From assembly GCA_902623495.1 (NCBI GenBank), contig CACNTW010000006.1, positions 1-64,000 on the forward strand: a stretch of DNA of 64,000 nucleotides, in the 5' to 3' direction. Below the pieces are notes generated by a model. The model did no database searches. It was given only the letters and a program-made list of their open reading frames with translations, and had not been told where the DNA came from. Within the stretch, counting starts at the first letter, position 1, and every line of letters starts with the position of its first letter. This DNA is from an uncultured Pelagibacteraceae bacterium (GTDB lineage Bacteria; Pseudomonadota; Alphaproteobacteria; Pelagibacterales; Pelagibacteraceae). A program made the translations under genes and the position numbers. Positions 1-64,000 of the stretch are shown piece by piece.

Positions 1-168
1 GTTTAAAAATTTATGTATATTTTTTTTTGTTAAATTAATTTTTTTAGAAAAATCTGTATAAATGTCATAACCATTATCAACTTTGTAGATTATCAGTGGC
101 TTATCCGACTGATAAAGTTTTTCTAAATACGGGTTAAATTTAAGTTTATGCGATTTGCGGTCTTTCAA
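1..168 (-). CDS. Partial unknown CDS cut by the left edge
   Basis: Reading the minus strand from 168 to the window edge gives 56 codons without a stop, starting at a possible TTG at 168-166. It overlaps the 3' end of the MFS gene by 23 bases, a coupling style common here. The visible residues are mixed in composition and look coding (for example KPLIIYKVDNGYDIYTDF, then a lysine-rich stretch), not like AT-rich spacer. The codon run stays open through poly-A tracts that would break most frames. I do not recognise the family. The start is uncertain because no ATG is available in frame; the rest of the gene lies left of the window. Confidence 0.5.
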   Translation of the reverse strand, partial: MKDRKSHKLKFNPYLEKLYQSDKPLIIYKVDNGYDIYTDFSKKINLTKKNIHKFLN

Positions 169-1366
169 TTGGCTTCTCTTTTATAGGTAAATGTATCAAA
201 CCAGCAAAAATAGATAATGCGATAGATATGTACCAAGCATAATCAAAATTGCCGTTAAGTTCGTAGAAAACTCCACTCAAATAAGCTCCTAAAAAAGATC
301 CAATTTGATGACTTACAAAAACAATTCCATATAATAATCCGATATACTTAGTTCCAAATACCTTGCCTATTATTCCATTTGTTGGTGGAACTGTTGATAG
401 CCACAACATTCCAAATGTTATTCCAAAGATTACTGAATTAAAAACACTTGGTGGTAGGAATATGAAATAAATAATTGATACTCCTCTTAGTAGATAAATT
501 GCACTTAATAAAATTTTTTGACTGTATCTAGTTGCAAGATATCCACTTGTAATTGTTCCAACCATATTAAAAAGTCCAATTAAAGCCAATACCATCGCTG
601 CACACCAATCTGGTAATCCTTTATCAATCATGTAAGTGGGTATATGAGTTGCTACTAAAGCAATGTGCCAACCGCATACAAAGAAACCTAAAGTAAGATA
701 GATGTAACTTTTATTTGAAAAAGCCTCTTTTAAAGCTTCTCTAGCTGTTTGATTGTTATTTTGATTTGTACCGACAGGTATTTTTGGTGTTGAAACAAAT
801 AATGCTACTATTAATCCTAGACCTAAAAAGAAACAAAAAAATAGCATTGTATTTTCCCACCCATGTTCAACAAGTGAATATCTAGTTATTAATGGTGATA
901 TAAAATATCCAAAAGATCCTGCTGAGGTTACTATTCCTGTTGCTATTGTTCTGCTTGATACTGGGAAATGTTTTGCAACAACTGAAACTGGTATACTAAT
1001 TGCTGTAGAACCCAATCCAACACCAACTAATATTCCAATTGTTATTGTAAAATAATAACCAGTATTAAAACCTGAATAAAATAATAAAATCGCTAATAAA
1101 TAAAAAACAAATCCAATAAAAATTGCAATATTGCCACCATACTTATCCGTAATAATTCCAAACATAGGACTGAAAACACCCCACAATAAGAGCTGTAATC
1201 CCATTGTAAAACCGAACTGTGTTATGGTGATATCTAAATCAGTTGCAAAATCAAAATAAAACATTCCAAAGGTTTGTCTTATTCCTAGCGCAATAATAAC
1301 AACAACAGATGCAGCTATTACAGTAACTAATGCTTTCTTTGTTGGAAAAAATTTGGTGTCATTCAT
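146..1366 (-). CDS. MFS transporter, MCT/oxalate-formate antiporter-like
   Basis: A 406-residue integral membrane protein with about 12 hydrophobic segments. It has the major facilitator signature loop between helices 2 and 3 (FGIITDKYGG, about residues 68-77) and the GIRQTFGMF stretch in helix 1 typical of monocarboxylate-type members. It should move a small organic anion or act as an exporter across the inner membrane; the substrate cannot be read from sequence. Its start overlaps the stop of the upstream cystathionine-lyase-like gene by 4 bases, so the two are probably co-transcribed and translationally coupled. That leaves a link to sulfur amino acid metabolism as an inference only. Confidence 0.8.
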   Translation of the reverse strand: MNDTKFFPTKKALVTVIAASVVVIIALGIRQTFGMFYFDFATDLDITITQFGFTMGLQLLLWGVFSPMFGIITDKYGGNIAIFIGFVFYLLAILLFYSGFNTGYYFTITIGILVGVGLGSTAISIPVSVVAKHFPVSSRTIATGIVTSAGSFGYFISPLITRYSLVEHGWENTMLFFCFFLGLGLIVALFVSTPKIPVGTNQNNNQTAREALKEAFSNKSYIYLTLGFFVCGWHIALVATHIPTYMIDKGLPDWCAAMVLALIGLFNMVGTITSGYLATRYSQKILLSAIYLLRGVSIIYFIFLPPSVFNSVIFGITFGMLWLSTVPPTNGIIGKVFGTKYIGLLYGIVFVSHQIGSFLGAYLSGVFYELNGNFDYAWYISIALSIFAGLIHLPIKEKPIERPQIA

Positions 1367-2541
1367 CTTACAGATTTAATAGCCTGTTTAATGTCAGCAA
1401 TCAAATCATTTGGATCTTCTAAACCAATATGCAATCTTATAATATGTTCGTTATTACTCAGCTTTGTGTAGCTCCTATTACCCAGTGCCAATTTGTCTTG
1501 ATATAAAGCAAGACTTTCAAATCCACCCCAGCTGTAACCATGGGCAAATAATTTTAGTTTATTCAAAAATTTAATTACAGAGTTTTTATTTTTAGAAATA
1601 ATTTTTACACCCATTAACCCAGATGATCCTGAGTAATACTTTTTCCACATTTTGTACTGTTTAATATTTTTTTTAATTGGGTAAAAAACCTCTTTAACTT
1701 TTTTTTGTTTGCTCAAAAAATTAGCTACCTTGATTGTATTTTCTTGATGCTTGTCTAGCCTAATATCTAATGTTCTTAGTCCTCTCATAATTAAATAGGC
1801 ATCATCAGGGCTTAGTCTTAAACCAACTGCTTTTTGACTTAATTCCACTTCTTTAAAAAGTCTTTTTTTAATAGCTAAACTGCCACCCATAACATCTGAA
1901 TGACCAGAATAATATTTTGTCGCTGAAACTATAGACATATCAAAACCTAAGTCTAAAGGCTTGATTAAATAAGGTGTTCCCCAGGTGTTATCAATAGCTG
2001 TATAAATATTCTTATTCTTAGCAAAAGATAATATTTTTTTTAAATCTTGAAATTCAAATGTGTTACTTCCTGGGTTTTCTACAAAAATAAGTTTAGTCTT
2101 ATTTGTAATTTTTTTTTTTAAGTCATCTAAGTTTTTTGGATCATAAAATACTGCTTTAATATTGAATTTTTTTAAATAGTCTTCAGTTAAAAATCTTGTT
2201 GGAGAGTAGACTGAGTCCGTTACAATGATTTCATCACCAGGTCTTACAACACTAATCACTCCAAGAAAAACTGCACCAAATCCTGTTGGAGTTAAATAAA
2301 CTTGATAGGCATTTTCAATTTTTCTTAATAGTTCTTGTAGTGCAAAAGTTGTTGATGTTCCTTTTCTACCATAATCAAAATTTTTGCTTAAGGGATTTTT
2401 TTTATATTTACTTTGTGTTTTCTTTATATCTTGAAGAGTTTTAAATATTATTGTTGAAGCTCTTACTACTGGCGGATTAACTGACTGATTTTGATAATCT
2501 TTTCCCACTTGTTTTAAAAAAGTTTTAACTGAATTAACCAT
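1363..2541 (-). CDS. metC: Cys/Met metabolism PLP enzyme, cystathionine beta-lyase-like
   Basis: A 392-residue PLP-dependent lyase of the Cys/Met metabolism family, full length. The PLP lysine is K209 in SATKYYSGHSDVMGG. The DNTWGTPY stretch about 184-191 carries the aspartate that binds the pyridine nitrogen, and the tyrosine/arginine phosphate-binding region is present near residue 57 (DYGRKGT). Alphaproteobacterial relatives with this motif pattern cleave cystathionine to homocysteine, pyruvate and ammonia in the cytoplasm. A cysteine desulfhydrase or methionine gamma-lyase-like activity cannot be excluded. The downstream MFS gene overlaps it by 4 bases. The start is the ATG at 2541; the spacer before it separates the gene from a small gene on the other strand. 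Confidence 0.75.
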   Translation of the reverse strand: MVNSVKTFLKQVGKDYQNQSVNPPVVRASTIIFKTLQDIKKTQSKYKKNPLSKNFDYGRKGTSTTFALQELLRKIENAYQVYLTPTGFGAVFLGVISVVRPGDEIIVTDSVYSPTRFLTEDYLKKFNIKAVFYDPKNLDDLKKKITNKTKLIFVENPGSNTFEFQDLKKILSFAKNKNIYTAIDNTWGTPYLIKPLDLGFDMSIVSATKYYSGHSDVMGGSLAIKKRLFKEVELSQKAVGLRLSPDDAYLIMRGLRTLDIRLDKHQENTIKVANFLSKQKKVKEVFYPIKKNIKQYKMWKKYYSGSSGLMGVKIISKNKNSVIKFLNKLKLFAHGYSWGGFESLALYQDKLALGNRSYTKLSNNEHIIRLHIGLEDPNDLIADIKQAIKSVR

Positions 2542-2616
2542 AAAAAAATTGATTAGTTATATTGACAATGCTATATCCCTCAAATAAGTCAATAAAATTG
2601 TAAAACTAAGGAGATT

Positions 2617-2700
2617 ATGGGATACCCTAAAAAGCATAGAGGCCGAAGAAAAATGGGCTCTAAAAAAAGAAGAGCAAGAAAAAAGAATAAGAAGAAGTAA
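2617..2700 (+). CDS. 27-residue highly basic peptide, mS38/COX24-like candidate
   Basis: A small gene with a strong ribosome binding site (AAGGAG at 2608-2613, four bases before... an ATG at 2617) and a 27-residue product, MGYPKKHRGRRKMGSKKRR followed by ARKKNKKK. About two thirds of residues are Lys or Arg, so it almost certainly binds RNA. The core RRKMGSKKRRARKK resembles the very short basic tail shared by mitochondrial mS38 (AURKAIP1/COX24 domain) and some tiny bacterial ribosome-associated proteins. That likeness is a guess from memory, not an alignment. It stands alone, convergent with mnmA 6 bases downstream. The strong Shine-Dalgarno and perfectly placed stop argue that it is translated. 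Confidence 0.65.
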   Translation: MGYPKKHRGRRKMGSKKRRARKKNKKK

Positions 2701-2706
2701 AATTAA

Positions 2707-3825
2707 TTATTCTTTAATCCAACCACCACCAAGAACTTTGTGACCATATTGGTCTTTTTTATAAAAGACACATGCTTGTCCAGGTGAAATACCATCTTCA
2801 GAATTATCTAAATTTACCTCAGCATCATTCTCGTTTATAAAATTTACATTGGCGCTTAATAACTTTCCTGTAGACCTAACTTTGACTAATATATTTTCGT
2901 TTAATTCGTTTTTATCGGATAATAAATTAATATTTTTTAAATTAATTTTCTTTTTTCCCAGATGTTCTCTTCCTCCAACAATTATTTCATTATTTTCTGC
3001 ATCAATTTTAATTACATATAATGCTTCTTTGTCAGCTACTTTAATTCCTTTTCTTTGACCAATAGTAAAATTTATAATTCCATCATGAACACCTATTACT
3101 TCACCATTTAGATTTTTAATGTTACCTTTTTTTAAAGAGTCTGGCTTAAACTTTTTTATTACTGATGAATAGTCTCCGTTAGGAACAAAACATATATCTT
3201 GACTATCTGGCTTATCTGCAACATTTAAATTTAGTTTTTTAGCAATTTCTCTAGTTTCATTTTTTAACATTCCACCTAATGGAAATCGTAAATAATTTAA
3301 TTGCTCTCTTGTAGTATTAAATAGAAAATAACTTTGATCTCTATTTTCATCTACTGCTCTATACATATTATTTTTTTCATTTATTGTTATATTTTTTACA
3401 TAATGACCTGTAATCAAAGCATCGGCATTTAAATCTTTAGCAACTTCATACAAATCTTTAAATTTGACAGTTTGATTACACTGTACGCATGGTATTGGAG
3501 TTTCTCCTTTTAAGTAACTTTCTACAAAATTATCAATAACACCTTGCTTAAATTTATCCTGGTAATAAAGAATTTTATGATCAATATCTAATTTATGAGC
3601 AACTCTTTTTGCATCTATAACATCTTGGCCTGAGCAACATACTTTTGATTTAACAACTTCTTTACTATCGTTGTATAGTTTTAATGTTATGCCGGTAACA
3701 TTATATCCTTGCATTTTCATCAAACCTGCAACTGTAGATGAGTCTACACCACCAGACATAGCTACAATTACTTTTGTATCAGACGGTTTCTTATCTAATC
3801 CAATTGAGTTTAACTCTAAATTCAT
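2707..3825 (-). CDS. mnmA: tRNA-specific 2-thiouridylase MnmA
   Basis: A 372-residue cytoplasmic enzyme that inserts sulfur at C2 of wobble U34 in tRNA-Lys, -Glu and -Gln, using ATP and a persulfide relay. The PP-loop ATP site is SGGVDSS at residues 24-30. The catalytic cysteines sit in PCVQCN (C116) and DSQDICF (C212). The FTIGQRKG stretch, the middle domain and a C-terminal beta-barrel (ending SPGQACVFY and [10 protein letters not shown]) complete the usual domain order and length. The start ATG at 3825 lies 41 bases from the divergent DUF3553 gene, so the two share a short promoter interval. Confidence 0.95.
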
Positions 3826-3866
3826 GTGGTGGTATTTACACTCATTTATATTATAAGTAAAATCAA

Positions 3867-4034
3867 ATGATTTTAGATTTTGAACCAGGTGATAAAGTTA
3901 TAAATCCTAATAATAAAGATTGGGGAATAGGACAAGTACAGTCAATTATTAAAGAAAAAGTAACTGTGAATTTCGAAAATGTAGGAAAAAAAGTTATCAA
4001 TGCTAAAAATATAGAATTAGAAAAGTTAGAATAA
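3867..4034 (+). CDS. DUF3553 family protein
   Basis: A 55-residue protein that fits the DUF3553 pattern: an N-terminal [20 protein letters not shown], then [18 protein letters not shown]. In the family the signature is a Pro-Gly-Asp turn, an Asp-Trp-Gly-x-Gly-Gln-Val core and a Val-Asn-Phe strand, making a small beta-rich SH3/CarD-like fold. Function is not known; CarD-like folds suggest a nucleic acid or polymerase contact, which is inference. The stop codon TAA (4032-4034) is followed at once by the ATG of the cysQ-like gene (4035), so they form one operon. Confidence 0.8.
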
Positions 4035-4805
4035 ATGAAACAAATCGAAATAAAGGCAGCTATTGAAAATCTCATTGACACTTTTTTATACGCAGGAAAA
4101 GTTTCAATAGAATTAAGAAAAAAAGGCTTAATAAAAGAAATTAAGGAAGATAACACACCTGTTAGCAATGGTGATCTTGAAGTTAATAGAATTTTAACTG
4201 AAAAAATAAATAACTTAACTCCTCAAATACCGATTGTATCAGAAGAAACTAGTCATAATAAATCCAAGAAAGATTTAAAAAATTTTTGGCTAATAGATCC
4301 AATTGATGGCACTTATGATTATATTAATGATCTTGACGAATTTACTCTAAATGCTGGTTTAATAATTAATAATCGAGCAGTAGCAGGTATAATATATGCA
4401 CCCGCTAAAAATAGATTATTTTATTCTTATGAGAAAGGTTGTTCATTTGAAATAATTAACGATAAAAGTATAAAATTAGACTGTTCAAAAATTTCAAGTA
4501 ATAAACTCAAGTTTGTATCATATTCGAATAAATTGAAACCTGAAATTAATAAAATTTATCAAACAATGAATGTTAGCGAATTTAAAAGGATGAAAAGTTC
4601 TTTAAAATTTTGTGTAATAGCTTCAAATGAATACGATGGTTATGTTGCAGAGCCTAGAGCATGTGAATGGGATATAGCAGCTGGGCATGCTATTCTTGAA
4701 AATGCAGGGGGTATAGTTACAGATTTTGAGGGAAATGAAATACTTTACGGAAAAGAAAATTTTAAAAATCCTAGTATAATTTTGAAAAGAAATAAAAATA
4801 TATAA
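4035..4805 (+). CDS. cysQ: Inositol monophosphatase family, CysQ-like
   Basis: A 256-residue Mg-dependent, Li-sensitive-type phosphatase of the inositol monophosphatase superfamily. Metal ligands are visible: EE at 70-71, DPIDGT at 88-93 and WD at 212-213. The residues around the active site (TPVSNGD at 41-47, LIDPIDGT) fit CysQ, the 3'(2'),5'-bisphosphate nucleotidase that clears PAP, although CysQ usually continues as DGTKEF while this protein reads DGTYDY. Histidinol phosphatase or IMPase is a possible alternative. It lies directly after DUF3553 with no spacer, and its stop overlaps the start of a small membrane protein gene (TAATG). Confidence 0.75.
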   Translation: MKQIEIKAAIENLIDTFLYAGKVSIELRKKGLIKEIKEDNTPVSNGDLEVNRILTEKINNLTPQIPIVSEETSHNKSKKDLKNFWLIDPIDGTYDYINDLDEFTLNAGLIINNRAVAGIIYAPAKNRLFYSYEKGCSFEIINDKSIKLDCSKISSNKLKFVSYSNKLKPEINKIYQTMNVSEFKRMKSSLKFCVIASNEYDGYVAEPRACEWDIAAGHAILENAGGIVTDFEGNEILYGKENFKNPSIILKRNKNI

Positions 4806-4954
4806 TGAGTGAACAATTAAGAATAATATTAATTATAATAGTTTCTGTATCAATTTTTGGATTAATAGTATTTGTGATGGTAAAAAACTATATCAAAAGC
4901 AAAATTCAGTATTATTTAGAAGAAAAGAACAAAAAGTCTAAAGAAGATTTATAA
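4805..4954 (+). CDS. 49-residue single-pass membrane protein
   Basis: The ATG at 4805 shares a base with the stop of the cysQ-like gene (TAATG), and a 49-residue frame follows. It has a short polar N-terminus, one strong hydrophobic helix (LRIILIIIVSVSIFGLIVFV, about residues 5-24) and a charged, lysine-rich tail. This is the layout of a small N-out, C-in anchor protein. No family was recognised. Its last 17 bases overlap the 3' end of recX on the opposite strand. Tight coupling to the upstream gene is the main evidence that it is real. Confidence 0.55.
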   Translation: MSEQLRIILIIIVSVSIFGLIVFVMVKNYIKSKIQYYLEEKNKKSKEDL

Positions 4955-5501
4955 TTTTCAAATATTCCTCTTTATCTAGTTCCATTACTCTTCTGGAAAC
5001 CTCAAAATCAAATCCAGATCTTGCTAATATACCAATATCTTTTTTATAGAATAAAGGTCTATTATCTTCAGTTCTTGAAGGACCAATTCTTTTTTTTTTA
5101 CAAACTTTTATGGCTGAAAAAAAATCTTGATCTTCATTATTTTCATTAATTTGTTCAATTGTATTTTTTATGTATTTTTCTCCAACTCCTTTGCTTATTA
5201 AATAATTTCTAATCTTATTTATTGATGAACCTCTTTGGATTAGACTTTTCGCTTTTGTTTCTGAATAAAATTTATCATTTATAAATTTAGACTTTTCTAA
5301 ATCTTCAGCTACAATCTCGATTAGATCTGAAATATTGCTTCTTTTAACGTTATCAACTTTAGATCTTAAATATTTCTTTAAAAGATATGTTTTTAGCTGT
5401 TGTTTTGATGGTGCAAATTTTTCTACATAATTAAGTGCAAAGTTGCGCATTTCATCAATTGTCGCTTCTAAGTTTTTTTTTTTATTTTTTATAGGAATCA
5501 T
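4938..5501 (-). CDS. recX: Regulatory protein RecX
   Basis: A 187-residue member of the RecX family, which binds RecA filaments and dampens recombinase activity. The protein shows the family's repeated three-helix units, including KFINDKFYSE with its partner QRGSSINKIRNYLISKGV, and the terminal unit LARSGFDFEVSRRV. The ATG at 5501 is preferred over a TTG 39 bases upstream, because the extra residues are not family-like and would overlap the divergent membrane protein gene at 5529. recA is not in the window. The 3' end overlaps the small membrane protein gene by 17 bases. Confidence 0.8.
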   Translation of the reverse strand: MIPIKNKKKNLEATIDEMRNFALNYVEKFAPSKQQLKTYLLKKYLRSKVDNVKRSNISDLIEIVAEDLEKSKFINDKFYSETKAKSLIQRGSSINKIRNYLISKGVGEKYIKNTIEQINENNEDQDFFSAIKVCKKKRIGPSRTEDNRPLFYKKDIGILARSGFDFEVSRRVMELDKEEYLKIINLL

Positions 5502-5528
5502 TATTGCATTTAATATAATATAACCCTG

Positions 5529-6002
5529 ATGATTGAACAAATATCTGCATTTTTTACAGTAGAAATGATCTATATGTGGTTGAATATAGGTGTAATACCT
5601 TTTTGGTTAATGCTTATTATTTTTCCACAAACTAAAGTTTGTGGTTTATTTGTTACATCAATAATTCCAACATTTATTTTGGCAAGTGTTTATGTTTATC
5701 TATTATATATATTCTTTTTTGCCGGATATGATTTTGATAAAAACTTTATTTTGTATTTAAGTTTTTATGATCTAGCTGAGCTCTTTGAGAATAATGAGTT
5801 TTTAATTTTATTTTGGACACACTTCTTAGCTATAAATTTATTTTGTGGATCTTGGATTGTTAGAGATAGCCAAAGATTTTATATGTCAAAAATTCTAGTC
5901 TTTTTTCCTTTAATAATTACTTATTTTATTGGTCCTTTAGGATTATTTATATACTGGGTAATAAGAATTTTTTTCGCAAAGAGAATAAGTTTGTTTGATT
6001 AA
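5529..6002 (+). CDS. ABA4-like (DUF4281) membrane protein
   Basis: A 157-residue protein with four hydrophobic helices. It matches the DUF4281/ABA4-like family: an N-terminal helix ending PFWLMLIIFPQT, a phenylalanine-rich loop with the LAELFENNEFLILFWTHFLA stretch, and the conserved WIVRDSQ and FIGPLGLFIYW segments near the C-terminus. The plant homologue ABA4 is linked to neoxanthin formation. Bacterial members have no settled function, so a carotenoid link is only a possibility. The gene is 27 bases from recX on the other strand and convergent with the rhodanese gene two bases downstream. Confidence 0.75.
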   Translation: MIEQISAFFTVEMIYMWLNIGVIPFWLMLIIFPQTKVCGLFVTSIIPTFILASVYVYLLYIFFFAGYDFDKNFILYLSFYDLAELFENNEFLILFWTHFLAINLFCGSWIVRDSQRFYMSKILVFFPLIITYFIGPLGLFIYWVIRIFFAKRISLFD

Positions 6003-6004
6003 TA

Positions 6005-6391
6005 TTATTTATTTACTTTAAATCCGCTGCTTTTCATTTGAGAAAAGCCGCCATCTATATGTGAAATTTTTTCAAACCCCATATCTTTCAATGATTTTGT
6101 AGCTAGTGCAGATCTTAATCCACCTGCACAAAATAAAACCATCTCTTTGTTCATGTCTATCTTGCCTTCTTTAAAGTAAGGACTATCTGGATCCATCCAA
6201 AACTCTAACATTCCTCTAGGAATGTGATGAGAATTTTCTATTCTTCCCATTTTCTCAAGTTCTCGAATATCTCTTATGTCAATTAAGTTGCATTTATCAC
6301 TGTTTACCATTTCTAATGCTTCAGCTGGGGAAAGTGTATTGATTTCTGTCAAAGCTTCTGCGACCAATGTTTGTGCTGATTTAATACTCAT
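6005..6391 (-). CDS. Rhodanese-like sulfurtransferase
   Basis: A single-domain 128-residue rhodanese. The active-site loop is CAGGLRS with the persulfide-carrying cysteine at C88. The CH2A-like stretch is NLIDIRDIRELEKMGRI (35-51), and an LxxDGGFSxM C-terminal motif is present. It would carry or transfer sulfane sulfur in the cytoplasm, possibly in sulfide/persulfide handling with the ETHE1-like protein encoded at 47.7 kb, though they are far apart. The MLEFWMDPDSPYF insertion is typical of a common marine alphaproteobacterial subgroup. Convergent with the preceding gene and divergent from the peroxiredoxin gene. Confidence 0.85.
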   Translation of the reverse strand: MSIKSAQTLVAEALTEINTLSPAEALEMVNSDKCNLIDIRDIRELEKMGRIENSHHIPRGMLEFWMDPDSPYFKEGKIDMNKEMVLFCAGGLRSALATKSLKDMGFEKISHIDGGFSQMKSSGFKVNK

Positions 6392-6434
6392 AAAGGTTTA
6401 ATACATCATTATAAAATTTAATCTATGAAAAAAT

Positions 6435-6884
6435 ATGCCAAATAAAGCTCCTAATTTCAAAATCCCATCAACCAATTCAAAACTTTTAGAGTTAAAGAAA
6501 ATCAAAAGTAAATATAAAGTTTTATATTTCTATCCAAAAGATAATACACCAGGCTGCACAATTGAAACAAAAGACTTCAATTCTCTACTTTCACAATTTA
6601 AAAAACTAGACTGTGAAGTTATTGGTATTTCTAAAGATAGTATGGAAAGTCATGAAAAATTTAGAGATAAATTTAAAATTAAATTTGATTTGGTAGCAGA
6701 CGTTAAGAAAGAAGCGATTAAAGCTTACAAAGTTTGGGGTAAAAAAAAATTCATGGGTAGAGAATTTATGGGATTAATAAGAAGTACATTTTTATTAAAA
6801 GATGACAAAATTATTAAAGAGTGGCGTTCAGTAAAAGTTAAAGACCACGCAAAAGAAGTGTTAGAATTTTTAAAAACAGTTTAA
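6435..6884 (+). CDS. bcp: Peroxiredoxin, BCP/PrxQ type
   Basis: A 149-residue thiol peroxidase that reduces hydrogen peroxide and alkyl hydroperoxides. The peroxidatic cysteine is C41 in YPKDNTPGCTIET, with the conserved proline and threonine and the later arginine in IRSTFLL. The cysteine normally five residues after it in E. coli-type BCP is absent here (K46); the only other visible cysteine is C60 (LDCEVIGI). The enzyme may therefore use a different resolving partner or run as a 1-Cys enzyme. The start ATG at 6435 is preferred to an earlier out-of-frame ATG at 6425. A terminator follows within 10 bases. Confidence 0.88.
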   Translation: MPNKAPNFKIPSTNSKLLELKKIKSKYKVLYFYPKDNTPGCTIETKDFNSLLSQFKKLDCEVIGISKDSMESHEKFRDKFKIKFDLVADVKKEAIKAYKVWGKKKFMGREFMGLIRSTFLLKDDKIIKEWRSVKVKDHAKEVLEFLKTV

Positions 6885-6890
6885 TAAAAA

Positions 6891-6914
6891 AAGGCCCCAT
6901 TTACGGGGCCTTTT
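6891..6914. terminator. Bidirectional intrinsic terminator (bcp / amtB)
   Basis: AAGGCCCC (6891-6898) and GGGGCCTT (6905-6912) form a GC-rich stem with a six-base loop. A run of A precedes and a run of T follows, so the hairpin works for transcripts from both strands. It lies between the convergent bcp and amtB genes. Confidence 0.9.
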
Positions 6915-6942
6915 TAGTTTAACTTAAGGGAGGGAGTTAAAT

Positions 6943-8244
6943 TTAGTCTCTTATAGCGTAAGCTATTACACCAGTTTCAGTTACGTCTGTACCTTTCAGT
7001 TCAGCCTCTTTACTTAATCTGATACCCATAGTGTTTTTCATAATTGCCCATACAATGTATGATACTACAAAAACAAATGCGTTGATCGAGATTACACCGA
7101 TTAACTGTGCACTAAAATTTGCGTCAGAGTTTGTTAGTGGAACAGCTAATGTTCCCCAAACTCCAGCAAATAAGTGAGCTGGTATTGCACCAACAACATC
7201 GTCAATCTTAAATGAGAATAATAGTTTTGTTCCAAACACTACTATCAATCCACCGATTGCACCGATGAATATTGCTGCAATAGGTGCTGGCGCTAATGGT
7301 TCAGCAGTAATTGCTACTAATCCACCAATTGCACCATTAAGCATTTGAACAACGTCAGTTTTTCCAGCCAGTAATCTGGTAATAACTGCTGCTGCTAAAA
7401 CACCACCGCACGCTGCTAAGTTTGTATTTATAAATATATTAGATACAGCTACTGCATCATCAAATGATCCCATAGCAAGCTGTGAACCACCGTTGAAACC
7501 AAACCAACCTAACCATAAAATGAATACTCCAACAGTTACCAAAGGTATAGAAGAAGCAGCAAATGGTCTCATAGGTTTAGCTGCACCTGATTTATCAAAT
7601 CTTCCTGTTCTCGCACCTAACAACATAGCTCCTGCTAATGCTGCAGCACCACCAGTTGAGTGTACAAGAGTTGAACCAGCAAAATCAGAGAAACCTAAAG
7701 CGGCTAACCAGCCACCACCCCATTGCCATCCCATGACAATTGGATAAATGATTCCTGATAAAATTGCTGCAAATAAGAAGAAAGGCCATAATTTAATTCT
7801 TTCTGCTAACGTACCAGATACGATTGATACTGTTGTTGCACAGAACACCATTTGGAAATACCAATCCGATCCATCTGCATATCCTGTATCAACAGCACTT
7901 GCATCAGACCATGGAGTGAATGTTCCTATATAGCCACCTTCTGGAATTCCATATGCTAGATTATATCCGACCATCCAGAACATAATTCCAGCGATAGAAA
8001 ACAATCCAATATTTTTTGCACAAATTACAGATACACTTTTAGAAGTTACCATTCCTGATTCTAGCATTGCGAATCCGCAAGCCATAAACATGACAAGAAA
8101 ACCACAAACTAAAAAAAGAAAAGTATTAAAGATAAATCCAACTTCTGCAGAGACTGTAGATTCGGCGTAACCTACACTTGTCATGTTCAGTAAGAAAAAC
8201 AAACTTACTAAAGGACCGACAAGTTTTTTTAAATGTTTAGTCAT
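6943..8244 (-). CDS. amtB: Ammonium transporter
   Basis: A 433-residue Amt/Rh channel for ammonium uptake in the inner membrane. A cleavable signal peptide is likely (residues 1-27, ending VGYA-ES), as in other Amt proteins, followed by eleven helices. The twin pore histidines are in STLVHSTGG and PAHLFAGVWG, and the family stretches WMVGYNLAYG and GWFGFNGGS are present. No glnK gene lies next to it, unlike the common glnK-amtB pair. The RBS GGAGG stands just before the ATG. A 15-base inverted repeat about 80-90 bases upstream could be a nitrogen-response site. Confidence 0.95.
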   Translation of the reverse strand: MTKHLKKLVGPLVSLFFLLNMTSVGYAESTVSAEVGFIFNTFLFLVCGFLVMFMACGFAMLESGMVTSKSVSVICAKNIGLFSIAGIMFWMVGYNLAYGIPEGGYIGTFTPWSDASAVDTGYADGSDWYFQMVFCATTVSIVSGTLAERIKLWPFFLFAAILSGIIYPIVMGWQWGGGWLAALGFSDFAGSTLVHSTGGAAALAGAMLLGARTGRFDKSGAAKPMRPFAASSIPLVTVGVFILWLGWFGFNGGSQLAMGSFDDAVAVSNIFINTNLAACGGVLAAAVITRLLAGKTDVVQMLNGAIGGLVAITAEPLAPAPIAAIFIGAIGGLIVVFGTKLLFSFKIDDVVGAIPAHLFAGVWGTLAVPLTNSDANFSAQLIGVISINAFVFVVSYIVWAIMKNTMGIRLSKEAELKGTDVTETGVIAYAIRD

Positions 8245-8320
8245 TTAACCTCCAATGTTAAAAAGATGTTCTTATAATTTTAAAATAAATAAAAACTAAT
8301 GATTGTTCTTAAAAATAGGT

Positions 8321-8335
8321 ATGCAGTTTTTGCAT
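8321..8335. promoter_or_regulatory. Inverted repeat upstream of amtB
   Basis: ATGCA-N5-TGCAT is a perfect 5-5-5 palindrome, centred about 84 bases upstream of the amtB start and inside the hup/amtB intergenic interval. Position and symmetry fit a dimeric regulator site such as one read by an NtrX- or GntR-like protein. No consensus was matched and the arms are short. Confidence 0.3.
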
Positions 8336-8340
8336 GTAGA

Positions 8341-8384
8341 AACAGCCTTTATTGAGAATTTTACCATTCCTAATAAAGGCTGTT
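8341..8384 (-). terminator. Stem-loop downstream of hup
   Basis: AACAGCCTTTATT (8341-8353) and AATAAAGGCTGTT (8372-8384) are perfectly complementary over 13 bases with an 18-base loop. The hairpin starts 10 bases after the stop codon of the HU gene on the minus strand. The trailing T run is short (TTT), so it may act as a terminator or mRNA-stabilising 3' structure. Confidence 0.65.
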
Positions 8385-8393
8385 AAATGAGTT

Positions 8394-8669
8394 TTACTTG
8401 TTAAATACTTCTTTAAGTGCTTTAGCAGGTAAAAACTTTACCTTCTGAGAAGCAGCGATTTGGATTTGCTCTCCAGTTCTTGGATTACGTCCAATTCGGG
8501 CTTTTCTTTTAGCCACTTTGTATGTACCAAAACCTGCAATCTTTACAGAATCGTCGTTTTTCAACGCATCTAGTATAGTATTCGTAATAGTATCAAAAGT
8601 ACGCTCTGCATCAGCTTTACTTTGATTTAACGAACCAGCTAGCTTTGCTACTAATTGTTTTTTGTTCAT
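8394..8669 (-). CDS. hup: DNA-binding protein HU
   Basis: A 91-residue histone-like protein of the HU/IHF family. It begins MNKKQLVAKLAG and carries the DNA-intercalating arm with RIGRNPRTGEQI (about residues 58-69) and the proline at the arm tip. It bends DNA and organises the nucleoid. The gene is monocistronic: its own RBS (GGAG) lies about 8 bases before the ATG, with a 150-base AT-rich upstream interval and a 13-base-pair stem-loop directly after the stop. IHF subunits are less likely because the arm motif and short C-terminus are of HU type. Confidence 0.95.
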   Translation of the reverse strand: MNKKQLVAKLAGSLNQSKADAERTFDTITNTILDALKNDDSVKIAGFGTYKVAKRKARIGRNPRTGEQIQIAASQKVKFLPAKALKEVFNK

Positions 8670-8821
8670 TTTAGCTCCGGTTTTAAAGGTTTATGAAACT
8701 ATACTTAACAAAATCATTGATAATTCAAGCTTTTTTTTAGTATATATTTTTTTTTGAACAACAATATATAGTGGTAAAAAAAGTCAATAAATACAATGTT
8801 TTTTTAGCTATTAAAAAAGCC

Positions 8822-9931
8822 TTAAAATAAGCCTAAATCTTTAAGGTCGTTAAATGTTGCGAAAAACATTAAAGATAACAACAAAAACATTCCGATTCGA
8901 AAAAAACCTTCCTGTGTTTTTTGACTTAAAGGACGACCTAATACTTTTTCAAATGCATAAAACATCAGATGTCCTCCATCTAATAAAGGTATTGGAAACA
9001 AGTTAATTAGTCCTAAACTTATAGAAATATATGCCATCATACTGACAAAGGGTATAATTCCAAATTCTGCTACTTGGCCAGAAATTTTAGCAATTCTAAT
9101 TGGACCACCCAATTGAGAACTATCCCCTGCTCCTGTAAACATTGATCCAAGATATTTAAGTGATGAAGTTGTTACAAAATAAACTTCATTAAATGATTGA
9201 AGTAAAGCTTGTGCAGGTCCAAGTTTTTTGTGTGTTATTTGATTGTTATAAGGACTAAGTTTAATGCCTACCATCCTTTTCTTTAATTTGTTTCCTAATT
9301 CATCAACGCTATCAACAAAATTTGGCTTTACTTTTAATATTATCTCCTGGTCATATCTTGAAACTTTAAAATCGATAAATTCTGATGTTGACATTGCTAT
9401 TAATTTAGAAACATCAAGAATACTCTCAACTTTTGTATTATCTATTTCAATAATAACATCATTTTTTTGCATACCAGCAACTTCTGCTGGACTATCTTTT
9501 AATACTTCATCAATTACAGCTGGTGTAAAATCTTTACCTGCAAACATGTATATGAAAGTAAAAATGACTAAAGCTAATATAAAATTAGCCAATGGTCCTC
9601 CAGCAACAATTAATGCTCTTTGGTAAAGAGGTTTTGTTACAAACAATTTATGTTGGTCTTCTTTGCTATATTTTTTTAGTAGTTCCTCTTGATCTGCTTG
9701 TGAAAATACATTCCTATCTCCGAAAAATTTTACATAACCGCCTAGTGGTATCCAACAAACTTTCCATCTTGTCCCTGATTTATCGTTCCATCCAAATAAT
9801 TCTCGACCAAAACCTATCGAAAAGTCTGTTACACCAACACCATATCTTTTTGCAAAATAATAATGTCCATATTCATGAATGAAAACAACAACAACAATTA
9901 ATACAATAAATGGTAATATAAAATTGAGCAT
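8822..9931 (-). CDS. rseP: Site-2 intramembrane metalloprotease RseP
   Basis: A 369-residue inner-membrane zinc protease. The metal motif HEYGH is at 19-23 in the first helix and the second ligand motif LDGGH is near 318. One PDZ domain, about residues 125-195 (DSPAEVAGMQKNDVIIEI), sits between them, and a GPLANF motif precedes helix 2. It trims membrane-anchored regulators such as anti-sigma factors and leftover signal peptides. Length is a little below the two-PDZ E. coli enzyme, as in most alphaproteobacteria. The usual neighbour bamA is not present; instead thiV lies 41 bases upstream on the same strand. Confidence 0.9.
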   Translation of the reverse strand: MLNFILPFIVLIVVVVFIHEYGHYYFAKRYGVGVTDFSIGFGRELFGWNDKSGTRWKVCWIPLGGYVKFFGDRNVFSQADQEELLKKYSKEDQHKLFVTKPLYQRALIVAGGPLANFILALVIFTFIYMFAGKDFTPAVIDEVLKDSPAEVAGMQKNDVIIEIDNTKVESILDVSKLIAMSTSEFIDFKVSRYDQEIILKVKPNFVDSVDELGNKLKKRMVGIKLSPYNNQITHKKLGPAQALLQSFNEVYFVTTSSLKYLGSMFTGAGDSSQLGGPIRIAKISGQVAEFGIIPFVSMMAYISISLGLINLFPIPLLDGGHLMFYAFEKVLGRPLSQKTQEGFFRIGMFLLLSLMFFATFNDLKDLGLF

Positions 9932-9972
9932 TTATTAAATTATACAATAATTAGGTTTTTAATAAACATCAA

Positions 9973-11403
9973 TTATTTCAATTTCCATGCAATTATTGGT
10001 GATAAAGTTGCCGCAATAAATGAACAAAACAAAAGAGATTGAGAAATATACGATGGTGCTAAATCCATTGGCAAAATTATGCCAAATAGTATTGATTTAG
10101 AAAAATCAGGACTTGGAAAAAATAATAGTCCTGCAATTAATCCTATTAATATAGAAACATAAGCATTTTTTTCATCATAAGATTTTGAATAAAAAGTATA
10201 AAAAACACTTAGAACAGCCGCACAACAAAATAAATCTGCTATTAAGAATAAATAAAGAATACTAAATCCTTTTGATGCAACAAAAAAAGCTATGACTGAA
10301 AGAAAAATAACAAATTGTTTTGAGATATTTAAATGATTATTTTTTAAATTTAATACTTTATCTACATCGACTATTACCAAACTTGAAATAGCATTTATTA
10401 AAGTATCAATACTACTTATTGTTAAAGAGATAGCTAAAATTATTACAATGACTGAAAATATTATTAAATTTTCTTTTAATAAAATTGAGAAAAATGCAAG
10501 ATCAGGTATTACATTAGTATCTTGAGAGACAGCCACTAAACCACTGAATCCCATAAAAAATACTATTGGTAATATTATTAAAAATGAAAATATTAAACTT
10601 TTTTTTAAAACTTCGTAATTTTTTGCAGCATAAACTCTCTGCCAATTACCTTGATGAAAAAGATTAGTTGCAGCAACAGCTATAAAGAAAGTTAAACCGG
10701 CAGTATAATTTTGAAGATAACTAAAACTTAACAAATGCGGATTATTATTTTTAATAATTTCAAAATTAAATTCGTTTGTTTCAATTGAGGTAATAAAAAT
10801 TAAACTAATTATTAAAAGTGCTGTAAATACAAAAAATTGAATATTATCTGTGATTAAAGATGCTCTTAACCCTCCATATAATGTGTAAACTAAAGAACAT
10901 GATATTACTATTAAAGAGGTGATCCACAATTCAGTGCCAGATATGTAATTAATTAAAAAAGCTACAGCAGTAACTTCAGCAATTAAAAAGATTGTCATGT
11001 AAAAAATGGAAAAAACTAAAATAAGTTTATAAAGATTTGGTCCAAATCTTAATCTTATTATTTCAATAATACTTTTGCCTTGCGGATAACTAGTTCTAAA
11101 TTTTTTACCAAGATAAATTAAAATAAAAAGCGGAAATGCAGTTCCTAGTGAATAGCCAATCACTGCACCAATTCCTCCCCATGTTGCTGCTGATGCGGGT
11201 CCAAATAAAATCCAAGCACCAAGTGCTGAAGCAACAAGACTTGTTGTTAAGGATAAAGTTCCAATCGAACGGTTTGCAACTAAATAATTATTAAGTCCTT
11301 TAAATTTTTTTGAAAAATAAATTCCAACAAAAACAAATATTAAAGAAATTGAAATAATTAATATTATTGCTGATGATTGATTGATTATATTTAAATTATT
11401 CAT
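9973..11403 (-). CDS. thiV: Sodium:solute symporter, candidate HMP transporter ThiV
   Basis: A 476-residue SSS-family symporter with about 13 helices, including the SSS stretches FFVFVGIYFSKKFKGLNNY-like N-terminus, LVASALGAWILFGPASAATW and VYTLYGGLRASLITD. It is preceded directly by a TPP riboswitch, so expression should fall when thiamine diphosphate is plentiful. In Candidatus Pelagibacter, published work assigns a riboswitch-controlled SSS gene (thiV) to uptake of the thiamine pyrimidine precursor HMP, needed because these cells lack thiC. The match here rests on family plus riboswitch context; transport itself is not shown by the sequence. Confidence 0.85.
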   Translation of the reverse strand: MNNLNIINQSSAIILIISISLIFVFVGIYFSKKFKGLNNYLVANRSIGTLSLTTSLVASALGAWILFGPASAATWGGIGAVIGYSLGTAFPLFILIYLGKKFRTSYPQGKSIIEIIRLRFGPNLYKLILVFSIFYMTIFLIAEVTAVAFLINYISGTELWITSLIVISCSLVYTLYGGLRASLITDNIQFFVFTALLIISLIFITSIETNEFNFEIIKNNNPHLLSFSYLQNYTAGLTFFIAVAATNLFHQGNWQRVYAAKNYEVLKKSLIFSFLIILPIVFFMGFSGLVAVSQDTNVIPDLAFFSILLKENLIIFSVIVIILAISLTISSIDTLINAISSLVIVDVDKVLNLKNNHLNISKQFVIFLSVIAFFVASKGFSILYLFLIADLFCCAAVLSVFYTFYSKSYDEKNAYVSILIGLIAGLLFFPSPDFSKSILFGIILPMDLAPSYISQSLLFCSFIAATLSPIIAWKLK

Positions 11404-11466
11404 TTTCCCTTTCTGAATTACCGGACAGGTTCTAAGGGTATTTCTCAGCCATCTGGCACCCCATTT
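11404..11466 (-). ncRNA. TPP riboswitch (THI element)
   Basis: Read on the minus strand, the interval shows the THI-box landmarks in order: GGGGTGCC, a short GCC-AGAT-GGC hairpin running into CTGAGA, then ACCCTT, GAACCTG and finally CAGAAAGGG. The aptamer is compact, about 60 bases, with minimal P3 and P5 arms. Its 3' conserved GAAAGGGA lies only three to four bases before the thiV ATG at 11403, so the Shine-Dalgarno is part of the aptamer. That points to control of translation initiation by ligand binding rather than a downstream terminator. Confidence 0.92.
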
Positions 11467-11483
11467 ACAACTTATTTCAAAGA

Positions 11484-12227
11484 TTAAATGAAATCAATTA
11501 TTAACTTAGCGCTACTAACAAGAATTAAAGCGTAAATGATATTATAAAATAAATTTTCCTCAATTATTTTAAGTAATTTGTAACCTATAAAAATTCCAAT
11601 AAGCGCTAGGGGAAAGAGAGTAACTGATTGATATAAAGTATCAAAATTCATCATAGATAAATAAACATACAGAGGAAGCTTAATTAGATTAACACAACTA
11701 AAAAAAATAATTCTTGTGCCAACATAAATTTCTTTTTTCATTCTTAGTGGAAGCAAATAAAGACTTGTTGGAGTCCCTCCCGCATGAACACAAAAACTTG
11801 AAAAACCGGCAATGGATGAACAAATAGCCCCTTTAAAAAAGTTTTTTTTTGCCGGTATAGTTTTTTCTTTTTTAAATAAAAAATAATGACCAGAAAATAA
11901 AAAACCCATTATTCCAACTATTAACTTAAGCAAATCCTCAGAAAAATAAGTAAATGTAAATGAGCCAATTATTATTCCAATAGCTGCAAATGGAACTATT
12001 AATTTAAGTGTTCCAAAATCAAACTCTCTTCTAAATCTATAAACTGCAATAATGTCTGAAAAAATTAATATTGGTAAAATAATTGCAAGTGCTTGATTTA
12101 ATGGCATTACTACTGTCATTAATGGAACTGAAATTAATGATATTGATCCACCTAAACCTGATTTAGCAATTCCATACAATACGATAGCTGGAACAACGCT
12201 AACAAAGAATAATAAATTTATCTCCAT
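11484..12227 (-). CDS. TauE/SafE family permease
   Basis: A 247-residue protein with about eight hydrophobic helices and the TauE/SafE (former DUF81) features: the KSGLGGSISLISVPLM region in helix 1-2 and a repeated second half with a HAGGTPTSLYLLPL stretch. Family members export sulfite, sulfoacetate or related sulfonate products, or import anions. Its position between the thiV riboswitch and a small membrane gene does not fix a substrate; a role in clearing sulfite from taurine breakdown is only a possibility. The gene starts 6 bases from the end of the next small gene, so these form one operon. Confidence 0.8.
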   Translation of the reverse strand: MEINLLFFVSVVPAIVLYGIAKSGLGGSISLISVPLMTVVMPLNQALAIILPILIFSDIIAVYRFRREFDFGTLKLIVPFAAIGIIIGSFTFTYFSEDLLKLIVGIMGFLFSGHYFLFKKEKTIPAKKNFFKGAICSSIAGFSSFCVHAGGTPTSLYLLPLRMKKEIYVGTRIIFFSCVNLIKLPLYVYLSMMNFDTLYQSVTLFPLALIGIFIGYKLLKIIEENLFYNIIYALILVSSAKLIIDFI

Positions 12228-12233
12228 TATAAA

Positions 12234-12398
12234 TTAGAAATATAGTAATAAAGATAAAACCACTAATATTAAAACCAATATGATGACAGCTATGTAATTG
12301 AGTTTAATTTTAAATTTGCTTAATAAAAATTCATTAATTTTTTCCCAGAAAATAATAATTAAAATTAATAGTACTGCTGGAAGAATAAATTTAATCAT
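12234..12398 (-). CDS. 54-residue two-helix membrane protein
   Basis: A small hydrophobic protein with helix 1 about residues 2-18 (IKFILPAVLLILIIIFW), a short basic loop (SKFKIKLNY) and helix 2 about residues 36-53. The ATG at 12398 is preferred over a longer frame from 12458, whose extra residues overlap the preceding small gene and are not membrane-like. No family was recognised. It sits 8 bases after another small two-helix gene and 6 bases before the TauE/SafE gene, so it could be an accessory subunit of a membrane complex; that is inference from context. Confidence 0.5.
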   Translation of the reverse strand: MIKFILPAVLLILIIIFWEKINEFLLSKFKIKLNYIAVIILVLILVVLSLLLYF

Positions 12399-12406
12399 AA
12401 ATCTAT

Positions 12407-12574
12407 TTACATCAAAAAATACATCAATCCAAATATAACAAGTATAATTATTATCCAAATTGAAAAATTAGATATCAATTGTTTAATATTTGAGTTTGAT
12501 CTGAGAAAATTAGGTAGAACTAATATTAAGACTAATATTAAAAATATTGCAGGAATTATCTGGTCAACAGTCAA
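12407..12574 (-). CDS. 55-residue two-helix membrane protein, TTG start
   Basis: A short frame from a TTG at 12574 to TAA at 12407, lying between the ABC-2 permease stop (12576) and the 54-residue gene. The product has two hydrophobic helices (about residues 6-21 and 37-54) separated by a polar loop (PNFLRSNSNIKQ), the same plan as its downstream neighbour. No ATG is available in frame near the start, which lowers confidence. The two tiny genes may be diverged duplicates. Confidence 0.42.
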   Translation of the reverse strand: MTVDQIIPAIFLILVLILVLPNFLRSNSNIKQLISNFSIWIIIILVIFGLMYFLM

Positions 12575-12575
12575 A

Positions 12576-13343
12576 TTAATTTTTTATATTATAACCTTTT
12601 TTAAGTATAATTGAGACAAGAGTTACACATACAATTAAAAATATAAACATTGTTGAAATACTTATCCAAATATCAAAATCAGAAACTCCATAAAATGCAA
12701 ACCTCAGCCCATTAATTAAATATACAACAGGATTAAAATAAGTGACTGTTTGCCAGAAACTTGGGAGCATATCTAGCGAATACAAACTTCCACCTAAGAA
12801 TACCATTGGTGTTATGACAATTGTTGGTATTATAGACATTTGCTCGAAATTTTTACTAAGAAGTCCAATTAAAAACCCAAACAAAGCAAAAGTAAAAGCA
12901 ACTAGAATTAATAAGAAAATCATTAGTAAAGGAAACTTTACATTTACTTCTGCAAAAAAAAGTGAAGTGCAGAAAATTACTGCAGCAACAATTAAGGTTT
13001 TAGTTGCACCTGCACCAACATAAGCAATTACAATTTCTACAGTAGAAATTGGAGCTGCTAAAATTTCATAAATTGTTCCATTAAATTTAGGAAAAAAAAT
13101 TCCAAAAGAAGTGTTACTGATAGATTGCGTTAATAATGTTAACATCAATAATCCTGGAACTATATAAGAGCCATAACTAATGCCATCAATTTTTTGTACA
13201 TAATCCCCGATTACCGAGCCGAATACTATAAAGTATAATGAAGTAGATAAAACTGGAGAAAGAAGAGATTGAATTAATGTTCTTCTAAATCGATCCATTT
13301 CATGAAAATAAATTGCTCTTAATGCGTAAAAATTAATCCTCAT
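12576..13343 (-). CDS. yadH: ABC-2 type exporter permease
   Basis: A 255-residue membrane subunit with six helices of the ABC-2/NodJ/YadH class: N-terminal [20 protein letters not shown], the [11 protein letters not shown] stretch, and [18 protein letters not shown] near the C-terminus. With its ATPase it should form an exporter for a hydrophobic or lipid-linked compound; substrates of this subgroup are not defined. Its first 11 bases overlap the end of the ATPase gene upstream, so synthesis is coupled. Confidence 0.85.
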
Positions 13344-14268
13344 TATTTTCCTTTACCAATGTCACAAAAATCTTTTCAAGATTATTTTGCTCTGTTTTTA
13401 AATCTCTCATCCTCAAACCTGCATTTTTTAAATCTTGAAGCATCTTTGTGATACCTGTTCTTTCAGCATGTAAGTTATAGTTGTAAATTAATGAATAATT
13501 ATCATTAGATATTGATAGATTATATTCATTAAGTTCTGCTGGAATTTTTTCGACTTTATCTTGTAATTCAATGGTTAATTTTTTATGACCCATTTTTTTT
13601 AATAAATCTATTTTATTATCAACAACAATTATTTCTCCTTGATTAATTACTGCAACTCGGTCTGCGATTGCCTCTGCTTCTTCAATATAGTGTGTTGTTA
13701 ATATTATAGTTACTCCTGTTTTCCTTAATCTCTCTACAACTTTCCACATATCTTTTCTCAATTCTACATCAACACCTGCTGTTGGCTCATCAAGAAATAA
13801 TATCGAAGGTTCATGTGATAATGCTTTTGCTATCATTACACGTCTTTTCATTCCTCCTGAAAGCTGATTTAACCTTAAATCTTTTTTGTCCCATAAACTG
13901 AAATCTTTAAGAACTTTTTCTATATGTTGAGGTTTCGGCTTTTTTCCATATAAACCTCTTGAATATGAAACATTGTTAAACACTGTTTCAAATTGTTCTA
14001 ATGAAATTTCTTGAGGGACCAGTCCTATTCTTGATCTTGTTTCTCTATAATCTTTTATAATATCAAAACCATCTACTGTAATTACTCCTGAAGTTGGTTT
14101 AACTATACCACATACAATACTTATGAGTGTAGTTTTACCAGCTCCATTTGGTCCAAGCATAGCAATAATTTCACCTTGCTTTATATTTAAGTTAACAGTT
14201 TTTAAAGCATTAAATCCGTTGTCATATACCTTCGAAAGGTTATCTATTGTTATTAAATCTTTAGTCAT
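13333..14268 (-). CDS. yadG: ABC-2 type exporter ATPase
   Basis: A 311-residue nucleotide-binding subunit with Walker [11 protein letters not shown]-loop VPQEI, ABC signature [15 protein letters not shown], Walker [14 protein letters not shown] and switch histidine [11 protein letters not shown]-terminal extension of about 90 residues follows the ATPase core, usual for CcmA/YadG relatives. I chose the ATG at 14268 because the upstream alternative at 14277 is a TTG that adds three residues. It pairs with the permease overlapping its 3' end. Confidence 0.88.
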
Positions 14269-14301
14269 TATCCGCAATCTTAAAATGATATAGAGGTGTT
14301 T

Positions 14302-14745
14302 TTAATGACAAGCAATATTATATTTTTTTAATCTCCAATAATTGTATGGCCATGGAGTTAAAAAACCAACTAGTAGCATTATTGGAACTACCCACCAATT
14401 TAAAATAGCTCCACCTGTTAAAATTACATCTGTGAGGTTCATAGCTATTTCCATACTGACCATTGATATAAAGCTCATACCAAGTGCAGTCTTTAATGCT
14501 TTGGAAAAATCAAGTTTTTGTCTTAGTAAAATTATAGTTTCTAAAATAATACTTGTAATCAAACCATTTATAATTGCTAAAGTCATGATGGCTAAAACAG
14601 GCCAGGGAATTCCTGTTATCTGAAAATACAATATAGTTCCAAAGTCACCAATTGCACAGCCTAGTAAACACCAAGCAGTATTTTTTGCGCTTCTTTTCCA
14701 AGTATGCTTGCATGACCAATTAAAATTAATTGCTTCTGAACTCAT
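14302..14745 (-). CDS. DUF4396 membrane protein
   Basis: A 147-residue protein with four helices matching the DUF4396 family: an N-terminal WKRSAKNTAWCLLGCAIGDF, a SMVSMEIAMNLTDV helix, and a C-terminal LTPWPYNYWRLKKY. Two cysteines lie in the first helix, and His/Met residues are frequent (NIACH at the end, MSFISMVSMEIAMN). That would suit metal or haem handling, but function is not established. Its start overlaps the cytochrome c gene's stop by 4 bases, tying it to the redox group upstream. Confidence 0.75.
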   Translation of the reverse strand: MSSEAINFNWSCKHTWKRSAKNTAWCLLGCAIGDFGTILYFQITGIPWPVLAIMTLAIINGLITSIILETIILLRQKLDFSKALKTALGMSFISMVSMEIAMNLTDVILTGGAILNWWVVPIMLLVGFLTPWPYNYWRLKKYNIACH

Positions 14746-15170
14746 TGTTTGCTCATTTCTAAATGATATTCATAAATATCATCTTTCCAATAAGATTTAA
14801 TGTACGAAAGAATGTTATCAATACCTTCATCACTTATTTTGTCACCAAAACCCATCATCTTGCCTTCATAATTTTTTATCAATTTAGCAAATCCATACTT
14901 TATCATTCTATGTAGTAACTCATCTGTATGATGCCAAGTATGACCAGTTCCATTTAAAGGGGGTGCTTTTCTATGCCCATCTTCATCTAAACTTTGCCAA
15001 TTTGTAGCTCCAGCTAAATTTGCTTGGTGACAAGAAACACAATATTGATTGTATAATATCTTGCCATTTTTAATTGCTTCTAATGAATCTCTTGTTATGG
15101 GGTAGTGCGAATGAGAGAAAGCAGTATCTGCATAAAATAAAACAATAAGGATAAAAAAATACTTTTTCAT
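14742..15170 (-). CDS. Periplasmic c-type cytochrome
   Basis: A 142-residue class I cytochrome c. A signal peptide covers residues 1-19 (MKKYFFILIVLFYADTAFS). The haem site is CVSCH at 44-48, and the distal methionine is probably in GKMMGFGDKISD. Also visible are PPLNGTGHTWHHTDELLHRM, the pattern of the small cytochromes found beside copper-tolerance or membrane oxidase proteins. It should carry electrons in the periplasm. It overlaps the next gene by one base and the previous by four. Confidence 0.85.
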   Translation of the reverse strand: MKKYFFILIVLFYADTAFSHSHYPITRDSLEAIKNGKILYNQYCVSCHQANLAGATNWQSLDEDGHRKAPPLNGTGHTWHHTDELLHRMIKYGFAKLIKNYEGKMMGFGDKISDEGIDNILSYIKSYWKDDIYEYHLEMSKQ

Positions 15171-15634
15171 TAGTGTGGAGCCCTATATCTGCTATGACAA
15201 GCTTTACAGCTCGACCACATATATTGTTTCAAAGCTGTTCTAAAATCATCTTGGTCTTCGATAATTGAAGCTAGCTTTATCATTTGATCAGATGATTTTT
15301 TCATTAGAGCATTAAATTCATCTTTTTCTTCCCAAATAATTGGTAAAGCCTCTGTTCCATGTCCCTCTTTTGTATTTTCTGGAAATAAATTTAGTAATTC
15401 TAAATAATTATCACTCATTCTAATCATCAGTTTTTTTGAGTCCTCAATTTCAACTTCGTTAAGCAAAATACTAATTCTTTTTGCTAGTTTATAATTTTGA
15501 CTGAATAAAGATTTTCTTTTCTTTATTATGTCTTTTGCGCTTTCTTCTGATAAAACATTAGAATTAAATGAAAAAGAAAGTGCTACAATAAACATTATTT
15601 TGAAAATATTATTTATTTTTATAAAATAGCTCAT
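15170..15634 (-). CDS. Cytochrome c'-like haem protein
   Basis: A 154-residue secreted protein with a signal sequence (residues 1-30, FKIMFIVALSFSFNSNVLS). It ends in the c'-type haem motif CKACHSRYRAPH, only seven residues from the C-terminus. The remainder is helical, as expected for the four-helix bundle cytochrome c'/c556 family, whose members bind NO or transfer electrons. I chose the ATG at 15634 because upstream codons to 15691 overlap the divergent cytochrome b561 gene and give no membrane or signal character. Remarkably, this ATG and that of the divergent gene share bases. Confidence 0.8.
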   Translation of the reverse strand: MSYFIKINNIFKIMFIVALSFSFNSNVLSEESAKDIIKKRKSLFSQNYKLAKRISILLNEVEIEDSKKLMIRMSDNYLELLNLFPENTKEGHGTEALPIIWEEKDEFNALMKKSSDQMIKLASIIEDQDDFRTALKQYMWSSCKACHSRYRAPH

Positions 15635-16160
15635 GTCGAATAGTATAACATTACGATATAGTTGGTTAGCTAAATTTTTCCATTGGTTCACTTTGCTCCT
15701 TCTAATTGCTCAGATACCAATGGGGTTTATTTTAGTCAGATTGGATTTTTCGGATTTAAGAATAACTATAGAAAATGTGCATGTAATTGTTGGGATATCT
15801 ATATTTTACATAACCTTATTTAGGTTAATTTATAAATTTTTTAGCAAGTCCCCAAAACTAATGCCTGAGTCATTCTTTGGACAAAACTTGATTGCGAAAT
15901 TGAATCATTTCGCTCTTTATGTCGCACTTTTAACAATAACAACATCAGGAATTTTAAAAAAGCTATTTAATGGTGAAAAACTAAATTTTTTTATTTTTAA
16001 ATTAAGGATTGAAGATAACTTTGATTTAGCGGATCAATTTTACAATGTTCACGTTATTTCAAATTATATATTAATAGTTTTAATCTCATTGCATATTTTT
16101 GCAGTTTTGTTTCATCAAATATTTTTGAAAGAAAACATCTTGAAAAGAATGACCAGATAA
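15633..16160 (+). CDS. Cytochrome b561 family protein
   Basis: A 175-residue inner membrane diheme-type cytochrome b with four helices. Haem-ligand histidines are visible in KFFHWF (helix 1), ENVHVIVG (helix 2), LNHFALYV (helix 3) and VHVISNYILIVLISLHIF (helix 4), the standard prokaryotic cytochrome b561 pattern (CybB type). It can exchange electrons between quinol and periplasmic carriers, here plausibly with the divergent cytochromes c. It is followed 13 bases on by a periplasmic thioredoxin-like gene. Confidence 0.85.
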   Translation: MSNSITLRYSWLAKFFHWFTLLLLIAQIPMGFILVRLDFSDLRITIENVHVIVGISIFYITLFRLIYKFFSKSPKLMPESFFGQNLIAKLNHFALYVALLTITTSGILKKLFNGEKLNFFIFKLRIEDNFDLADQFYNVHVISNYILIVLISLHIFAVLFHQIFLKENILKRMTR

Positions 16161-16173
16161 TTAAATAGAGCTC

Positions 16174-16548
16174 ATGAAAAAATATTTTGTCTTTCTTATT
16201 TTATTCTTGATACCAAATATCTCATTTGGTTTTGAAAAAACTACAAATTTTGATCTGAAAAAATTATTAGAAATTCAAAAATCTGGTAAAACGATTGTTA
16301 TTAATTCTTGGAATGAATATTGTTCAACATGTGCAGCACAAACAAAAGTTTTCGATCAAGCAATGAAAGACTTTAAGGATGTTGAGTTTTTATTCTATGA
16401 GCAAACAGAACATGAAGATATTGCAAAAACTTTAGGTGTTAATTATTGGACTACAATAGTAGTTTTTAAAGGTGAAAGTGAAGTAGCAAGAGAAATTGGT
16501 TTAACTGACAAAGACCAAATATATAGTTTAATAAACAAAGGTATATAA
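16174..16548 (+). CDS. Periplasmic thioredoxin-like protein
   Basis: A 124-residue protein with a signal peptide (residues 1-20, ending SFGFE) and a thioredoxin fold. The active site is CSTC in WNEYCSTCAAQTKVF. The cis-proline position is taken by a different residue (YWTTIVVF rather than the usual VxxxPT), which would weaken or change disulfide exchange. It is likely involved in cytochrome or other periplasmic thiol maturation with the b561 gene 13 bases upstream. The general thioredoxin family call is firm; the precise role is not. Confidence 0.75.
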   Translation: MKKYFVFLILFLIPNISFGFEKTTNFDLKKLLEIQKSGKTIVINSWNEYCSTCAAQTKVFDQAMKDFKDVEFLFYEQTEHEDIAKTLGVNYWTTIVVFKGESEVAREIGLTDKDQIYSLINKGI

Positions 16549-16702
16549 TTCCTTTTTACCTCCCCTTTCGAGGAGGTGAATTCAACAAAAAAGAGAGAAA
16601 TAAATGAATGTTAAATTCAGGAATAATTTTTTAATTATTAATGCTATATAGAATTAATTTTTTTTTTGTCAATTTACGAAAAAGTAAGAGAAAATAGGGA
16701 TT
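16549..16702 (+). other. Intergenic with hairpin, tiny ORF and T-run
   Basis: This 154-base spacer lies between the convergent thioredoxin-like and ald genes. It holds a stem-loop ACCTCC (16558-16563) / GGAGGT (16572-16577). It also holds a Shine-Dalgarno-like AAAAAAGAGAGAAA and a 15-codon ORF at 16604-16651 (MNVKFRNNFLIINAI, TAG stop). A run of ten T follows at 16658-16667. The leader before the ORF is nearly the same as the one before dctP (54810-54824). It could be a relict gene start, a small RNA or a real micropeptide; only the elements are seen. Confidence 0.35.
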
Positions 16703-17821
16703 TTAGTTAAGCAAAGCTTTGTGAGCTGGTAAATAATCATGGCCAAATACATCTGCTACAGCTTTATGAGTAACGCCTCCTTTAAATACATTTAATCCTG
16801 CTTGAAAATTTTGATCATCATTTAAAGCTTTTAAGTAACCATCTTTTGCTAATTTAGATAAAAAAGGAAGTGTTGCTTTGTTTAAGGCAATTGTTGATGT
16901 TCTAGGAACACCGCCAGGCATGTTTGCAACGCAATAATGAATTATATCATCTATTATAAAAGTTGGTTCTGCAAAGGTAGTGGGTTTACTGGTTTCAACA
17001 CATCCTCCTTGATCAATTGCAACATCTACAATCACTGATCCCCTTTTCATTTTTTTTAACATATTTTTTGTAACTAATTTTGGTGCCTCAGCTCCTGGTA
17101 TCAAAACACCACCTACTAACAAATCACATTCGGAAATTAATTTTTCTAAATCAGTTTTATCACTTAAATTAGGTATTATTTTATCTCCAAACATTTGGGT
17201 AAGTTCGTTTAATCTTTTTTCAGATTTATCTACAATATTAACTTTGGCTTTCATGCCTGTTGCAATTATAGCAGCATTTTCTCCTACTACTCCACCTCCA
17301 AGTATAACTACATTTCCAGGCTCTACACCAGGAGCTCCTCCTAACAAAAGACCACGGCCTTTTTGATTTTTTTCTAAACAATGTGCACCCGCTTGTACTG
17401 ACATTCTTCCAGCTACTGCACTCATTGGTGCTAACAAAGGAAGTCTTCCGTTATTATCTGTGACTGTTTCATAAGCGATGCATATTGATTTGCTGTCTAT
17501 TAAACCTTGTGTCAGTTCCTTGGCTGCAGCAAGATGAAGATACGTAAAGACAACTTGATTTTCTCTTATCATTCTTACTTCGCTAGATTGTGGCTCTTTA
17601 ACTTTAACAATGATGTCGGAGTCGTTAAATATATCTTCAGCTGTATTAACTATTTTTGCTCCACTTGATACGTAATGATCGTTTTCAAATCCTGCTTCAA
17701 AACCTCCATTATTTTCAATTAAAACTTCGTGGCCATTAGAAGTTAGTGTCTTTACACTTTCGGGAGTGAGTCCAATTCTATTTTCTTGAGGCTTTATTTC
17801 TTTTGGAACCCCGATTTTCAT
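16703..17821 (-). CDS. ald: Alanine dehydrogenase
   Basis: A 372-residue NAD-dependent enzyme interconverting alanine and pyruvate plus ammonia. It begins MKIGVPKEIKPQENRIGLTP, the N-terminal signature of the Ald/PNT family, with catalytic lysine/histidine regions (FTYLHLAAA about 89-97) and the Rossmann turn VILGGGVVGENAA about 172-184. Length is standard for Ald and too short for transhydrogenase alpha. It lies 9 bases after the aminotransferase gene. The pair makes a cycle: the transaminase uses pyruvate as amino acceptor and Ald regenerates it, releasing ammonium. Confidence 0.95.
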   Translation of the reverse strand: MKIGVPKEIKPQENRIGLTPESVKTLTSNGHEVLIENNGGFEAGFENDHYVSSGAKIVNTAEDIFNDSDIIVKVKEPQSSEVRMIRENQVVFTYLHLAAAKELTQGLIDSKSICIAYETVTDNNGRLPLLAPMSAVAGRMSVQAGAHCLEKNQKGRGLLLGGAPGVEPGNVVILGGGVVGENAAIIATGMKAKVNIVDKSEKRLNELTQMFGDKIIPNLSDKTDLEKLISECDLLVGGVLIPGAEAPKLVTKNMLKKMKRGSVIVDVAIDQGGCVETSKPTTFAEPTFIIDDIIHYCVANMPGGVPRTSTIALNKATLPFLSKLAKDGYLKALNDDQNFQAGLNVFKGGVTHKAVADVFGHDYLPAHKALLN

Positions 17822-17830
17822 AGAATTAAA

Positions 17831-19174
17831 TTAATTTTTTTTGCTTTTTGAATAATTTGTAATACCAGTTCTTAGTTTCTCGATTATTTCATCAATATGT
17901 TTTTTTTCACAGATAAACATTGGAGCAATAATTAAACAATCTCCAGTCGCTTTAAAGTTAACTCCTGCATCATAACAGTGTTTGAAACATGTAAATCCTG
18001 CTGCGCCAGGTTTTTTATGCATTTTAATATCAATACCACCCATCATTCCATAACCTCTTATGTTATCAACAACATCAATATCTTTTAAAGACATTAAACC
18101 TTCTTGGAAATATGGAGATAAATTTTTTGCTCTATTAAAGATGTCATCTTTTTCAAAAATATCTTGAACCGCTAAGCCTGCAGCAACTGAAACTGGAATT
18201 CCAGAGTAAGTGTAACCGTGAAATAGTTCTATTGTTCCTTTTGGAGATCCATCCATAACCGTGTCGTAAATTTCTTCTTTACACGCAACTGCACCTAAGG
18301 GACTTATTCCATTTGTTGTTGCTTTAGCCATTGTTATAATATCAGGTGTAACTCCGTATTCTTGCGATGCAAAAGGCGAACCTGTTCTTCCCCATCCTGT
18401 AATAACTTCGTCAAAAACTAATAAAATACCATGCTTATCGCAAATTTCTCTTAGTCTTTGCAAATATCCTTTTGGTGGAACTAAAGTTCCTGTTGATCCA
18501 GCAATTGGTTCAACAATACAAGCTGCTATATTTTCTGAACCAAAATTTGTACAAATTCTCTCAAGATCTTCTGCCATTTCTGCACCAGTTTCAGGTTGAC
18601 CTGAAACAAATTTATGTTCAGGTAAATGCGTATGTCTCATGTGAAGAACGCCTGGCATCAAAACATTGGCAAATGTTTTCACATTGTTAATCATTCCACC
18701 AACAGAAGTAGCTCCGATATTCATCCCGTGATAACCTCTTTCTCTTCCAACAAACCTAAATCTATGTCCTTCACCTCTTGCTTTATGATATGCAACTGCA
18801 ATTTTAATTGCAGTCTCTACAGCAGTAGATCCACAAATTGTGTAAAAAATTCTATTTAAATTTCCTGGCGTATGTTTAGAAATTTTTGTTGCAAGTTCAA
18901 ATGAACCACCAAAACCCTGTTGAAATGGTTGAGCATAGTCTAATTTTTTTAATTGATTTGTAATTGCATTAATAATTTCTTCTCTTCCATGGCCTAAAGG
19001 ATTACAAAATAATCCCGAGCTTGCATCTATCTGAGTTTGACCTTGATGATTTTTTAAATAAACACCTTTTGCTTCTACAATTAATCTCGGAGACTCTTTA
19101 AAATCTCTATTGGATGTAAATGGCATCCAATGTTCATTTAAAGAATTTGGTATTTGAGGTTTTTCTGAACTCAT
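17831..19174 (-). CDS. tpa: Class III omega-amino acid:pyruvate (taurine) aminotransferase
   Basis: A 447-residue fold-type I PLP aminotransferase. The Asp that binds the pyridine ring is in VFDEVITGWGRTG and the PLP lysine is in DIITMAKATTNGISPLG. The N-terminal LNEHWMPFTSNRDFK is typical of omega-amino acid:pyruvate transaminases (beta-alanine, taurine, hypotaurine). The divergent tauABC and the adjacent ald favour taurine as the in vivo substrate, giving sulfoacetaldehyde and alanine. Beta-alanine:pyruvate activity remains possible. It faces tauA across a 190-base regulatory interval. Confidence 0.85.
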   Translation of the reverse strand: MSSEKPQIPNSLNEHWMPFTSNRDFKESPRLIVEAKGVYLKNHQGQTQIDASSGLFCNPLGHGREEIINAITNQLKKLDYAQPFQQGFGGSFELATKISKHTPGNLNRIFYTICGSTAVETAIKIAVAYHKARGEGHRFRFVGRERGYHGMNIGATSVGGMINNVKTFANVLMPGVLHMRHTHLPEHKFVSGQPETGAEMAEDLERICTNFGSENIAACIVEPIAGSTGTLVPPKGYLQRLREICDKHGILLVFDEVITGWGRTGSPFASQEYGVTPDIITMAKATTNGISPLGAVACKEEIYDTVMDGSPKGTIELFHGYTYSGIPVSVAAGLAVQDIFEKDDIFNRAKNLSPYFQEGLMSLKDIDVVDNIRGYGMMGGIDIKMHKKPGAAGFTCFKHCYDAGVNFKATGDCLIIAPMFICEKKHIDEIIEKLRTGITNYSKSKKN

Positions 19175-19364
19175 AAATATGTTCGATTCATAGACTAATT
19201 ATATAAATTAACCAGTAAATTTTAGTCATACTTGCTATGTTAAATGACCGCAACTATAGGTTGTAACTTATGACTTTTGAAGCCTGTGTAATTTATTCAT
19301 CATTTACTTAAAAGAAAATTTAAACTTAAATATCGATAATTAAATTTAATTAACAGGAGATGAA
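19175..19364. promoter_or_regulatory. Divergent promoter region between tpa and tauA
   Basis: A 190-base AT-rich spacer between diverging operons, long by local standards. It contains an inverted pair GACTAA (19193-19198) / TTAGTC (19222-19227) with 23 bases between the arms. A related TATGACTTTTGA string lies near 19268. A good RBS (AGGAG, about 19352-19356) precedes tauA. The GACT-type repeats could be operator half-sites for a taurine regulator, which is not encoded nearby. Confidence 0.4.
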
Positions 19365-20306
19365 ATGAAAAAAATAGTTAGTTTCATTTTAGGAAGTTTA
19401 TTTGCTCTAAACTTAACAATCACAGCAGCAAACTCTGCTGCGAACGAAGTTAGAGTTGCATACTTTCTAGAGTGGCCAAGTCCAAATTTAGAGGACATGC
19501 AAAAAAAGAATTTTGCTAAAGCTTTAGGAGTTCCAGTAAAATGGACAAACTTCACAAATGGTGGAGCAATGACAGATGCAATGTTAGCAGGAGATATTGA
19601 TATTTCTTACTCACAAGGTTTGGTACCATTTATTAATGCTGTAAAATCAAATGCACCTATCAAACTAGTTGATATTGCAATGGAGTATGGAATGGGTGGA
19701 ACAACTTGTGTAACATCTAATGCATCAGGAATAACAAAAGCAAATGCAACTGAATTAGAAGGTAAAAAAGTTGCTGTTCCATTAGGTACTATGGCTGAGT
19801 ACGTTTTCGACGAAAGTATGAAAGTTGTCGGAGCTGACAGAAGCAAAATGGATATTATTCAAATGGACCCTGAAGAAGGTGCGGCTGCATTAGTAAGTGG
19901 AGATGTAGTAATGGCATGTCTATTTGGTGGTAATTCTATCAAAGCTGCAGTTGCTGTAGGATCAAGACTTTTAACTGTTCAAGAAGCAAGAGATGCAGGT
20001 ATTTTGGGAATAGATATTACTTCTGTAACAGACAAGTTTATGAAGGAAAATCCTGGAATGTTGAGAACTTTTATTGAAGTAACTCACGAAGCAAATGAAA
20101 GATATAGAAATGGAAAAAGCGATATGAATTCTATGTCGAAAGCTTCAGAGATGAAAGTCGCTGATATGAAAGAAACTTTAAGTGGGTTCAAATTCTTAAC
20201 TCCAGAAGAAACTAAAAAATCTATGGAAAGCGGAAACTTAGACGCGTTCTTAAAAGGAATGGGAACTCCAGGTGGAGCGGTAGACACTAGTTTCTTACCT
20301 TTATAA
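19365..20306 (+). CDS. tauA: Taurine-type ABC substrate-binding protein
   Basis: A 313-residue periplasmic protein with a signal peptide (residues 1-25, LNLTITAANSA). It shows the TauA/SsuA/NMT1-like fold: VRVAYFLEWPSPN at the first strand, GDIDISYSQGLVPFINAV as ligand-loop region, and KKVAVPLGTMAEYVFDE. In alphaproteobacteria such proteins bind taurine or related sulfonates. The ATPase and permease genes follow after a stem-loop. The strong RBS at 19352 and the stem-loop after the stop suggest that this component is made in excess of the membrane parts. Confidence 0.88.
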   Translation: MKKIVSFILGSLFALNLTITAANSAANEVRVAYFLEWPSPNLEDMQKKNFAKALGVPVKWTNFTNGGAMTDAMLAGDIDISYSQGLVPFINAVKSNAPIKLVDIAMEYGMGGTTCVTSNASGITKANATELEGKKVAVPLGTMAEYVFDESMKVVGADRSKMDIIQMDPEEGAAALVSGDVVMACLFGGNSIKAAVAVGSRLLTVQEARDAGILGIDITSVTDKFMKENPGMLRTFIEVTHEANERYRNGKSDMNSMSKASEMKVADMKETLSGFKFLTPEETKKSMESGNLDAFLKGMGTPGGAVDTSFLPL

Positions 20307-20326
20307 TTTAAAGATTAGAATAATTT

Positions 20327-20360
20327 AATAGGCGCCAATTTTATTGGTGCCTATTTTTTT
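20327..20360 (+). terminator. Stem-loop with T-run after tauA
   Basis: AATAGGCGCCAAT (20327-20339) pairs with ATTGGTGCCTATT (20343-20355), one G-T wobble, three-base loop, followed by seven T (20354-20360). It has the form of an intrinsic terminator inside the operon between tauA and tauB. Partial read-through would set the ratio of binding protein to transporter. Confidence 0.85.
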
Positions 20361-20388
20361 AAGTAAATATTTTATATAAAGTCAACTA

Positions 20389-21186
20389 ATGAGTGATTTA
20401 ATATCTCAAAATCTAAACATGATTTTCAAAACTCCAAAAGGAGAGACTGTTCATGCTTTAAAAGATTTAAATTTCAAATTAAAAAAAGGAGAACTATTAA
20501 CTGTTCTTGGGCCTTCTGGTTGTGGAAAAACAACTTTGTTAAATATTGCAGCTGGTTTCTTAAGACCGACATCTGGAAATATAACTTTGAACGGTAAAGA
20601 AATTGATGGACCTGGAGTTGAAAGAGGAATGGTTTTTCAACAAGGTGCATTATTTGAATGGTTGACTGTTGCAGAGAATGTAAACTTTGGTCTTAGAATG
20701 AAAAAAAAAGATCCTATAGAAACTTCAAAAAAAGTAGACGAGTGGCTAGAAATTGTTGGCTTAAAAGGATTTGGAAATACCCCAACTTATCAATTATCTG
20801 GTGGAATGCAGCAAAGAGTAGCTCTTGCAAGGTGTTTAATTAATGATCCTGATTTGATTTTAATGGATGAGCCTTTGGGTGCCCTTGATGCTTTAACAAG
20901 AGAAAAAATGCAATCTTTAGTTTTGAAAATTTGGAAGGAAACTGGAAAAACAATTATTTTAATTACTCACTCAGTTGAGGAAGCACTACTGCTTGGTGAA
21001 AGGTTGTACGTAATGGCACCAAGACCAGGTAGGATACATAAAGAATATAATCTTCCATTTGCAGAGATGGGATTAAAAGAAGATTTAAGAGAAATAAAAA
21101 AAAATAAAGATTTTTCATCAAAAAGAGAAGAAATTTTATCCATGATTTGGAACATGGAGGAAGAAATTATGGGAAAAGAAAATTAA
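20389..21186 (+). CDS. tauB: Taurine-type ABC transporter ATPase
   Basis: A 265-residue nucleotide-binding subunit of the nitrate/sulfonate/taurine class. Walker A is GPSGCGKTT, the ABC signature LSGGMQQRVALARCL, Walker B LILMDEPLGALD and the switch histidine ITHSVEEAL. The RVFQQGALFEWLTV-like segment (GMVFQQGALFEWLTVAENV) is the Q-loop typical of TauB/SsuB. It drives import by the permease encoded directly next, with the stop and next start adjacent (21186/21187). Confidence 0.92.
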   Translation: MSDLISQNLNMIFKTPKGETVHALKDLNFKLKKGELLTVLGPSGCGKTTLLNIAAGFLRPTSGNITLNGKEIDGPGVERGMVFQQGALFEWLTVAENVNFGLRMKKKDPIETSKKVDEWLEIVGLKGFGNTPTYQLSGGMQQRVALARCLINDPDLILMDEPLGALDALTREKMQSLVLKIWKETGKTIILITHSVEEALLLGERLYVMAPRPGRIHKEYNLPFAEMGLKEDLREIKKNKDFSSKREEILSMIWNMEEEIMGKEN

Positions 21187-23112
21187 ATGTTTACTCAAAT
21201 AATAACAATATTAATTCTTGTATCAATTATCGGGTGCATACTTTATGGAAGACGTTTAATAAAAACTGAAAAAGTTGATGCAGTTTTTGGAAATCCAGAA
21301 AGAGCAAAAGGTGGAACTCATTGGATAATTGTTGGAAGCAGTGCAATATTGTTGGTTTGGCTTTATTATTCTTGGGATATTGCAAAAGGATTTTATCCAA
21401 AATCAGCAAATGAATTATGTCAGGTCGCAAAAATAAATGAGTCTTTACTAGGATTAAAATATCAATTTCCAATTGAAGAAAGAGAATTCAAAAGTACTTC
21501 AATAATAAAAATAGAAAATAAAAATCTTAAAAAAATAAGTTTGGAAATTCAAAATTCGTCAGATTTAAGCAACTTACAGAAAACTGCATTAGTTGGTTTT
21601 ATTAATAAAACAAACAAATTAATTCCATTACTTACTAACGATAATCTAATGGAGATTAACACAAAAATTAAAATAGATGAGATGACTGATGAAATTATAT
21701 TGTTAAGCACTAATTTTCAAAAGAAAGATTATCCATTTGAAACACCAGAGCAAAAAAATAAAAGACTAAAGGCAATTGCTGAGCAAGGAAGCTGGGGCAT
21801 AGTAACTGTAAGTGCCGGTACAGGATCAATAGAAAACACTATTGAAGTGCCTTTAGTACCTGAAACTGATAGAGGGTTAAAATTTCACGCTGCAGCTGAA
21901 CAATTAAAAAAAATTAATGATAAATTTTTTAAATTAAGAAACCATAATCCTCAATTCAAAAATGCAATAAAAGAACTTAAATCAGAGATAAAATTATATA
22001 GAAAAAATTTAGATGACACTGAGGAAGTGGCATCTACTTACGCAAAAAACATTGTAAAAATTGCAAGAAGAATTGAATTTGCAAGTATTTATCCACCAAA
22101 TGCTCTTAATGAAATGCAAAATGCAATTATTGAATTTGATAATCTTCAAAAAACTGAGCAAGGGGGTTTAAGATTAATTGACATTCTTTTATTCCCTGCA
22201 GGAACTATAGTTGCAAGTGGCCCTAGTTGTTCTGAGCAAGGTTCGGGTAGATGGTTACCAAAACCCTCGGATACACTTAATAAATTTATTTTAATGTCTA
22301 AGCCAAGTGTAGGTTACAAAAATATCCCACTTCTTTGGATTGATATGATGGATGTAAGCCAAATAATTGGCTTTATATTGCCAGATTGGATAGCTGATGT
22401 TTTGCCTGGAGAATATCCAGTTCACACTAAAGATGGCGTTGTTAAGCAAAATTTTAAAGGGAAAGTTTTAAAAATTGTTACTGGCGATTTTAAATTATTT
22501 AAAATTCCTGTTCCATATGGACATATCTGGGATTCATTTTTAAGAGTTTTTCTTGGATTAGTTTTTGGAATATTGATTGGTGTACCATTGGGACTTTTCA
22601 TGGGTTTAAATAGATTTGCTAAAGGTTTCTTTGATCCATTAATTGAACTTTACAGACCAGTTCCACCACTTGCATGGGCACCTTTGATTATTTCTGTTCT
22701 CGGAATTGATAATACTGGAAAAGTATTTTTATTATTTATGGTTTCATTATCTATAATGATTATTTCAGCTAGAGCTGGAGCTTCGGGCACACAGTTATCT
22801 AAAATTCATGCAGCACATTCTCTTGGTGCTTCTAAAAGACAAATACTTAGATATGTTATTTTTCCAAATTCTTTACCTGAAATTTTAACAGGTATTAGAG
22901 TGGCGGTTGGTATGTGTTGGGGGACTTTAGTTGCAGCAGAATTTTTAGCAGGCACAACTGGAATTGGATTTGTTGAAAATGTTGCCAAAAAGTATTTTCA
23001 ATACGAAGTAATTTGGATAACCATTTTTATTATGGGTATGTTGGGTCTTCTTTTTGACTTAACTTTGAGAAAAATTATAGATAAGACTATACCTTGGAGA
23101 GGCAAAGGTTAA
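21187..23112 (+). CDS. tauC: Taurine-type permease with large N-terminal extension
   Basis: A 641-residue permease, more than twice the usual TauC length of about 250-280. The last roughly 200 residues are a normal binding-protein-dependent permease domain (GLVFGILIGVPLGLFMGLNR, the EAA-type loop AAHSLGASKRQILRYVIFP). Ahead of it are two membrane helices (about 3-20 and 46-66) and about 360 polar residues, rich in Lys/Glu and helical in appearance, with two cysteines, a SAGTGSIENTIEV stretch and FPAGTIVASGPSCSEQG. The extension should face the periplasm, perhaps contacting the binding protein. It is one uninterrupted frame, not an assembly join. Confidence 0.85.
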   Translation: MFTQIITILILVSIIGCILYGRRLIKTEKVDAVFGNPERAKGGTHWIIVGSSAILLVWLYYSWDIAKGFYPKSANELCQVAKINESLLGLKYQFPIEEREFKSTSIIKIENKNLKKISLEIQNSSDLSNLQKTALVGFINKTNKLIPLLTNDNLMEINTKIKIDEMTDEIILLSTNFQKKDYPFETPEQKNKRLKAIAEQGSWGIVTVSAGTGSIENTIEVPLVPETDRGLKFHAAAEQLKKINDKFFKLRNHNPQFKNAIKELKSEIKLYRKNLDDTEEVASTYAKNIVKIARRIEFASIYPPNALNEMQNAIIEFDNLQKTEQGGLRLIDILLFPAGTIVASGPSCSEQGSGRWLPKPSDTLNKFILMSKPSVGYKNIPLLWIDMMDVSQIIGFILPDWIADVLPGEYPVHTKDGVVKQNFKGKVLKIVTGDFKLFKIPVPYGHIWDSFLRVFLGLVFGILIGVPLGLFMGLNRFAKGFFDPLIELYRPVPPLAWAPLIISVLGIDNTGKVFLLFMVSLSIMIISARAGASGTQLSKIHAAHSLGASKRQILRYVIFPNSLPEILTGIRVAVGMCWGTLVAAEFLAGTTGIGFVENVAKKYFQYEVIWITIFIMGMLGLLFDLTLRKIIDKTIPWRGKG

Positions 23113-23115
23113 TCC

Positions 23116-24171
23116 TTAATCGTCAAGTAAACGTAATTCTTTTTCGTCGAATTTTAAATAAACGTTTTCTCCAACATTAAATATTTCATTTGTATCGCTA
23201 GAAACTACGTAAATTTTACCGACTTTTGAATTAACTATATACTGATAACTATTTCCAACGAATGACGCATTATTAACAGATGCATATATTGAGTTTTCTT
23301 CAGGACTTTTTGAAATAGTTATTTTTTCTGGTCTTAAAGAGACGGAAACTGAACTTTCTAATTTTTGATCACTTTCTATTTTAATTTTCATTTCTGCTAA
23401 TTGAATCTCATAAATATTATTATTTTGATTAATGATTTCAGCTTTAACAACATTTGCGTCTCCTATGAAATTGGCTACAAATTTAGTTTTAGGAAAGTTA
23501 TACAATTCTTTTGGGCTACCTTGTTGAGCAATAATAGCATTGTTCATTACAATTACTTTATCAGAAATTGCTAATGCTTCCTCTTGATCGTGAGTTACAT
23601 AAATTGTAGTTACTCCAAGTTTTTGTTGAATTTCTCTAATATCCTCTCTTACTTGTCTTCTTAATTTTGCATCTAAATTAGATAAAGGCTCGTCAAAGAG
23701 TAGAACCTTAGGTTTCAGTACAATTGCTCTTGCAACAGCTACTCTTTGTTGCTGACCTCCAGATAGCTCTGAGGGCATCCTATTTTCATAACCTTCTAAA
23801 TTAACTAACTTAAGAGTTTCTAAAGACTTTTCTGTAAATTCTTCTTTTGGAACATTTATCATCTTTAAACCATACGATACATTTTCAAGCACACTCATAT
23901 GTGGAAACAAAGCATAAGACTGAAATACCATAGATACATCTCTATCTGTTGCTGGTAATAATGTTACATCTTCATTTTCTACTAAAATTCTGCCACTAGT
24001 AGCTCTTTCTAGACCGGCAATAATTCTTAAAGAAGTAGTTTTTCCGCATCCAGAAGGACCTAGTAATGTAGTCAGTGTTCCTGCTTCAAAAGTACAACTC
24101 ACATTATCAACAGCAACAGTCTCATTAAATTTTTTTGTAATATTTTCAAATTTTACTTCTGCTTTTTTCAT
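23116..24171 (-). CDS. Iron-type ABC transporter ATPase
   Basis: A 351-residue ATPase of the FbpC/PotA/SfuC class: Walker A GPSGCGKTT, signature LSGGQQQRVAVARAI, Walker B VLLFDEPLSNLDAKLR and switch THDQEEALAIS. About 110 residues of TOBE-like regulatory domain follow (QGSPKELYNFPKTKFVANFI, SVSLRPEKITI). It pairs with the permease overlapping by one base and the binding protein upstream. Ferric iron is the usual annotation in SAR11 (sfuC), but polyamine or phosphosugar relatives share this architecture. Confidence 0.85.
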   Translation of the reverse strand: MKKAEVKFENITKKFNETVAVDNVSCTFEAGTLTTLLGPSGCGKTTSLRIIAGLERATSGRILVENEDVTLLPATDRDVSMVFQSYALFPHMSVLENVSYGLKMINVPKEEFTEKSLETLKLVNLEGYENRMPSELSGGQQQRVAVARAIVLKPKVLLFDEPLSNLDAKLRRQVREDIREIQQKLGVTTIYVTHDQEEALAISDKVIVMNNAIIAQQGSPKELYNFPKTKFVANFIGDANVVKAEIINQNNNIYEIQLAEMKIKIESDQKLESSVSVSLRPEKITISKSPEENSIYASVNNASFVGNSYQYIVNSKVGKIYVVSSDTNEIFNVGENVYLKFDEKELRLLDD

Positions 24172-26369
24172 TATCCAAAATTTCCTTGTAATATTCCCTC
24201 TGTTTGCTCTCTTCTCCCTAATTTACGTTTACCTATTATTAATTGCATTAATGTTATTGTAAATAACATAACAACAATTAATGCAGAAGAATAAACAATT
24301 GCTAGACCATAATCATTGTTTTCTAATCTTCCTAATATATATGAGACAGCTAAATCATAATTAGCACTCACAAGAAATATAACAGCACTAATTGCCGTCA
24401 TTGCTCTAACAAAACTAAAAACTAAAGAAGCAGTAATTGCAGGTTTAAGCAATGGGAGAATTACATTCCTAAATGTTTGAGAACTAGATGCATTCAATGT
24501 TGATGATGCTTCATCTAAATGAGGATCTAATTGATTCATTGAAGCTATACCTGCCCTAACCCCAACAGGCATATTTCTGAATACAAAAGCGATTACCAAA
24601 ATAATTCCTGTTCCTGTAAGTTCAAGTGGCGGAACATTAAACGCAAAAACGTAACTCACACCAATAACACTTCCAGGTATTGCAAAACTTAACATCGTGC
24701 CGAATTCGAAAGCATTTTTTCCTTTAAATTTGTGTCTTGTAAGAAGATATGCTGTTAAAATACCTATTGCAGCAGTGGGAAATGATGAAATTAATGCTAT
24801 CGCAAAAGTAGTGTTAAAAGAATTCCACGCGGTACCAGTCCACAAAATTCCTCTTTCTTTAACCCATTCAACACTAAATGCTTCAATATAATGTCTTAAC
24901 GTAAAACTGTGATCGACACCCCACATTTCTACAAATCCACCAAACATAATCATAATATAAATTATAAATGTAAGGAGCGCCCAAGGTAGAACAGTTGAGT
25001 AAATTATCCACTTAGTATTATTTGGTAATTCAGGATGAACTCCACTATCACCTTTGCCAGAAATTGAAATATAGGATTTTTTTCCCAACCATTGGTTCTG
25101 AAGATAAAATACTACCAGAACAACGGTTAATAAAATCATTGCTAATATTGCAGCTTTTGTTTCATCATACTGTGCACCCACAATTGCAAAGAATATTTCT
25201 GTAGATAAAACATCATATTCGGCACCTAACACTAGTGGATTTCCAAAATCAGCTAAGCTTTCAATAAAGCCAAGCAAAAATGCATTGGCAATTCCAGGTC
25301 TCATTAAAGGCAATGTAACAGTTTTAAAAACTTGCCATTTTGAAGCTCTCAATGTTTGTGAAGCCTCTTCCATTGCAGGACTTACACTTTCAACAACTCC
25401 TATTAAAACTAAAAAAGCAATAGGTGTAAAAGCTAGAGTTTGTGCAAACCATATTCCTGGTAAACCATAAATCCATCTCGAGGGCTCTATCTCGAAAGCC
25501 CATTCAAGAAAAGAACTTACAACTCCCGTTCTACCAAATAAAATTATTATCGCTAAACCAATTACAAATGGAGGAGTTATGATTGGTAAAACAGATAAAA
25601 TTCTAATCGTTTTTTTAAATTTAAAACTTGTTCTTGCAATTAATAAAGCAAAACCTAAACCCAAAATTGTTGAAGAGAAAGCTGTAAGTGTTCCCATAGT
25701 AACGGTGTTCCAAAAAACACCACATGCATAATCACTATACAAACAATCAAGACCCCAAATTCCTTTATTAAATATTTTGGTTGAAAAATTACTGATTTCA
25801 TATCCACCCTCTGTGCCTTTAAAGGCAACAGCAAACATTCTAAAAATAGGAAAAAAAACAAAAGTTGAAACTAAAATAATTATGCTTCCTATACTTCCTA
25901 CAATAAAATTGTCTCCATTCAACCACCCACGTGAGGATAGCCCGTGTGTAATATAAAAAATAAATGTAGAGCATAAAAGAACTGCACCAGACCCTACTCC
26001 AAATTGATTTTCTACATCGCCAAAAATCGATTGAAAGATTTCAAAATTCCACCCTCTTATACCAATTGAAAACCCCTGAAGAATAAAATAAAAAATGCCA
26101 AACAATCCTGAGTACAAGAAAATTTTGGAATAAATGGGATTACTCTGATTTAATTTTAAGGTTGATAATGGAAAAAATAAAGGAACAACTAAAGGAAGAA
26201 GCCAATATTTTTTATTAATAAATACCTGTGGTAATACAGAACCATAATCTTCTAAAGAATATTCTAATATCCAGTTTATTGAGAAAAACCCGTCACCTGT
26301 TACATACCATGGAAATATTAGGAAACCCAATACTCCGATGAGCATCCAACAGATAACGAGCCCTCTCAT
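24171..26369 (-). CDS. Iron-type ABC permease, fused double domain
   Basis: A 732-residue membrane protein carrying two binding-protein-dependent permease domains (EAA-type loops EEASQTLRASKWQVFKTVTL and DEASSTLNASSSQTFRNVIL), as in FbpB/SfuB. An additional hydrophobic region of about 170 residues with several helices lies at the N-terminus. It would form the whole membrane channel of the importer as a single chain. The gene is 8 bases after the binding-protein gene and overlaps the ATPase gene by one base. Confidence 0.85.
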   Translation of the reverse strand: MRGLVICWMLIGVLGFLIFPWYVTGDGFFSINWILEYSLEDYGSVLPQVFINKKYWLLPLVVPLFFPLSTLKLNQSNPIYSKIFLYSGLFGIFYFILQGFSIGIRGWNFEIFQSIFGDVENQFGVGSGAVLLCSTFIFYITHGLSSRGWLNGDNFIVGSIGSIIILVSTFVFFPIFRMFAVAFKGTEGGYEISNFSTKIFNKGIWGLDCLYSDYACGVFWNTVTMGTLTAFSSTILGLGFALLIARTSFKFKKTIRILSVLPIITPPFVIGLAIIILFGRTGVVSSFLEWAFEIEPSRWIYGLPGIWFAQTLAFTPIAFLVLIGVVESVSPAMEEASQTLRASKWQVFKTVTLPLMRPGIANAFLLGFIESLADFGNPLVLGAEYDVLSTEIFFAIVGAQYDETKAAILAMILLTVVLVVFYLQNQWLGKKSYISISGKGDSGVHPELPNNTKWIIYSTVLPWALLTFIIYIMIMFGGFVEMWGVDHSFTLRHYIEAFSVEWVKERGILWTGTAWNSFNTTFAIALISSFPTAAIGILTAYLLTRHKFKGKNAFEFGTMLSFAIPGSVIGVSYVFAFNVPPLELTGTGIILVIAFVFRNMPVGVRAGIASMNQLDPHLDEASSTLNASSSQTFRNVILPLLKPAITASLVFSFVRAMTAISAVIFLVSANYDLAVSYILGRLENNDYGLAIVYSSALIVVMLFTITLMQLIIGKRKLGRREQTEGILQGNFG

Positions 26370-26370
26370 T

Positions 26371-26391
26371 TAATTCCTTATCTAGGAATTA
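26371..26391 (-). other. Weak stem-loop over the binding-protein stop codon
   Basis: TAATTCC (26371-26377) and GGAATTA (26385-26391) are complementary with a seven-base loop that contains the stop codon of the binding-protein gene (26378-26380). It lies between binding protein and permease, the same place as the stronger hairpins in other transport operons of the window, but has no T-run. Confidence 0.35.
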
Positions 26392-27415
26392 CAGAAACAT
26401 CGTTATCCCATTTGGATAACAAACTCGCTCTAGTACTTTTATCTCCATAAACTTTAAAATTATAATCAATTAAGTTTATTGTTGATAAGTCTGGAGCATC
26501 AGGATCAGCTTTTGCTTTAGTATTAGATGGCACTTGCAAAGATTTTCCTGAAGTGAAGACCATAGTTTGAATAGCGGGACTTAAAGCCCAGTCATAAAAC
26601 TTTTTAGCTTCCTTCATATTTCTTGCACCTGCAATAATACTCATAGATCCAACTTCATAACCAGTTCCTTCAGCTGGAGAGACCGTAACAACCGGCAAAC
26701 CTTTTTTTGTTTGTTTCACACCATCATGTTGGAAACAAATACCGATTAAGTTTTCACCTCTACCAGTTGCCTTAATTGGTGCAGAACCAGATTTAGTATA
26801 TGTATTTATGTTTGCATGAAGTTTTTTCATGTAATCCCAACCTTTATCTTCTCCAAATATTTGAAGAATAGTGGCTAAGGTAGTGTAAGCAGTTCCAGAT
26901 GAATTTGGATTTGCTACTTGTATTTCGCCTTTATATATTGGTTTTGTTAAATCCATCCATGATTTTGGAGCTGGAAGACCTTTTTTTGCTAAAAGATCTT
27001 TGTTGTATCCAAAACCTAATGCACCAACATAAATTCCTACTGATTTAAAATCAGCATTTTTTGCTTGGTTCTGAGCTGCAGGCAATAAATCATTAAAATG
27101 AACAGATTTATATTTCTCGGTTAAATTTTCTTGTGCTGCAGTCAAATGTGGATCACCTGTTCCACCAAACCAAACATCTCCTTTTGGATTTGATGCTTCT
27201 GCTTTTATTTTTGCAAAAGTTTCACCACTACTTGCTCTTGTCATAGCAACTTTTGTTCCAGTTTCTTTTTCATAAGCTTGTTCAAGCATTTCACAAACGT
27301 CTATTTCAACACTGCAATATAAAGTTAGTTTTGCAGCTGAAGCTTTATTTGTGATACCGAAAAGTGTTAATGAAAGAACTAGAGCCATAGAAGCTACTTT
27401 AAGTATATTTTTCAT
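26378..27415 (-). CDS. Iron-type ABC substrate-binding protein
   Basis: A 345-residue periplasmic protein with a signal peptide (residues 1-28, LFGITNKASA). It is of the FbpA/AfuA cluster: LTLYCSVEIDVCEMLEQAY, then SSGETFAKIKAEASNPKGDV, GGTGDPHL and VGIYVGALGFGYN. A pair of cysteines (in YCSVEIDVC) suits a disulfide at the N-lobe. The clear double tyrosine of Neisseria-type ferric-binding proteins was not seen, and AfuA of Actinobacillus binds hexose phosphates, so the iron call is provisional. A Fur-box-like site lies just upstream, which supports iron. Confidence 0.75.
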   Translation of the reverse strand: MKNILKVASMALVLSLTLFGITNKASAAKLTLYCSVEIDVCEMLEQAYEKETGTKVAMTRASSGETFAKIKAEASNPKGDVWFGGTGDPHLTAAQENLTEKYKSVHFNDLLPAAQNQAKNADFKSVGIYVGALGFGYNKDLLAKKGLPAPKSWMDLTKPIYKGEIQVANPNSSGTAYTTLATILQIFGEDKGWDYMKKLHANINTYTKSGSAPIKATGRGENLIGICFQHDGVKQTKKGLPVVTVSPAEGTGYEVGSMSIIAGARNMKEAKKFYDWALSPAIQTMVFTSGKSLQVPSNTKAKADPDAPDLSTINLIDYNFKVYGDKSTRASLLSKWDNDVSVIPR

Positions 27416-27436
27416 ATATCCCTCACTTTTTTATTA

Positions 27437-27455
27437 GTTAATGATAATAAATTTA
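27437..27455 (-). promoter_or_regulatory. Possible Fur-box-like site
   Basis: The 19 bases GTTAATGATAATAAATTTA match 14 of 19 positions of the classical Fur box, including the whole AATGATAAT core. They lie 22-40 bases before the start of the iron-type binding-protein gene, where a repressor could block initiation. In such AT-rich DNA partial matches arise by chance, so this is weak evidence. Confidence 0.35.
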
Positions 27456-27565
27456 AACGACTAATGTTAATCTTTTGTTACTTCAAATTTAAAGATAATT
27501 TTAATAAATAAAAAAAATATTCAATTTATAGTTTAATTTTGAATTCAATTATGTTTACATAAATC

Positions 27566-28570
27566 ATGAATGAAAAAGAGCTTAAAAATTTAATAATTAA
27601 AATTTTTATTAATTTTAAATTAAGCAGAAAACATTCTGTAGTTTGCGCAAATGCAATTATCAATGCGGAACTTGTAGGTGCGCCTTCACATGGATTGTCT
27701 CGTTTAAAAATGTATTGTGAAAGAATCTCAAAAAAAGTAATTAATCCAAGACCTAAAATAACTGTAAAAAATATATCAAAATCTATATCAATAATTGATG
27801 CTGATAATTCTATTGGTTTTGTTGCAGCAGATGAGGCTATTAAAAAAACTATTCAAAATGCAAAAAAAACAGGGATTGGGTTAGTTGCTGTAAAAAAAAG
27901 CGGACACTACGGTCTATCTGGATACTACGTCGAGCAAGCGGTTAAAAAAAATTTAATAACATTCGCATTTACAAATGCTCCTCCAGCTATTGCGCCTTTT
28001 GGTGGAAAAAAATCAGTCTTTGGAACTAATCCAATATGTTTTGGAACTCAAACAAATAGTAAGGTTCCATTTATACTAGACACATCAATGTCTATGATTA
28101 ATAGAGGTAAAATTAGGATTGCAGAAAAGTTAGAAAAAAAAATACCATATGGAGTTGCTTTAAACAAATTTGGTAAACCAACTACAAATGCAAAAGAAGC
28201 TCTTGCTGGGGTACAACTTCCAATAGCTGGATTTAGAGGATCTGGATTAGCCTGGATGGTAGATATTTTAACTGGAGTATTTGTTGGAAGTAATCATGGT
28301 GGCAAAGTAAAAGACCCATTTGATGATTTCTCTGGGCCACAAAATATCGGTCACTTATTTTTAGCATTTAAAGACAATCTATTTGTTAAAGATTATAAAA
28401 AAGAGATAAAAAAAAATATTAAAAGAATAAAAAAAATACCTAATTTAAAAGGACAAAAAATCTTTTATCCTGGAGAGCAAAAGTTTTTAAGAACAAAAAC
28501 AAACTCTAAAAAATCTATAAAAATTCCAAAAAATATTAAAAAGGAAATAGATATTCTCTTAACTAATTAA
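27566..28570 (+). CDS. Ldh2-family malate/lactate-type dehydrogenase
   Basis: A 334-residue NAD(P)-dependent oxidoreductase of the Ldh_2 family (MDH/ureidoglycolate/sulfolactate dehydrogenase group), not the Rossmann-type enzyme. Visible signatures are GAPSHGLSRL, the catalytic histidine in VKKSGHYGLSGYYV, TNAPPAIAPFGGKKSVFGTN and the C-terminal ENIGHLFLAF-like stretch (NIGHLFLAF). Substrates in the family include 2-oxo/2-hydroxy acids such as malate, ureidoglycolate and sulfolactate; none can be fixed here. It is somewhat shorter than usual, and its C-terminus is very lysine-rich. Confidence 0.82.
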   Translation: MNEKELKNLIIKIFINFKLSRKHSVVCANAIINAELVGAPSHGLSRLKMYCERISKKVINPRPKITVKNISKSISIIDADNSIGFVAADEAIKKTIQNAKKTGIGLVAVKKSGHYGLSGYYVEQAVKKNLITFAFTNAPPAIAPFGGKKSVFGTNPICFGTQTNSKVPFILDTSMSMINRGKIRIAEKLEKKIPYGVALNKFGKPTTNAKEALAGVQLPIAGFRGSGLAWMVDILTGVFVGSNHGGKVKDPFDDFSGPQNIGHLFLAFKDNLFVKDYKKEIKKNIKRIKKIPNLKGQKIFYPGEQKFLRTKTNSKKSIKIPKNIKKEIDILLTN

Positions 28571-28773
28571 CCTGCAAAATAACCTAATATTCCAATAGAT
28601 AGACAGATTGAAACTATTATTATTTTAGACTGAAAAGCCTCTTTTTTCTTTTTGGTAATTACACGTTTTTTAAGAACATCTATATTTACTTTACGAGGGG
28701 ACATTCGAATTACTCTCGATTTTTTTTCGGGTATTTCAATATTAGATGTTCTATTTAAGCTTTCAGTACTCAT
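28567..28773 (-). CDS. Small single-pass protein, unknown
   Basis: A 68-residue protein with a polar, basic N-terminal part (RVIRMSPRKVNIDVLKKRV) and a C-terminal membrane helix (SKIIIVSICLSIGILGYFAG) ending exactly at the C-terminus, so it would be a tail-anchored cytoplasmic protein. No family recognised. Its stop overlaps the convergent dehydrogenase gene by 4 bases and it is divergent from the wHTH regulator gene 100 bases away. Confidence 0.5.
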   Translation of the reverse strand: MSTESLNRTSNIEIPEKKSRVIRMSPRKVNIDVLKKRVITKKKKEAFQSKIIIVSICLSIGILGYFAG

Positions 28774-28873
28774 TAAATTATTAAATCATATAGAAAAAAA
28801 TTTTACAGAATTTAACTGTTCAAAATGGGTTGACTCAAGTTTTAAAATTGTTCAAATTGGGTTTTGATACGTT

Positions 28874-29836
28874 ATGAAGCAGCTACCAAGTGTAAATTCT
28901 GAACTAGATGATGAACTGATCGATAAAATTTTCAAAAATCATTTTGATATTTTAAGTCCTTTTTTTTTAAAACTTATGTCTGAATGGACAATCGGTGCTT
29001 ATAAAGTGTTTAAAGATATAGATACTTATATAATTTTAATTTATTTGATTAGTAAGCAGTTTGATTTTTACAGACGAAACAATTTAAATATTACTTTCAA
29101 TAATTTTTATAAGGATAAAACATTAGAGATTGAGAAAATTAACCTTATAAGAATATCAAAAGATCTTCGAATACCAAAAGAAAGCGTCAGAAGAAAAGTT
29201 ATATCCCTAGAAAAAAAAGGAATAATTAAAAAAAAAGGCAAGAGTATTACTATAGATAGAAGTGCTTACAATTCAACACAGCCAAATGATACATTAAAAA
29301 ATATATGCACACTTTTATCTGTTTTTAGTCAAATTTTAAAAGAAGAAAAAGTTATAAAAAACGAAATGTCCAGTAATGAAATTAATAACTTAATAAAACA
29401 TAATTTCTCATTTTGCTGGTATCAATTTTATAAATTTTTATTCCCTTACTGCTTAAGATGGAAAAATTATTTTGGTGATATGGAAATATTTACTATTTTA
29501 GCAACTATAATTTTGAATAATAATTCAAAAATTGGAAGGCAACTTAAAGGAGTTGATAGTTATTTAGATAAATGGAGAGATAAAATTATTAATAAAAAAA
29601 TAAAAGGAATTAATGCAATGTCTATTTCTGAAATAACAGGAATACCAAGACCAACTGTTGTAAGAAAAATTAAAAAATTAACAAAAAACAAATTTATTTC
29701 TTTAGACAAAAATAAATTGATAAATTTTGATGTCAGCAAACAAAATTTTAAAGATATGTCGATAATCCAAGATGAAAATTTAAAATCAATAAATGTTTTT
29801 ATAAAAAGAACGTACAATCAAATAAATCTTAATTAG
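28874..29836 (+). CDS. Regulator with two winged-helix units
   Basis: A 320-residue protein built from two similar halves. Each has a helical leader (about 45-70 and 185-215) followed by a winged helix-turn-helix. The first is SKDLRIPKESVRRKVISLEK, with wing KKKGKSITI (about 97-131); the second is SEITGIPRPTVVRKIKKLTK, with wing SLDKNKLINF (about 252-290). It may act as one chain doing the work of a dimer. No ligand domain was recognised. It overlaps the BASS transporter gene by 8 bases at the 3' ends, and may regulate it or a neighbouring gene. Confidence 0.65.
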   Translation: MKQLPSVNSELDDELIDKIFKNHFDILSPFFLKLMSEWTIGAYKVFKDIDTYIILIYLISKQFDFYRRNNLNITFNNFYKDKTLEIEKINLIRISKDLRIPKESVRRKVISLEKKGIIKKKGKSITIDRSAYNSTQPNDTLKNICTLLSVFSQILKEEKVIKNEMSSNEINNLIKHNFSFCWYQFYKFLFPYCLRWKNYFGDMEIFTILATIILNNNSKIGRQLKGVDSYLDKWRDKIINKKIKGINAMSISEITGIPRPTVVRKIKKLTKNKFISLDKNKLINFDVSKQNFKDMSIIQDENLKSINVFIKRTYNQINLN

Positions 29837-30677
29837 AATTTTTAAGAATATATATAAATATAAATCCAGTTATATACATTATTAATGCATAAGCAGCTGT
29901 AGGAACCATGTAAGCGACATCATTGAAAATTTGTGTTGCTACAAATACAGCTAAAGTTCCATTTTGTAATCCACATTCTAAAGAAATACATTTTCTCTGA
30001 GGTATTCCAGTTGCAAAACCTTTTGCAATGTAAAATGACAAAGTCATCATGACTACGTTTAAAATTAAAACAGCTAAACCCGCTTGACCTAAGTATGATA
30101 TTATATTTTCTCTTTCCTCAATCCATATTGCTGCAAATACAACAATGAATAAAATACCTGTAATTCTATTTACAGTATTAATATTAGATGAAATAAAGTT
30201 TTCAGCAAATCTTCTAATTATCATTCCTAGAATTACTGGCACAGTTACAACTAGTGCCATTTTAAGAGCAATACCAGTCATCGTAATATCTGAGGATAAA
30301 TCAGTTACACCTAATAATTTTGCTGAAGAAAAAACAATAAATGGAACAGAAAAAATACTAATTAAACTACCTACTGCTGTTAACGAAATAGATAATGCAA
30401 CATCTCCATTTGCAAATTTTGTTAAGACATTTGATGTTACTCCTCCAGGAGCAGCAGCAATAATCATTAATCCTAAAGCTAATTCAACTGGTAATCTTAA
30501 TATTAAAAGTAAAATATAAGCGACGATTGGGAGAAGGATTAATTGACAAATTATACCGACTGTAAAATCTTTTGGATTATTTATAACTCTTAAAAAATCT
30601 CTAGTTGATAAGCCCAATCCCAGACCTAACATTATAAGTGCTAACGCTATAGGTGCAATTTTTGTAACTATCTCCAT
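29829..30677 (-). CDS. BASS-family sodium:organic acid symporter
   Basis: A 282-residue protein with about nine to ten helices of the bile acid:sodium symporter family. It shows LGLGLSTRDFLRV after the first helix, the crossing motif AAAPGGVTSNVLTKFANGDV (about residues 74-93) and ECGLQNGTLAVFVA (about 234-247). Bacterial members carry pantothenate, pyruvate, glycolate or sulfonated compounds as well as bile acids; the substrate is not determined. It is convergent with the double-wHTH regulator and divergent from the phosphotransacylase gene. Confidence 0.88.
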   Translation of the reverse strand: MEIVTKIAPIALALIMLGLGLGLSTRDFLRVINNPKDFTVGIICQLILLPIVAYILLLILRLPVELALGLMIIAAAPGGVTSNVLTKFANGDVALSISLTAVGSLISIFSVPFIVFSSAKLLGVTDLSSDITMTGIALKMALVVTVPVILGMIIRRFAENFISSNINTVNRITGILFIVVFAAIWIEERENIISYLGQAGLAVLILNVVMMTLSFYIAKGFATGIPQRKCISLECGLQNGTLAVFVATQIFNDVAYMVPTAAYALIMYITGFIFIYILKNSN

Positions 30678-30761
30678 CGTTTATTCAATTTTAAACTATT
30701 TTTATATCGAACGTAATAAAAAATATTGATATTTAGAACCATAACAAATATTTAAACTCAT

Positions 30762-31673
30762 ATGTTATCTGATAAATCTACAGTTTGCCCTGTTAATCTG
30801 CTTAATATAGCCCATCAAAAAAGGGGTGTAAAAGCAGCCATTGTAAATGCAGGTAAAAAATTACCAATGATGTCGGTAATGGATGCTGTATCTGAAAAAT
30901 TGATTACCCCAATATTAATAGGTGATAAACAAAAAATACAAGAATGCGCAGATGAGCTTAACTTTGATATATCAAATTTTGAAATAATTAATGAGCCAGT
31001 TGAAAATAATACAGCAGGTATTGCAACAAAACTTGCATCAGAAGATAAAGTAAAAATTATTGTAAAAGGACATATTCATACTGATATATTGATGAAAGAA
31101 GTTCTTAAAAGAGAATATAAATTAATTGGAAAAACAAGACTAAGTCATATTTGGCATATGACATTACAAAAAGATGATAAGCCATTAATCATAACCGATG
31201 GAGCATTAAATGTTTCTCCTAACCTAAAAACTAAAATGCATATTTTAAGAAATGTTATAGATTTTAGTCATAGAATTAATATTCCAAGACCAAAGATTTC
31301 TGTCCTTTCAGCAACAGAAGAAGTTATTGATAGTGTACAGAGTTCGGTTGAAGCTAAAGAATTAACTGAATTAGCAAGTAAAGAAAATTTTAATGCTGAT
31401 ATTTTTGGACCCTTAGCATTTGACAATAGTATTTCAAAAAAATCTGCTTCTATTAAGGGAATTGAGAATATAGTTGCTGGAGAAGCTGATGTATTATTAG
31501 TTCCAAATGTCGAAACTGGAAATGCGCTTGTAAAAATGATGATTTATTTTATGGGAGCATGTGCAGCTGGCGTAGTTGTTGGAGGTAAAGTGCCTGTTGT
31601 TATAACAAGTAGATCAGATGATGCGACAGCAAGACTTGCTTCAATAGCTGCAGCTGTTGTTGCTTTAGATTAA
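30762..31673 (+). CDS. Phosphate acetyl/butyryltransferase family protein
   Basis: A 303-residue enzyme of the PTA/PTB family that swaps phosphate and CoA on a short acyl group. Signatures include IIVKGHIHTDILMKEVL, LSHIWHMTL, ADIFGPLAFDNSISKKSA and DVLLVPNVETGNALVKMM at the C-terminus. It is the single-domain short form, as found attached to enoyl-CoA hydratase or MaeB elsewhere. It precedes a HisD-like dehydrogenase by 59 bases. If sulfoacetaldehyde is cleaved to acetyl phosphate, such an enzyme would make acetyl-CoA, but the xsc gene is not present in this window. Confidence 0.85.
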   Translation: MLSDKSTVCPVNLLNIAHQKRGVKAAIVNAGKKLPMMSVMDAVSEKLITPILIGDKQKIQECADELNFDISNFEIINEPVENNTAGIATKLASEDKVKIIVKGHIHTDILMKEVLKREYKLIGKTRLSHIWHMTLQKDDKPLIITDGALNVSPNLKTKMHILRNVIDFSHRINIPRPKISVLSATEEVIDSVQSSVEAKELTELASKENFNADIFGPLAFDNSISKKSASIKGIENIVAGEADVLLVPNVETGNALVKMMIYFMGACAAGVVVGGKVPVVITSRSDDATARLASIAAAVVALD

Positions 31674-31732
31674 ACTTCTGTTGAATAAACATCTTTTATA
31701 ATTTAAACATTTATAAAATTAGAGGAAAGATA

Positions 31733-33019
31733 ATGGCAATTAATTATATAAAAAAAGCTGAAAAAACTGCATTTACAGGTGAAGATGAAACAAGAACCAA
31801 AGTAAGTTCAATTTTAAAAGATTTAGAAAAAACAAAAGACCAAGGGGTTAAAGATATTTTAAAAAAATTTGATAATTATGAAGGTGATATAATTGTTAGC
31901 AAAGAAAAAATTGAAGAAATAAACAAAACTTTAGATCAAAAAATTAAAGATGATATTCAGTTTTCTCATGAAAGAGTAAGAAAGTTTGCAGAACATCAAC
32001 TAGAAAATCTTGGAAAAGACTCAGAAGTAGAATTATCACCTGGTTTAATAGCAGGACAAAAATTAATACCTGTTAATACCGTTGGGTGTTACGTGCCCGG
32101 TGGAAGATATAACAATATCGCCTCTGCTATAATGAGTGTGACGACTGCAAAAGTTGCAGGAGTAAAGAATGTAATTGCAACAAGTCCGCCAAAAGATTCG
32201 AATGGTGCAAACCCAATTATAATTTATACAGCTAACCTTTGTGGTGCAGATGTAATTATGAACATTGGTGGTATAGGGGCAATTGGTGCGCTTGCATATG
32301 GTTGCTTTGGTAATCCAGAAGTAGATATGATTGTTGGACCTGGAAATAAATTTGTAGCAGAGTCTAAAAGAATTTTATTTGGAAAAGTTGGAATTGATTT
32401 ATTTGCTGGACCGACAGAAATAGGCATAATTGCTGATCATACAGCTGATAAAGAAATAATTGCTTATGATTTAGTTGGACAAGCTGAACATGGTCCTGAC
32501 TCTCCTGCTTGGCTTTACACTACTGATAAATCTTTATGTGATTATGTGATGAAAAGAGTTCCAGAAATTATTCATGAACTACCTGAACACAACAGAAATA
32601 ATGCTGATGCTGCATGGAGAGATTATGGAGAAGTAATTATGTGTGATACTAAAGAGGAAATGTTAAAGGTTAGTGATGAATATGCTCCTGAACATTTAGA
32701 GGTTCAGGCTGAAAACTTAGATTGGTATTTAAAAAATTTAAAAAATTATGGTTCATTATTTTTAGGTGAGGAAACAACAGTTGCTTATGGTGACAAATGT
32801 TCTGGACCAAATCACATTTTACCAACAAAGGGAGCAGGAAAATATACTGGCGGCTTATACGTTGGAAAATTTATAAAAACAGTTACTTACCAAAAAATGA
32901 ATAAAGAATCTAACAAAGAAGTTGGTGCTGCTGCAGCTCGAATTTCTAGGTATGAGGGTATGGAAGCGCATGCTAGAACTGGTGATGTTAGACTTCGAAA
33001 ATATGGTTTTTCAAACTAA
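31733..33019 (+). CDS. Histidinol dehydrogenase family, HpsN-like candidate
   Basis: A 428-residue zinc, NAD-dependent dehydrogenase. HisD-type ligands and catalytic residues are kept: Q and H in VGQAEHGPDSPA, E-H in EYAPEHLEV, an aspartate in YGDKCSGPNHILPTKG and H in EAHARTGDVRL. The stretch YTGGLYVGKFIKTVTYQ and the odd genomic position, away from other his genes and beside an acyltransferase and a betaine-type importer, point to a catabolic paralogue. One example is HpsN (dihydroxypropanesulfonate to sulfolactate). Housekeeping HisD remains possible. Confidence 0.7.
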   Translation: MAINYIKKAEKTAFTGEDETRTKVSSILKDLEKTKDQGVKDILKKFDNYEGDIIVSKEKIEEINKTLDQKIKDDIQFSHERVRKFAEHQLENLGKDSEVELSPGLIAGQKLIPVNTVGCYVPGGRYNNIASAIMSVTTAKVAGVKNVIATSPPKDSNGANPIIIYTANLCGADVIMNIGGIGAIGALAYGCFGNPEVDMIVGPGNKFVAESKRILFGKVGIDLFAGPTEIGIIADHTADKEIIAYDLVGQAEHGPDSPAWLYTTDKSLCDYVMKRVPEIIHELPEHNRNNADAAWRDYGEVIMCDTKEEMLKVSDEYAPEHLEVQAENLDWYLKNLKNYGSLFLGEETTVAYGDKCSGPNHILPTKGAGKYTGGLYVGKFIKTVTYQKMNKESNKEVGAAAARISRYEGMEAHARTGDVRLRKYGFSN

Positions 33020-33044
33020 AAGAATGATGTAGTCTTTCCTCTAT

Positions 33045-34586
33045 ATGAGTAAAGAAAAAACAGTAAAAAACTCATTCAAAGATTTTGCCCAACAAAACGG
33101 CGAATATTACAGTAAAGTTTTCAGTTTAATTCAAAGAAACCAATTAAAATTATATCACATCAACTACTCGGCTCTTTTAGGAGGTTTTTTTTGGTGTGCT
33201 CTAAGAGGGAACTGGTTTCTTTTTTTTCTGAGTTCATTTTTAGATTTAATAGCTGCGGTAAATATTACTTTATATTTTAGATATGGCGCTGGTATTGAGC
33301 AAGCAATATTAGATAAAAAAGATTTTTTGGTTGATAGATACTCAACCTGGCAAGATAGTTCTTTAATTTATGCAATTTTAACTATTATTATAGGAAGAAT
33401 ATTAATTGGTTGGTTAGCAGATAGAGTTTACATCAAACAATTTGATAAGTGGCAAATAAGTAAAAAAACATCATCAGGTTTTAACTTCTCGAGACTTATA
33501 AACGTTTTTTTAGTTTTAGCATTAATTTGGCCTTTAACATTATATAGATCATCACAATTCGCTCCTGATGAAAGAACTTGTATCAAACAACATAGAGCAA
33601 TGGAAAAAGGTGCTGAGGTATCTTTTAAAAAAAGATTTGATTGTTTCTTTATATCTGAATTTCCTATTTTAATTTGGATAGATAGACCTGTTAAAGTTAG
33701 CTATCCAAGAAATGAGGACGGCACTAGATATGTAAAGAAAAAACCTCCTAGAGAAGGAATGCCTACAATTACTCTTAATAAATATGTTTCACAAAAAATT
33801 GAAGAAAAAGTTGGTTATTTAACTGCATTTCACGGATATGTTTTTGATGCTGCAACAGATGGAATAAGGTCATTATTAAAAGGAATATCTGCTTTATTTG
33901 TTGGAACACCGTGGATAATCACGGGTGGAATATTTTTACTTGTAGCTCATAAGATTGCAGGATTTAGAGTTACCATGTTTGTGGCTTTTGCATTGATCTA
34001 TCTCGCTTTGTTTGGTTTTTGGAATACAGCAATGGATACTATGGCTTTAGTATTAACCGCTACTTTAATTTGTTGTGCAATTGGACTGCCTTTAGGGGTT
34101 TTGGTTGGAAAATCAAATAGAGCTGAAACAATTACAAGGCCTATTCTAGATGTTATGCAAACGATTCCCTCATTTGTATATTTGATACCAGCAGTTGCTT
34201 TTTTCTCTGTTGGAAAACCACCAGGAATTATTGCAACTGTAATATTTGCAATGCCCCCAATAGTAAGATTAACAGCTTTAGGAATTAGACAAGTTCCATC
34301 AGAAATTAAAGAAGCAGCTCTCGCTTTTGGTTCTACTGAAAGACAACTATTGTATAGTGTTGAGTTACCACTTGCCCTTCCTTCTATAATGGCTGGTATA
34401 AATCAAGTAGTCATGATGTGTTTATCAATGGTTGTTATTGCTGCTTTAATTGGTGCCGGAGGAATGGGTCTAATAGTTGTTGAGGCTTTAGCGAACACAA
34501 AAATTGGAAGAGGAATTTTAGCAGGTCTTGCAATTGCTTTTATTGCTATGATCATTGATAGAGTTGTACAGAAAGCTACAAAATAA
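33045..34586 (+). CDS. proW: Glycine betaine/proline-type ABC permease with N-terminal extension
   Basis: A 513-residue ProW/OpuAB-family permease. The C-terminal 200 residues carry the usual fold (AIGLPLGVLVGKSNRAETIT, the EAA loop EAALAFGSTERQLLYSVELP, GGMGLIVVEALANT). The first about 300 residues add four to six hydrophobic helices and a soluble loop with several cysteines. The N-terminal RGNWFLFFLSSFLDLI piece resembles small membrane domains of unknown function. It imports quaternary ammonium or similar osmolytes with the binding protein encoded 72 bases downstream. No ATPase gene is adjacent. Confidence 0.8.
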   Translation: MSKEKTVKNSFKDFAQQNGEYYSKVFSLIQRNQLKLYHINYSALLGGFFWCALRGNWFLFFLSSFLDLIAAVNITLYFRYGAGIEQAILDKKDFLVDRYSTWQDSSLIYAILTIIIGRILIGWLADRVYIKQFDKWQISKKTSSGFNFSRLINVFLVLALIWPLTLYRSSQFAPDERTCIKQHRAMEKGAEVSFKKRFDCFFISEFPILIWIDRPVKVSYPRNEDGTRYVKKKPPREGMPTITLNKYVSQKIEEKVGYLTAFHGYVFDAATDGIRSLLKGISALFVGTPWIITGGIFLLVAHKIAGFRVTMFVAFALIYLALFGFWNTAMDTMALVLTATLICCAIGLPLGVLVGKSNRAETITRPILDVMQTIPSFVYLIPAVAFFSVGKPPGIIATVIFAMPPIVRLTALGIRQVPSEIKEAALAFGSTERQLLYSVELPLALPSIMAGINQVVMMCLSMVVIAALIGAGGMGLIVVEALANTKIGRGILAGLAIAFIAMIIDRVVQKATK

Positions 34587-34658
34587 TAGAAAAATAGTAA
34601 TTGATTATAGTATTTAAAAATTAGATAATTCTTTCATTAAATTAAAAGAGAGGGAAAA

Positions 34659-35615
34659 ATGAAAAAACTAATATTAGGTTTAATATTTTCTTCAATAATG
34701 CTTGTTACAACTTCAGCTAAAGCTGCAGGTGAGAAAGTAATGATCTCAGACTTAAGTTGGACTGGTGCAAAAGTTATTGGACACATTATTAAAGCTGTCA
34801 TTAATGGACCTCTGAATTCTGAAGCAGAAATTGTTCAGGGATTATCAGATGGTAACTTGATAATGGCTGGAATGGACAAAGGTGATGGAAAAATTGATGT
34901 TTATACAGATTTGTGGATGCCGAATAGACAAGGTATTTGGGATCAATATATTGATGGAAACAAAACTGTAGCTGTCAACACACCTTATAAAGGAACTCAA
35001 GATATGTATGTTCCTGCATTTTTAAAAAGCAAAGTTCCAGATGTTGCAGCAATGAAAGATCCAAACGTTGCAGCGATGTTTGATACAGACGGCAATGGTA
35101 AAGGTGAATACTGGGCCGGTGATGCTGGATGGAAATCTACAAAAATGTGGCAAGTTAAATTTAAAAGTTATGGTTTAACTGACCTTTGGGAACCAAATAT
35201 TATTCCACAAGATACTTTTAAAGCACAATTAAAAGATGCAATTGATAATCAAAAGCCAATATTATTTTATTATTGGACACCAGAATGGTTACATGCAGCT
35301 TATGACTTACATGAAATTGGTGAGCCTGCTTACACTGAAGGATGTGATTCAAATATGAACTTAGATGCTGAAGATTGGTTAGAAGTATCAGAGTTTCCGT
35401 GCAAAAGTAGACAAGCGACTATTTATGTAGCTTATTCAAAATCTTTGGAAAAAAGAAATCCAAAAGCTGCTAAATTTTTAAGTCAAATGGCTATGGACCC
35501 TAAAGTAATCAACCAATGGATATTAAAAGTTGGAAGAGATGAAATGGATGCTGACGATATGGCAGAAGAATGGGTTAAAAATAATATGTCTACTGTAAAT
35601 AAGTGGATAAACTAA
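34659..35615 (+). CDS. proX: Glycine betaine/proline-type ABC binding protein
   Basis: A 318-residue periplasmic protein with signal peptide (residues 1-22, TTSAKA) and OpuAC/ProX-like features: DLSWTGAKVIGHIIKAVING, IDVYTDLWMPNRQGIWDQY and ILFYYWTPEWLHAAYDL, rich in tryptophan as expected for an aromatic cage around a quaternary ammonium group. It likely binds betaine, proline betaine, DMSP or a related solute. It follows the permease gene rather than an ATPase gene. The strong RBS GAGGG lies just before the ATG. Confidence 0.85.
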   Translation: MKKLILGLIFSSIMLVTTSAKAAGEKVMISDLSWTGAKVIGHIIKAVINGPLNSEAEIVQGLSDGNLIMAGMDKGDGKIDVYTDLWMPNRQGIWDQYIDGNKTVAVNTPYKGTQDMYVPAFLKSKVPDVAAMKDPNVAAMFDTDGNGKGEYWAGDAGWKSTKMWQVKFKSYGLTDLWEPNIIPQDTFKAQLKDAIDNQKPILFYYWTPEWLHAAYDLHEIGEPAYTEGCDSNMNLDAEDWLEVSEFPCKSRQATIYVAYSKSLEKRNPKAAKFLSQMAMDPKVINQWILKVGRDEMDADDMAEEWVKNNMSTVNKWIN

Positions 35616-35629
35616 AATCTTAAATTTTT

Positions 35630-35651
35630 GAGGCCGTTAAACTACGGCCTC
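35630..35651. terminator. Intrinsic terminator after proX
   Basis: GAGGCCG (35630-35636) pairs with CGGCCTC (35645-35651) around an eight-base loop, with A/T-rich flanks on both sides. It lies between the convergent proX and SnoaL-like genes and could serve both. Confidence 0.8.
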
Positions 35652-35668
35652 ATTAAAATAAATTCTTA

Positions 35669-36742
35669 CTATTTAAAAATGTCTACTCCAATCTGGCTGA
35701 GTATGTGTGCCAAATCTATTGGCACCCAATTTTCTCTAATTTTTCCCTCATCATGATGGTAAAAATCCATAACTCTCATGGTTACTTTATTTTTGTTTGA
35801 ATTATATCCTAGCCAATCATTTGAACCATACACTGCTTGTATACTGTGCCATCCAGCAGTAAGTGAAAATTTACCATCTCCTAACTCACAATAATGTCCT
35901 AGTTCCCAGTAATTTCTCTCTTTAAATGTTTTTCTAAAAGGAAGTTGATGATGGTCAATGAAACCTTCCAAAGAGCGCGCCGTACCTATACCGCTAGGTC
36001 CATACCAAATCATTTTTTCATGCCAAAAATCTTTTTGTGGGTGATTAAGAAGTTTTTCTTTTAAATCAGAGTCAGATGATGCTTCTAATTCTGGTTTAAT
36101 GTTTAAACTTCTTTGCATGGTAAGAGATTGATCTAGAGTAGCTTTTGAAACTTCTAAATTATTTTCGTAAAAATTTACACCATCTGTGTTTATTGGTGTC
36201 ATCCAAATGCCCTCATACCCTCTTGAAGGATTTATTGGAAACTTCCCTACTTGATTTAGAAAATTTATTGTGTCGATTAAAATGTGACTTTCAATAATTT
36301 TATCGTTTTTTAATTCGTGTATCTCACAGCATCTTAAATTTACCATTTTAAAATTTGGCTCTACATTAAGCCATTTCTTTTTAAAAATTCCTGATAAGGT
36401 AGATATTGTTCCAACTTGAAATTTATCTCTAAAGGCTCCACCTATAACGAGTTGTTCTCTTCTCTCTAAATCAGGAAACGCATCAAAAAGTGGTGTCCAA
36501 AATTTATCTCTAAAATTAGACAAACCTTTAAATTCATTTAATGGAAAAAAACATTTAATGTTTACATCTTCGCTAAAATATTTGCTTAAATTTTCTTCTA
36601 TATTAGATGGTCCAAGCTTGTAAGTATTGTTCAAATAATTTCTAACTATTTGTTTATTTTGTTTATTTTCTTTAGCTGTGATTTTTAATTCTTGAAAATT
36701 ATTTTGATTTTTAAGTCCTGTATCAAATTGTTCTATTTGCAT
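35669..36742 (-). CDS. Two-domain SnoaL-like (ester cyclase) protein
   Basis: A 357-residue protein made of two SnoaL/NTF2-like units. The first (about residues 40-180) includes FSEDVNIKCFFPLNEFKGLS and FRDKFWTPLFDAFPDLERRE; the second (about 215-350) includes FWHEKMIWYGPSGIGTARSL and HYCELGDGKFSLTAGWHS. Such domains bind small hydrophobic molecules and some act as cyclases or isomerases. No catalytic residue can be named. The ATG at 36742 is preferred because the longer form from 36802 would run through the divergent cupin gene start (36784). It faces that gene and has a terminator behind it. Confidence 0.65.
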   Translation of the reverse strand: MQIEQFDTGLKNQNNFQELKITAKENKQNKQIVRNYLNNTYKLGPSNIEENLSKYFSEDVNIKCFFPLNEFKGLSNFRDKFWTPLFDAFPDLERREQLVIGGAFRDKFQVGTISTLSGIFKKKWLNVEPNFKMVNLRCCEIHELKNDKIIESHILIDTINFLNQVGKFPINPSRGYEGIWMTPINTDGVNFYENNLEVSKATLDQSLTMQRSLNIKPELEASSDSDLKEKLLNHPQKDFWHEKMIWYGPSGIGTARSLEGFIDHHQLPFRKTFKERNYWELGHYCELGDGKFSLTAGWHSIQAVYGSNDWLGYNSNKNKVTMRVMDFYHHDEGKIRENWVPIDLAHILSQIGVDIFK

Positions 36743-36783
36743 AAGTTGCAATTTATATTTAAATAGACATAAATAACAAGAAT

Positions 36784-37722
36784 ATGATTGATAGATTGGC
36801 AAAATTTAATGAACTGGTTCCAAGCAGTCTTCCTTTTGTAGAAGGTAGGCTAGAAGGTCATAAAGAAAGAAAAAATTATACAATTATTGGACGTGGAGTT
36901 GCTGAAGACACCAAACAATTAATAAAAATACAGTCTTTACACGGGTATAATTTAGGAGCTGTGAGTGCTATGCCAAAAAACGGATCTGGTCTTCACAGTC
37001 ATACTACGGCTGAAGTGTTTGTAATTTACTCAGGTAAATGGAGATTTTATTGGGGTGCTGATGGAAAACAAGAAACAATATTAGAGGCTGGCGATATAAT
37101 CTCAATGCCTACAAATATGTTCAGAGCATTTGAAAATGTTGGAGATAAAGAAAGTTTGATGTTCGTTGTATTAGGCGGAGATGATCCTGGTATAATAACA
37201 TGGGTTCCAGAAATTTTAAAAAAGGCAAAAGAGACTGGTATGGCATTGCTTGATGATAATTCGTTAATTGATTTAAAAAAGGTTGAAGTACCTAACGGTA
37301 GAAAGATGATAGAGCCTATCACTCAAGATGAATTAGAAAGATTTGATAATTATTTGCCAGAAGAATTAGAAAAAAATATTTATAGAACTAAACAAAACAA
37401 TATCAGCGATGAAGTTAATGGTATTAAATTATATCAAGTATTAGGAAACAAATTTAATAAAAAAACTTATGAACCTTCAATCAAACAAGATACTGGATTT
37501 AATTTAACAACATTAAATTCTATATCTGGTGAAATTAAAGATATTGAATGTATAAAGCCAACCGTTCTTTTTGCTCAAGAAGGTAATTGGAAAATAGTAA
37601 TAGGAAACTCAAATATAAAATTAGAAAAAGGAGATACTTTTTCAGTTCCTTTGAGTAGCAAAATAGATATCTCTTGTAATAATTCAGAAAATAGTATTTT
37701 AAATTTTGTTAGTCAGATCTAA
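36784..37722 (+). CDS. Two-lobed cupin protein
   Basis: A 312-residue protein with two cupin lobes. The first holds a full metal motif, GSGLHSHTTAEVFVIYSG (about residues 60-77) with GDIISMPTNMFRAFENVG as the second motif, so His-His-Glu and a later position can bind Fe, Mn or Zn. The second lobe (about 230-310) has the fold signature but no histidines (VLFAQEGNWKIVIGNSN), so it is probably structural. The reaction is unknown; related bicupins are dioxygenases or isomerases. Its stop and the next gene's ATG overlap by one base. Confidence 0.75.
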   Translation: MIDRLAKFNELVPSSLPFVEGRLEGHKERKNYTIIGRGVAEDTKQLIKIQSLHGYNLGAVSAMPKNGSGLHSHTTAEVFVIYSGKWRFYWGADGKQETILEAGDIISMPTNMFRAFENVGDKESLMFVVLGGDDPGIITWVPEILKKAKETGMALLDDNSLIDLKKVEVPNGRKMIEPITQDELERFDNYLPEELEKNIYRTKQNNISDEVNGIKLYQVLGNKFNKKTYEPSIKQDTGFNLTTLNSISGEIKDIECIKPTVLFAQEGNWKIVIGNSNIKLEKGDTFSVPLSSKIDISCNNSENSILNFVSQI

Positions 37723-38681
37723 TGAAAGGATTTGATAGTAATTATAAAAATTTAACTGATTACATTTTAAAAATTACTAAACAAATTTGGGAAGGGAAAG
37801 ATGTCGAGTCGATATCCAAATATTATTCAGAGAATATCCCTGTAAGATCACCTTTTGGGATAACCTATGGTTTTAAACCTGTTATTGATGCAACCTATAA
37901 AACTTTAGACGAATTTCCAGACAGACAATTATTAGGTGAAGATGTAATTTGGAGTGGAAATGACGATGAAGGATATCATTCATCTCACAGAATTCTGAGC
38001 AAAGCTACACATTTAAAGGACGGATTTTACGGAAAAAAAACTGGAAACAAAATTGTTTATAGAGTTATAGCTGACTGTGCATGTAAAAATAATCAAGTTT
38101 ATGATGAGTGGATTGTGAGAGATCAAGGTGCAATGGTTCGACAGCTAGGTTATACACCTGAGAAATTTGCAAGGCATTTAATTGATAAAGAAGGTGGCGT
38201 ATCAAAAGCTATCAAAGTTTTTGATAGATCTTCTGATAAAAAGTCAGAGTATACTCCAGTAAAAGTTAATGAAGTTTCATCAGGCTATATATATTCTAAT
38301 ATTTTAAAGAAGATATTTAATAACGATTATGATTTTGAAGATTATGATAGAGCAGCCAGTCTATTTTGGCCAAGTAATAAAGTAGGAAATGGCAGTGAAG
38401 ATATAATTAAATATTGGAGCTCTTTAAAAAATATATTTTCTGAAATAAAATTTACAATCGAACATGTTGCATCATTGGATGAAAAAAATAACAATCAAAA
38501 AGCTACGATCAGATGGTTTTTAAGTGGGAAGCACTCTAAAGACAGTGAAGAATTTGGAAAAAAGACTGACAAAGATTTATTTATAATGGGTATAAATCAT
38601 GCAGAATTAAGAGATGATAAAATAATAAGAGAATGGGTATTGTTTGATGAAGTGGCTATTTGGAAACAAATATTAATGTAA
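37722..38681 (+). CDS. Two-domain SnoaL-like protein
   Basis: A 319-residue protein with two NTF2/SnoaL-like halves: VRSPFGITYGFKPVIDATY and DEFPDRQLLGEDVIWSGN in the first, FWPSNKVGNGSEDIIKYW and EHVASLDEKNNNQKATIRWF in the second. This is the same two-domain plan as the divergently encoded protein at 35.7-36.7 kb, but sequence similarity is low by eye. The pair brackets the cupin gene. It could act on the same ligand class, perhaps as partner subunits; no function is assigned. Translation is coupled to the cupin gene. Confidence 0.6.
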   Translation: MKGFDSNYKNLTDYILKITKQIWEGKDVESISKYYSENIPVRSPFGITYGFKPVIDATYKTLDEFPDRQLLGEDVIWSGNDDEGYHSSHRILSKATHLKDGFYGKKTGNKIVYRVIADCACKNNQVYDEWIVRDQGAMVRQLGYTPEKFARHLIDKEGGVSKAIKVFDRSSDKKSEYTPVKVNEVSSGYIYSNILKKIFNNDYDFEDYDRAASLFWPSNKVGNGSEDIIKYWSSLKNIFSEIKFTIEHVASLDEKNNNQKATIRWFLSGKHSKDSEEFGKKTDKDLFIMGINHAELRDDKIIREWVLFDEVAIWKQILM

Positions 38682-38686
38682 AAACT

Positions 38687-39814
38687 ATGGATAAAATTAA
38701 AACCACACATGTTGGAAGTCTACCAAGATCAAAAAAGCTATCTGAGATGCTTTTTAAAAAAGATAAAAATGAATTATTCGATCAAGGAGAACTTGATAAG
38801 ATAATTGAAGAAGATGTAAATAAAATTGTAAAAAAACAAATTGATATCGGGATTGACATTATAAGTGATGGTGAAATGTCAAAAATAAGTTACGCCACTT
38901 ATGTCAAGGATCGATTACATGGCTTTAGTGGTGAAAGTGTGAGAAGAGCCCCTAAAGACTTAGATGATTTTCCATCATATAAAGAAAAAATTGCAAAATC
39001 AGGGGGTACGCCTACTTATACAAGACCATGTTGTACTGCTGATCTAAAAATTAAAGATACTAAATCTTTAACTAAAGATATCATTAATTTAAAATCAGCG
39101 TTAAAAAAAAATAACCATCCTCAAGGATTTATTAACTCTGCTTCGCCAGGAGTAATTTCAAATTTCCTTCCAAACAAATTTTATAAAAATGATGATGATT
39201 ATTTAGAAGCATTATCAAAAATTATGAAAACTGAATATGATGAAATAACAAAGAATGATTTATTATTGCAAATTGATTGCCCAGATCTTGCGCTAGCAAG
39301 ACATATGACTTTTAAAAATGTATCAGATGAAGAATTTTTAGTAAGAGCTGAAAAACAAATCGAATGTCTTAATGAAGCAATCAAAGATATCGATGCCTCT
39401 AAGTTAAGAATGCATATCTGCTGGGGAAATTATGAAGGACCACATATTCACGATATTGGATTAGAAAAAATATTACCTATTGCTTTAAAAGCAAATATCC
39501 AAACTTATTTAATCGAGGCATCCAATCCAAGGCATGCTCATGAATGGAAGGTATTTGAGAACATAAAACTTCCTAATGACAAAGTAATAGTTCCTGGTGT
39601 AATAGACTCAACCTCAAACTTTGTAGAGCATGAAGAGTTAGTAAAAAATAGAATAATTCAGTATTCAAAAGTAATTGATAAAAACCAATTAATGGCTGGA
39701 AGTGATTGTGGATTTAGTACTTTTGCTGGCTTTGGAAATGTTGATGAAAATATTGTTTACAAAAAATTTGAATCTTTGGTCGCAGGTGCAGAGCTTGCGT
39801 CAAATGCGATTTAA
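38687..39814 (+). CDS. Core MetE-type zinc methyltransferase
   Basis: A 375-residue protein equal to the C-terminal catalytic half of cobalamin-independent methionine synthase; the N-terminal half is absent. It starts KTTHVGSLPRSKKL, the usual beginning of this group. Likely zinc ligands are H and C in LRMHICWGNYEG, E in YLIEASNPRHAHEW and C in MAGSDCGFST. Stand-alone core-MetE proteins can move methyl groups from substrates other than methyltetrahydrofolate. The ATG at 38687 is used because the longer form begins with TTG inside the previous gene. Methionine synthesis or methylated-substrate demethylation are both possible. Confidence 0.75.
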   Translation: MDKIKTTHVGSLPRSKKLSEMLFKKDKNELFDQGELDKIIEEDVNKIVKKQIDIGIDIISDGEMSKISYATYVKDRLHGFSGESVRRAPKDLDDFPSYKEKIAKSGGTPTYTRPCCTADLKIKDTKSLTKDIINLKSALKKNNHPQGFINSASPGVISNFLPNKFYKNDDDYLEALSKIMKTEYDEITKNDLLLQIDCPDLALARHMTFKNVSDEEFLVRAEKQIECLNEAIKDIDASKLRMHICWGNYEGPHIHDIGLEKILPIALKANIQTYLIEASNPRHAHEWKVFENIKLPNDKVIVPGVIDSTSNFVEHEELVKNRIIQYSKVIDKNQLMAGSDCGFSTFAGFGNVDENIVYKKFESLVAGAELASNAI

Positions 39815-39887
39815 AAAATACTTTTAAATTCCTTTTGGAATATATATCCTTCTAATCATAAATTTAAATTTAATGAGGGAATCAAAT

Positions 39888-41108
39888 ATGAAAAAAATAT
39901 TAATTTCTTTATTGCTTCTTCTTTTTGGAACTTCTGCTTACGCAGATTGTAACATTAAGAGTGGATCAATAAATATTTTAGCTAATGATTTTCCAGCTTT
40001 AAGAACTTTCGTGGAAACGGCTAAAGGATGTAAAGGAAGTGCAGATTTTAAAGTCACACACTCATCTGAGCACAATAAAATTGCTGTGCCAGCTTTAACT
40101 GCAAATCCATCAGAGTTTTCTGCAAGAATTGCAGCAAATAGCTCTATTGTTCCTTTGATGAACCAAGACTTAATTAGACCACTAGATGATCTTGTTAAGA
40201 AATATGGAAAAGGAATTCAAGACTCTCAATTGATAACAATTGATGGAAAAATAATGGCAGTTGCTTTTATGGCAAATACTCAGCACTTATATTACAGAGA
40301 AGATGTTTTAAAAGAATTGGGTATAGCTGTTCCTAAAACATATGAGGAAGTAGTAGCGGCATCAGAAAAAATAAGAGCATCTGGTAAAATGCAATATCCA
40401 TACGCAGCAGCATACAAAGCTGGTTGGAATTTAGCAGAAGAATTCGTTAACATGTATATTGGACATGGAGGAGAATTCTTTAAAGCAGGAACTGCTCAAC
40501 CAAGCATTAACAATGCAAAAGGTGTAGCAACATTAAATATGTTAAAAAAATTAGCAGGTTTAAGTAACCCAGATTATTTAACTCACGATAGTGAAGCTAT
40601 TAAAGTTGAATGGGAATCTGGAAATGTTGCATTAATGACTCTTTGGGCATCAAGATCAGGAACATTGCTTGATGATGATGGTGATGCAAAAATTACAGCT
40701 GCAACTAAATTAACTGGACCAGCAACAGTTGCTGGAGGAAACATACCAGCGGCGACTTTATGGTGGGACGGTTTCACATTAGCAAAAAATAGATCTGACG
40801 CTGATGCTGAAGCAACATTTAGAGCTTTGGCACACGCAGCTGCTAACAAAAAGATGGTTGCAGATGCAGCGGATCAAGCTGTTTGGTTAATTGAAGGTTT
40901 TAAGCCTGGACCAAAATCAATTGGAGTTATCGAAGCTGTTAAAATGAAAGCTAAACCATATCCAATGTTACCACAAATGGGTTTAATGCATGGTGCATTA
41001 GGAAGTGAGATTGTTGAATTTTTACAAGGTAAAGAGTCAGCAGAACAAGCTTTAAAAGATGTTGAAGCAGCTTACATGAGTAAAGCAAAAGAACAAGGCT
41101 TTCTATAA
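39888..41108 (+). CDS. Sugar-type ABC substrate-binding protein
   Basis: A 406-residue periplasmic protein with a signal peptide (residues 1-19, LLLLFGTSAYAD). The fold is of the maltose/glycerol-3-phosphate binding class: IAANSSIVPLMNQDLIRPLD, AVAFMANTQHLYYREDVLKELG, WESGNVALMTLWASRSGTLL and LWWDGFTLAKN. Sugar or polyol is likely but not certain. The ATG at 39888 is chosen over one 15 bases earlier because a GAGGGA Shine-Dalgarno lies between them at 39875-39880. It opens a transport operon, with a stem-loop after its stop. Confidence 0.82.
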   Translation: MKKILISLLLLLFGTSAYADCNIKSGSINILANDFPALRTFVETAKGCKGSADFKVTHSSEHNKIAVPALTANPSEFSARIAANSSIVPLMNQDLIRPLDDLVKKYGKGIQDSQLITIDGKIMAVAFMANTQHLYYREDVLKELGIAVPKTYEEVVAASEKIRASGKMQYPYAAAYKAGWNLAEEFVNMYIGHGGEFFKAGTAQPSINNAKGVATLNMLKKLAGLSNPDYLTHDSEAIKVEWESGNVALMTLWASRSGTLLDDDGDAKITAATKLTGPATVAGGNIPAATLWWDGFTLAKNRSDADAEATFRALAHAAANKKMVADAADQAVWLIEGFKPGPKSIGVIEAVKMKAKPYPMLPQMGLMHGALGSEIVEFLQGKESAEQALKDVEAAYMSKAKEQGFL

Positions 41109-41120
41109 TCAATAAATTTT

Positions 41121-41144
41121 AAGTGGGGATTAAAATCCCCACTT
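41121..41144 (+). terminator. Stem-loop after the sugar-type binding-protein gene
   Basis: AAGTGGGGA (41121-41129) and TCCCCACTT (41136-41144) form a perfect nine-base-pair stem with a six-base loop, between binding protein and permease genes. The T-run is missing (ATTACATT follows), so it may stabilise the upstream message or partly stop transcription. Confidence 0.65.
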
Positions 41145-41153
41145 ATTACATTA

Positions 41154-42182
41154 ATGCCTAACAAAACTTTTTTTTGGTTTTTCTTGCCAACTGGATTGGC
41201 AATGATTTTATTTATAGGTCTTCCTATCATTTCAACAGGGATACAATCATTTTATGCGCAGCACGACCAAGTTGTTAAGGAAGTAAAAAAATGTGATCCT
41301 TTTGGATGTACAGTTTCAATAGTTGTTGACCAAGAAAAAACCTCTAAAATTCGAGAAGAAAAGCCTTTAGGAAAATTCAATGGATTTGGGACTTATGTAG
41401 ATAGAAATCATCTTGCAATAAAAGAAATTGGAAAATTTTGGGACGAAACAAATAGTTTTGGGGAATTTGTAGATCAAGTTACCAACCTCCCCTTTTACAA
41501 GGCTCTAATTTTTACTTTAACTTATTGCTTATTTGTAACGCCTAACGTCTTACTTTTGGGTTTTATAATTGCTTTAAGTCTTAATGCAGTAACTAGAAGA
41601 ATTAGAGGACCATTAATATTTGGAACCATATTGCCGATGATTGTTACTCCATTGGTAGGTTCTTTAGTTTTATTTTGGATGATAGATGCAGAAGGAATTA
41701 TTGGCGCGAATTTGCAAATGTTAATGGATGACCCTTATTTATCGTTAAAATCCTCAAAAACTCTTACTTGGATAACTATAATAATATATGGAATTTGGCA
41801 CCATTCACCATTTGCTTTTGTAGTATTTTATGCAGCTTTACAAACTGTTCCCCAAGAACCTGTTGAAGCAGCTATTATTGATGGAGCATCAAGATGGCAG
41901 AGAGTAAGACATATTGTTTTGCCTCATATTTATCCCGTAGTTACATTTGTTGCTCTTATTTCATTGATGGATAATTTTAGAGTTTTTGAGCCTATAATTG
42001 GTTTCAGTGCTGAAGGAAGCGCTCAGTCTTTGTCTTGGTTGATTTATGACAACCTGGTAAATGAGGAAGTAATATTATTTGGTTCAGCCGCTGCTACTTC
42101 AATGATGACAATTGTTGGGATAGCGATACTTTTAGCACCAGTTTTAATAAGAACTTGGAAAGAATTTAGGACAGCGAGATAA
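41154..42182 (+). CDS. Sugar-type ABC permease, MalF-like
   Basis: A 342-residue membrane protein with about six helices and the permease signature EAAIIDGASRWQRVRHIVLP near residue 240. An extra periplasmic loop of about 75 residues (from about 35, with a KKCDPFGCTV segment carrying two cysteines) follows the first helix, as in MalF. It should form a heterodimer with the next gene product. The stop is followed immediately by the next start. Confidence 0.85.
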   Translation: MPNKTFFWFFLPTGLAMILFIGLPIISTGIQSFYAQHDQVVKEVKKCDPFGCTVSIVVDQEKTSKIREEKPLGKFNGFGTYVDRNHLAIKEIGKFWDETNSFGEFVDQVTNLPFYKALIFTLTYCLFVTPNVLLLGFIIALSLNAVTRRIRGPLIFGTILPMIVTPLVGSLVLFWMIDAEGIIGANLQMLMDDPYLSLKSSKTLTWITIIIYGIWHHSPFAFVVFYAALQTVPQEPVEAAIIDGASRWQRVRHIVLPHIYPVVTFVALISLMDNFRVFEPIIGFSAEGSAQSLSWLIYDNLVNEEVILFGSAAATSMMTIVGIAILLAPVLIRTWKEFRTAR

Positions 42183-43064
42183 ATGGAATACGGACTTGAT
42201 AAAAGATCGAATGCTTTAAAAATTTTTAATACAACCTTTATAATAGTTTGGTTGTTGGTTGCATGCTTTCCCTTTATTTGGACTTTCTGGGGGTCATTTA
42301 AAGTTAGAGCTGACTTTTTTTCAAGAGCTGACTGGTGGTATGCTATTACAGCATTCAATACGTTGCTAGAAACTGGAGGAAAGTTTACAACAGATGCTTA
42401 TAGTCAAGCATGGACTGAAGGAGAGTTTTGGAAAGCATCTAGGAATACAGTTATAGTTACATTTTTTGTTGTAACCATTTCTCTGTTCCTCGGGACCTTA
42501 GGAGCTTACGCTTTATCTAGGTCTACAAGAAATTATGCATTTTGGATTTTAATTGCAGCATTAATTTTTAGAGCAATGCCGCATATTACATTAGTCTCTG
42601 GTTATTTATTTCCGTTTTTTCAATTACAAATTTGGGGAATACTACCGACGACCATCGTTGTTCTTGTTGCAATAAATCAACCATTTACTTTGTGGTTATT
42701 GTATTCATTTTTTAAAACTGTTCCTAAAGAACTTGATGAAAGTGCTTTAATTGATGGCTGCTCTTATTTTCAAGCATTTAGACATATCATTATGCCAGTT
42801 ATGTGGCCTGGAGTAATAACTGCTGGATTATTTAGTTTAATGCTTGCGTATAATGATTTTACAGTGACAGCTCTTTTATTAAATCAGGAAAATCATACTA
42901 TGGTACCCAAAATCCAAAGTTATCTTGGAACAAATCAACATGAAGGTAATTTGATGTGGGCTGTTTCTGCAGTTGTTTCGGCTACTGCTCCTTTATTTAT
43001 GTTAGTTATGTTTTTCCAAAGACAAGTAATCAGTGGATTAACAGCTGGTGCTGTGAAGGGATAA
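42183..43064 (+). CDS. Sugar-type ABC permease, MalG-like
   Basis: A 293-residue second permease subunit with six helices and the EAA-type loop DESALIDGCSYFQAFRHIIM near 200. An FPFIWTFWGSFKVRADFF stretch follows helix 1, common to MalG/UgpE proteins. It overlaps the HAD-like gene downstream by one base (TAATG). No ATPase gene follows, so a shared MsmX/UgpC-type ATPase from elsewhere would be required. Confidence 0.85.
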   Translation: MEYGLDKRSNALKIFNTTFIIVWLLVACFPFIWTFWGSFKVRADFFSRADWWYAITAFNTLLETGGKFTTDAYSQAWTEGEFWKASRNTVIVTFFVVTISLFLGTLGAYALSRSTRNYAFWILIAALIFRAMPHITLVSGYLFPFFQLQIWGILPTTIVVLVAINQPFTLWLLYSFFKTVPKELDESALIDGCSYFQAFRHIIMPVMWPGVITAGLFSLMLAYNDFTVTALLLNQENHTMVPKIQSYLGTNQHEGNLMWAVSAVVSATAPLFMLVMFFQRQVISGLTAGAVKG

Positions 43065-43723
43065 TGAGTTACAAAGCTGTTTTATTTGGTTCTATTGGAA
43101 CTTTAGCTGAGACATCAGATCTTCAAAGAGATGCATTTAATGAAGCTTTTAAAATAAGTGGATTAGACTGGTTTTGGGATGAAGATATATACAGGAAACT
43201 ATTGTCAAAATCAGGTGGAACTACGAGAATCAATGATTACGCAAAAGATACTAGTGTTGAAATAGATGGAAAAAAAATAAGAAATTTAAAAACCAAAATT
43301 TTTAATGAATATTTAAACAAACACAAAGTTGAGCCTAGAGACGGTGTAAAAGAAATAATTCAATTTTGCAAAAAGAACAAAATAAAAATTGGACTTGCTA
43401 GCTCAACAACGAGTAACAATATCAATTCTATTTTTAACTCATTAAGAGGAAGAATTGAAAAAAAAGATTTTGATTTTATCGGCAATAATGAATTCATATT
43501 AAGAGAAAAACCATATCCCGATATTTATAATTATGCTTTAAAATACTTGAATATTAACTCAGACGAATGTGTGGCAATTGAAGATACAGAAGAAAGTTTA
43601 AATTCTGCTTTAAGTGCAGACATAAAATGTGTTGCATTTCCTGGAAAATATCACACTCAATACGGATTTGATGGGAACCATTTAAAGGTTAATAAATTAT
43701 CAAAAAAAATCTTTAATAAATAA
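43064..43723 (+). CDS. HAD-fold protein lacking the catalytic aspartates
   Basis: A 219-residue member of the CbbY-like HAD family by fold: cap domain with LQRDAFNEAFKISGLDWFWD, motif II ASSTTSNNI, lysine motif REKPYPDIY and motif IV VAIEDTEESL. Motif I, normally DxDGTL, reads FGSIGTLAET, so both the nucleophile Asp and the acid/base Asp are replaced. It therefore should not act as a usual phosphatase. It may bind a sugar phosphate or regulate the transporter encoded just before it, with which it shares a TAATG junction. Confidence 0.8.
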   Translation: MSYKAVLFGSIGTLAETSDLQRDAFNEAFKISGLDWFWDEDIYRKLLSKSGGTTRINDYAKDTSVEIDGKKIRNLKTKIFNEYLNKHKVEPRDGVKEIIQFCKKNKIKIGLASSTTSNNINSIFNSLRGRIEKKDFDFIGNNEFILREKPYPDIYNYALKYLNINSDECVAIEDTEESLNSALSADIKCVAFPGKYHTQYGFDGNHLKVNKLSKKIFNK

Positions 43724-44327
43724 TATCTCTAATAATGTAAAAAACTATACCTGACATAAATATTATAATAAAAATATTTATGTATTTCCAAAAGCTTCTA
43801 TTATTTAATTTGTTTGAAAAAATCTTAGATAAGTATCCTAAAGAAAAGAAAAATAAAAAAGAAGCTATAGAAGCGCCTATTCCAAAGTAAATTTTGTTTT
43901 CAATATTAAAGGATTTTGAGAAATTTCCTAAAAAAAATACTGTATCAGAATATACGTGAGGATTTAAATATGTAAAACCTAATGTTTTAATAAAGATATT
44001 AAATGAGCTCTGTGCTATGACATTATTTTTAAATTCTAAAGATCTAAATTTAAATATTTCTTTAATTTTTCCATAAATAAAAAAAGATAAAAAAATAATT
44101 AAAAGGATATTTAAAATCAGCTCCACTACATTATTAAAATAATAAGAAAAATAATTAAATAAAAAGATTCCTAAGAAAATTAAAATCAAATCAGATAATG
44201 CACAGATTAAGCAAACTAAAAATATATATTGTTTCTTTAGTCCTTGCTCTATTACAAAAACATTTTGTGGTCCTATTGCAAAAATTAATGTTAAGCCCGT
44301 CAAAAAACCTAAAAAAATAAAAGACAT
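43713..44327 (-). CDS. LysE/ArgO-type amino acid exporter
   Basis: A 204-residue membrane protein with six helices. N-terminal SFIFLGFLTGLTLIFAIGPQ and NVFVIEQGLKKQYIFLV match LysE/ArgO proteins, which export basic amino acids. Codon use is very AT-rich and isoleucine/phenylalanine heavy like its neighbours. The gene overlaps the HAD-like gene by 11 bases at the 3' end and ends 2 bases from the next MFS start, so it is probably in an operon with that MFS gene. Confidence 0.8.
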   Translation of the reverse strand: MSFIFLGFLTGLTLIFAIGPQNVFVIEQGLKKQYIFLVCLICALSDLILIFLGIFLFNYFSYYFNNVVELILNILLIIFLSFFIYGKIKEIFKFRSLEFKNNVIAQSSFNIFIKTLGFTYLNPHVYSDTVFFLGNFSKSFNIENKIYFGIGASIASFLFFFSLGYLSKIFSNKLNNRSFWKYINIFIIIFMSGIVFYIIRDIIY

Positions 44328-44329
44328 GT

Positions 44330-45499
44330 TTAAGAAACTGATTTTTTATCAGCCATAAAACTTACTAAAATAATTAATACTAAAAAAGGTATGCAAATAA
44401 GATTCATCATTTTCCATCCAATAGAATTTAGTAAAATTCCAGCAGATAAACTGGCCAAAGCCATAGTTGAAAAAACAATTAAGTCATTTATCCCTTGCAC
44501 TTTAAATTTTTCTTCTTTGTTATAAGTCAAAACCACTAAGCTAGTGCCTGATATAAATAAAAAATTCCAACCGAGGCCTAAAAAAATTAATGAGATCATA
44601 TAATTGAGATATGTCTGTTCAAATAAACTTAAAAGAACTGTAATAAAAAAAAATAAAACTCCACCATAAATTATTGTACTGTGTCCATATTTTTTTATTA
44701 AATTACCTGTTACTAGCGAAGGTAAAAACATTGCAACCACATGAAATTGTAATACTAAGCCAGTTTCTTTTAAGCTCATATTTTCCATAACATGCATACT
44801 TAAAGGAGTTGCTGTCATTAAAAATGACATTATTGCATAAGCAAAAGCAGCTGCAGTAATTGCTTGTAAAAATCTTGGTTGTAATACAATATATTTTAGA
44901 TTTCTTATATTCCCTTCCTTTAGACTATTCTCTTGAATATTTTCTACATTTTTAAAAAAAAATAAAAAAACTCCAGGCATGAAAGATAGGAAAGATAACA
45001 AAAGATAAGAACCAACATACAATTGATCTTGAATTAAATCTTTAGTGTAATTTGCAAGACTTATGCCTAAAAATGCTGAAACAATCCCTGCCAATAGAAG
45101 AGTAGAAATTGCTTTTGGTATTTTGTCTTTTTCAACACTTTCAGCTGCTGCAAATCTATATTGATGATTAAATGCAGCTCCCATTCCAAGAATTAAGCAA
45201 GATAAACAAAATAAATTAAAACTTTTCTGACTGATTGCAAAAGCAGCAAGTAGTGCAGAACATGAACTTCCTATAGCCGCAAATACAAAACCATTTCTCC
45301 TTCCAATTTTACTCATAATATTTGCCGCTAAAACAGTAAAGCTTGCTGTTCCAACTACGAATAAAGCGGTTGGTAAAGTTGATAAAGACTGATTTGAGCT
45401 AATTTGAGAACCAACTATTCCGCTAAGAAATACTGTTATTGTTGCTGTGGTAAAACCAAATATCTGACTTAACGTAAGTAAGGATAAATTTCTGTTCAT
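44330..45499 (-). CDS. MFS transporter
   Basis: A 389-residue protein with about 12 helices and an MFS loop after helix 2 (NIMSKIGRRNGFVFAAIG). A second-half copy of this motif reads TGNLIKKYGHSTIIYGG. The cytoplasmic loop between helices 6 and 7 is short. It resembles YajR/drug-efflux-type carriers in overall pattern, but no substrate can be given. It is transcribed with the LysE-type gene 2 bases downstream and is divergent from the racemase-like gene. Confidence 0.78.
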   Translation of the reverse strand: MNRNLSLLTLSQIFGFTTATITVFLSGIVGSQISSNQSLSTLPTALFVVGTASFTVLAANIMSKIGRRNGFVFAAIGSSCSALLAAFAISQKSFNLFCLSCLILGMGAAFNHQYRFAAAESVEKDKIPKAISTLLLAGIVSAFLGISLANYTKDLIQDQLYVGSYLLLSFLSFMPGVFLFFFKNVENIQENSLKEGNIRNLKYIVLQPRFLQAITAAAFAYAIMSFLMTATPLSMHVMENMSLKETGLVLQFHVVAMFLPSLVTGNLIKKYGHSTIIYGGVLFFFITVLLSLFEQTYLNYMISLIFLGLGWNFLFISGTSLVVLTYNKEEKFKVQGINDLIVFSTMALASLSAGILLNSIGWKMMNLICIPFLVLIILVSFMADKKSVS

Positions 45500-45582
45500 A
45501 TTTAGCGATAATATATTTCTGCTGTTATTTAAATATCTATATAGATGTTTTGAATTTTAATATAGAAGATATTATTTAAATT

Positions 45583-46284
45583 ATGATTGGAATATTAGGT
45601 GGCATGGGAACTCAAGCGGGCTTAGACTTTTGTGATAAGCTTGCAAAATTAAACAGAGGAAAATTAGATCAAAAATATCCGATGTTTGTCCTCTATAATA
45701 AATCAAATACACCACGAAGAGCAGAGAATTTAAAGCAATACAAAAATGTTTTAAAAGAATTAATTGCTGGTTGTCGAATGCTGGAAAAAAATAAATGCAA
45801 GTTTATTGTAATGCCTTGTAACACAGCACATTACTGGCATGAAGATATTCAAAAAAAAATATCAGTGCCATTTCTTAGTATGCCAAAAGAGGTATATTTA
45901 AACACAAAAAAAAAATTTAAGAAAAATTCAACTATAGGATTATTATGTACTGAAGCTACTTTAGACACAAAAATCTACCATAAGTATTTTGAAAAAAATT
46001 ATAATTTGATAAGTCCGAGTGAAAGGTTACAAAAGAGTTCAGTAAATACTGCAATTAAATATGTGAAAAAAGGTAAAGTAAAAGATGCTGAAAAAGCTTT
46101 AAGACCAGCAGTTAAATTTTTAATGAAAAAAAAATGTAAAAAAATAATTCTTGGTTGTACAGAACTACCAATAGCTATTTTTTCATACAAATCTTTTAAA
46201 AAAGCAAAAGACTCTAAAATATTTGTTGATCCAAATCTTTTGTTAGCTCAAGTGTGTATGAAAAAATATAAAAATTTAAAGTAA
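45583..46284 (+). CDS. Aspartate/glutamate racemase family protein
   Basis: A 233-residue cytoplasmic protein of the Asp/Glu/hydantoin racemase family. It opens MIGILGGMGTQAG, and the two catalytic cysteines are in MPCNTAHYW (about 85) and LGCTELPIA (about 187), so a two-base racemase mechanism is plausible. Aspartate racemase is the closest functional class; hydantoin racemase or amino-acid racemization of other substrates cannot be excluded. It ends 2 bases before the convergent methyltransferase gene. Confidence 0.8.
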   Translation: MIGILGGMGTQAGLDFCDKLAKLNRGKLDQKYPMFVLYNKSNTPRRAENLKQYKNVLKELIAGCRMLEKNKCKFIVMPCNTAHYWHEDIQKKISVPFLSMPKEVYLNTKKKFKKNSTIGLLCTEATLDTKIYHKYFEKNYNLISPSERLQKSSVNTAIKYVKKGKVKDAEKALRPAVKFLMKKKCKKIILGCTELPIAIFSYKSFKKAKDSKIFVDPNLLLAQVCMKKYKNLK

Positions 46285-46286
46285 AT

Positions 46287-46940
46287 TTAATTTTTTTTAT
46301 TACAAATAAAGTATAATTTTCTCGGAAATGATCCTTCTTCAAAATACTCAATAATTAAGTTTTTAAATCCATTTGTTAAATTCAGTATTTTATCTTCAGA
46401 AAAAAAATGAATAATAAAACCATCTATTTCGTATAGATCTTCTCCTCTATGAATTCCTTTTTTATAGTCTCCGTCATTAGTATTTCTGACTGTGTAAATA
46501 TTTAATCCTCCAGGTTTTAAAATTCTATGAATCTCGCTATTAAGTTTGTCCAAATCTTTCAGGGTTAAAGCCATGCAATAAAGCATATGTGAATAACAAG
46601 CATCAACTGAATTAGTTTCAAATGGTAAGTCTTCTCTTATGTCAAATTTTAATGTTGAAATTGAAGATGTTAAATTTTCTTTTTTTATCTTTTCATTGAT
46701 AATTTTAATTCCATTTTCACTATAGTCTAATGCTGTTACATTTATCGAATTCTTTGCAAAGTAAATGCTATCTCTTCCTAGACCTGCTCCTAGCTCAACA
46801 ATTTTAGAATAATTGTTTTCTTTGAAAATATTTAAAGCTTTTTTTGCAGGTAAACTTGGTTCTAAACCAAACATCTCAGGCTTATTTGAGAAATTAGTTT
46901 CCCAATGCTGAGATTGTCGGTTTAAAATATTTTTATCCAA
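46287..46940 (-). CDS. SAM-dependent methyltransferase
   Basis: A 217-residue class I methyltransferase. Motif I is VELGAGLGRDSIYFA, with an acidic residue at the end of strand 2 (VTALDYSENGIKI), and motif IV is VDACYSHMLYCMAL. The motif GGLNIYTVRNTND near strand 5 and the ending FEEGSFPRKLYFICNKK resemble tellurite-resistance-like or thiopurine methyltransferase-like enzymes that methylate chalcogen compounds. It lies one base after the peroxiredoxin gene, so a single transcript is likely. The substrate is unknown. Confidence 0.75.
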   Translation of the reverse strand: MDKNILNRQSQHWETNFSNKPEMFGLEPSLPAKKALNIFKENNYSKIVELGAGLGRDSIYFAKNSINVTALDYSENGIKIINEKIKKENLTSSISTLKFDIREDLPFETNSVDACYSHMLYCMALTLKDLDKLNSEIHRILKPGGLNIYTVRNTNDGDYKKGIHRGEDLYEIDGFIIHFFSEDKILNLTNGFKNLIIEYFEEGSFPRKLYFICNKKN

Positions 46941-46941
46941 T

Positions 46942-47601
46942 TTACTTAGAAGGATCTGGAACCTTTCTTAGATAAGGTTTTACAGTTTCCCATCCATCTG
47001 GATATATTTTTTTAGCTTCGTCATCTTTAATCGCTGGCAAAATAACAACATCCTCTCCCTTTTTCCAATTAGCAGGAGTAGCTACTTTATGTTTAGCTGT
47101 TAGCTGCATAGAGTCTATTGCACGCAAAATCTCTAAAAAGTTTCTTCCAGTTGCCATAGGATATGTAAGATATAATCCAATTCTCTTATCAGGTCTGATT
47201 ACAAAAATAGTTCTTACAGTTTCATTATCAACTGCAGTTCTACCCATTGAGGTTGTTCCAGCATCTGCTTCCAACATATTAAACAATTTTGCTACTTTTA
47301 AATCTTCATCAGCAATAATTGGATAATTTGGTTTTGTGCCAGATACATCTTTAATATCATCTAACCATTTTTTATGATCCTCTATTCCATCAACACTTAA
47401 ACCAATCACTTTTACATTTCTTTTATCAAATTCATCTTTCATTAATCCTAAAGCACCAAGTTCTGTAGTACAAACTGGTGTAAAATCTTTAGGGTGTGAA
47501 AAAATAACTCCCCAACTATCACCTAACCATTCGTGAAAAGAAATATCTCCTTCAGTTGTTTTAGCTTGAAAATCAGGACACATACTATTTATTTTTAACA
47601 T
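46942..47601 (-). CDS. 1-Cys peroxiredoxin, Prx6 type
   Basis: A 219-residue AhpC/TSA-family thiol peroxidase of the Prx6 class. The peroxidatic site is SHPKDFTPVCTTELGALG (Cys near 46), with the long C-terminal domain ending KPYLRKVPDPSK, typical of 1-Cys peroxiredoxins. It lacks the second resolving cysteine in the expected place. It removes peroxides in the cytoplasm, perhaps also lipid hydroperoxides. Strong RBS (GGAGG) precedes the ATG. It is divergent from the ETHE1-like gene across a 74-base interval. Confidence 0.88.
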   Translation of the reverse strand: MLKINSMCPDFQAKTTEGDISFHEWLGDSWGVIFSHPKDFTPVCTTELGALGLMKDEFDKRNVKVIGLSVDGIEDHKKWLDDIKDVSGTKPNYPIIADEDLKVAKLFNMLEADAGTTSMGRTAVDNETVRTIFVIRPDKRIGLYLTYPMATGRNFLEILRAIDSMQLTAKHKVATPANWKKGEDVVILPAIKDDEAKKIYPDGWETVKPYLRKVPDPSK

Positions 47602-47675
47602 TGTCTCCTCCTTATAAAAAAAATATTATATGAAAGATTGTTTTACTAAGCAAACTTTTATAAAGTTAGGTATTT

Positions 47676-48371
47676 ATGATATTTGAACAACTTTTCGATC
47701 AAAAATCTTCTACATACACTTATATAATTGCAAGTGGTGAAGGTAGAGAAGCATTAATAATTGATCCAGTCATTGAACATTCTGATGAGTATTCAACTAT
47801 TTTGAATAATTTAGATCTTAAGCTTGTAAAAGTAATTGATACTCACATTCATGCTGATCATATCTCAGCATTAAATGAATTAAATAAAAGAACAAACTGT
47901 ATAAGAGTTATGGGAGAAAAATCTAAATCAGAAGTGATAGATCTAAGAATTAAAGATGGTGAAAAAATTAAAGTTGAAGAAGTTGAACTTCAAGCAATTT
48001 ATACTCCTGGTCATACTGACTGCTCTTATAGTTTTTTGATGAATGATAGAGTTTTTACTGGAGATACACTTTTAATAAATGGAAGTGGTAGAACAGATTT
48101 TCAAAATGGTAATGCTTACGATGCTTATGATTCTATATTTAATAAATTATTAAAATTACCCGAAAAAACTCTCGTATTTCCAGCTCATGATTATAATGGC
48201 AAGAAATTTTCCACTATTGAAAATGAAAAAAATAATAATCCAAGATTACAAGTAAGCTCAAAGGAAGAATATGCGGACATAATGAATAATCTAAATCTTG
48301 CAAATCCAAAAATGATGGATGTCGCAGTACCTGCTAATGTAAAAGGGCTTACTTTAGACAATATTAATTAA
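47676..48371 (+). CDS. ETHE1-like persulfide dioxygenase (MBL fold)
   Basis: A 231-residue metallo-beta-lactamase fold protein. Metal ligands are visible in TDTHIHADH-like THIHADHISAL (about 57-67), TPGHTD and VFTGDTLL. The GSGRTDFQNGNAYDAYDSIF stretch and YNGKKFSTIENEKNNNPRL are characteristic of ETHE1/SdoA persulfide dioxygenases, which oxidise glutathione persulfide to sulfite with a mononuclear iron. Glyoxalase II is less likely for this motif. It precedes cysE by 37 bases, placing sulfane-sulfur oxidation beside cysteine synthesis. Confidence 0.85.
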   Translation: MIFEQLFDQKSSTYTYIIASGEGREALIIDPVIEHSDEYSTILNNLDLKLVKVIDTHIHADHISALNELNKRTNCIRVMGEKSKSEVIDLRIKDGEKIKVEEVELQAIYTPGHTDCSYSFLMNDRVFTGDTLLINGSGRTDFQNGNAYDAYDSIFNKLLKLPEKTLVFPAHDYNGKKFSTIENEKNNNPRLQVSSKEEYADIMNNLNLANPKMMDVAVPANVKGLTLDNIN

Positions 48372-48408
48372 CTTTAAATTCCAACATTAATAACTATATA
48401 GGCAGTCT

Positions 48409-48984
48409 ATGAATGACTATTTGCAATCAATTATTGATAGGGATCCAGCAGCAAGATCTAAGTTAAGTGTAATATTAACGTACCCTGGCGTTAAGGCTGT
48501 ATTTTTTCACAGAATTGCAAATTTTTTTGCTACTGCAAAATTTGATCTTATCGCAAGAATAATTTCTCAATTTTCGAGATTTTTAACTGGTATTGAAATT
48601 CATCCAAGAGCTAAGATAGGTAAAAATTTATTTATTGATCACGGTATGGGCGTTGTTATAGGTGAAACTTCTGACATTGCAGATAACGTAACAATTTATC
48701 ATATGGTTACTTTAGGTGGAATATCTCCAAGCATAAATTCCAATGATCAAAGAGAAATTAAAAGACACCCTACTCTTCATGATAATGTAGTCGTTGGTTC
48801 GGGTGCACAGATTTTGGGGCCTGTAGTTGTAGGGAAAAATGCAAGAATTGGAGCTAATGCAGTTGTAACAAAAAATGTTCCTGAAAATGCTGTTATGGTA
48901 GGAATACCTGCTAAGAATGTTGGAACAGCAACTGAAGAATTTAAACCTTATGCTGTTACAAATGGTAATGAGGAAAAAGAATAA
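48409..48984 (+). CDS. cysE: Serine O-acetyltransferase
   Basis: A 191-residue enzyme that makes O-acetylserine from serine and acetyl-CoA. The hexapeptide-repeat domain is complete, with [23 protein letters not shown] and [20 protein letters not shown]. The N-terminal helical domain is much shorter than in E. coli CysE (273 residues), beginning [19 protein letters not shown]; this is the short form shared by many bacteria. It overlaps the start of cysK by one base, so both enzymes of the last steps of cysteine synthesis are made together. Confidence 0.9.
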
Positions 48985-49985
48985 TGAAAAATTACAAGGA
49001 TGATTTTATCCAATCAATTGGAAATACTCCTTTAATAAAACTAAAAGCTGCATCTGAAATAACTGGCTGTAACATTTATGGTAAAGCCGAATATTTAAAT
49101 CCAGGAGGATCTGTAAAAGACAGAGCAGCACTAGCTTTAATAAGGGATGCTGAACAAAAAAAATTAATATCTAAAGGTGGAATAATTGTAGAAGGAACTG
49201 CAGGAAACACTGGTATTGGTTTATGCCTTATTGGAAATTCACTTGGTTATAAAACGATTATTGTAATGAATGATAATCAAACTCAAGAAAAAAAAGATAC
49301 ATTAAGAAATATTGGTGCAGATTTAAAATTAGTTCCACCAAAACCTTATAAAGATGAAAATAACTTTGTTAAGGTTGCTGCCAGAATGGCTGAAGAGCTA
49401 AAAAGTTCAAATAATCACGGAGTTGTTTGGGCTAACCAATTTGATAATACCGCAAACTCTAAAGGTCACTACCATACAACGGGTCCTGAGATATGGGAGC
49501 AAACGGAGGGAAAAGTTGATGGATTTGTATGTTCTTCTGGAACTGGTGGAACTATTGGTGGAGTAAGTAGTTTTTTAAAAGAAAAAAATAAAGATATAAA
49601 AATTTATCTATCAGATCCAAAGGGATCATCTCTTTACAATCACATTGAAAACGGCGAGTTAAAAGCTGAAGGTGGATCAATAACTGAGGGCATTGGATCC
49701 AGCAGAGTAACTGCTAATTTTGCAGAAGCAAAAATAGATGGAGCTTTTTCAATTGAAGATAAAGAATCTTTGCCAATACTATATGATTTAATCAAAAATG
49801 AAGGTTTAAGTCTTGGAACAAGTTGTGGAGTAAATATTGCAGGTGCAATTAGATTAGGGAAAAAATTAGGACCAGGTAAAACTATTGTCACTATTCTTTG
49901 CGACAAATCAGACAGATACAACTCAAAGATGTTTAATAAACCTTTTTTAATTGAAAAAGGTTTGCCTTATCCCGACTGGATATAA
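48984..49985 (+). CDS. cysK: Cysteine synthase A
   Basis: A 333-residue PLP enzyme forming cysteine from O-acetylserine and sulfide. The PLP lysine is in LNPGGSVKDRAAL, the asparagine-loop site is EGTAGNTGIGLC and the phosphate cradle is CSSGTGGTIGG. The C-terminal segment (YNSKMFNKPFLIEKGLPYPDW) is longer than in E. coli CysK and resembles the bigger alphaproteobacterial/eukaryotic form. It is coupled to cysE and followed by a terminator. Confidence 0.92.
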   Translation: MKNYKDDFIQSIGNTPLIKLKAASEITGCNIYGKAEYLNPGGSVKDRAALALIRDAEQKKLISKGGIIVEGTAGNTGIGLCLIGNSLGYKTIIVMNDNQTQEKKDTLRNIGADLKLVPPKPYKDENNFVKVAARMAEELKSSNNHGVVWANQFDNTANSKGHYHTTGPEIWEQTEGKVDGFVCSSGTGGTIGGVSSFLKEKNKDIKIYLSDPKGSSLYNHIENGELKAEGGSITEGIGSSRVTANFAEAKIDGAFSIEDKESLPILYDLIKNEGLSLGTSCGVNIAGAIRLGKKLGPGKTIVTILCDKSDRYNSKMFNKPFLIEKGLPYPDWI

Positions 49986-50001
49986 TCACGCATACCAGCA
50001 C

Positions 50002-50024
50002 TGTAATAAAACCATTACATTTTT
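50002..50024 (+). terminator. Intrinsic terminator after cysK
   Basis: TGTAAT (50002-50007) and ATTACA (50014-50019) form a six-base stem with loop AAAACC, then five T (50020-50024). It lies 16 bases after the cysK stop. Confidence 0.7.
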
Positions 50025-50067
50025 AATTTAGAATGAATAATAATTATCTAATAATTAAAGGAATTTT

Positions 50068-50442
50068 ATGAACGCAAAAGAAGTAGTAAAAAAAGGATAT
50101 GAACTTTTTGGCAAAGGAGATATGGAGGGATTTATGGAAATGGTACATGATGATATCACTTGGATTTATCCTGGAGATAAGCATCCAATGTCAGGAACTC
50201 ATAAAGGCAAAGAGGCATATATGAAAACCATGATGCAAGTTCCAAATCTTTGGAGTAATTTTTCAGTAACCCCTGATATGATGATTAGTGAGGGGAATAA
50301 AGTGTTTGTTAAAGCAACTGCTAAGGCAGATGGCATGGATACTATTTTTGGTCATTATTTTGAAGTAGGCGATGATGGTAAACTGACATTATTTATTGCG
50401 TTTGATGACACACTAAGCATGTTCAATGCAATTAAGAAGTAA
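50068..50442 (+). CDS. SnoaL-like protein
   Basis: A 124-residue single NTF2/SnoaL-like domain. It starts AKEVVKKGYELFGKGDMEGF, the helix typical of the fold, continues MVHDDITWIYPG, GTHKGKEAYMKTM, and ends DDTLSMFNAIKK. These barrels bind small hydrophobic ligands or catalyse isomerisation and hydrolysis. It opens a run of nine short genes all on the plus strand with gaps of 6-28 bases, likely one operon. No catalytic residue can be named. Confidence 0.72.
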   Translation: MNAKEVVKKGYELFGKGDMEGFMEMVHDDITWIYPGDKHPMSGTHKGKEAYMKTMMQVPNLWSNFSVTPDMMISEGNKVFVKATAKADGMDTIFGHYFEVGDDGKLTLFIAFDDTLSMFNAIKK

Positions 50443-50448
50443 GAGTTT

Positions 50449-50916
50449 ATGAAAAAATTATATTTTATTTTAATTTTCGTATTTATGTCGAGTACAGCTT
50501 TTGCTGAGCAAGGACAAATTAAACAAACTGGTTTTTTCTCTGGCACTTCTAAAGTTATAAGTGATGATAAAGGCAATTTTTCGATAATATATGAAGGAAC
50601 TATTGGTAATAAAGCCATTGAGGGAACAACTTTTGGTGACAGATCTTCATCATATTGTGTTGGATCAATTGTTGGACTTAAAGGAAAAGGTTTTGAGACA
50701 GGCGTTTGTATAAACAAATTTGAAGATGGTAGTACTACAACAACACATTACGAAGGCGTAATGGGAAAAATATTAAGATGGAAGTTTGTAAGTGGAACAG
50801 GGAAATATGAGAATATTTCTGGAGGTGGAACAACATCTTATGCGCAAATTGATTCAGCTAAAGATGGAGTTGTACAATCTTACAATCAAATCGTTGGTAC
50901 TTATAATTTGAACTAA
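50449..50916 (+). CDS. Secreted beta-rich protein, unknown
   Basis: A 155-residue protein with a signal peptide (residues 1-19, FIFVFMSSTAFA) and a mature part rich in beta-strand and Gly/Ser/Thr (GTTFGDRSSSYCVGSIVG, SGTGKYENISGGGTTSY). The YEGVMGKILRWKFVSGTGKY repeat-like pattern is reminiscent of small beta-barrels such as the allene oxide cyclase/dirigent fold, judged by eye. Two cysteines, one in YCVG and one in GVCIN, could form a disulfide in the periplasm. It is 6 bases after the SnoaL-like gene. Confidence 0.6.
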   Translation: MKKLYFILIFVFMSSTAFAEQGQIKQTGFFSGTSKVISDDKGNFSIIYEGTIGNKAIEGTTFGDRSSSYCVGSIVGLKGKGFETGVCINKFEDGSTTTTHYEGVMGKILRWKFVSGTGKYENISGGGTTSYAQIDSAKDGVVQSYNQIVGTYNLN

Positions 50917-50929
50917 CTGAAAGAAAAAA

Positions 50930-51328
50930 ATGAAAAAAACAATTTTAGTATTAATTTTAAGTTTATTTACAGCTAATGTTTACGCAGATAGCCATGTAAA
51001 GAGAATTTTATCAACAAGTCAAACAGGAATGGGAAATGATATTGTATACCCTACAGGAAAAGCAAAAATAACAGCTTTTGAATTTACTGTACCTGTAGGA
51101 GCTCCAGTAACTCCTCATACGCACTCATTTCCAGTTCTAATTATGATTCAGCAAGGTGAAATTGAATTAATTCATGAAGGAAAAACCCAAGTATTCAAAG
51201 CTGGTGATGCATTTGTTGAAGATGTTGGAATTGTACACGAGTCGAAAAATATTGGAAATGTTCCAGTTAAAGCGATTGTAGTTGCAATTGGTGTCGAAGG
51301 ACAGAAAATTATGACACCGATAAAATAA
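50930..51328 (+). CDS. Periplasmic cupin protein
   Basis: A 132-residue single cupin with a signal peptide (residues 1-20, LSLFTANVYAD). Metal-binding residues lie in TPHTHSFPVLIMIQQGEIEL (HxH and a following glutamate region) and GDAFVEDVGIVHESKN (second histidine). This is the usual double-motif of small metal-binding cupins, located in the periplasm, which is less common. The function is unknown. It sits 13 bases after the secreted beta-rich gene. Confidence 0.75.
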   Translation: MKKTILVLILSLFTANVYADSHVKRILSTSQTGMGNDIVYPTGKAKITAFEFTVPVGAPVTPHTHSFPVLIMIQQGEIELIHEGKTQVFKAGDAFVEDVGIVHESKNIGNVPVKAIVVAIGVEGQKIMTPIK

Positions 51329-51341
51329 AAAGGAAAAAGAA

Positions 51342-51632
51342 ATGATCATAAAAATAGAAGAAAATATAAAATCATTTTCATCTTGGATGAATATGGTAAA
51401 GGCGAATGCTGAAAAAATTAAAGGATTTGGTGCTACGATTATTTTTGCAGGTGTATCAAAAGAAGACCCTACAAAATTTACTGTAATCGTTAAGTATGCA
51501 ACCATGGAAGGTTTTGAAGCATTTAAAAATGACAAAGAACTTCATGCAGCAAGAGCTGAAGCAGGCGTGGATTTAGATTCAGCAAAGGTTACACCGATGC
51601 ATGAAGATTTTATGGAAAATTTTAGTGGATAA
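51342..51632 (+). CDS. DUF3764-like ferredoxin-fold protein
   Basis: A 96-residue cytoplasmic protein. The pattern (KSFSSWMNMV near 12, GATIIFAGVSKEDPTKFTVI near 30-49, ATMEGFEAFKND) matches DUF3764 proteins known from marine picocyanobacteria and alphaproteobacteria, which belong to dimeric alpha-beta barrels like antibiotic biosynthesis monooxygenases. The match is by eye. No cofactor site is visible. Preceded by an AAGGAAAAAGAA leader. It resembles the next gene's product in length and strand order. Confidence 0.6.
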   Translation: MIIKIEENIKSFSSWMNMVKANAEKIKGFGATIIFAGVSKEDPTKFTVIVKYATMEGFEAFKNDKELHAARAEAGVDLDSAKVTPMHEDFMENFSG

Positions 51633-51659
51633 ACAATCAATATAAAGAAAGGATAAAAT

Positions 51660-51950
51660 ATGGAAACAGAAACACTAGTAGTAGCTCATTTAAAAGAAGG
51701 TATGTTAGAAAAATTTATGGGCTTTATGCAATCAGATGCTGGTATGGCAGAAAGATCGAAAGTTGCAAATGTATCAAAAACAATTGGAACAGTTGCACCT
51801 GACAAAAAAACAGTAATGTTTAAAATTTTTGTGACCGATAAAGCTGCTCTTAAAGCTTTTATAGATGGAAGCAATCCAGTATCAGCTCCAGTTATGAAAG
51901 AAGTTATGGAAAGTTACAGTGTCTACGAATTAAATAAAGTAGATATGTAA
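51660..51950 (+). CDS. Ferredoxin-fold small protein, diverged paralogue
   Basis: A 96-residue protein, same length as its upstream neighbour. Its strand order is similar (TETLVVAHLKEGMLEKFM, VSKTIGTVAPDKKTVMFKIF, KAALKAFIDGSN against FEAFKND). It probably descends from a tandem duplication with that gene, though identity is low. No activity is known. It has its own RBS (AAAGGA) a few bases before the ATG. Confidence 0.6.
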   Translation: METETLVVAHLKEGMLEKFMGFMQSDAGMAERSKVANVSKTIGTVAPDKKTVMFKIFVTDKAALKAFIDGSNPVSAPVMKEVMESYSVYELNKVDM

Positions 51951-51973
51951 TAATTTTTGTAATAAGGTTTGTA

Positions 51974-52264
51974 ATGCCTTCAGGATATATCATATTAAAT
52001 ATTAATGTGTTAAATCCTGAAAATTACAAAGAGTATTTGGAAAAAGCTCCTCCAACTGCTCAAATGTTTGGCGGCGAGTACATAATAAGAGGTGGCGAAA
52101 ATGAAGTCATAGAAGGTGAGTGGAAATATCCAAGAACTGTTGTAATTAAATTCCCATCTTATGAAAAAGTTTTTGAGTGGTACAATTCAGAAATATATAA
52201 ACCTATCAGACAAATTAGATTAGATAATACAGTATCAAATACATTAATAATTAAAGGAGCATAA
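51974..52264 (+). CDS. DUF1330 family protein
   Basis: A 96-residue protein of the DUF1330 group: YIILNINVLNPENYKEYLEK, FGGEYIIRGGENEVIEGEW, and VVIKFPSYEKVFEWYNSEIY followed by KPIRQIR. These are dimeric alpha-beta barrels of unknown function, abundant in proteobacteria and often beside ligand-binding or oxidoreductase genes. It is a third ferredoxin-fold protein in the cluster, read 24 bases after the second. Confidence 0.82.
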   Translation: MPSGYIILNINVLNPENYKEYLEKAPPTAQMFGGEYIIRGGENEVIEGEWKYPRTVVIKFPSYEKVFEWYNSEIYKPIRQIRLDNTVSNTLIIKGA

Positions 52265-52275
52265 AGGAGAAAAAA

Positions 52276-52596
52276 ATGTCAATATTAGAAAAATATAGTG
52301 CTGCAATTAAAAATAAAGATGAAGCAGCAATGAATGAACTTTTGCATGATGATTTTAAATTCACAATGCATAAATCAGGGAGTGTTTTAACTAAAAGTGA
52401 TGTTATCAAATGGGCAATGAGTGGTGACATTAAGCAAGATAAAACTAGAATTGTTTATGAAAATGATGAAGTTGGTGTTCACCATGCGTTCGTAACATTT
52501 GATGATGGTAATGTAGAAGCAGTTATGGCAGTCTACAAATACAAAGATGGCAAAATGATTAGTTTAGAAACTGGCGCAACGCCAATGCCAAAATAA
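52276..52596 (+). CDS. SnoaL-like protein
   Basis: A 106-residue protein with an NTF2/SnoaL-like fold: SILEKYSAAIKNKDEAAMNE, LHDDFKFTMHKSG and AVMAVYKYKDGKMISLETGA. It is shorter than the SnoaL-like protein at the start of the cluster. Its stop (TAA, 52594-52596) is followed at once by the GTG start of the DsbA-like gene, so both are read together. Function unknown. Confidence 0.65.
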   Translation: MSILEKYSAAIKNKDEAAMNELLHDDFKFTMHKSGSVLTKSDVIKWAMSGDIKQDKTRIVYENDEVGVHHAFVTFDDGNVEAVMAVYKYKDGKMISLETGATPMPK

Positions 52597-53193
52597 GTGA
52601 ACAACATAGATTTTTATTTTTCTATTGGAAGTACTTATACTTATCTTTCGGTTACTCGAGCACTAGAAGCAGAAAAACAACATCAAATTAAGTTTAACTG
52701 GACTCCTTTTAGTGTGAGAGCAATAATGAAAGAAATGAACAATGTTCCCTTTCCTAAAGAAAAAAAAAATAAAGTAGATTACATGTGGAGAGACATAGAA
52801 AGACGAGCAAAAAATTATGGATTTTTTGCTAAAACACCAGTCCCTTACCCTTTAACAGAATTTGATTTAGCTAATAAAATTGCAATATTAGGTTTAAAAA
52901 ATAATTGGGGTGTAGATTACGTTCAGCTTACGTATAAACGATGGTTTCAAGAAGGAAAAGAGCCTGCTGTTGAACCAAACTTGAGTGAAATCTGCGAAAA
53001 ACTAAGCTTAGATAAAGAAAAGATTGTTTCAGAGGCAAGCTCTGAGGAAATAAATAATATTTATTTATCAAATACAGAAAAAGCTAGAAAAAATAAAATA
53101 TTTGGAAGTCCGTCATTTGTTGTAAAAAATGAAATATTCTGGGGAGATGATAGAATGGAAGATGCAATCAAATGGTCGAAGGCAAATGAATAA
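52597..53193 (+). CDS. DsbA-like / HCCA isomerase-type protein
   Basis: A 198-residue glutathione-dependent thioredoxin-fold protein. It starts at GTG (52597), gives NNIDFYFSIGSTYTYLSVTR at the N-terminus, then KFNWTPFSVRAIMKEMNN and DYMWRDIERRAKNYGFF. The C-terminal IFGSPSFVVKNEIFWGDDRM is characteristic of 2-hydroxychromene-2-carboxylate isomerases and kappa-class GSTs. In the glutathione site a serine (SIGSTY) replaces the DsbA cysteine, as expected. It may isomerise an aromatic ring-cleavage product or another conjugated acid. It overlaps the SMR gene by 8 bases. Confidence 0.85.
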   Translation: MNNIDFYFSIGSTYTYLSVTRALEAEKQHQIKFNWTPFSVRAIMKEMNNVPFPKEKKNKVDYMWRDIERRAKNYGFFAKTPVPYPLTEFDLANKIAILGLKNNWGVDYVQLTYKRWFQEGKEPAVEPNLSEICEKLSLDKEKIVSEASSEEINNIYLSNTEKARKNKIFGSPSFVVKNEIFWGDDRMEDAIKWSKANE

Positions 53194-53521
53194 TATAACT
53201 GCTTATATAATTTTATTAATCGCAGTAATTCTTGGAACAGCATCTAACAGTTTTGCTAAAAGTGCTCAAGGTTTTACATTATTAATACCTAGTATAATCA
53301 CAGCAGTAACAATTGTTGGATGCATGTATACTTTGTCTTTAGTTATGAAAAGTATACCAGTTGGAATAACATATGCCTCTTTTGCAGGCTTATGTATAAT
53401 TGCAACAGCTGCCGTTGGTGTTATAAAATTTAATCAAGTACCAAATTTTTATACAATAATTGGATTGATTTTAATTATCTCGGGTGTCTTAATAGTTAAC
53501 TTATTAGGAACAAATAAGTGA
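53186..53521 (+). CDS. SMR-family transporter subunit 1
   Basis: A 111-residue membrane protein with four helices of the small multidrug resistance family: NSFAKSAQGFTLLIPSIITA, then SIPVGITYASFAGLCIIATA and a C-terminal GLILIISGVLIVNLL. The conserved membrane glutamate of EmrE (residue 14) is not at its usual place in the first helix (AVILGTASN here), so the proton-coupling residue is altered. I take the ATG at 53186 inside the end of the isomerase gene; a longer start at 53129 adds residues from that frame. It overlaps its partner by four bases. Confidence 0.8.
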   Translation: MNNITAYIILLIAVILGTASNSFAKSAQGFTLLIPSIITAVTIVGCMYTLSLVMKSIPVGITYASFAGLCIIATAAVGVIKFNQVPNFYTIIGLILIISGVLIVNLLGTNK

Positions 53522-53853
53522 AACCGTTATCTGGTTACATTTATTTAGTATTAGCTATATCAACAGGAATTGCCGCAAATAGTTTTGCTAAAATTTCAGA
53601 TGGATTTTCAAAATTAACTCCAACGATATTATCAATAGCTTTTATGTGTATAACTATGTATGGACTTGCAAAAGCTATGTCTATGATACCAGTAGGTTTT
53701 ACTTATGCCACTTATAGTGGGATAACAGTGGCTGCTATTTTAGTCTTCGGGATGATTAAATATAATCAGATACCAAATATATACGGTTTAATTGGAATTT
53801 TTTTAATTATTATTGGTGTTGTAATGGTAAATTATCTTGGAAGAATTAATTAG
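53518..53853 (+). CDS. SMR-family transporter subunit 2
   Basis: A 111-residue protein, the same length as its partner and clearly related (SGYIYLVLAISTGIAANSFA against TAYIILLIAVILGTASNSFA). It starts at GTG 53518 overlapping the partner's stop. Paired SMR genes usually form a heterodimer with opposite topologies (EbrAB, MdtIJ types). Here too the EmrE-type acidic residue in helix 1 is replaced (STGIAAN). The substrate may be a metabolite rather than a cationic drug. It overlaps the convergent DMT gene by 4 bases. Confidence 0.8.
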   Translation: MKPLSGYIYLVLAISTGIAANSFAKISDGFSKLTPTILSIAFMCITMYGLAKAMSMIPVGFTYATYSGITVAAILVFGMIKYNQIPNIYGLIGIFLIIIGVVMVNYLGRIN

Positions 53854-54749
53854 CTCTTATTAAGTAATAAAATTAGTACACCTATTACAAATATAATTAT
53901 CCCTAAAATTTCTGTAATTTTAACTTTTTCTTTAAACATATACTTTGAAGACACATAGCTAAATAATAATTCTATTTGGCCGATAGCTCTAACAAATGAA
54001 GACTGTATTAAGGTAAAAGCATAAAACCAAGATAATGTTGCGAGAAATCCAGCTAACCCAGCTGTCAAGCATTCATACTTGTTTTCATATAATTTTTTAA
54101 ACTGTGACTTTTCAAATATAATTAAATAAATAGTAACTAATGTTGTTTGTATAACTAGACCAAAAAATAGTGTTGCTATAGCTTTTTCAAAGTTATTACT
54201 AAAATTTTCCAATGTTAATGCTGCTGCTCTAAAATATACAACACTTAAACCTAAGAATAGTCCTGCGGATAAACCAATTAAAGTTGTTTTTGAAAATAAG
54301 TTTTTTAGAAATAAACTTAAATCTTTAATCGATAATATAATTACTCCAATTGTAGATACAATAATTCCTGTTATTCCAAATTTATTTAATTTATCCCCTA
54401 TTATTAAATATTCAAAAATTGCGACTTGAATAACTTCAGTCTTGCTCAATGAAGTTCCAACTACAAAATTAGCAAATCTAAATAAATAGAGTAAAACAAA
54501 TGTAAAAATTATTTGGAAAATTGAACCCAATAATACGTTAAATATAAATTTTTTTTGACTTAGGATTTCAGGAATTACATTTAAATCTTGGAAATACAAA
54601 AAAAATAAAATAGTCCCGAATGGTAACGCAAAAGCAAATCTTACATAAGTTGATGCAATAGTAGATACTTTTTGATTAAGTTTTTTCTGTAAAGTTGATC
54701 TAAGATTTTGAAAAAAAGCCCCAGAAATAGCTACAATTATCCAATTCAT
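53850..54749 (-). CDS. EamA/DMT-family transporter
   Basis: A 299-residue protein with ten helices in two repeats, as in the EamA/DMT superfamily. Landmarks include LRFANFVVGTSLSKTEVIQV, IIVSTIGVIILS and the second-half FVRAIGQIELLFSYVSSKYM. It probably exports a metabolite. Unlike the SMR pair facing it, it has the full-length ten-helix form. It is monocistronic, with the dctP promoter interval behind its start. Confidence 0.75.
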   Translation of the reverse strand: MNWIIVAISGAFFQNLRSTLQKKLNQKVSTIASTYVRFAFALPFGTILFFLYFQDLNVIPEILSQKKFIFNVLLGSIFQIIFTFVLLYLFRFANFVVGTSLSKTEVIQVAIFEYLIIGDKLNKFGITGIIVSTIGVIILSIKDLSLFLKNLFSKTTLIGLSAGLFLGLSVVYFRAAALTLENFSNNFEKAIATLFFGLVIQTTLVTIYLIIFEKSQFKKLYENKYECLTAGLAGFLATLSWFYAFTLIQSSFVRAIGQIELLFSYVSSKYMFKEKVKITEILGIIIFVIGVLILLLNKS

Positions 54750-54824
54750 TGATGATTATTAATATTGTATTTAATTTTAAAGTCGACTTAAATAGTCTCA
54801 TTTAACAAAAAAGAGGGAAATAAC

Positions 54825-55814
54825 ATGAAAATCTTTAAAAGAATAATATTTTCTCTAATTTTCGTTTCTTTTGCCAGTGCAAGTTTGGCGGAAACAAAAA
54901 TGAGAATTACACTTCAATTACCATTAAAGGCTCACTTAGGTCAGAACCTTTTGGTATTTAAAAAAGAATTAGAATCAAGATCAGACATTAAAGTAGAGAT
55001 TTACGACTCCGCACAACTTTACAAAGATAAAGAGGTTCCGCAAGCTGTAGGTTCAGGAGCGATCGAAGCTGGTGTTGCATCTATAACAAGATTTGCAGGA
55101 ACTAATCCTGAAGTTGATGTTTTCTATCTTCCATTCTTATTTGACTCAGAACAAAAAGTAAGAAAAGCAACTCAAGCTGGATCTGAGATAAGAGCTATCC
55201 TTGATCCTGCAATAGCAAAGACTGGAGCAGTTCCACTTTATTATCAAGCTTATGGATCAGCAATAATGTTATCTAATGGTGGTCCGATGAAAACTCCGGC
55301 TGACTTTAAAGATAAAAAAATTAGAGTATTTGGAAAAACACTTGGAGCTTTTGTGAGTTCTTTAGGTGGTAAACCAGCATTAATATCTGGATCTGAGCAA
55401 TATTTAGCTTACCAAAGAAATACAGTTGATGCAGGTATGACTGGTGTATCTGGTGTAAAATCTAGAAAATTATATCAAGTAATGGATACTTTAACAGTTA
55501 CAAATCATGGCGATATCGAATTCGTTGTTGTTGCTAATGATAAATGGCTAAGCTCATTAACTCAAAAACAAAGAGACGCTATAGCTGAAGCATCAAAAGT
55601 AGCTGAAAAAGCTGTTAGAGATGACATGGCTAACATCGAGGCTGGCGCTTACAAAGAAGCAAAAGCAAATGGAATGAACATTGTAAACCTAAGTAGTTCT
55701 GAAGTTTCTGCTCTTAAAAAAGCATCGTCATCTGTTATTGATGATTACATTTCTAGAACAGGTGGAGCTGGTGGAGTTGGTGATCAACTTGTAAAAGCTG
55801 CAAACAAACTTTAA
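54825..55814 (+). CDS. dctP: TRAP transporter substrate-binding protein
   Basis: A 329-residue periplasmic protein with a signal peptide (residues 1-22, SFASASLAE). DctP-family features are TKMRITLQLPLKAHLGQNLL, SDIKVEIYDSAQLYKDKEV, FKDKKIRVFGKTLGAFVSSL and the conserved arginine region in DKKIRVFGK that pairs with a carboxylate. The substrate is probably an organic acid. Leader CAAAAAAGAGGGAAATAAC-like RBS precedes. A strong stem-loop follows the stop. Confidence 0.92.
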   Translation: MKIFKRIIFSLIFVSFASASLAETKMRITLQLPLKAHLGQNLLVFKKELESRSDIKVEIYDSAQLYKDKEVPQAVGSGAIEAGVASITRFAGTNPEVDVFYLPFLFDSEQKVRKATQAGSEIRAILDPAIAKTGAVPLYYQAYGSAIMLSNGGPMKTPADFKDKKIRVFGKTLGAFVSSLGGKPALISGSEQYLAYQRNTVDAGMTGVSGVKSRKLYQVMDTLTVTNHGDIEFVVVANDKWLSSLTQKQRDAIAEASKVAEKAVRDDMANIEAGAYKEAKANGMNIVNLSSSEVSALKKASSSVIDDYISRTGGAGGVGDQLVKAANKL

Positions 55815-55826
55815 ATCGTATAAATA

Positions 55827-55850
55827 CCCCGCACTTAAGTGCGGGGTTTT
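55827..55850 (+). terminator. Stem-loop with T-run between dctP and dctQ
   Basis: CCCCGCACTT (55827-55836) and AAGTGCGGGG (55837-55846) form a perfect ten-base palindrome followed by TTTT. It is the strongest hairpin in the window and lies 12 bases after the dctP stop and 3 bases before dctQ. Confidence 0.88.
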
Positions 55851-55853
55851 CAA

Positions 55854-56330
55854 ATGAATACCTACGACAAAATTGTAAAATATTCTGGCTATTTAGCTTC
55901 AGCATTATTTATTATGATAGGCTTTATAGTTTCTTATGAAGTTATCATGAGATACATATTTAATTCACCTACTATTTGGGTAAACGAAATTTCTCGATTT
56001 TTACAAATTTGGGCTACTTATTTAGCTTTAACTTATACTTTTCATAAAAATGATTTTATCAGAATAACAGTTATATATGACAAAGTAGGAGATAAAGGAA
56101 AAAAGATATTAGATTTAATAAGTGCAATATTCATTTTAATTTTTAGTGGATTTGTACTTTATTATGGATGGTTAATTGCTTACGACTCTCTTAAAGTTGG
56201 AAGAACAAGCTCTACAATTTTAGATGTTCCATCCTTTCTTACAGAATTTGCGATACCATTATGTTTTGCATTTTTGGTATTAAGAGTGCTTTTCGAAGTA
56301 CCTAAATACATCAAAGATATAATTAAATGA
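55854..56330 (+). CDS. dctQ: TRAP transporter small permease
   Basis: A 158-residue protein with four helices, the small membrane subunit of a TRAP transporter. Landmarks are GFIVSYEVIMRYIFNSPTIW, VNEISRFLQIWATYLAL and KVGRTSSTILDVPSFLTEF. The ATG at 55854 is used since the longer form would start at GTG inside the hairpin. The stop overlaps the dctM start by 4 bases. It forms a complex with DctM, using the sodium gradient. Confidence 0.9.
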   Translation: MNTYDKIVKYSGYLASALFIMIGFIVSYEVIMRYIFNSPTIWVNEISRFLQIWATYLALTYTFHKNDFIRITVIYDKVGDKGKKILDLISAIFILIFSGFVLYYGWLIAYDSLKVGRTSSTILDVPSFLTEFAIPLCFAFLVLRVLFEVPKYIKDIIK

Positions 56331-57598
56331 CAGTAGCAATAATCTTATTTTTGTTATTTTTTGTGCTTTTTTTAGGAGTGCCAATAGCATTTGGTTTAGG
56401 TTCTATAGGATTGGGTTTAATGTTATTTGGAGATATTTCTCCTTTAATGATCCCACAAACTTTTTACAGTGTGGCAGATAACTTTATTTTATTGGCTGTT
56501 CCGATGTTTTTGATGATGTCTAATATATTATTAAAAGCAGGTGTTGGAGAAGATCTTTTTAATTTTGCTCAAAGCTGGGTTGGAAATTTTCCAGGCGGTT
56601 TAGCAATAGCAACTATAGTTTCTTGCAGTATTTTTGCTGCTATATCTGGATCATCAGTGGCTACTGCAGCAACAATCTCAACTGTAGCATTTCCTGCAAT
56701 GATTAATAGAGGTTATCACAGAAACTTTACTTTAGGTATTTTGGCAGCGGGAGGAACTTTAGGGATTTTAATTCCTCCATCAATTCCAATGATTGTTTAT
56801 GCATTTGTTGTTGAAGAGTCTGTACTAAGTATGTTCCTTGCAGGAATTGGGCCAGGAATAGTTTTAGCATTATTTTTTATTATCTTTTCAGTTTTTTACG
56901 TGAAATTTTTTAATAAAGAAGTTCAAAATGTATCCAGTACTTTAGAAGAAAAAATTAAATACACAAAAAGAGGTTTGCCAATATTATTAATGGCCTTCAT
57001 CATGTTAGGTGGAATTTATGCTGGAATTTATACACCAACAGAAGCAGGTGGTATTGGTTTTTTAATATCATTTATCTATGTTGTGGCTAAAAAAAGATTA
57101 GATTTTAAAGGTTTTATCGAAGCTGGTTTGGAGACAATGAAAACTACAGTTACTATTTTTATAATTATTGCAGGAGCTAAAGTTTTTGGTAAAGCAATTT
57201 CTCTTTATAGAATTCCTCAAGATTTATCATCTTTCATAGTTACAAATATTAATGAGACTGGTTTATTTATACTTGTTGTTTGTATTACTTTGTTAATCTT
57301 AGGATTTATAATGGAAACCCTGTCATTAATTTTAATCATGATGCCTATATTTTCGATTTCAATTACTGCAATGAATATTGATTTAATTTGGTTTGGAATA
57401 ATTTTTACGTTAATGATTGAGTGCGCATTAATTACACCTCCGGTTGGACTAAATATTTATGTTCTCCAAGCAATTGGTAAAGCAAAAATGTCAGAAATAG
57501 CTAAAGGTGTGATACCTTTTGTCATTATAATGTTATTTACAGTATTTGTTATTTACTTATTCCCTGACCTAGCATTATATATACCTTTTAAATTATAA
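56327..57598 (+). CDS. dctM: TRAP transporter large permease
   Basis: A 423-residue protein with about 12 helices of the DctM family: FLLFFVLFLGVPIAFGLGSI, GWVGNFPGGLAIATIV-type segment (SWVGNFPGGLAIATIVSCSI), GTLGILIPPSIPMIVYAFV and a C-terminal ITPPVGLNIYVLQAIGKAK. It is the translocation subunit that, with DctP and DctQ, takes up an organic acid. The isocitrate lyase-family enzyme gene begins 2 bases downstream, so the imported compound is probably metabolised by the next genes. Confidence 0.93.
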   Translation: MTVAIILFLLFFVLFLGVPIAFGLGSIGLGLMLFGDISPLMIPQTFYSVADNFILLAVPMFLMMSNILLKAGVGEDLFNFAQSWVGNFPGGLAIATIVSCSIFAAISGSSVATAATISTVAFPAMINRGYHRNFTLGILAAGGTLGILIPPSIPMIVYAFVVEESVLSMFLAGIGPGIVLALFFIIFSVFYVKFFNKEVQNVSSTLEEKIKYTKRGLPILLMAFIMLGGIYAGIYTPTEAGGIGFLISFIYVVAKKRLDFKGFIEAGLETMKTTVTIFIIIAGAKVFGKAISLYRIPQDLSSFIVTNINETGLFILVVCITLLILGFIMETLSLILIMMPIFSISITAMNIDLIWFGIIFTLMIECALITPPVGLNIYVLQAIGKAKMSEIAKGVIPFVIIMLFTVFVIYLFPDLALYIPFKL

Positions 57599-57600
57599 AT

Positions 57601-58476
57601 ATGTTTTCAAAAATAAAATCAAAAGATAAAGCAGAACAATTAAGACAACTATTAAATGGACCAGAAATAATTGTAATGCCTGGATGCTTTGATGCATTAT
57701 CAGCAAAATTAATTGAAAGAGAAGGTTTGAAAGTTGGATTTATGTCTGGCTTCAGTGTTTCATCTACAAAGCTTGGTATGCCGGACACAGGTTTAATTTC
57801 TTTTTCTGAAATGGCAGAACAAGTAAGAAATATATGTAATGCTACATCAATTCCAATAATATTTGATGGAGATACTGGATATGGAAATTCAGTGAACGTA
57901 TTTAGAACTGTAAGAGGATATGCGGATGCAGGAGCAGCTGGTGTGATGATTGAAGACCAAAAGTGGCCAAAAAAATGTGGTCACACAAAGGGTAAAGATG
58001 TTGTCGATCTTGATGAGGCAAACTCAAGAATTAAAGCTGCGGTGGATGCAAGAGAATATGGAAATAAAGATATCTTAATAATGGCAAGAACTGATGCCAT
58101 AGCAACTAGAGGATTAGATGATGCAATTAAAAGAATGCAATCATTTTCAAAACTTGGTGTTGATATTTTATTTATTGAAGCTGTTAAAAATAAAGAAGAT
58201 ATGAAAAGAATTATCAAAGAAGTTCCAGGTCATCATATGTTAAATTTGATCGAAGATGGTGAAACCCCATTATTAGAAATTAATGAAATTGAGGAAATTG
58301 GTTATAAAATTGCTGTAATGCCTTTAACTCTAATGAGTGCATCAGTAAAAACGATGCAAGAATGTTTGAATAATATGAAAAATAAAGTTTATAATAAAAA
58401 TGTTTCTAAATTTTCAGACTTAAGAGATATAGTTGGCTTCAACGAATATTACGATATTGAAGACAAATATAAATAA
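57601..58476 (+). CDS. Isocitrate lyase/PEP mutase superfamily enzyme
   Basis: A 291-residue enzyme of the isocitrate lyase/PEP mutase family. FDALSAKLIEREGLKVGFMS, GDTGYGN, MIEDQKWPKKCGHTKGKDVV (with the catalytic KKCGH cysteine) and LIMARTDAIA are all present. Members cleave 2-methylisocitrate, 2,3-dimethylmalate or related acids, or decarboxylate oxaloacetate. The KKCGH cysteine points to a lyase rather than a PEP mutase. It likely acts on the acid brought in by the TRAP transporter encoded before it. Confidence 0.85.
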   Translation: MFSKIKSKDKAEQLRQLLNGPEIIVMPGCFDALSAKLIEREGLKVGFMSGFSVSSTKLGMPDTGLISFSEMAEQVRNICNATSIPIIFDGDTGYGNSVNVFRTVRGYADAGAAGVMIEDQKWPKKCGHTKGKDVVDLDEANSRIKAAVDAREYGNKDILIMARTDAIATRGLDDAIKRMQSFSKLGVDILFIEAVKNKEDMKRIIKEVPGHHMLNLIEDGETPLLEINEIEEIGYKIAVMPLTLMSASVKTMQECLNNMKNKVYNKNVSKFSDLRDIVGFNEYYDIEDKYK

Positions 58477-58697
58477 TGTTTCCAAAAAAATTCTCTAAAA
58501 TTCTTTTCGTTTTTTTTATGGGTTTAGGAATGAGTTTGTTAATGACCCTAATTATTACATTTATAAATACAGGTTATGATGAATTTTATTATAAAAGATT
58601 TTTCAAAGCTTGGTCTATTAGTTTGCCAGTTGCATTAGTTGCAACAACTTTTGTTGCACCGTTGGTTAATAAAATAGTGGAAAAAATTACTAAATAG
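58476..58697 (+). CDS. DUF2798 family membrane protein
   Basis: A 73-residue protein with two hydrophobic helices (ILFVFFMGLGMSLLMTLIIT and SLPVALVATTFVAPLVNKIV). It fits DUF2798: a central YKRFFKAWSISLP segment between the helices is the family signature. Function unknown. It shares a base with the preceding lyase gene (stop and start overlapped), so it is in the TRAP operon. Confidence 0.78.
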   Translation: MFPKKFSKILFVFFMGLGMSLLMTLIITFINTGYDEFYYKRFFKAWSISLPVALVATTFVAPLVNKIVEKITK

Positions 58698-58709
58698 AGA
58701 GGATGTCAT

Positions 58710-59624
58710 ATGAGTGAAAATATAGCTTTTATAGGAGTTGGTAATATGGGAAACCCAATGGCCTGTAATTTAAAGAACGCAGGGAAAAAGGTTAAGGTTT
58801 TTGATGTTTCTAAAGTAATGATTGATAAAGCAGTTGAAAATAATCTTGATGTTGAGAAGGATTTTGGAAAACTAATCAATAGTGAAACGTCTGTAGTAAT
58901 CACTATGTTGCCCGAGGGAAAACATTCAAAAGAAGTTTATTTAAAAGAAAATGGTGTTCTAGATAAAGTTTCTAAAAATTGTCTACTAATAGATTGTTCA
59001 ACAATCGATATAGATACCTCTAAAGAAATAGGAAAGAAAGCAAATGAAAAAGGTATTAAGATGATTGACGCACCAGTAAGTGGTGGAGTGATGGGTGCAC
59101 AAAAAGCAACTTTAAATATTATGGTTGGTGGATCAAATGATGCATTTAATCAAGCTTTACCTATTTTAAAATTAATGGGTAAAAATATTTATCATGCTGG
59201 AGAGATAGGAAGCGGAAACGGTGCAAAGATTTGTAACAACATGTCTCTTGGAATAACAATGATTGCTGCTTCAGAGTCATTAATGTTAGCAAGAAGATTG
59301 AATATAGATATAAAGAAAGTTCATGAAATTATGAAAAATGCTTCCGGAAATAGTTGGCCTATTTCAGTTTATCCACCCTTACCTGGATTAATTGAAGGAA
59401 CTCCATCTAACAATAAATATAAGCCAGGCTTTTCTGCAGGTATGATGAACAAAGATTTAAAACTTGCAAATGAATGTGCTAAAAATGCAAATGCATCTAC
59501 TCCATTAGGAGAGATGGCATTAGAAATATATTCAAAGTTTTGTGAGGATGGAAACAGTTCGAAAGATTTTTCTGCTATATCAAAGGTAATTGGTGGAGAT
59601 GCTTGGGATTATCCAATAGAATAA
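58710..59624 (+). CDS. mmsB: 3-Hydroxyisobutyrate dehydrogenase family enzyme
   Basis: A 304-residue NAD(P)-dependent beta-hydroxyacid dehydrogenase. The Rossmann start is IAFIGVGNMGNPMACNLKNA, the substrate site DAPVSGGVMGAQKATLNIMV, the catalytic lysine is in GNGAKICNNMSLG, and GLIEGTPSNNKYKPGFSAGM followed by MNKDLKLA is the close relative of valine-pathway 3-hydroxyisobutyrate dehydrogenases. In the operon context (TRAP transporter and lyase-family enzyme) another hydroxyacid such as 2-(hydroxymethyl) dicarboxylates is also possible. The start has a good GGATG-like spacing behind an AGAGAGGA stretch. Confidence 0.85.
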   Translation: MSENIAFIGVGNMGNPMACNLKNAGKKVKVFDVSKVMIDKAVENNLDVEKDFGKLINSETSVVITMLPEGKHSKEVYLKENGVLDKVSKNCLLIDCSTIDIDTSKEIGKKANEKGIKMIDAPVSGGVMGAQKATLNIMVGGSNDAFNQALPILKLMGKNIYHAGEIGSGNGAKICNNMSLGITMIAASESLMLARRLNIDIKKVHEIMKNASGNSWPISVYPPLPGLIEGTPSNNKYKPGFSAGMMNKDLKLANECAKNANASTPLGEMALEIYSKFCEDGNSSKDFSAISKVIGGDAWDYPIE

Positions 59625-60185
59625 TTACCAAGAGGAATTTGGACTCTCCAAAAATTTTAACTCATCCGGTGTAGATTTTCTCCCCATAACTTTATTTCGA
59701 TGCGGATATCTATGAAATCGTTTAATTGCAGCGGTATGATCTTTCCAAAATTTTTTTATCTCATTATAGTTTGGATGATTAGATAAATAATTATCTAACA
59801 ATTTATATGCTCTATCATGATCTATAACTTCTTCACTGTGAATGTATGGCAATAGCATGAAAAAACGTTGATATTCATCCATTTGATCAAGATACCCGTT
59901 ATAGACTGCATCATTTACAATCAGTCTTGCTTTATGATCAAACTCAAAAGCTTTTTTATCATCTCTATATAAATTTCTTGAAAATTGATCCAATAAAATA
60001 ACTAAAGCTAGAGTACTTAATGGTTCATCTTGCCAATCATCATATTCATTTAAAGTAGCTTTTTCATGATCATCTTTGAATTTGTCTCTAATCAATTGAT
60101 CAAAATTATCATCTCTTTTAAATCGCTTTTCAACGACCATATCATCAAACCAAAAATCTAATATTGCTTTGGCTCTATCATTCAT
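59625..60185 (-). CDS. DUF924 family protein
   Basis: A 186-residue soluble protein of DUF924: AKAILDFWFDDMVVEKRF near the N-terminus, LALVILLDQFSRNLYRDDKK (about 65-84) and FFMLLPYIHSEEVIDHDRA, with HRYPHRNKVMGRKSTPDEL before the C-terminus. The family is helical and of uncertain function, with some DUF924 proteins reported as tetratricopeptide-like. The ATG at 60185 is used; the longer form begins with TTG. It overlaps the AhpD-like gene by 8 bases, and its stop abuts the mmsB stop. Confidence 0.85.
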   Translation of the reverse strand: MNDRAKAILDFWFDDMVVEKRFKRDDNFDQLIRDKFKDDHEKATLNEYDDWQDEPLSTLALVILLDQFSRNLYRDDKKAFEFDHKARLIVNDAVYNGYLDQMDEYQRFFMLLPYIHSEEVIDHDRAYKLLDNYLSNHPNYNEIKKFWKDHTAAIKRFHRYPHRNKVMGRKSTPDELKFLESPNSSW

Positions 60186-60570
60186 AAACTTTGTCAACTT
60201 TTACCTGATATGATTCAACAAGTCTGTTAGTTTCATTTGCCATTGCTACAACTGCAATAAGTTCGCTTAACATCTCTGTAGTAGCACCTTTAGATTTAGC
60301 AGCGATACTGTGAGATTTAATACAATACTCACAACTATTTGTCATTGAAACTGCAACATAAATAAGCTCTTTTGTCATTTCATCCAAAGCACCTTTTTTC
60401 ATCACTTGCTGTATAGAAGTCCAAGTTCTCTCTAAAGTTTCTGGGTTGTTGGCCAACATTTTCCAAAAATTGTTTATGTAGTCTGTATTTCTCTTCTTTT
60501 TTATATCTTCAAATACCTCTTTCACTTTTCCTGTAGCATCAGCTTCTTCAATCATATTAAAAACTGCCAT
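60178..60570 (-). CDS. AhpD/carboxymuconolactone decarboxylase-like protein
   Basis: A 130-residue helical protein. The CMD/AhpD signature is VAVSMTNSCEYCIKSHSIAA with CxxC at about 87-90 and the histidine in KSHS. Such proteins reduce alkyl hydroperoxides with a partner peroxidase or act as decarboxylases; the CxxC points to the AhpD-like redox type. It is the first gene in a small operon with DUF924, and is downstream of the dipeptide transporter genes by 9 bases. Confidence 0.85.
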   Translation of the reverse strand: MAVFNMIEEADATGKVKEVFEDIKKKRNTDYINNFWKMLANNPETLERTWTSIQQVMKKGALDEMTKELIYVAVSMTNSCEYCIKSHSIAAKSKGATTEMLSELIAVVAMANETNRLVESYQVKVDKVYE

Positions 60571-60579
60571 TTCACCTCC

Positions 60580-62262
60580 TTAATTGTAAATTGTTTCTAT
60601 TTTAGGCATTAATCTTAATAATTCCTTAGTATATTCATGATTTGGATTTTTAAACAACTCTTCCGTCTCAGACACCTCGCATAGTTTTCCATTCCTTAAA
60701 ACTCCAATATCATCACACATTTGTCGAACAACTGGTAGATCATGACTTATAAAAAGGATAGTTAAATTAAGTTGTTCTTGTAAATCTTTAAGTAAATTTA
60801 GTATTTGAGCCTGAATACTCACATCCAAAGCAGATGTTGGCTCATCACAAACTAATAATCTTGGTTTTGTTGCTAATGCTCTTGCAATAGAAATTCTTTG
60901 TCTCTGTCCTCCTGAAAACTCATGAGGATATCTTTCGGCTGAAGACTTGGATAACTCCACAGAGTCTAAGAGATCATTTATATACTCATTTAATTCATTA
61001 GAGCTAATATTTGCATCATGTAACTTTATAGGTTCAGCAATGATATCTTTAACCTTAAGCCTACCATTCAACGAAGAGTACGGATCTTGGAATATCATTT
61101 GAATTTGTTTTCTAAATTTAAGTAATTCTTTGTTACTTTTTATATTATTAGTACATACATCATCAAAATAAATTTCACCTGAGGTGGGTTTAAATAAATT
61201 AACAATCATTTTTGCAATTGTAGTTTTTCCACTGCCACTTTCACCAACAAGTCCAAAAGATTTTCCCTCTTGTATATTAAATGAAACAGTATCAACTGCT
61301 AATACATTATTTTGAGATTTTTCTGTAAAAAAACCTTCATTAAAAGTTTTACAGAGATTTTTTATTTGAACTAAATCTTTTTTTAAAATCTCTCTTTTAT
61401 TCCATCTGTTTAAAATTTTTAAATTAATGTTTTCCTGGTTATTGCTTTCTTTCTCTATAATTTTAAATCTGGATATTTTTTTATTTGTGGGTGGAACAGA
61501 ACTAACTAAACTTTTCGTATAAGTTTCTTTTGGCTCTGTTAATATTTGCTTTGTTGTTCCCAATTCTACCAAATTACCATTTTTCATGACAGCAACTCTA
61601 TTGGTAGTCTCTGCTATAACTCCCATATCATGTGTAATTAATATAACTGCTAAGTTTCTCTCTTTAGTCAGTTTTTTGATAAGTTCTAATATTTGTGATT
61701 GTATTGATACATCAAGTGCAGTTGTGGGCTCATCTGCAATTAACAACTCTGGTTCACAACATAGAGAAAGTGATATAACAACCCTTTGTCTCATACCTCC
61801 TGAAAATTGATGAGGATAATCATTAAATCTTTTTTCAGCATCTTTTATGCCTACTTCTTTTAAAAGATTTATTGCTTTTTCTTTTGCTTTTGAGTTACTG
61901 AGGTTTAAATGAGTTTGGATTGTTTCAATAAGTTGTTGTCCAATTGTTAAGATAGGATTTAAAGATGTCTGAGGATCTTGAAAAATAAATCCAATTTTTT
62001 TTCCTCTTAAACTTAGAATATTTTTTTTATTTTCATGAATATTTATGTCGCTTAAATAAATTGATCCTTTAGATACTTTCCCTGGTTCGTCAATTAAATC
62101 AATTATTGCATTTGCTACAGTACTTTTTCCAGACCCAGATTCCCCAACTAATCCTACAATTTCTCCTCTTTTTATCTCAATATTAATATCTTTTGCAGCA
62201 TGAACTGTCTCTTTTCTCAATTTATAATCTACACTTAAATTTTGTATTTTTAAAAAACTCAT
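60580..62262 (-). CDS. Dipeptide/oligopeptide ABC transporter fused ATPase
   Basis: A 560-residue protein containing two complete ATPase domains, equivalent to DppD and DppF in one chain. First half: Walker A GESGSGKST, signature FSGGMRQRVVISLSL, LIADEPTTALD. Second half: Walker A GESGSGKTT, signature FSGGQRQRISIARAL, LVCDEPTSALD. Both have the switch histidine (ITHDMGV and ISHDLPV). It powers the peptide or oligopeptide importer formed with the two permeases upstream. A fused pair is common in alphaproteobacteria (YejF-like). Confidence 0.92.
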   Translation of the reverse strand: MSFLKIQNLSVDYKLRKETVHAAKDINIEIKRGEIVGLVGESGSGKSTVANAIIDLIDEPGKVSKGSIYLSDINIHENKKNILSLRGKKIGFIFQDPQTSLNPILTIGQQLIETIQTHLNLSNSKAKEKAINLLKEVGIKDAEKRFNDYPHQFSGGMRQRVVISLSLCCEPELLIADEPTTALDVSIQSQILELIKKLTKERNLAVILITHDMGVIAETTNRVAVMKNGNLVELGTTKQILTEPKETYTKSLVSSVPPTNKKISRFKIIEKESNNQENINLKILNRWNKREILKKDLVQIKNLCKTFNEGFFTEKSQNNVLAVDTVSFNIQEGKSFGLVGESGSGKTTIAKMIVNLFKPTSGEIYFDDVCTNNIKSNKELLKFRKQIQMIFQDPYSSLNGRLKVKDIIAEPIKLHDANISSNELNEYINDLLDSVELSKSSAERYPHEFSGGQRQRISIARALATKPRLLVCDEPTSALDVSIQAQILNLLKDLQEQLNLTILFISHDLPVVRQMCDDIGVLRNGKLCEVSETEELFKNPNHEYTKELLRLMPKIETIYN

Positions 62263-63188
62263 TTTTTCAGTTTAGGATTAAGAGTGTCTCTCATCCAGTC
62301 TCCTAATAGATTAATGGAAAAAGCCAAAACAACTAAGAATATTGCTGGAAAAAAAGTTATCCACCATTCACCAGAAAATAAAAAGTCATTTCCAAGTCTT
62401 ATTAATGTTCCTAAAGAAGGAGTAGTTGGAGGAACGCCAACACCTAGAAAACTCAATGTGGCTTCTGCAATTATTGCTAATGCAAGACCTATAGTTCCTA
62501 TAACAAGTACTGGTCTCATAATGTTTGGAAGAATATGTTTAAACATTACTATAAAATTAGAAACTCCAATAATTGTTGATGCTGAGACATAATCTTTATT
62601 TTTTTCAACTAAAGTTGCTGCTCTTGATACTCTTGCAAACTGTGGCCACTCTGAAATACCAATTGCAAAAATTAAAACATATATTGCCATCTCGTCATGA
62701 AGTTCACGCGAAATTATACCTCTCGCAATACCATCAACAAGAAGTGCCATCAAAATACTTGGAACTGTTAACTGAACATCAGTTAATCTCATAACAATCA
62801 TTTCATACTTACCACCAAAAAAACCAGCAGTAAGACCTAATCCAACTCCTAAAATTAAACTAAATAAAATTGCTGAGAAACCAACAATCAAAGATATTCT
62901 AGATCCATAAAGAATAGTCGATAACATATCTCTTCCTTGTCCATCAGTACCAAGTAAAAATTCTACTTTTCCTTCGCTAGTCCAAGATGGTGGGGTGAAT
63001 GCATCCATTAAAGATAAAGAAGATGGGTCGAATGGATTATAAGGTGTAATAAATTCTACAAAAAATGAACAGAAAAATATTATTGCTAATAAAATCGAAG
63101 AAACTATTGCTGTAGGAGATTTTATAAAACTAAAATAAATTTCACTATCTTTTATTTTATCCCAAGTTGTTAAAGCTTTATTATCCAC
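62259..63188 (-). CDS. Dipeptide/oligopeptide ABC permease, DppC-like
   Basis: A 309-residue membrane protein with an N-terminal soluble part then six helices, as in DppC/OppC. It has GTDGQGRDMLSTILYGSRIS, LRLTDVQLTVPSILMALLV-type region (MRLTDVQLTVPSILMALL), the permease loop DYVSASTIIGVSNFIVMFKH and a C-terminal FAINLLGDWMRDTLNPKLKK-like end (SINLLGDWMRDTLNPKL). It overlaps both neighbours (4 bases with ATPase gene, 8 with DppB gene). Confidence 0.92.
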   Translation of the reverse strand: MDNKALTTWDKIKDSEIYFSFIKSPTAIVSSILLAIIFFCSFFVEFITPYNPFDPSSLSLMDAFTPPSWTSEGKVEFLLGTDGQGRDMLSTILYGSRISLIVGFSAILFSLILGVGLGLTAGFFGGKYEMIVMRLTDVQLTVPSILMALLVDGIARGIISRELHDEMAIYVLIFAIGISEWPQFARVSRAATLVEKNKDYVSASTIIGVSNFIVMFKHILPNIMRPVLVIGTIGLALAIIAEATLSFLGVGVPPTTPSLGTLIRLGNDFLFSGEWWITFFPAIFLVVLAFSINLLGDWMRDTLNPKLKK

Positions 63189-64000
63189 TAGCTGAATCTC
63201 CTTTAACTCTAATTCTTGGATCTATAAAGTAATACAAGATATCGACTATAAAATTTATCATTACAAAAACGAATGCTATAAATACTAAATATGCTGACAT
63301 AATTGGAATATCTACAAACTGAACAGCTTGAATAAAAAGAAATCCCATACCTGGCCATTGAAATACTGTTTCCGTAATTATTGAAAAAGCAATTAATGTT
63401 CCAATATTTATTCCAGCAATAGTTATTACTGGAATTAGTCCATTTTTAAGTGCGTGCTTATAATTAATGCTTTTTTCATTAATGCCTCTAGCTCTTGCAA
63501 ACTTTATGTAATCAGTCTGAAGTATTTCCATCATTTCAGCTCTGACGAGTCTTATTATATAGGTCATTTGAAAAAGACTTAAAGTAACTGATGGTAATAT
63601 AATTGCTTTTAAACCTGATATGGTTAAAAAGCCTGTCGACCAAAATCCTAGATCTACCACCTCACCTCTTCCAAACGATGGTAGGACGCCTAATATAACT
63701 GCAAAAAGATAAATAAATAAAATACCAATTACAAAAGTTGGAAGAGAAACACCTAATAAAGAAACTGCTAAGATAAAATCACTCAAAAAACCTTTTCTTT
63801 TTATGCCTGTATATACTCCCAATAAAGTACCAGAAACCAATGCAATTAGAGCAGATATTAAAACTAATTCAATTGTTGCTGGCAATCTTTCAATGATTAA
63901 TTCAGATACAGGTCTTCTTAATTGATAAGATATTCCAAATTCTCCTTTAGAGGCATTAATTATAAACCTAGTAAATTGTACATGAATTGGGTCCATTAAA
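63181..64000 (-). CDS. Dipeptide/oligopeptide ABC permease, DppB-like (5' end cut)
   Basis: The C-terminal about 270 residues of a DppB/OppB permease, open to the right edge. The visible part begins in the stretch before helix 2 (VQFTRFIINASKGEFGISYQ), with the usual IVRLVRAEMMEILQTDYIKF loop and end YYFIDPRIRVKG. About 50-60 residues including the first helix should lie beyond the window. The apparent start at 63996 (MDP) is internal to the gene. The substrate is unspecified. Confidence 0.9.
   Translation of the reverse strand, partial: LMDPIHVQFTRFIINASKGEFGISYQLRRPVSELIIERLPATIELVLISALIALVSGTLLGVYTGIKRKGFLSDFILAVSLLGVSLPTFVIGILFIYLFAVILGVLPSFGRGEVVDLGFWSTGFLTISGLKAIILPSVTLSLFQMTYIIRLVRAEMMEILQTDYIKFARARGINEKSINYKHALKNGLIPVITIAGINIGTLIAFSIITETVFQWPGMGFLFIQAVQFVDIPIMSAYLVFIAFVFVMINFIVDILYYFIDPRIRVKGDSASG

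Follow-up and report, generated by a model that had tools for sequence, protein, structure and literature searches.

Several described systems resemble parts of the locus that we analyzed. Core methionine synthases (core-MetE and MesA-MesD), as described in excerpts of Price et al. 2021 (PMC7857596), have the same lone catalytic domain and the same zinc- and homocysteine-binding residues as the MetE-like protein of this locus. Unlike those enzymes, this protein has a fixed place in a catabolic operon, it passes no curated cut-off for methionine synthases (the best NCBIfam score was 106.4, versus 406), and no match to MesX (DUF1852, PF08908), the partner of the aerobic MesD type, was found among the eight proteins of the locus. 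MetE-like proteins also occur in the clusters that sphingomonads use to demethylate methoxyaromatic compounds (aminomethyltransferase-type demethylase, MetF, PurU, and LigK). In Croceicoccus, the MetE-like gene, which is a sister of ours, and a small NTF2 gene adjoin tetrahydrofolate-linked genes that are suggestive of demethylation; in Sphingobium, the same pair lies among demethylation genes, but the association is looser. These sphingomonad proteins are 42-44% identical to ours, and their clusters contain neither a sugar importer nor a bicupin.

The importer of the locus, which we take to be of the CUT1 class, has the binding protein (MalE/UgpB type) and the two permease types of sugar importers such as SmoF, but the unit has no ATPase gene. 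Finally, oxidative pathways for sugars and sugar acids use a dehydrogenase, a lactonase, an aldolase, and a LacI regulator. A larger operon that is related to our locus likewise encodes an SDR dehydrogenase, a lactonase-type hydrolase, a pyruvate-type aldolase, and LacI, but it has SnoaL proteins and a bicupin in place of a known dehydratase, along with a HisD-like dehydrogenase and MetE. An earlier note on this DNA did not recognize the combination of genes, and we found no description of the unit or of the operon in the literature searched (which included no preprints and few subscription papers). A suspected link to homarine catabolism did not appear in that literature either and was dropped.

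Gene content of the unit

The window (the whole 64,000-nucleotide stretch of DNA that was analyzed, from an uncultured member of the Pelagibacteraceae) contains these eight genes, whose families were called by Pfam above curated cut-offs:

35669..36742, minus strand: snoA, double-domain SnoaL-like protein, divergent (SnoaL, 67.6 bits, two stretches, scanned from 36739)
36784..37722, plus strand: bicupin (Cupin_2, one stretch, first lobe; HxH...E in the N-lobe; model pLDDT 90.6)
37722..38681, plus strand: snoB, double-domain SnoaL-like protein (SnoaL, two stretches; model pLDDT 94.5)
38687..39814, plus strand: core-MetE-like protein (Meth_synt_2, 62.8 bits; zinc and homocysteine residues)
39888..41108, plus strand: periplasmic binding protein, MalE/UgpB type (SBP_bac_1, 58.9 bits)
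41154..42182, plus strand: importer permease 1, UgpA type (BPD_transp_1)
42183..43064, plus strand: importer permease 2, GlcU/MalG type (BPD_transp_1)
43064..43723, plus strand: HAD-fold protein with neither catalytic Asp (HAD_2, 79.7 bits)

Two further genes flank the insertion site:

31733..33019, plus strand: HisD-superfamily dehydrogenase, HpsN type; a neighbor, probably no part of the unit
43713..44327, minus strand: presumably a LysE-type gene; right-hand flank

All eight genes lie where the earlier note had placed them, and the families match. Its descriptions of two double-domain SnoaL-like proteins, a metal-binding cupin with one degenerate lobe, a stand-alone zinc MetE core, and a HAD protein without its nucleophile agree with the domain calls and residue alignments that follow; the window's MetE-like protein has all four zinc ligands.

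The MetE-like proteins contain a single PF01717 stretch in 375-384 amino acids and no N-terminal folate domain. The four zinc ligands, which we take to be H641, C643, E665, and C726 in the numbering of E. coli MetE, are each present in all 31 operon sequences. So are S433, E484, and D599, the homocysteine-binding residues of E. coli MetE as named in excerpts of PMC7857596. The operon proteins form one clade (30 rows in the tree), and the Sphingobium protein lies outside it (Croceicoccus was left out of the tree). A bicupin gene adjoins the MetE-like gene in 29 of the 30 cases inside the clade but in just 2 of 25 outside. However, the catalytic residues do not set the operon enzyme apart, as they are nearly universal outside the clade as well (E484 in 23 of 25, E665 in 24 of 25, and the others in all 25). 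The ATG at 38687 is a likelier start for this gene than the TTG at 38660, because alignments with relatives of about 76% identity begin only at residue 8-10. An apparent stop in the MetE gene of one genome (G168) also vanishes if the query begins at the shorter start. For snoA, the ATG at 36742 is the more likely start.

The two SnoaL-like proteins score 67.6 and 53 bits (cut-off 28.4), with two stretches in each. The N-terminal half of the snoB model has a SnoaL-like fold (Z of 17.1-17.7 to SnoaL2, AclR, and others). For snoB, Foldseek ranked Lsd19, a double-domain epoxide hydrolase, first (E = 2.5e-10, with a TM score of only 0.35-0.39), and limonene epoxide hydrolases have the same fold. 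Structure comparison of the snoB model did not pick out any single SnoaL reaction.

The bicupin is predicted to bind metal in its N-lobe, where HxH...E is invariant in 35 of 35 aligned sequences (including the window's). On reading the sequence, we saw no motif of this type in the second lobe of the window's protein. The model has a bicupin fold that is close to YxaG (Z = 21.5, rmsd 2.4, 222 aligned residues), oxalate decarboxylase (Z = 22.8), and Ylba (Z = 20.5), and ring-cleaving bicupin dioxygenases are among the close matches. Bicupin dioxygenases of the quercetinase type use a set of three His and one Glu in the active lobe. This set is absent from all 35 aligned sequences, in which the usual His of the second motif, the fourth ligand, is replaced by Arg. 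We considered quercetinase and oxalate decarboxylase roles and set both aside, as both fold matches are close and do not discriminate.

Where HAD phosphatases have DxDGT, the HAD-fold protein of the window reads FGSIGT; FGSIGT or FGSIGS is found in all 75 loci that cover the N terminus (including L149; L051 does not cover it). The binding protein's solved relatives are mostly sugar-binding proteins, and full-length matches within the genus are 89-100% identical; the binding protein of Ruegeria conchae is 58% identical to the window's. The importer had been called ATPase-less, which holds for the window's unit but not for some relatives in a second subclade (L077, L084, L105, L262, and L264), in which a gene for a UgpC-type ATPase adjoins snoA. 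In the window's genome, the nearest UgpC-like ATPase is 51% identical to the one from Marinovum and is encoded in another locus for a sugar-type importer (L246).

Distribution in Pelagibacter

A scan of contigs with the MetE-like protein gave 209 loci, of which we used the best 80, all from Pelagibacteraceae; wider relatives came from genome searches and plasmid records, and gene content was assigned by protein matching. Among these 80 Pelagibacter loci, none of the eight genes is missing or out of place as far as the contigs extend, and 61 loci have the complete set. In particular, snoA is present in all 65 loci whose contig covers its place. Across the genus, MetE is present in 32 of 201 genomes; among the 30 that are near-complete, 12 have it. 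The binding protein and MetE occur together in 30 of the 35 genomes that have either. Of the five exceptions, four are at a contig end. The earlier note had asked whether the genes stay together in other genomes; within Pelagibacter they do, and the eight genes are one unit that is carried as a block. There are two broken copies: in G653, the MetE gene is interrupted by stops and the adjoining binding protein gene is intact, while in G734 it is the reverse.

The flanking HpsN-type gene is more widespread and is found in 141 of the 201 genomes; in three genomes without the unit, lysE lies close to it. The window's HpsN-type protein is closer to the dehydrogenase for DHPS than to histidinol dehydrogenase (510 bits to the solved sulfopropanediol 3-dehydrogenase versus 242), and in the tree it falls outside the clade of operon-type HisD. 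Given this distribution and the tree, we rejected it as a member of the unit.

Larger operons in roseobacters and other bacteria

The unit is not the stand-alone oddity that it seemed to be at first. Ruegeria, Marinovum, Octadecabacter, and further genomes contain a larger operon that encodes HisD-like and SDR dehydrogenases, LacI, SnoaL proteins, the bicupin, the MetE-like protein, a hydrolase, an RraA-like aldolase, and an importer with a UgpC-type ATPase. The snoB gene is orthologous to the gene that is flanked by lacI and the cupin gene in roseobacters (a clade of 26 with support of 100/100). Judged by these homologies, the Pelagibacter unit is a cut-down form of the larger, roseobacter-type catabolic operon.

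In one operon, LacI is similar to RbsR, the SDR dehydrogenase to KduD and glucose dehydrogenase, and the hydrolase to PcaD, and there is an RraA-like protein; the aldolase of a Klebsiella operon is of the HpaI type. Together with the MalE-type binding protein, these would suit the oxidation of a sugar or a sugar acid. In Vibrio and in one other locus (L242), a module of cupin, aldolase, and hydrolase adjoins otnK, otnC, and otnI. Four otherwise similar operons, from S. medicae, Roseibium, Paracoccus, and Martelella (L187, L191, L193, and L194), lack MetE in the stretch examined, so MetE looks like a step that was added to a common route. On the bicupin tree, MetE changes eight times, with at least four of the changes being forced; these counts depend on whether loci were retrieved by MetE or by the cupin and do not give a frequency.

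For the Ruegeria operon's HisD-like protein, the nearest solved structure is HpsN (385 bits), but it belongs to a separate clade from the window's neighbor. The SAR11 genome of the window has two HisD homologs (the second is on another contig), neither of the operon type, and a search of the genome found no RraA gene. Thus, the route would be incomplete there.

We also considered a rule that SnoaL genes accompany ABC importers and never TRAP transporters, and dropped it: L236 has both TRAP and SnoaL genes. One version with TRAP (L177) lacks SnoaL genes in the stretch examined, and the Roseibium locus (L191) combines TRAP genes with ABC genes, the latter at the stretch's edge.

Proposed function and alternatives

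We propose that the unit imports and breaks down a methylated, sugar-like solute and passes the methyl group to homocysteine; we give this reading a probability of slightly under one-half (about 0.46). The binding protein and the two permeases, with a shared or nearby UgpC-type ATPase, would import a methylated, polyhydroxylated solute. The SnoaL pair would isomerize it, dehydrate it, or open its ring, and a keto or enol intermediate formed later may be the substrate of the metal bicupin. With homocysteine activated as a zinc thiolate, the MetE-like enzyme would take the methyl group from an intermediate to form methionine. In roseobacters, the HisD-like and SDR dehydrogenases, a lactonase-type alpha/beta hydrolase, and the RraA-like aldolase could convert the demethylated skeleton to pyruvate. 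Because only the importer, the SnoaL pair, the bicupin, the MetE-like protein, and the HAD protein are kept in SAR11, these cells would recover the methyl group and leave the rest to other enzymes. The earlier note had suggested import and demethylation or isomerization of a methylated small molecule, with the HAD protein as a possible sensor. A single unit for import and conversion is what we found, and the MetE residues suit demethylation; we infer that the compound is methylated, as well as its class, the order of steps, the reactions, and the ATPase partner.

Some observations count against this reading. Direct methyl transfer from an unactivated methyl ether to a thiolate is chemically difficult. 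The genome has three genes of the homocysteine S-methyltransferase family (PF02574) and may have no need of a further methionine synthase. The broken genes in G653 and G734 also count against the reading, as do the near-universal catalytic residues outside the clade and the gaps in the SAR11 route that are described above. Also, in Phaeobacter inhibens, DMSP, the one substrate tried in the excerpts of PMC12366255, is reported there to have still shortened the lag phase of a mes-like mutant.

In an unlikely alternative, the MetE-like protein would alkylate a thiol or act as a lyase, in the manner of epoxyalkane:coenzyme M transferase; rather than demethylating, it would link an epoxide or enone made by the SnoaL proteins with homocysteine or another thiol. 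In favor of this are the fold matches of snoB to Lsd19 and limonene epoxide hydrolases and the scores far under the cut-offs for methionine synthases. However, a thiol without an amino acid part presumably would not need the homocysteine residues, which are kept in 31 of 31 sequences, and the sister gene's neighbors suggest demethylation.

It has a similarly small chance of being a plain folate- and B12-independent methionine synthase that lies beside an unrelated sugar importer and obtains its methyl groups from elsewhere. The genome encodes three members of the homocysteine S-methyltransferase family (PF02574) and may not need another methionine synthase, and MesX is missing from the eight proteins. 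Furthermore, although the core residues of methionine synthases are kept, the clade is bound to the bicupin operon in several families, and in SAR11 the gene belongs to the same block as the importer.

We think it improbable that the substrate is a sunscreen compound of the mycosporine or 4-deoxygadusol type. The SnoaL proteins would strip amino acids, HisD would oxidize the ring CH2OH, MetE would take the ring O-methyl group, and the bicupin would cleave the reductone; 4-carboxy-4-hydroxy-2-oxoadipate or citrate would then feed an aldolase or the TCA cycle. By our own reasoning, the carbon count fits, and the ring-cleavage product would be a substrate for a LigK-type aldolase; the RraA-like protein of Ruegeria is weakly similar to LigK (28.5 bits, cut-off 304.5). 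Ring-cleaving dioxygenases are among the bicupin's near fold matches, and the named operons with MetE (from Ruegeria, Marinovum, Octadecabacter, and SAR11) are all marine. But the bicupin lacks the fourth ligand, the otn neighbors fit sugar acids better, SAR11 lacks operon-type HisD and RraA, and we found no such catabolism of mycosporines or gadusol in the literature searched.

Last, the HpsN-type gene nearby might suggest that the unit joins the neighboring HpsN and Pta genes in catabolism of the sulfonate DHPS, but this is very improbable given the different distributions of HpsN and MetE and the different clade of the roseobacter operon's HisD.

Few cells on Earth are as numerous as those of SAR11. 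Excerpts of a 2025 paper (PMC12478193) state that SAR11 lacks MetE and MetH and call the core-MetE homologs of marine bacteria questionable. If our reading is correct, such homologs would have a function, and the importer-bound core-MetE could represent a second way in which dissolved methylated compounds are turned into methionine. Because culturable roseobacters have the related operon, this can be tested. A broader proposal is tentative and rather doubtful: an undescribed and widespread marine route in which a methylated plankton metabolite is prepared by SnoaL proteins and the bicupin, and its methyl group goes directly to homocysteine without folate or B12. The methyl-harvesting core in SAR11 would be a cassette that can be exchanged, and replacement of snoA would alter the version of the compound that the cells use. 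Across 36 otherwise near-identical Pelagibacter cassettes, snoA does occur in two versions that are just 63-65% identical, which was unexpected.

Composition and linkage of the gene unit

ORF reading and Pfam families confirmed all eight genes of the unit in the window. Their placement, with the flanks of the insertion site, is as follows.

31733-33019, + strand: hpsN-type gene, one flank of the insertion site
35669-43723: the unit (snoA, bicupin, snoB, MetE-like, binding protein, two permeases, HAD)
35669-36742, - strand: snoA, which, like snoB, encodes a double-domain SnoaL-like protein; divergent from the other seven genes
43713-44327, - strand: lysE-type gene, the other flank

If snoA starts at 36742, then 41 bases separate it from the bicupin gene, which overlaps snoB by one base. 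The next gaps are 5 bases from snoB to MetE (for a MetE start at 38687), 73 bases from MetE to the binding protein (for an ATG at 39888), and 45 bases from the binding protein to the first permease. The two permease genes have zero spacing, the second overlaps the HAD gene by one base, and the convergent lysE-type gene comes directly after HAD. We favor the MetE start at 38687 because relatives align from residue 8-10 onward only and because a stop codon counted in the MetE gene of one genome (G168) disappears once the query begins at this position.

In a scan with the MetE-like protein, a relative was encoded at 209 loci; we used the best 80, all from Pelagibacteraceae. Wherever the contigs of these 80 loci extend far enough, each gene is at its expected position and in the expected orientation: snoA in 65/65, the cupin in 66/66, snoB in 73/73, the binding protein in 79/79, the permeases in 76/76 and 75/75, and HAD in 72/72. 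The complete eight-gene set is present in 61 of the 80. This bears out the proposal in the earlier note that the genes form one unit: the unit is real and coherent.

Within the genus, the binding protein was found in 33 of 201 genomes and MetE in 32 of 201 (apparently the same 201 genomes, judging from their handles); among the 30 near-complete ones (at least 90% completeness and at most 5% contamination), each was found in 12. Both genes are present in 30 genomes, the binding protein alone in 3, and MetE alone in 2. In these one-gene exceptions, the match begins at base 3 of the contig (G074 and G178), stops one base short of the contig end (G746), or is partial (G618), or else 259 bases remain where MetE ought to start (G615). 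Two genomes have one broken gene and one intact gene: G653 has stop codons in the MetE-like gene (C5:75112-76234), and the binding protein gene of G734 is in two pieces with a stop (C10:3866-5085); these could reflect decay or assembly error. In the sample of the order, a MetE match at E 0.001 is present in 74 genomes out of 197. In 36 of these, all from the window's genus, the match is a close relative (66-100% identity); in the other 38 it is at 22-42% identity.

The unit sits between the lysE-type and hpsN-type genes in the window and in two other genomes (G020 and G122). In G024, G026, and G130, which do not have the unit, match starts put the distance between the two flanking genes at an estimated 0.2 to 1.1 kb. 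Together with the linkage, this closeness argues that the unit is gained or lost as a block.

The unit is apparently new to the literature. Price et al. define MesA-D and identify the homocysteine residues (PMC7857596), and a mes-like mutant of P. inhibens is reported to show unchanged DMSP-induced lag shortening (PMC12366255); the main text of the latter does not contain "SnoaL" or "cupin."

A larger operon in roseobacters and relatives

Annotated plasmid records of Ruegeria conchae, Marinovum, and Octadecabacter contain a larger operon. In R. conchae it comprises a UgpC-type ATPase, a binding protein, two permeases, two SnoaL genes (with two domains and one domain), a HisD-like gene, SnoaL, SDR, LacI, SnoaL, cupin, MetE-like, alpha/beta hydrolase, and RraA; the other two operons resemble it. 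A MetE-like match at E 1e-20 was found in 74 of 385 genomes of the class. We fetched stretches around 40 of the listed matches, mostly the best ones; together with 6 plasmid loci and 8 Pelagibacter loci taken from the set of 80, these were searched by protein matching with reference proteins. The tree of 55 MetE-like proteins has a clade of 30 (support 88/92), whose halves of 11 and 19 rows have support of 100/100 apiece. A cupin lies within the fetched stretch for 29 of the 30, the exception (L151) being on a short contig, and for 2 of the 25 outside the clade (L168 and L174). Three loci from near relatives with genomes of 1.4-1.6 Mb (L147-L149) have the cupin, snoA, snoB, and MetE with an operon-type HisD; in L148 and L149 these are joined by genes for an SDR and an RraA-like protein (31-36% identity to the references), and L149 also has the HAD gene.

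The host genome, which is about 93% complete, contains two HisD homologues, and no match to RraA was found in it. The HpsN-type (DHPS dehydrogenase) neighbor at 31733 is outside the operon HisD clade and occurs in 141 of 201 genus genomes, so we left it out of the unit. Taken together, the HisD and RraA results indicate that SAR11 has, by gene content, the putative front end of the operon and lacks the HisD and RraA of the back end. At 30762-33019, a Pta-like gene precedes the HpsN-type gene, which could be mistaken for a histidinol dehydrogenase. Between hpsN and the unit (33045-35615) is a pair that we read as ProW/ProX-like; some Pelagibacter relatives have this pair and others do not. Farther away, at 16703-23112, are what we read as alanine dehydrogenase, aminotransferase, and importer genes, a putative taurine route by resemblance.

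The operon is modular. By protein matching, MetE was not found in the fetched stretches of otherwise similar operons from Paracoccus, Roseibium, Sinorhizobium medicae, and Martelella, and a 45-member bicupin tree implies 8 changes between having and lacking a nearby MetE, at least 4 of them forced by well-supported branches. At E 1e-30, 25 of the 398 genomes sampled from the phylum have a bicupin relative. In Klebsiella michiganensis and in three genomes from one family of the phylum (L239-L241), the bicupin is with LacI, an MFS transporter, a HisD-like gene, SDR, hydrolase, and an HpcH-type aldolase; SnoaL-type genes are also beside it in L239 and L240. In Vibrio and L242, otnK, otnC, and otnI adjoin the cupin, HpcH aldolase, and hydrolase. 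An association rule between SnoaL proteins and ABC importers did not hold, and versions with TRAP transporters gave no clear rule for SnoaL presence.

SnoaL proteins and the imported compound

A second R. conchae locus (L188, 8799-17458) has the importer, four SnoaL-type genes, and LacI, and the other enzymes are absent. This gene content suggests that the imported compound is the substrate of the SnoaL proteins. Within that record, no binding protein matches the window's better than the one at L188 (57.7%).

Among 36 subclade-1 loci that have snoA, 16 carry the window's version (96-100% identity) and 20 carry another (about 63-65%), although MetE and the cupin are 96-99% and 95-99% identical in the same loci. 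In the two pairs compared (L033/L034 and L036/L035), nucleotide identity in 300-base blocks is 65-77% over snoA and 92-100% on either side, with sharp borders at the gene. The second version is 64-67% identical to six sequences from subclade 2, so it is not simply that subclade's version. Replacement of a single enzyme gene in a uniform cassette suggests that snoA may determine specificity.

Residues, models, and mechanism

S433, E484, D599, and the four zinc ligands (E. coli MetE numbering) are kept in all 31 MetE-like proteins of the operon clade, including the window's. Outside the clade, S433, D599, H641, C643, and C726 are kept in 25/25, E484 in 23/25, and E665 in 24/25, so these residues are not distinctive of the operon clade. 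The bicupin keeps HxH...E, and the usual fourth His is Arg in 35/35; its model (pLDDT 90.6) matches oxalate decarboxylase, quercetinase, and Ylba, which are close together (Z 20.5-22.8). The snoB model (pLDDT 94.5) matches SnoaL-type folds, and the residues invariant across 33 sequences include H89, E129, R264, and H271. Both aspartates of the HAD protein are absent in all 75 loci with the N terminus covered. In the R. conchae operon, likenesses below the curated cutoffs are of the regulator to RbsR, the SDR to KduD and glucose dehydrogenases, the hydrolase to PcaD, and, weakly, the RraA protein to LigK; the Klebsiella aldolase resembles HpaI, also below the cutoff. The GxxRD motif is present in the 16 RraA-like proteins.

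The mechanism proposed for the unit is the best fit to family knowledge and gene neighborhood, and we put its probability at about 0.46, a little below even. The lack of clade specificity of the MetE residues and the failure of the SnoaL/ABC rule count slightly against it and make two rival readings slightly more likely. The unit's MetE-like gene is the only PF01717 gene in the host genome, which also has three genes (four matches) of PF02574, a family of homocysteine S-methyltransferases that includes BHMT.

Sister MetE-like genes elsewhere have neighbors that fit methyl-removal chemistry, which by analogy would be compatible with, and no proof of, such a role for the SAR11 protein. In Croceicoccus they are an aminomethyltransferase-type gene, metF, purU, folD, and a small NTF2 gene, with oxalomesaconate tautomerase and ligK a little farther away; a Sphingobium stretch has similar genes. 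Neighbors in haloarchaea and Pantoea showed no clear pattern, except in Halobellus limi (L146, 2750-9143), where five consecutive SnoaL genes are ahead of the MetE-like gene and a phosphonate importer is near. In Dietzia and Rhodococcus the neighbors are a 2-oxoglutarate oxygenase, PhyH, and an HD protein. The PhyH/HD pair beside the MetE-like gene in these two actinobacterial loci (L145 and L248) is reminiscent of phosphonate oxidases.
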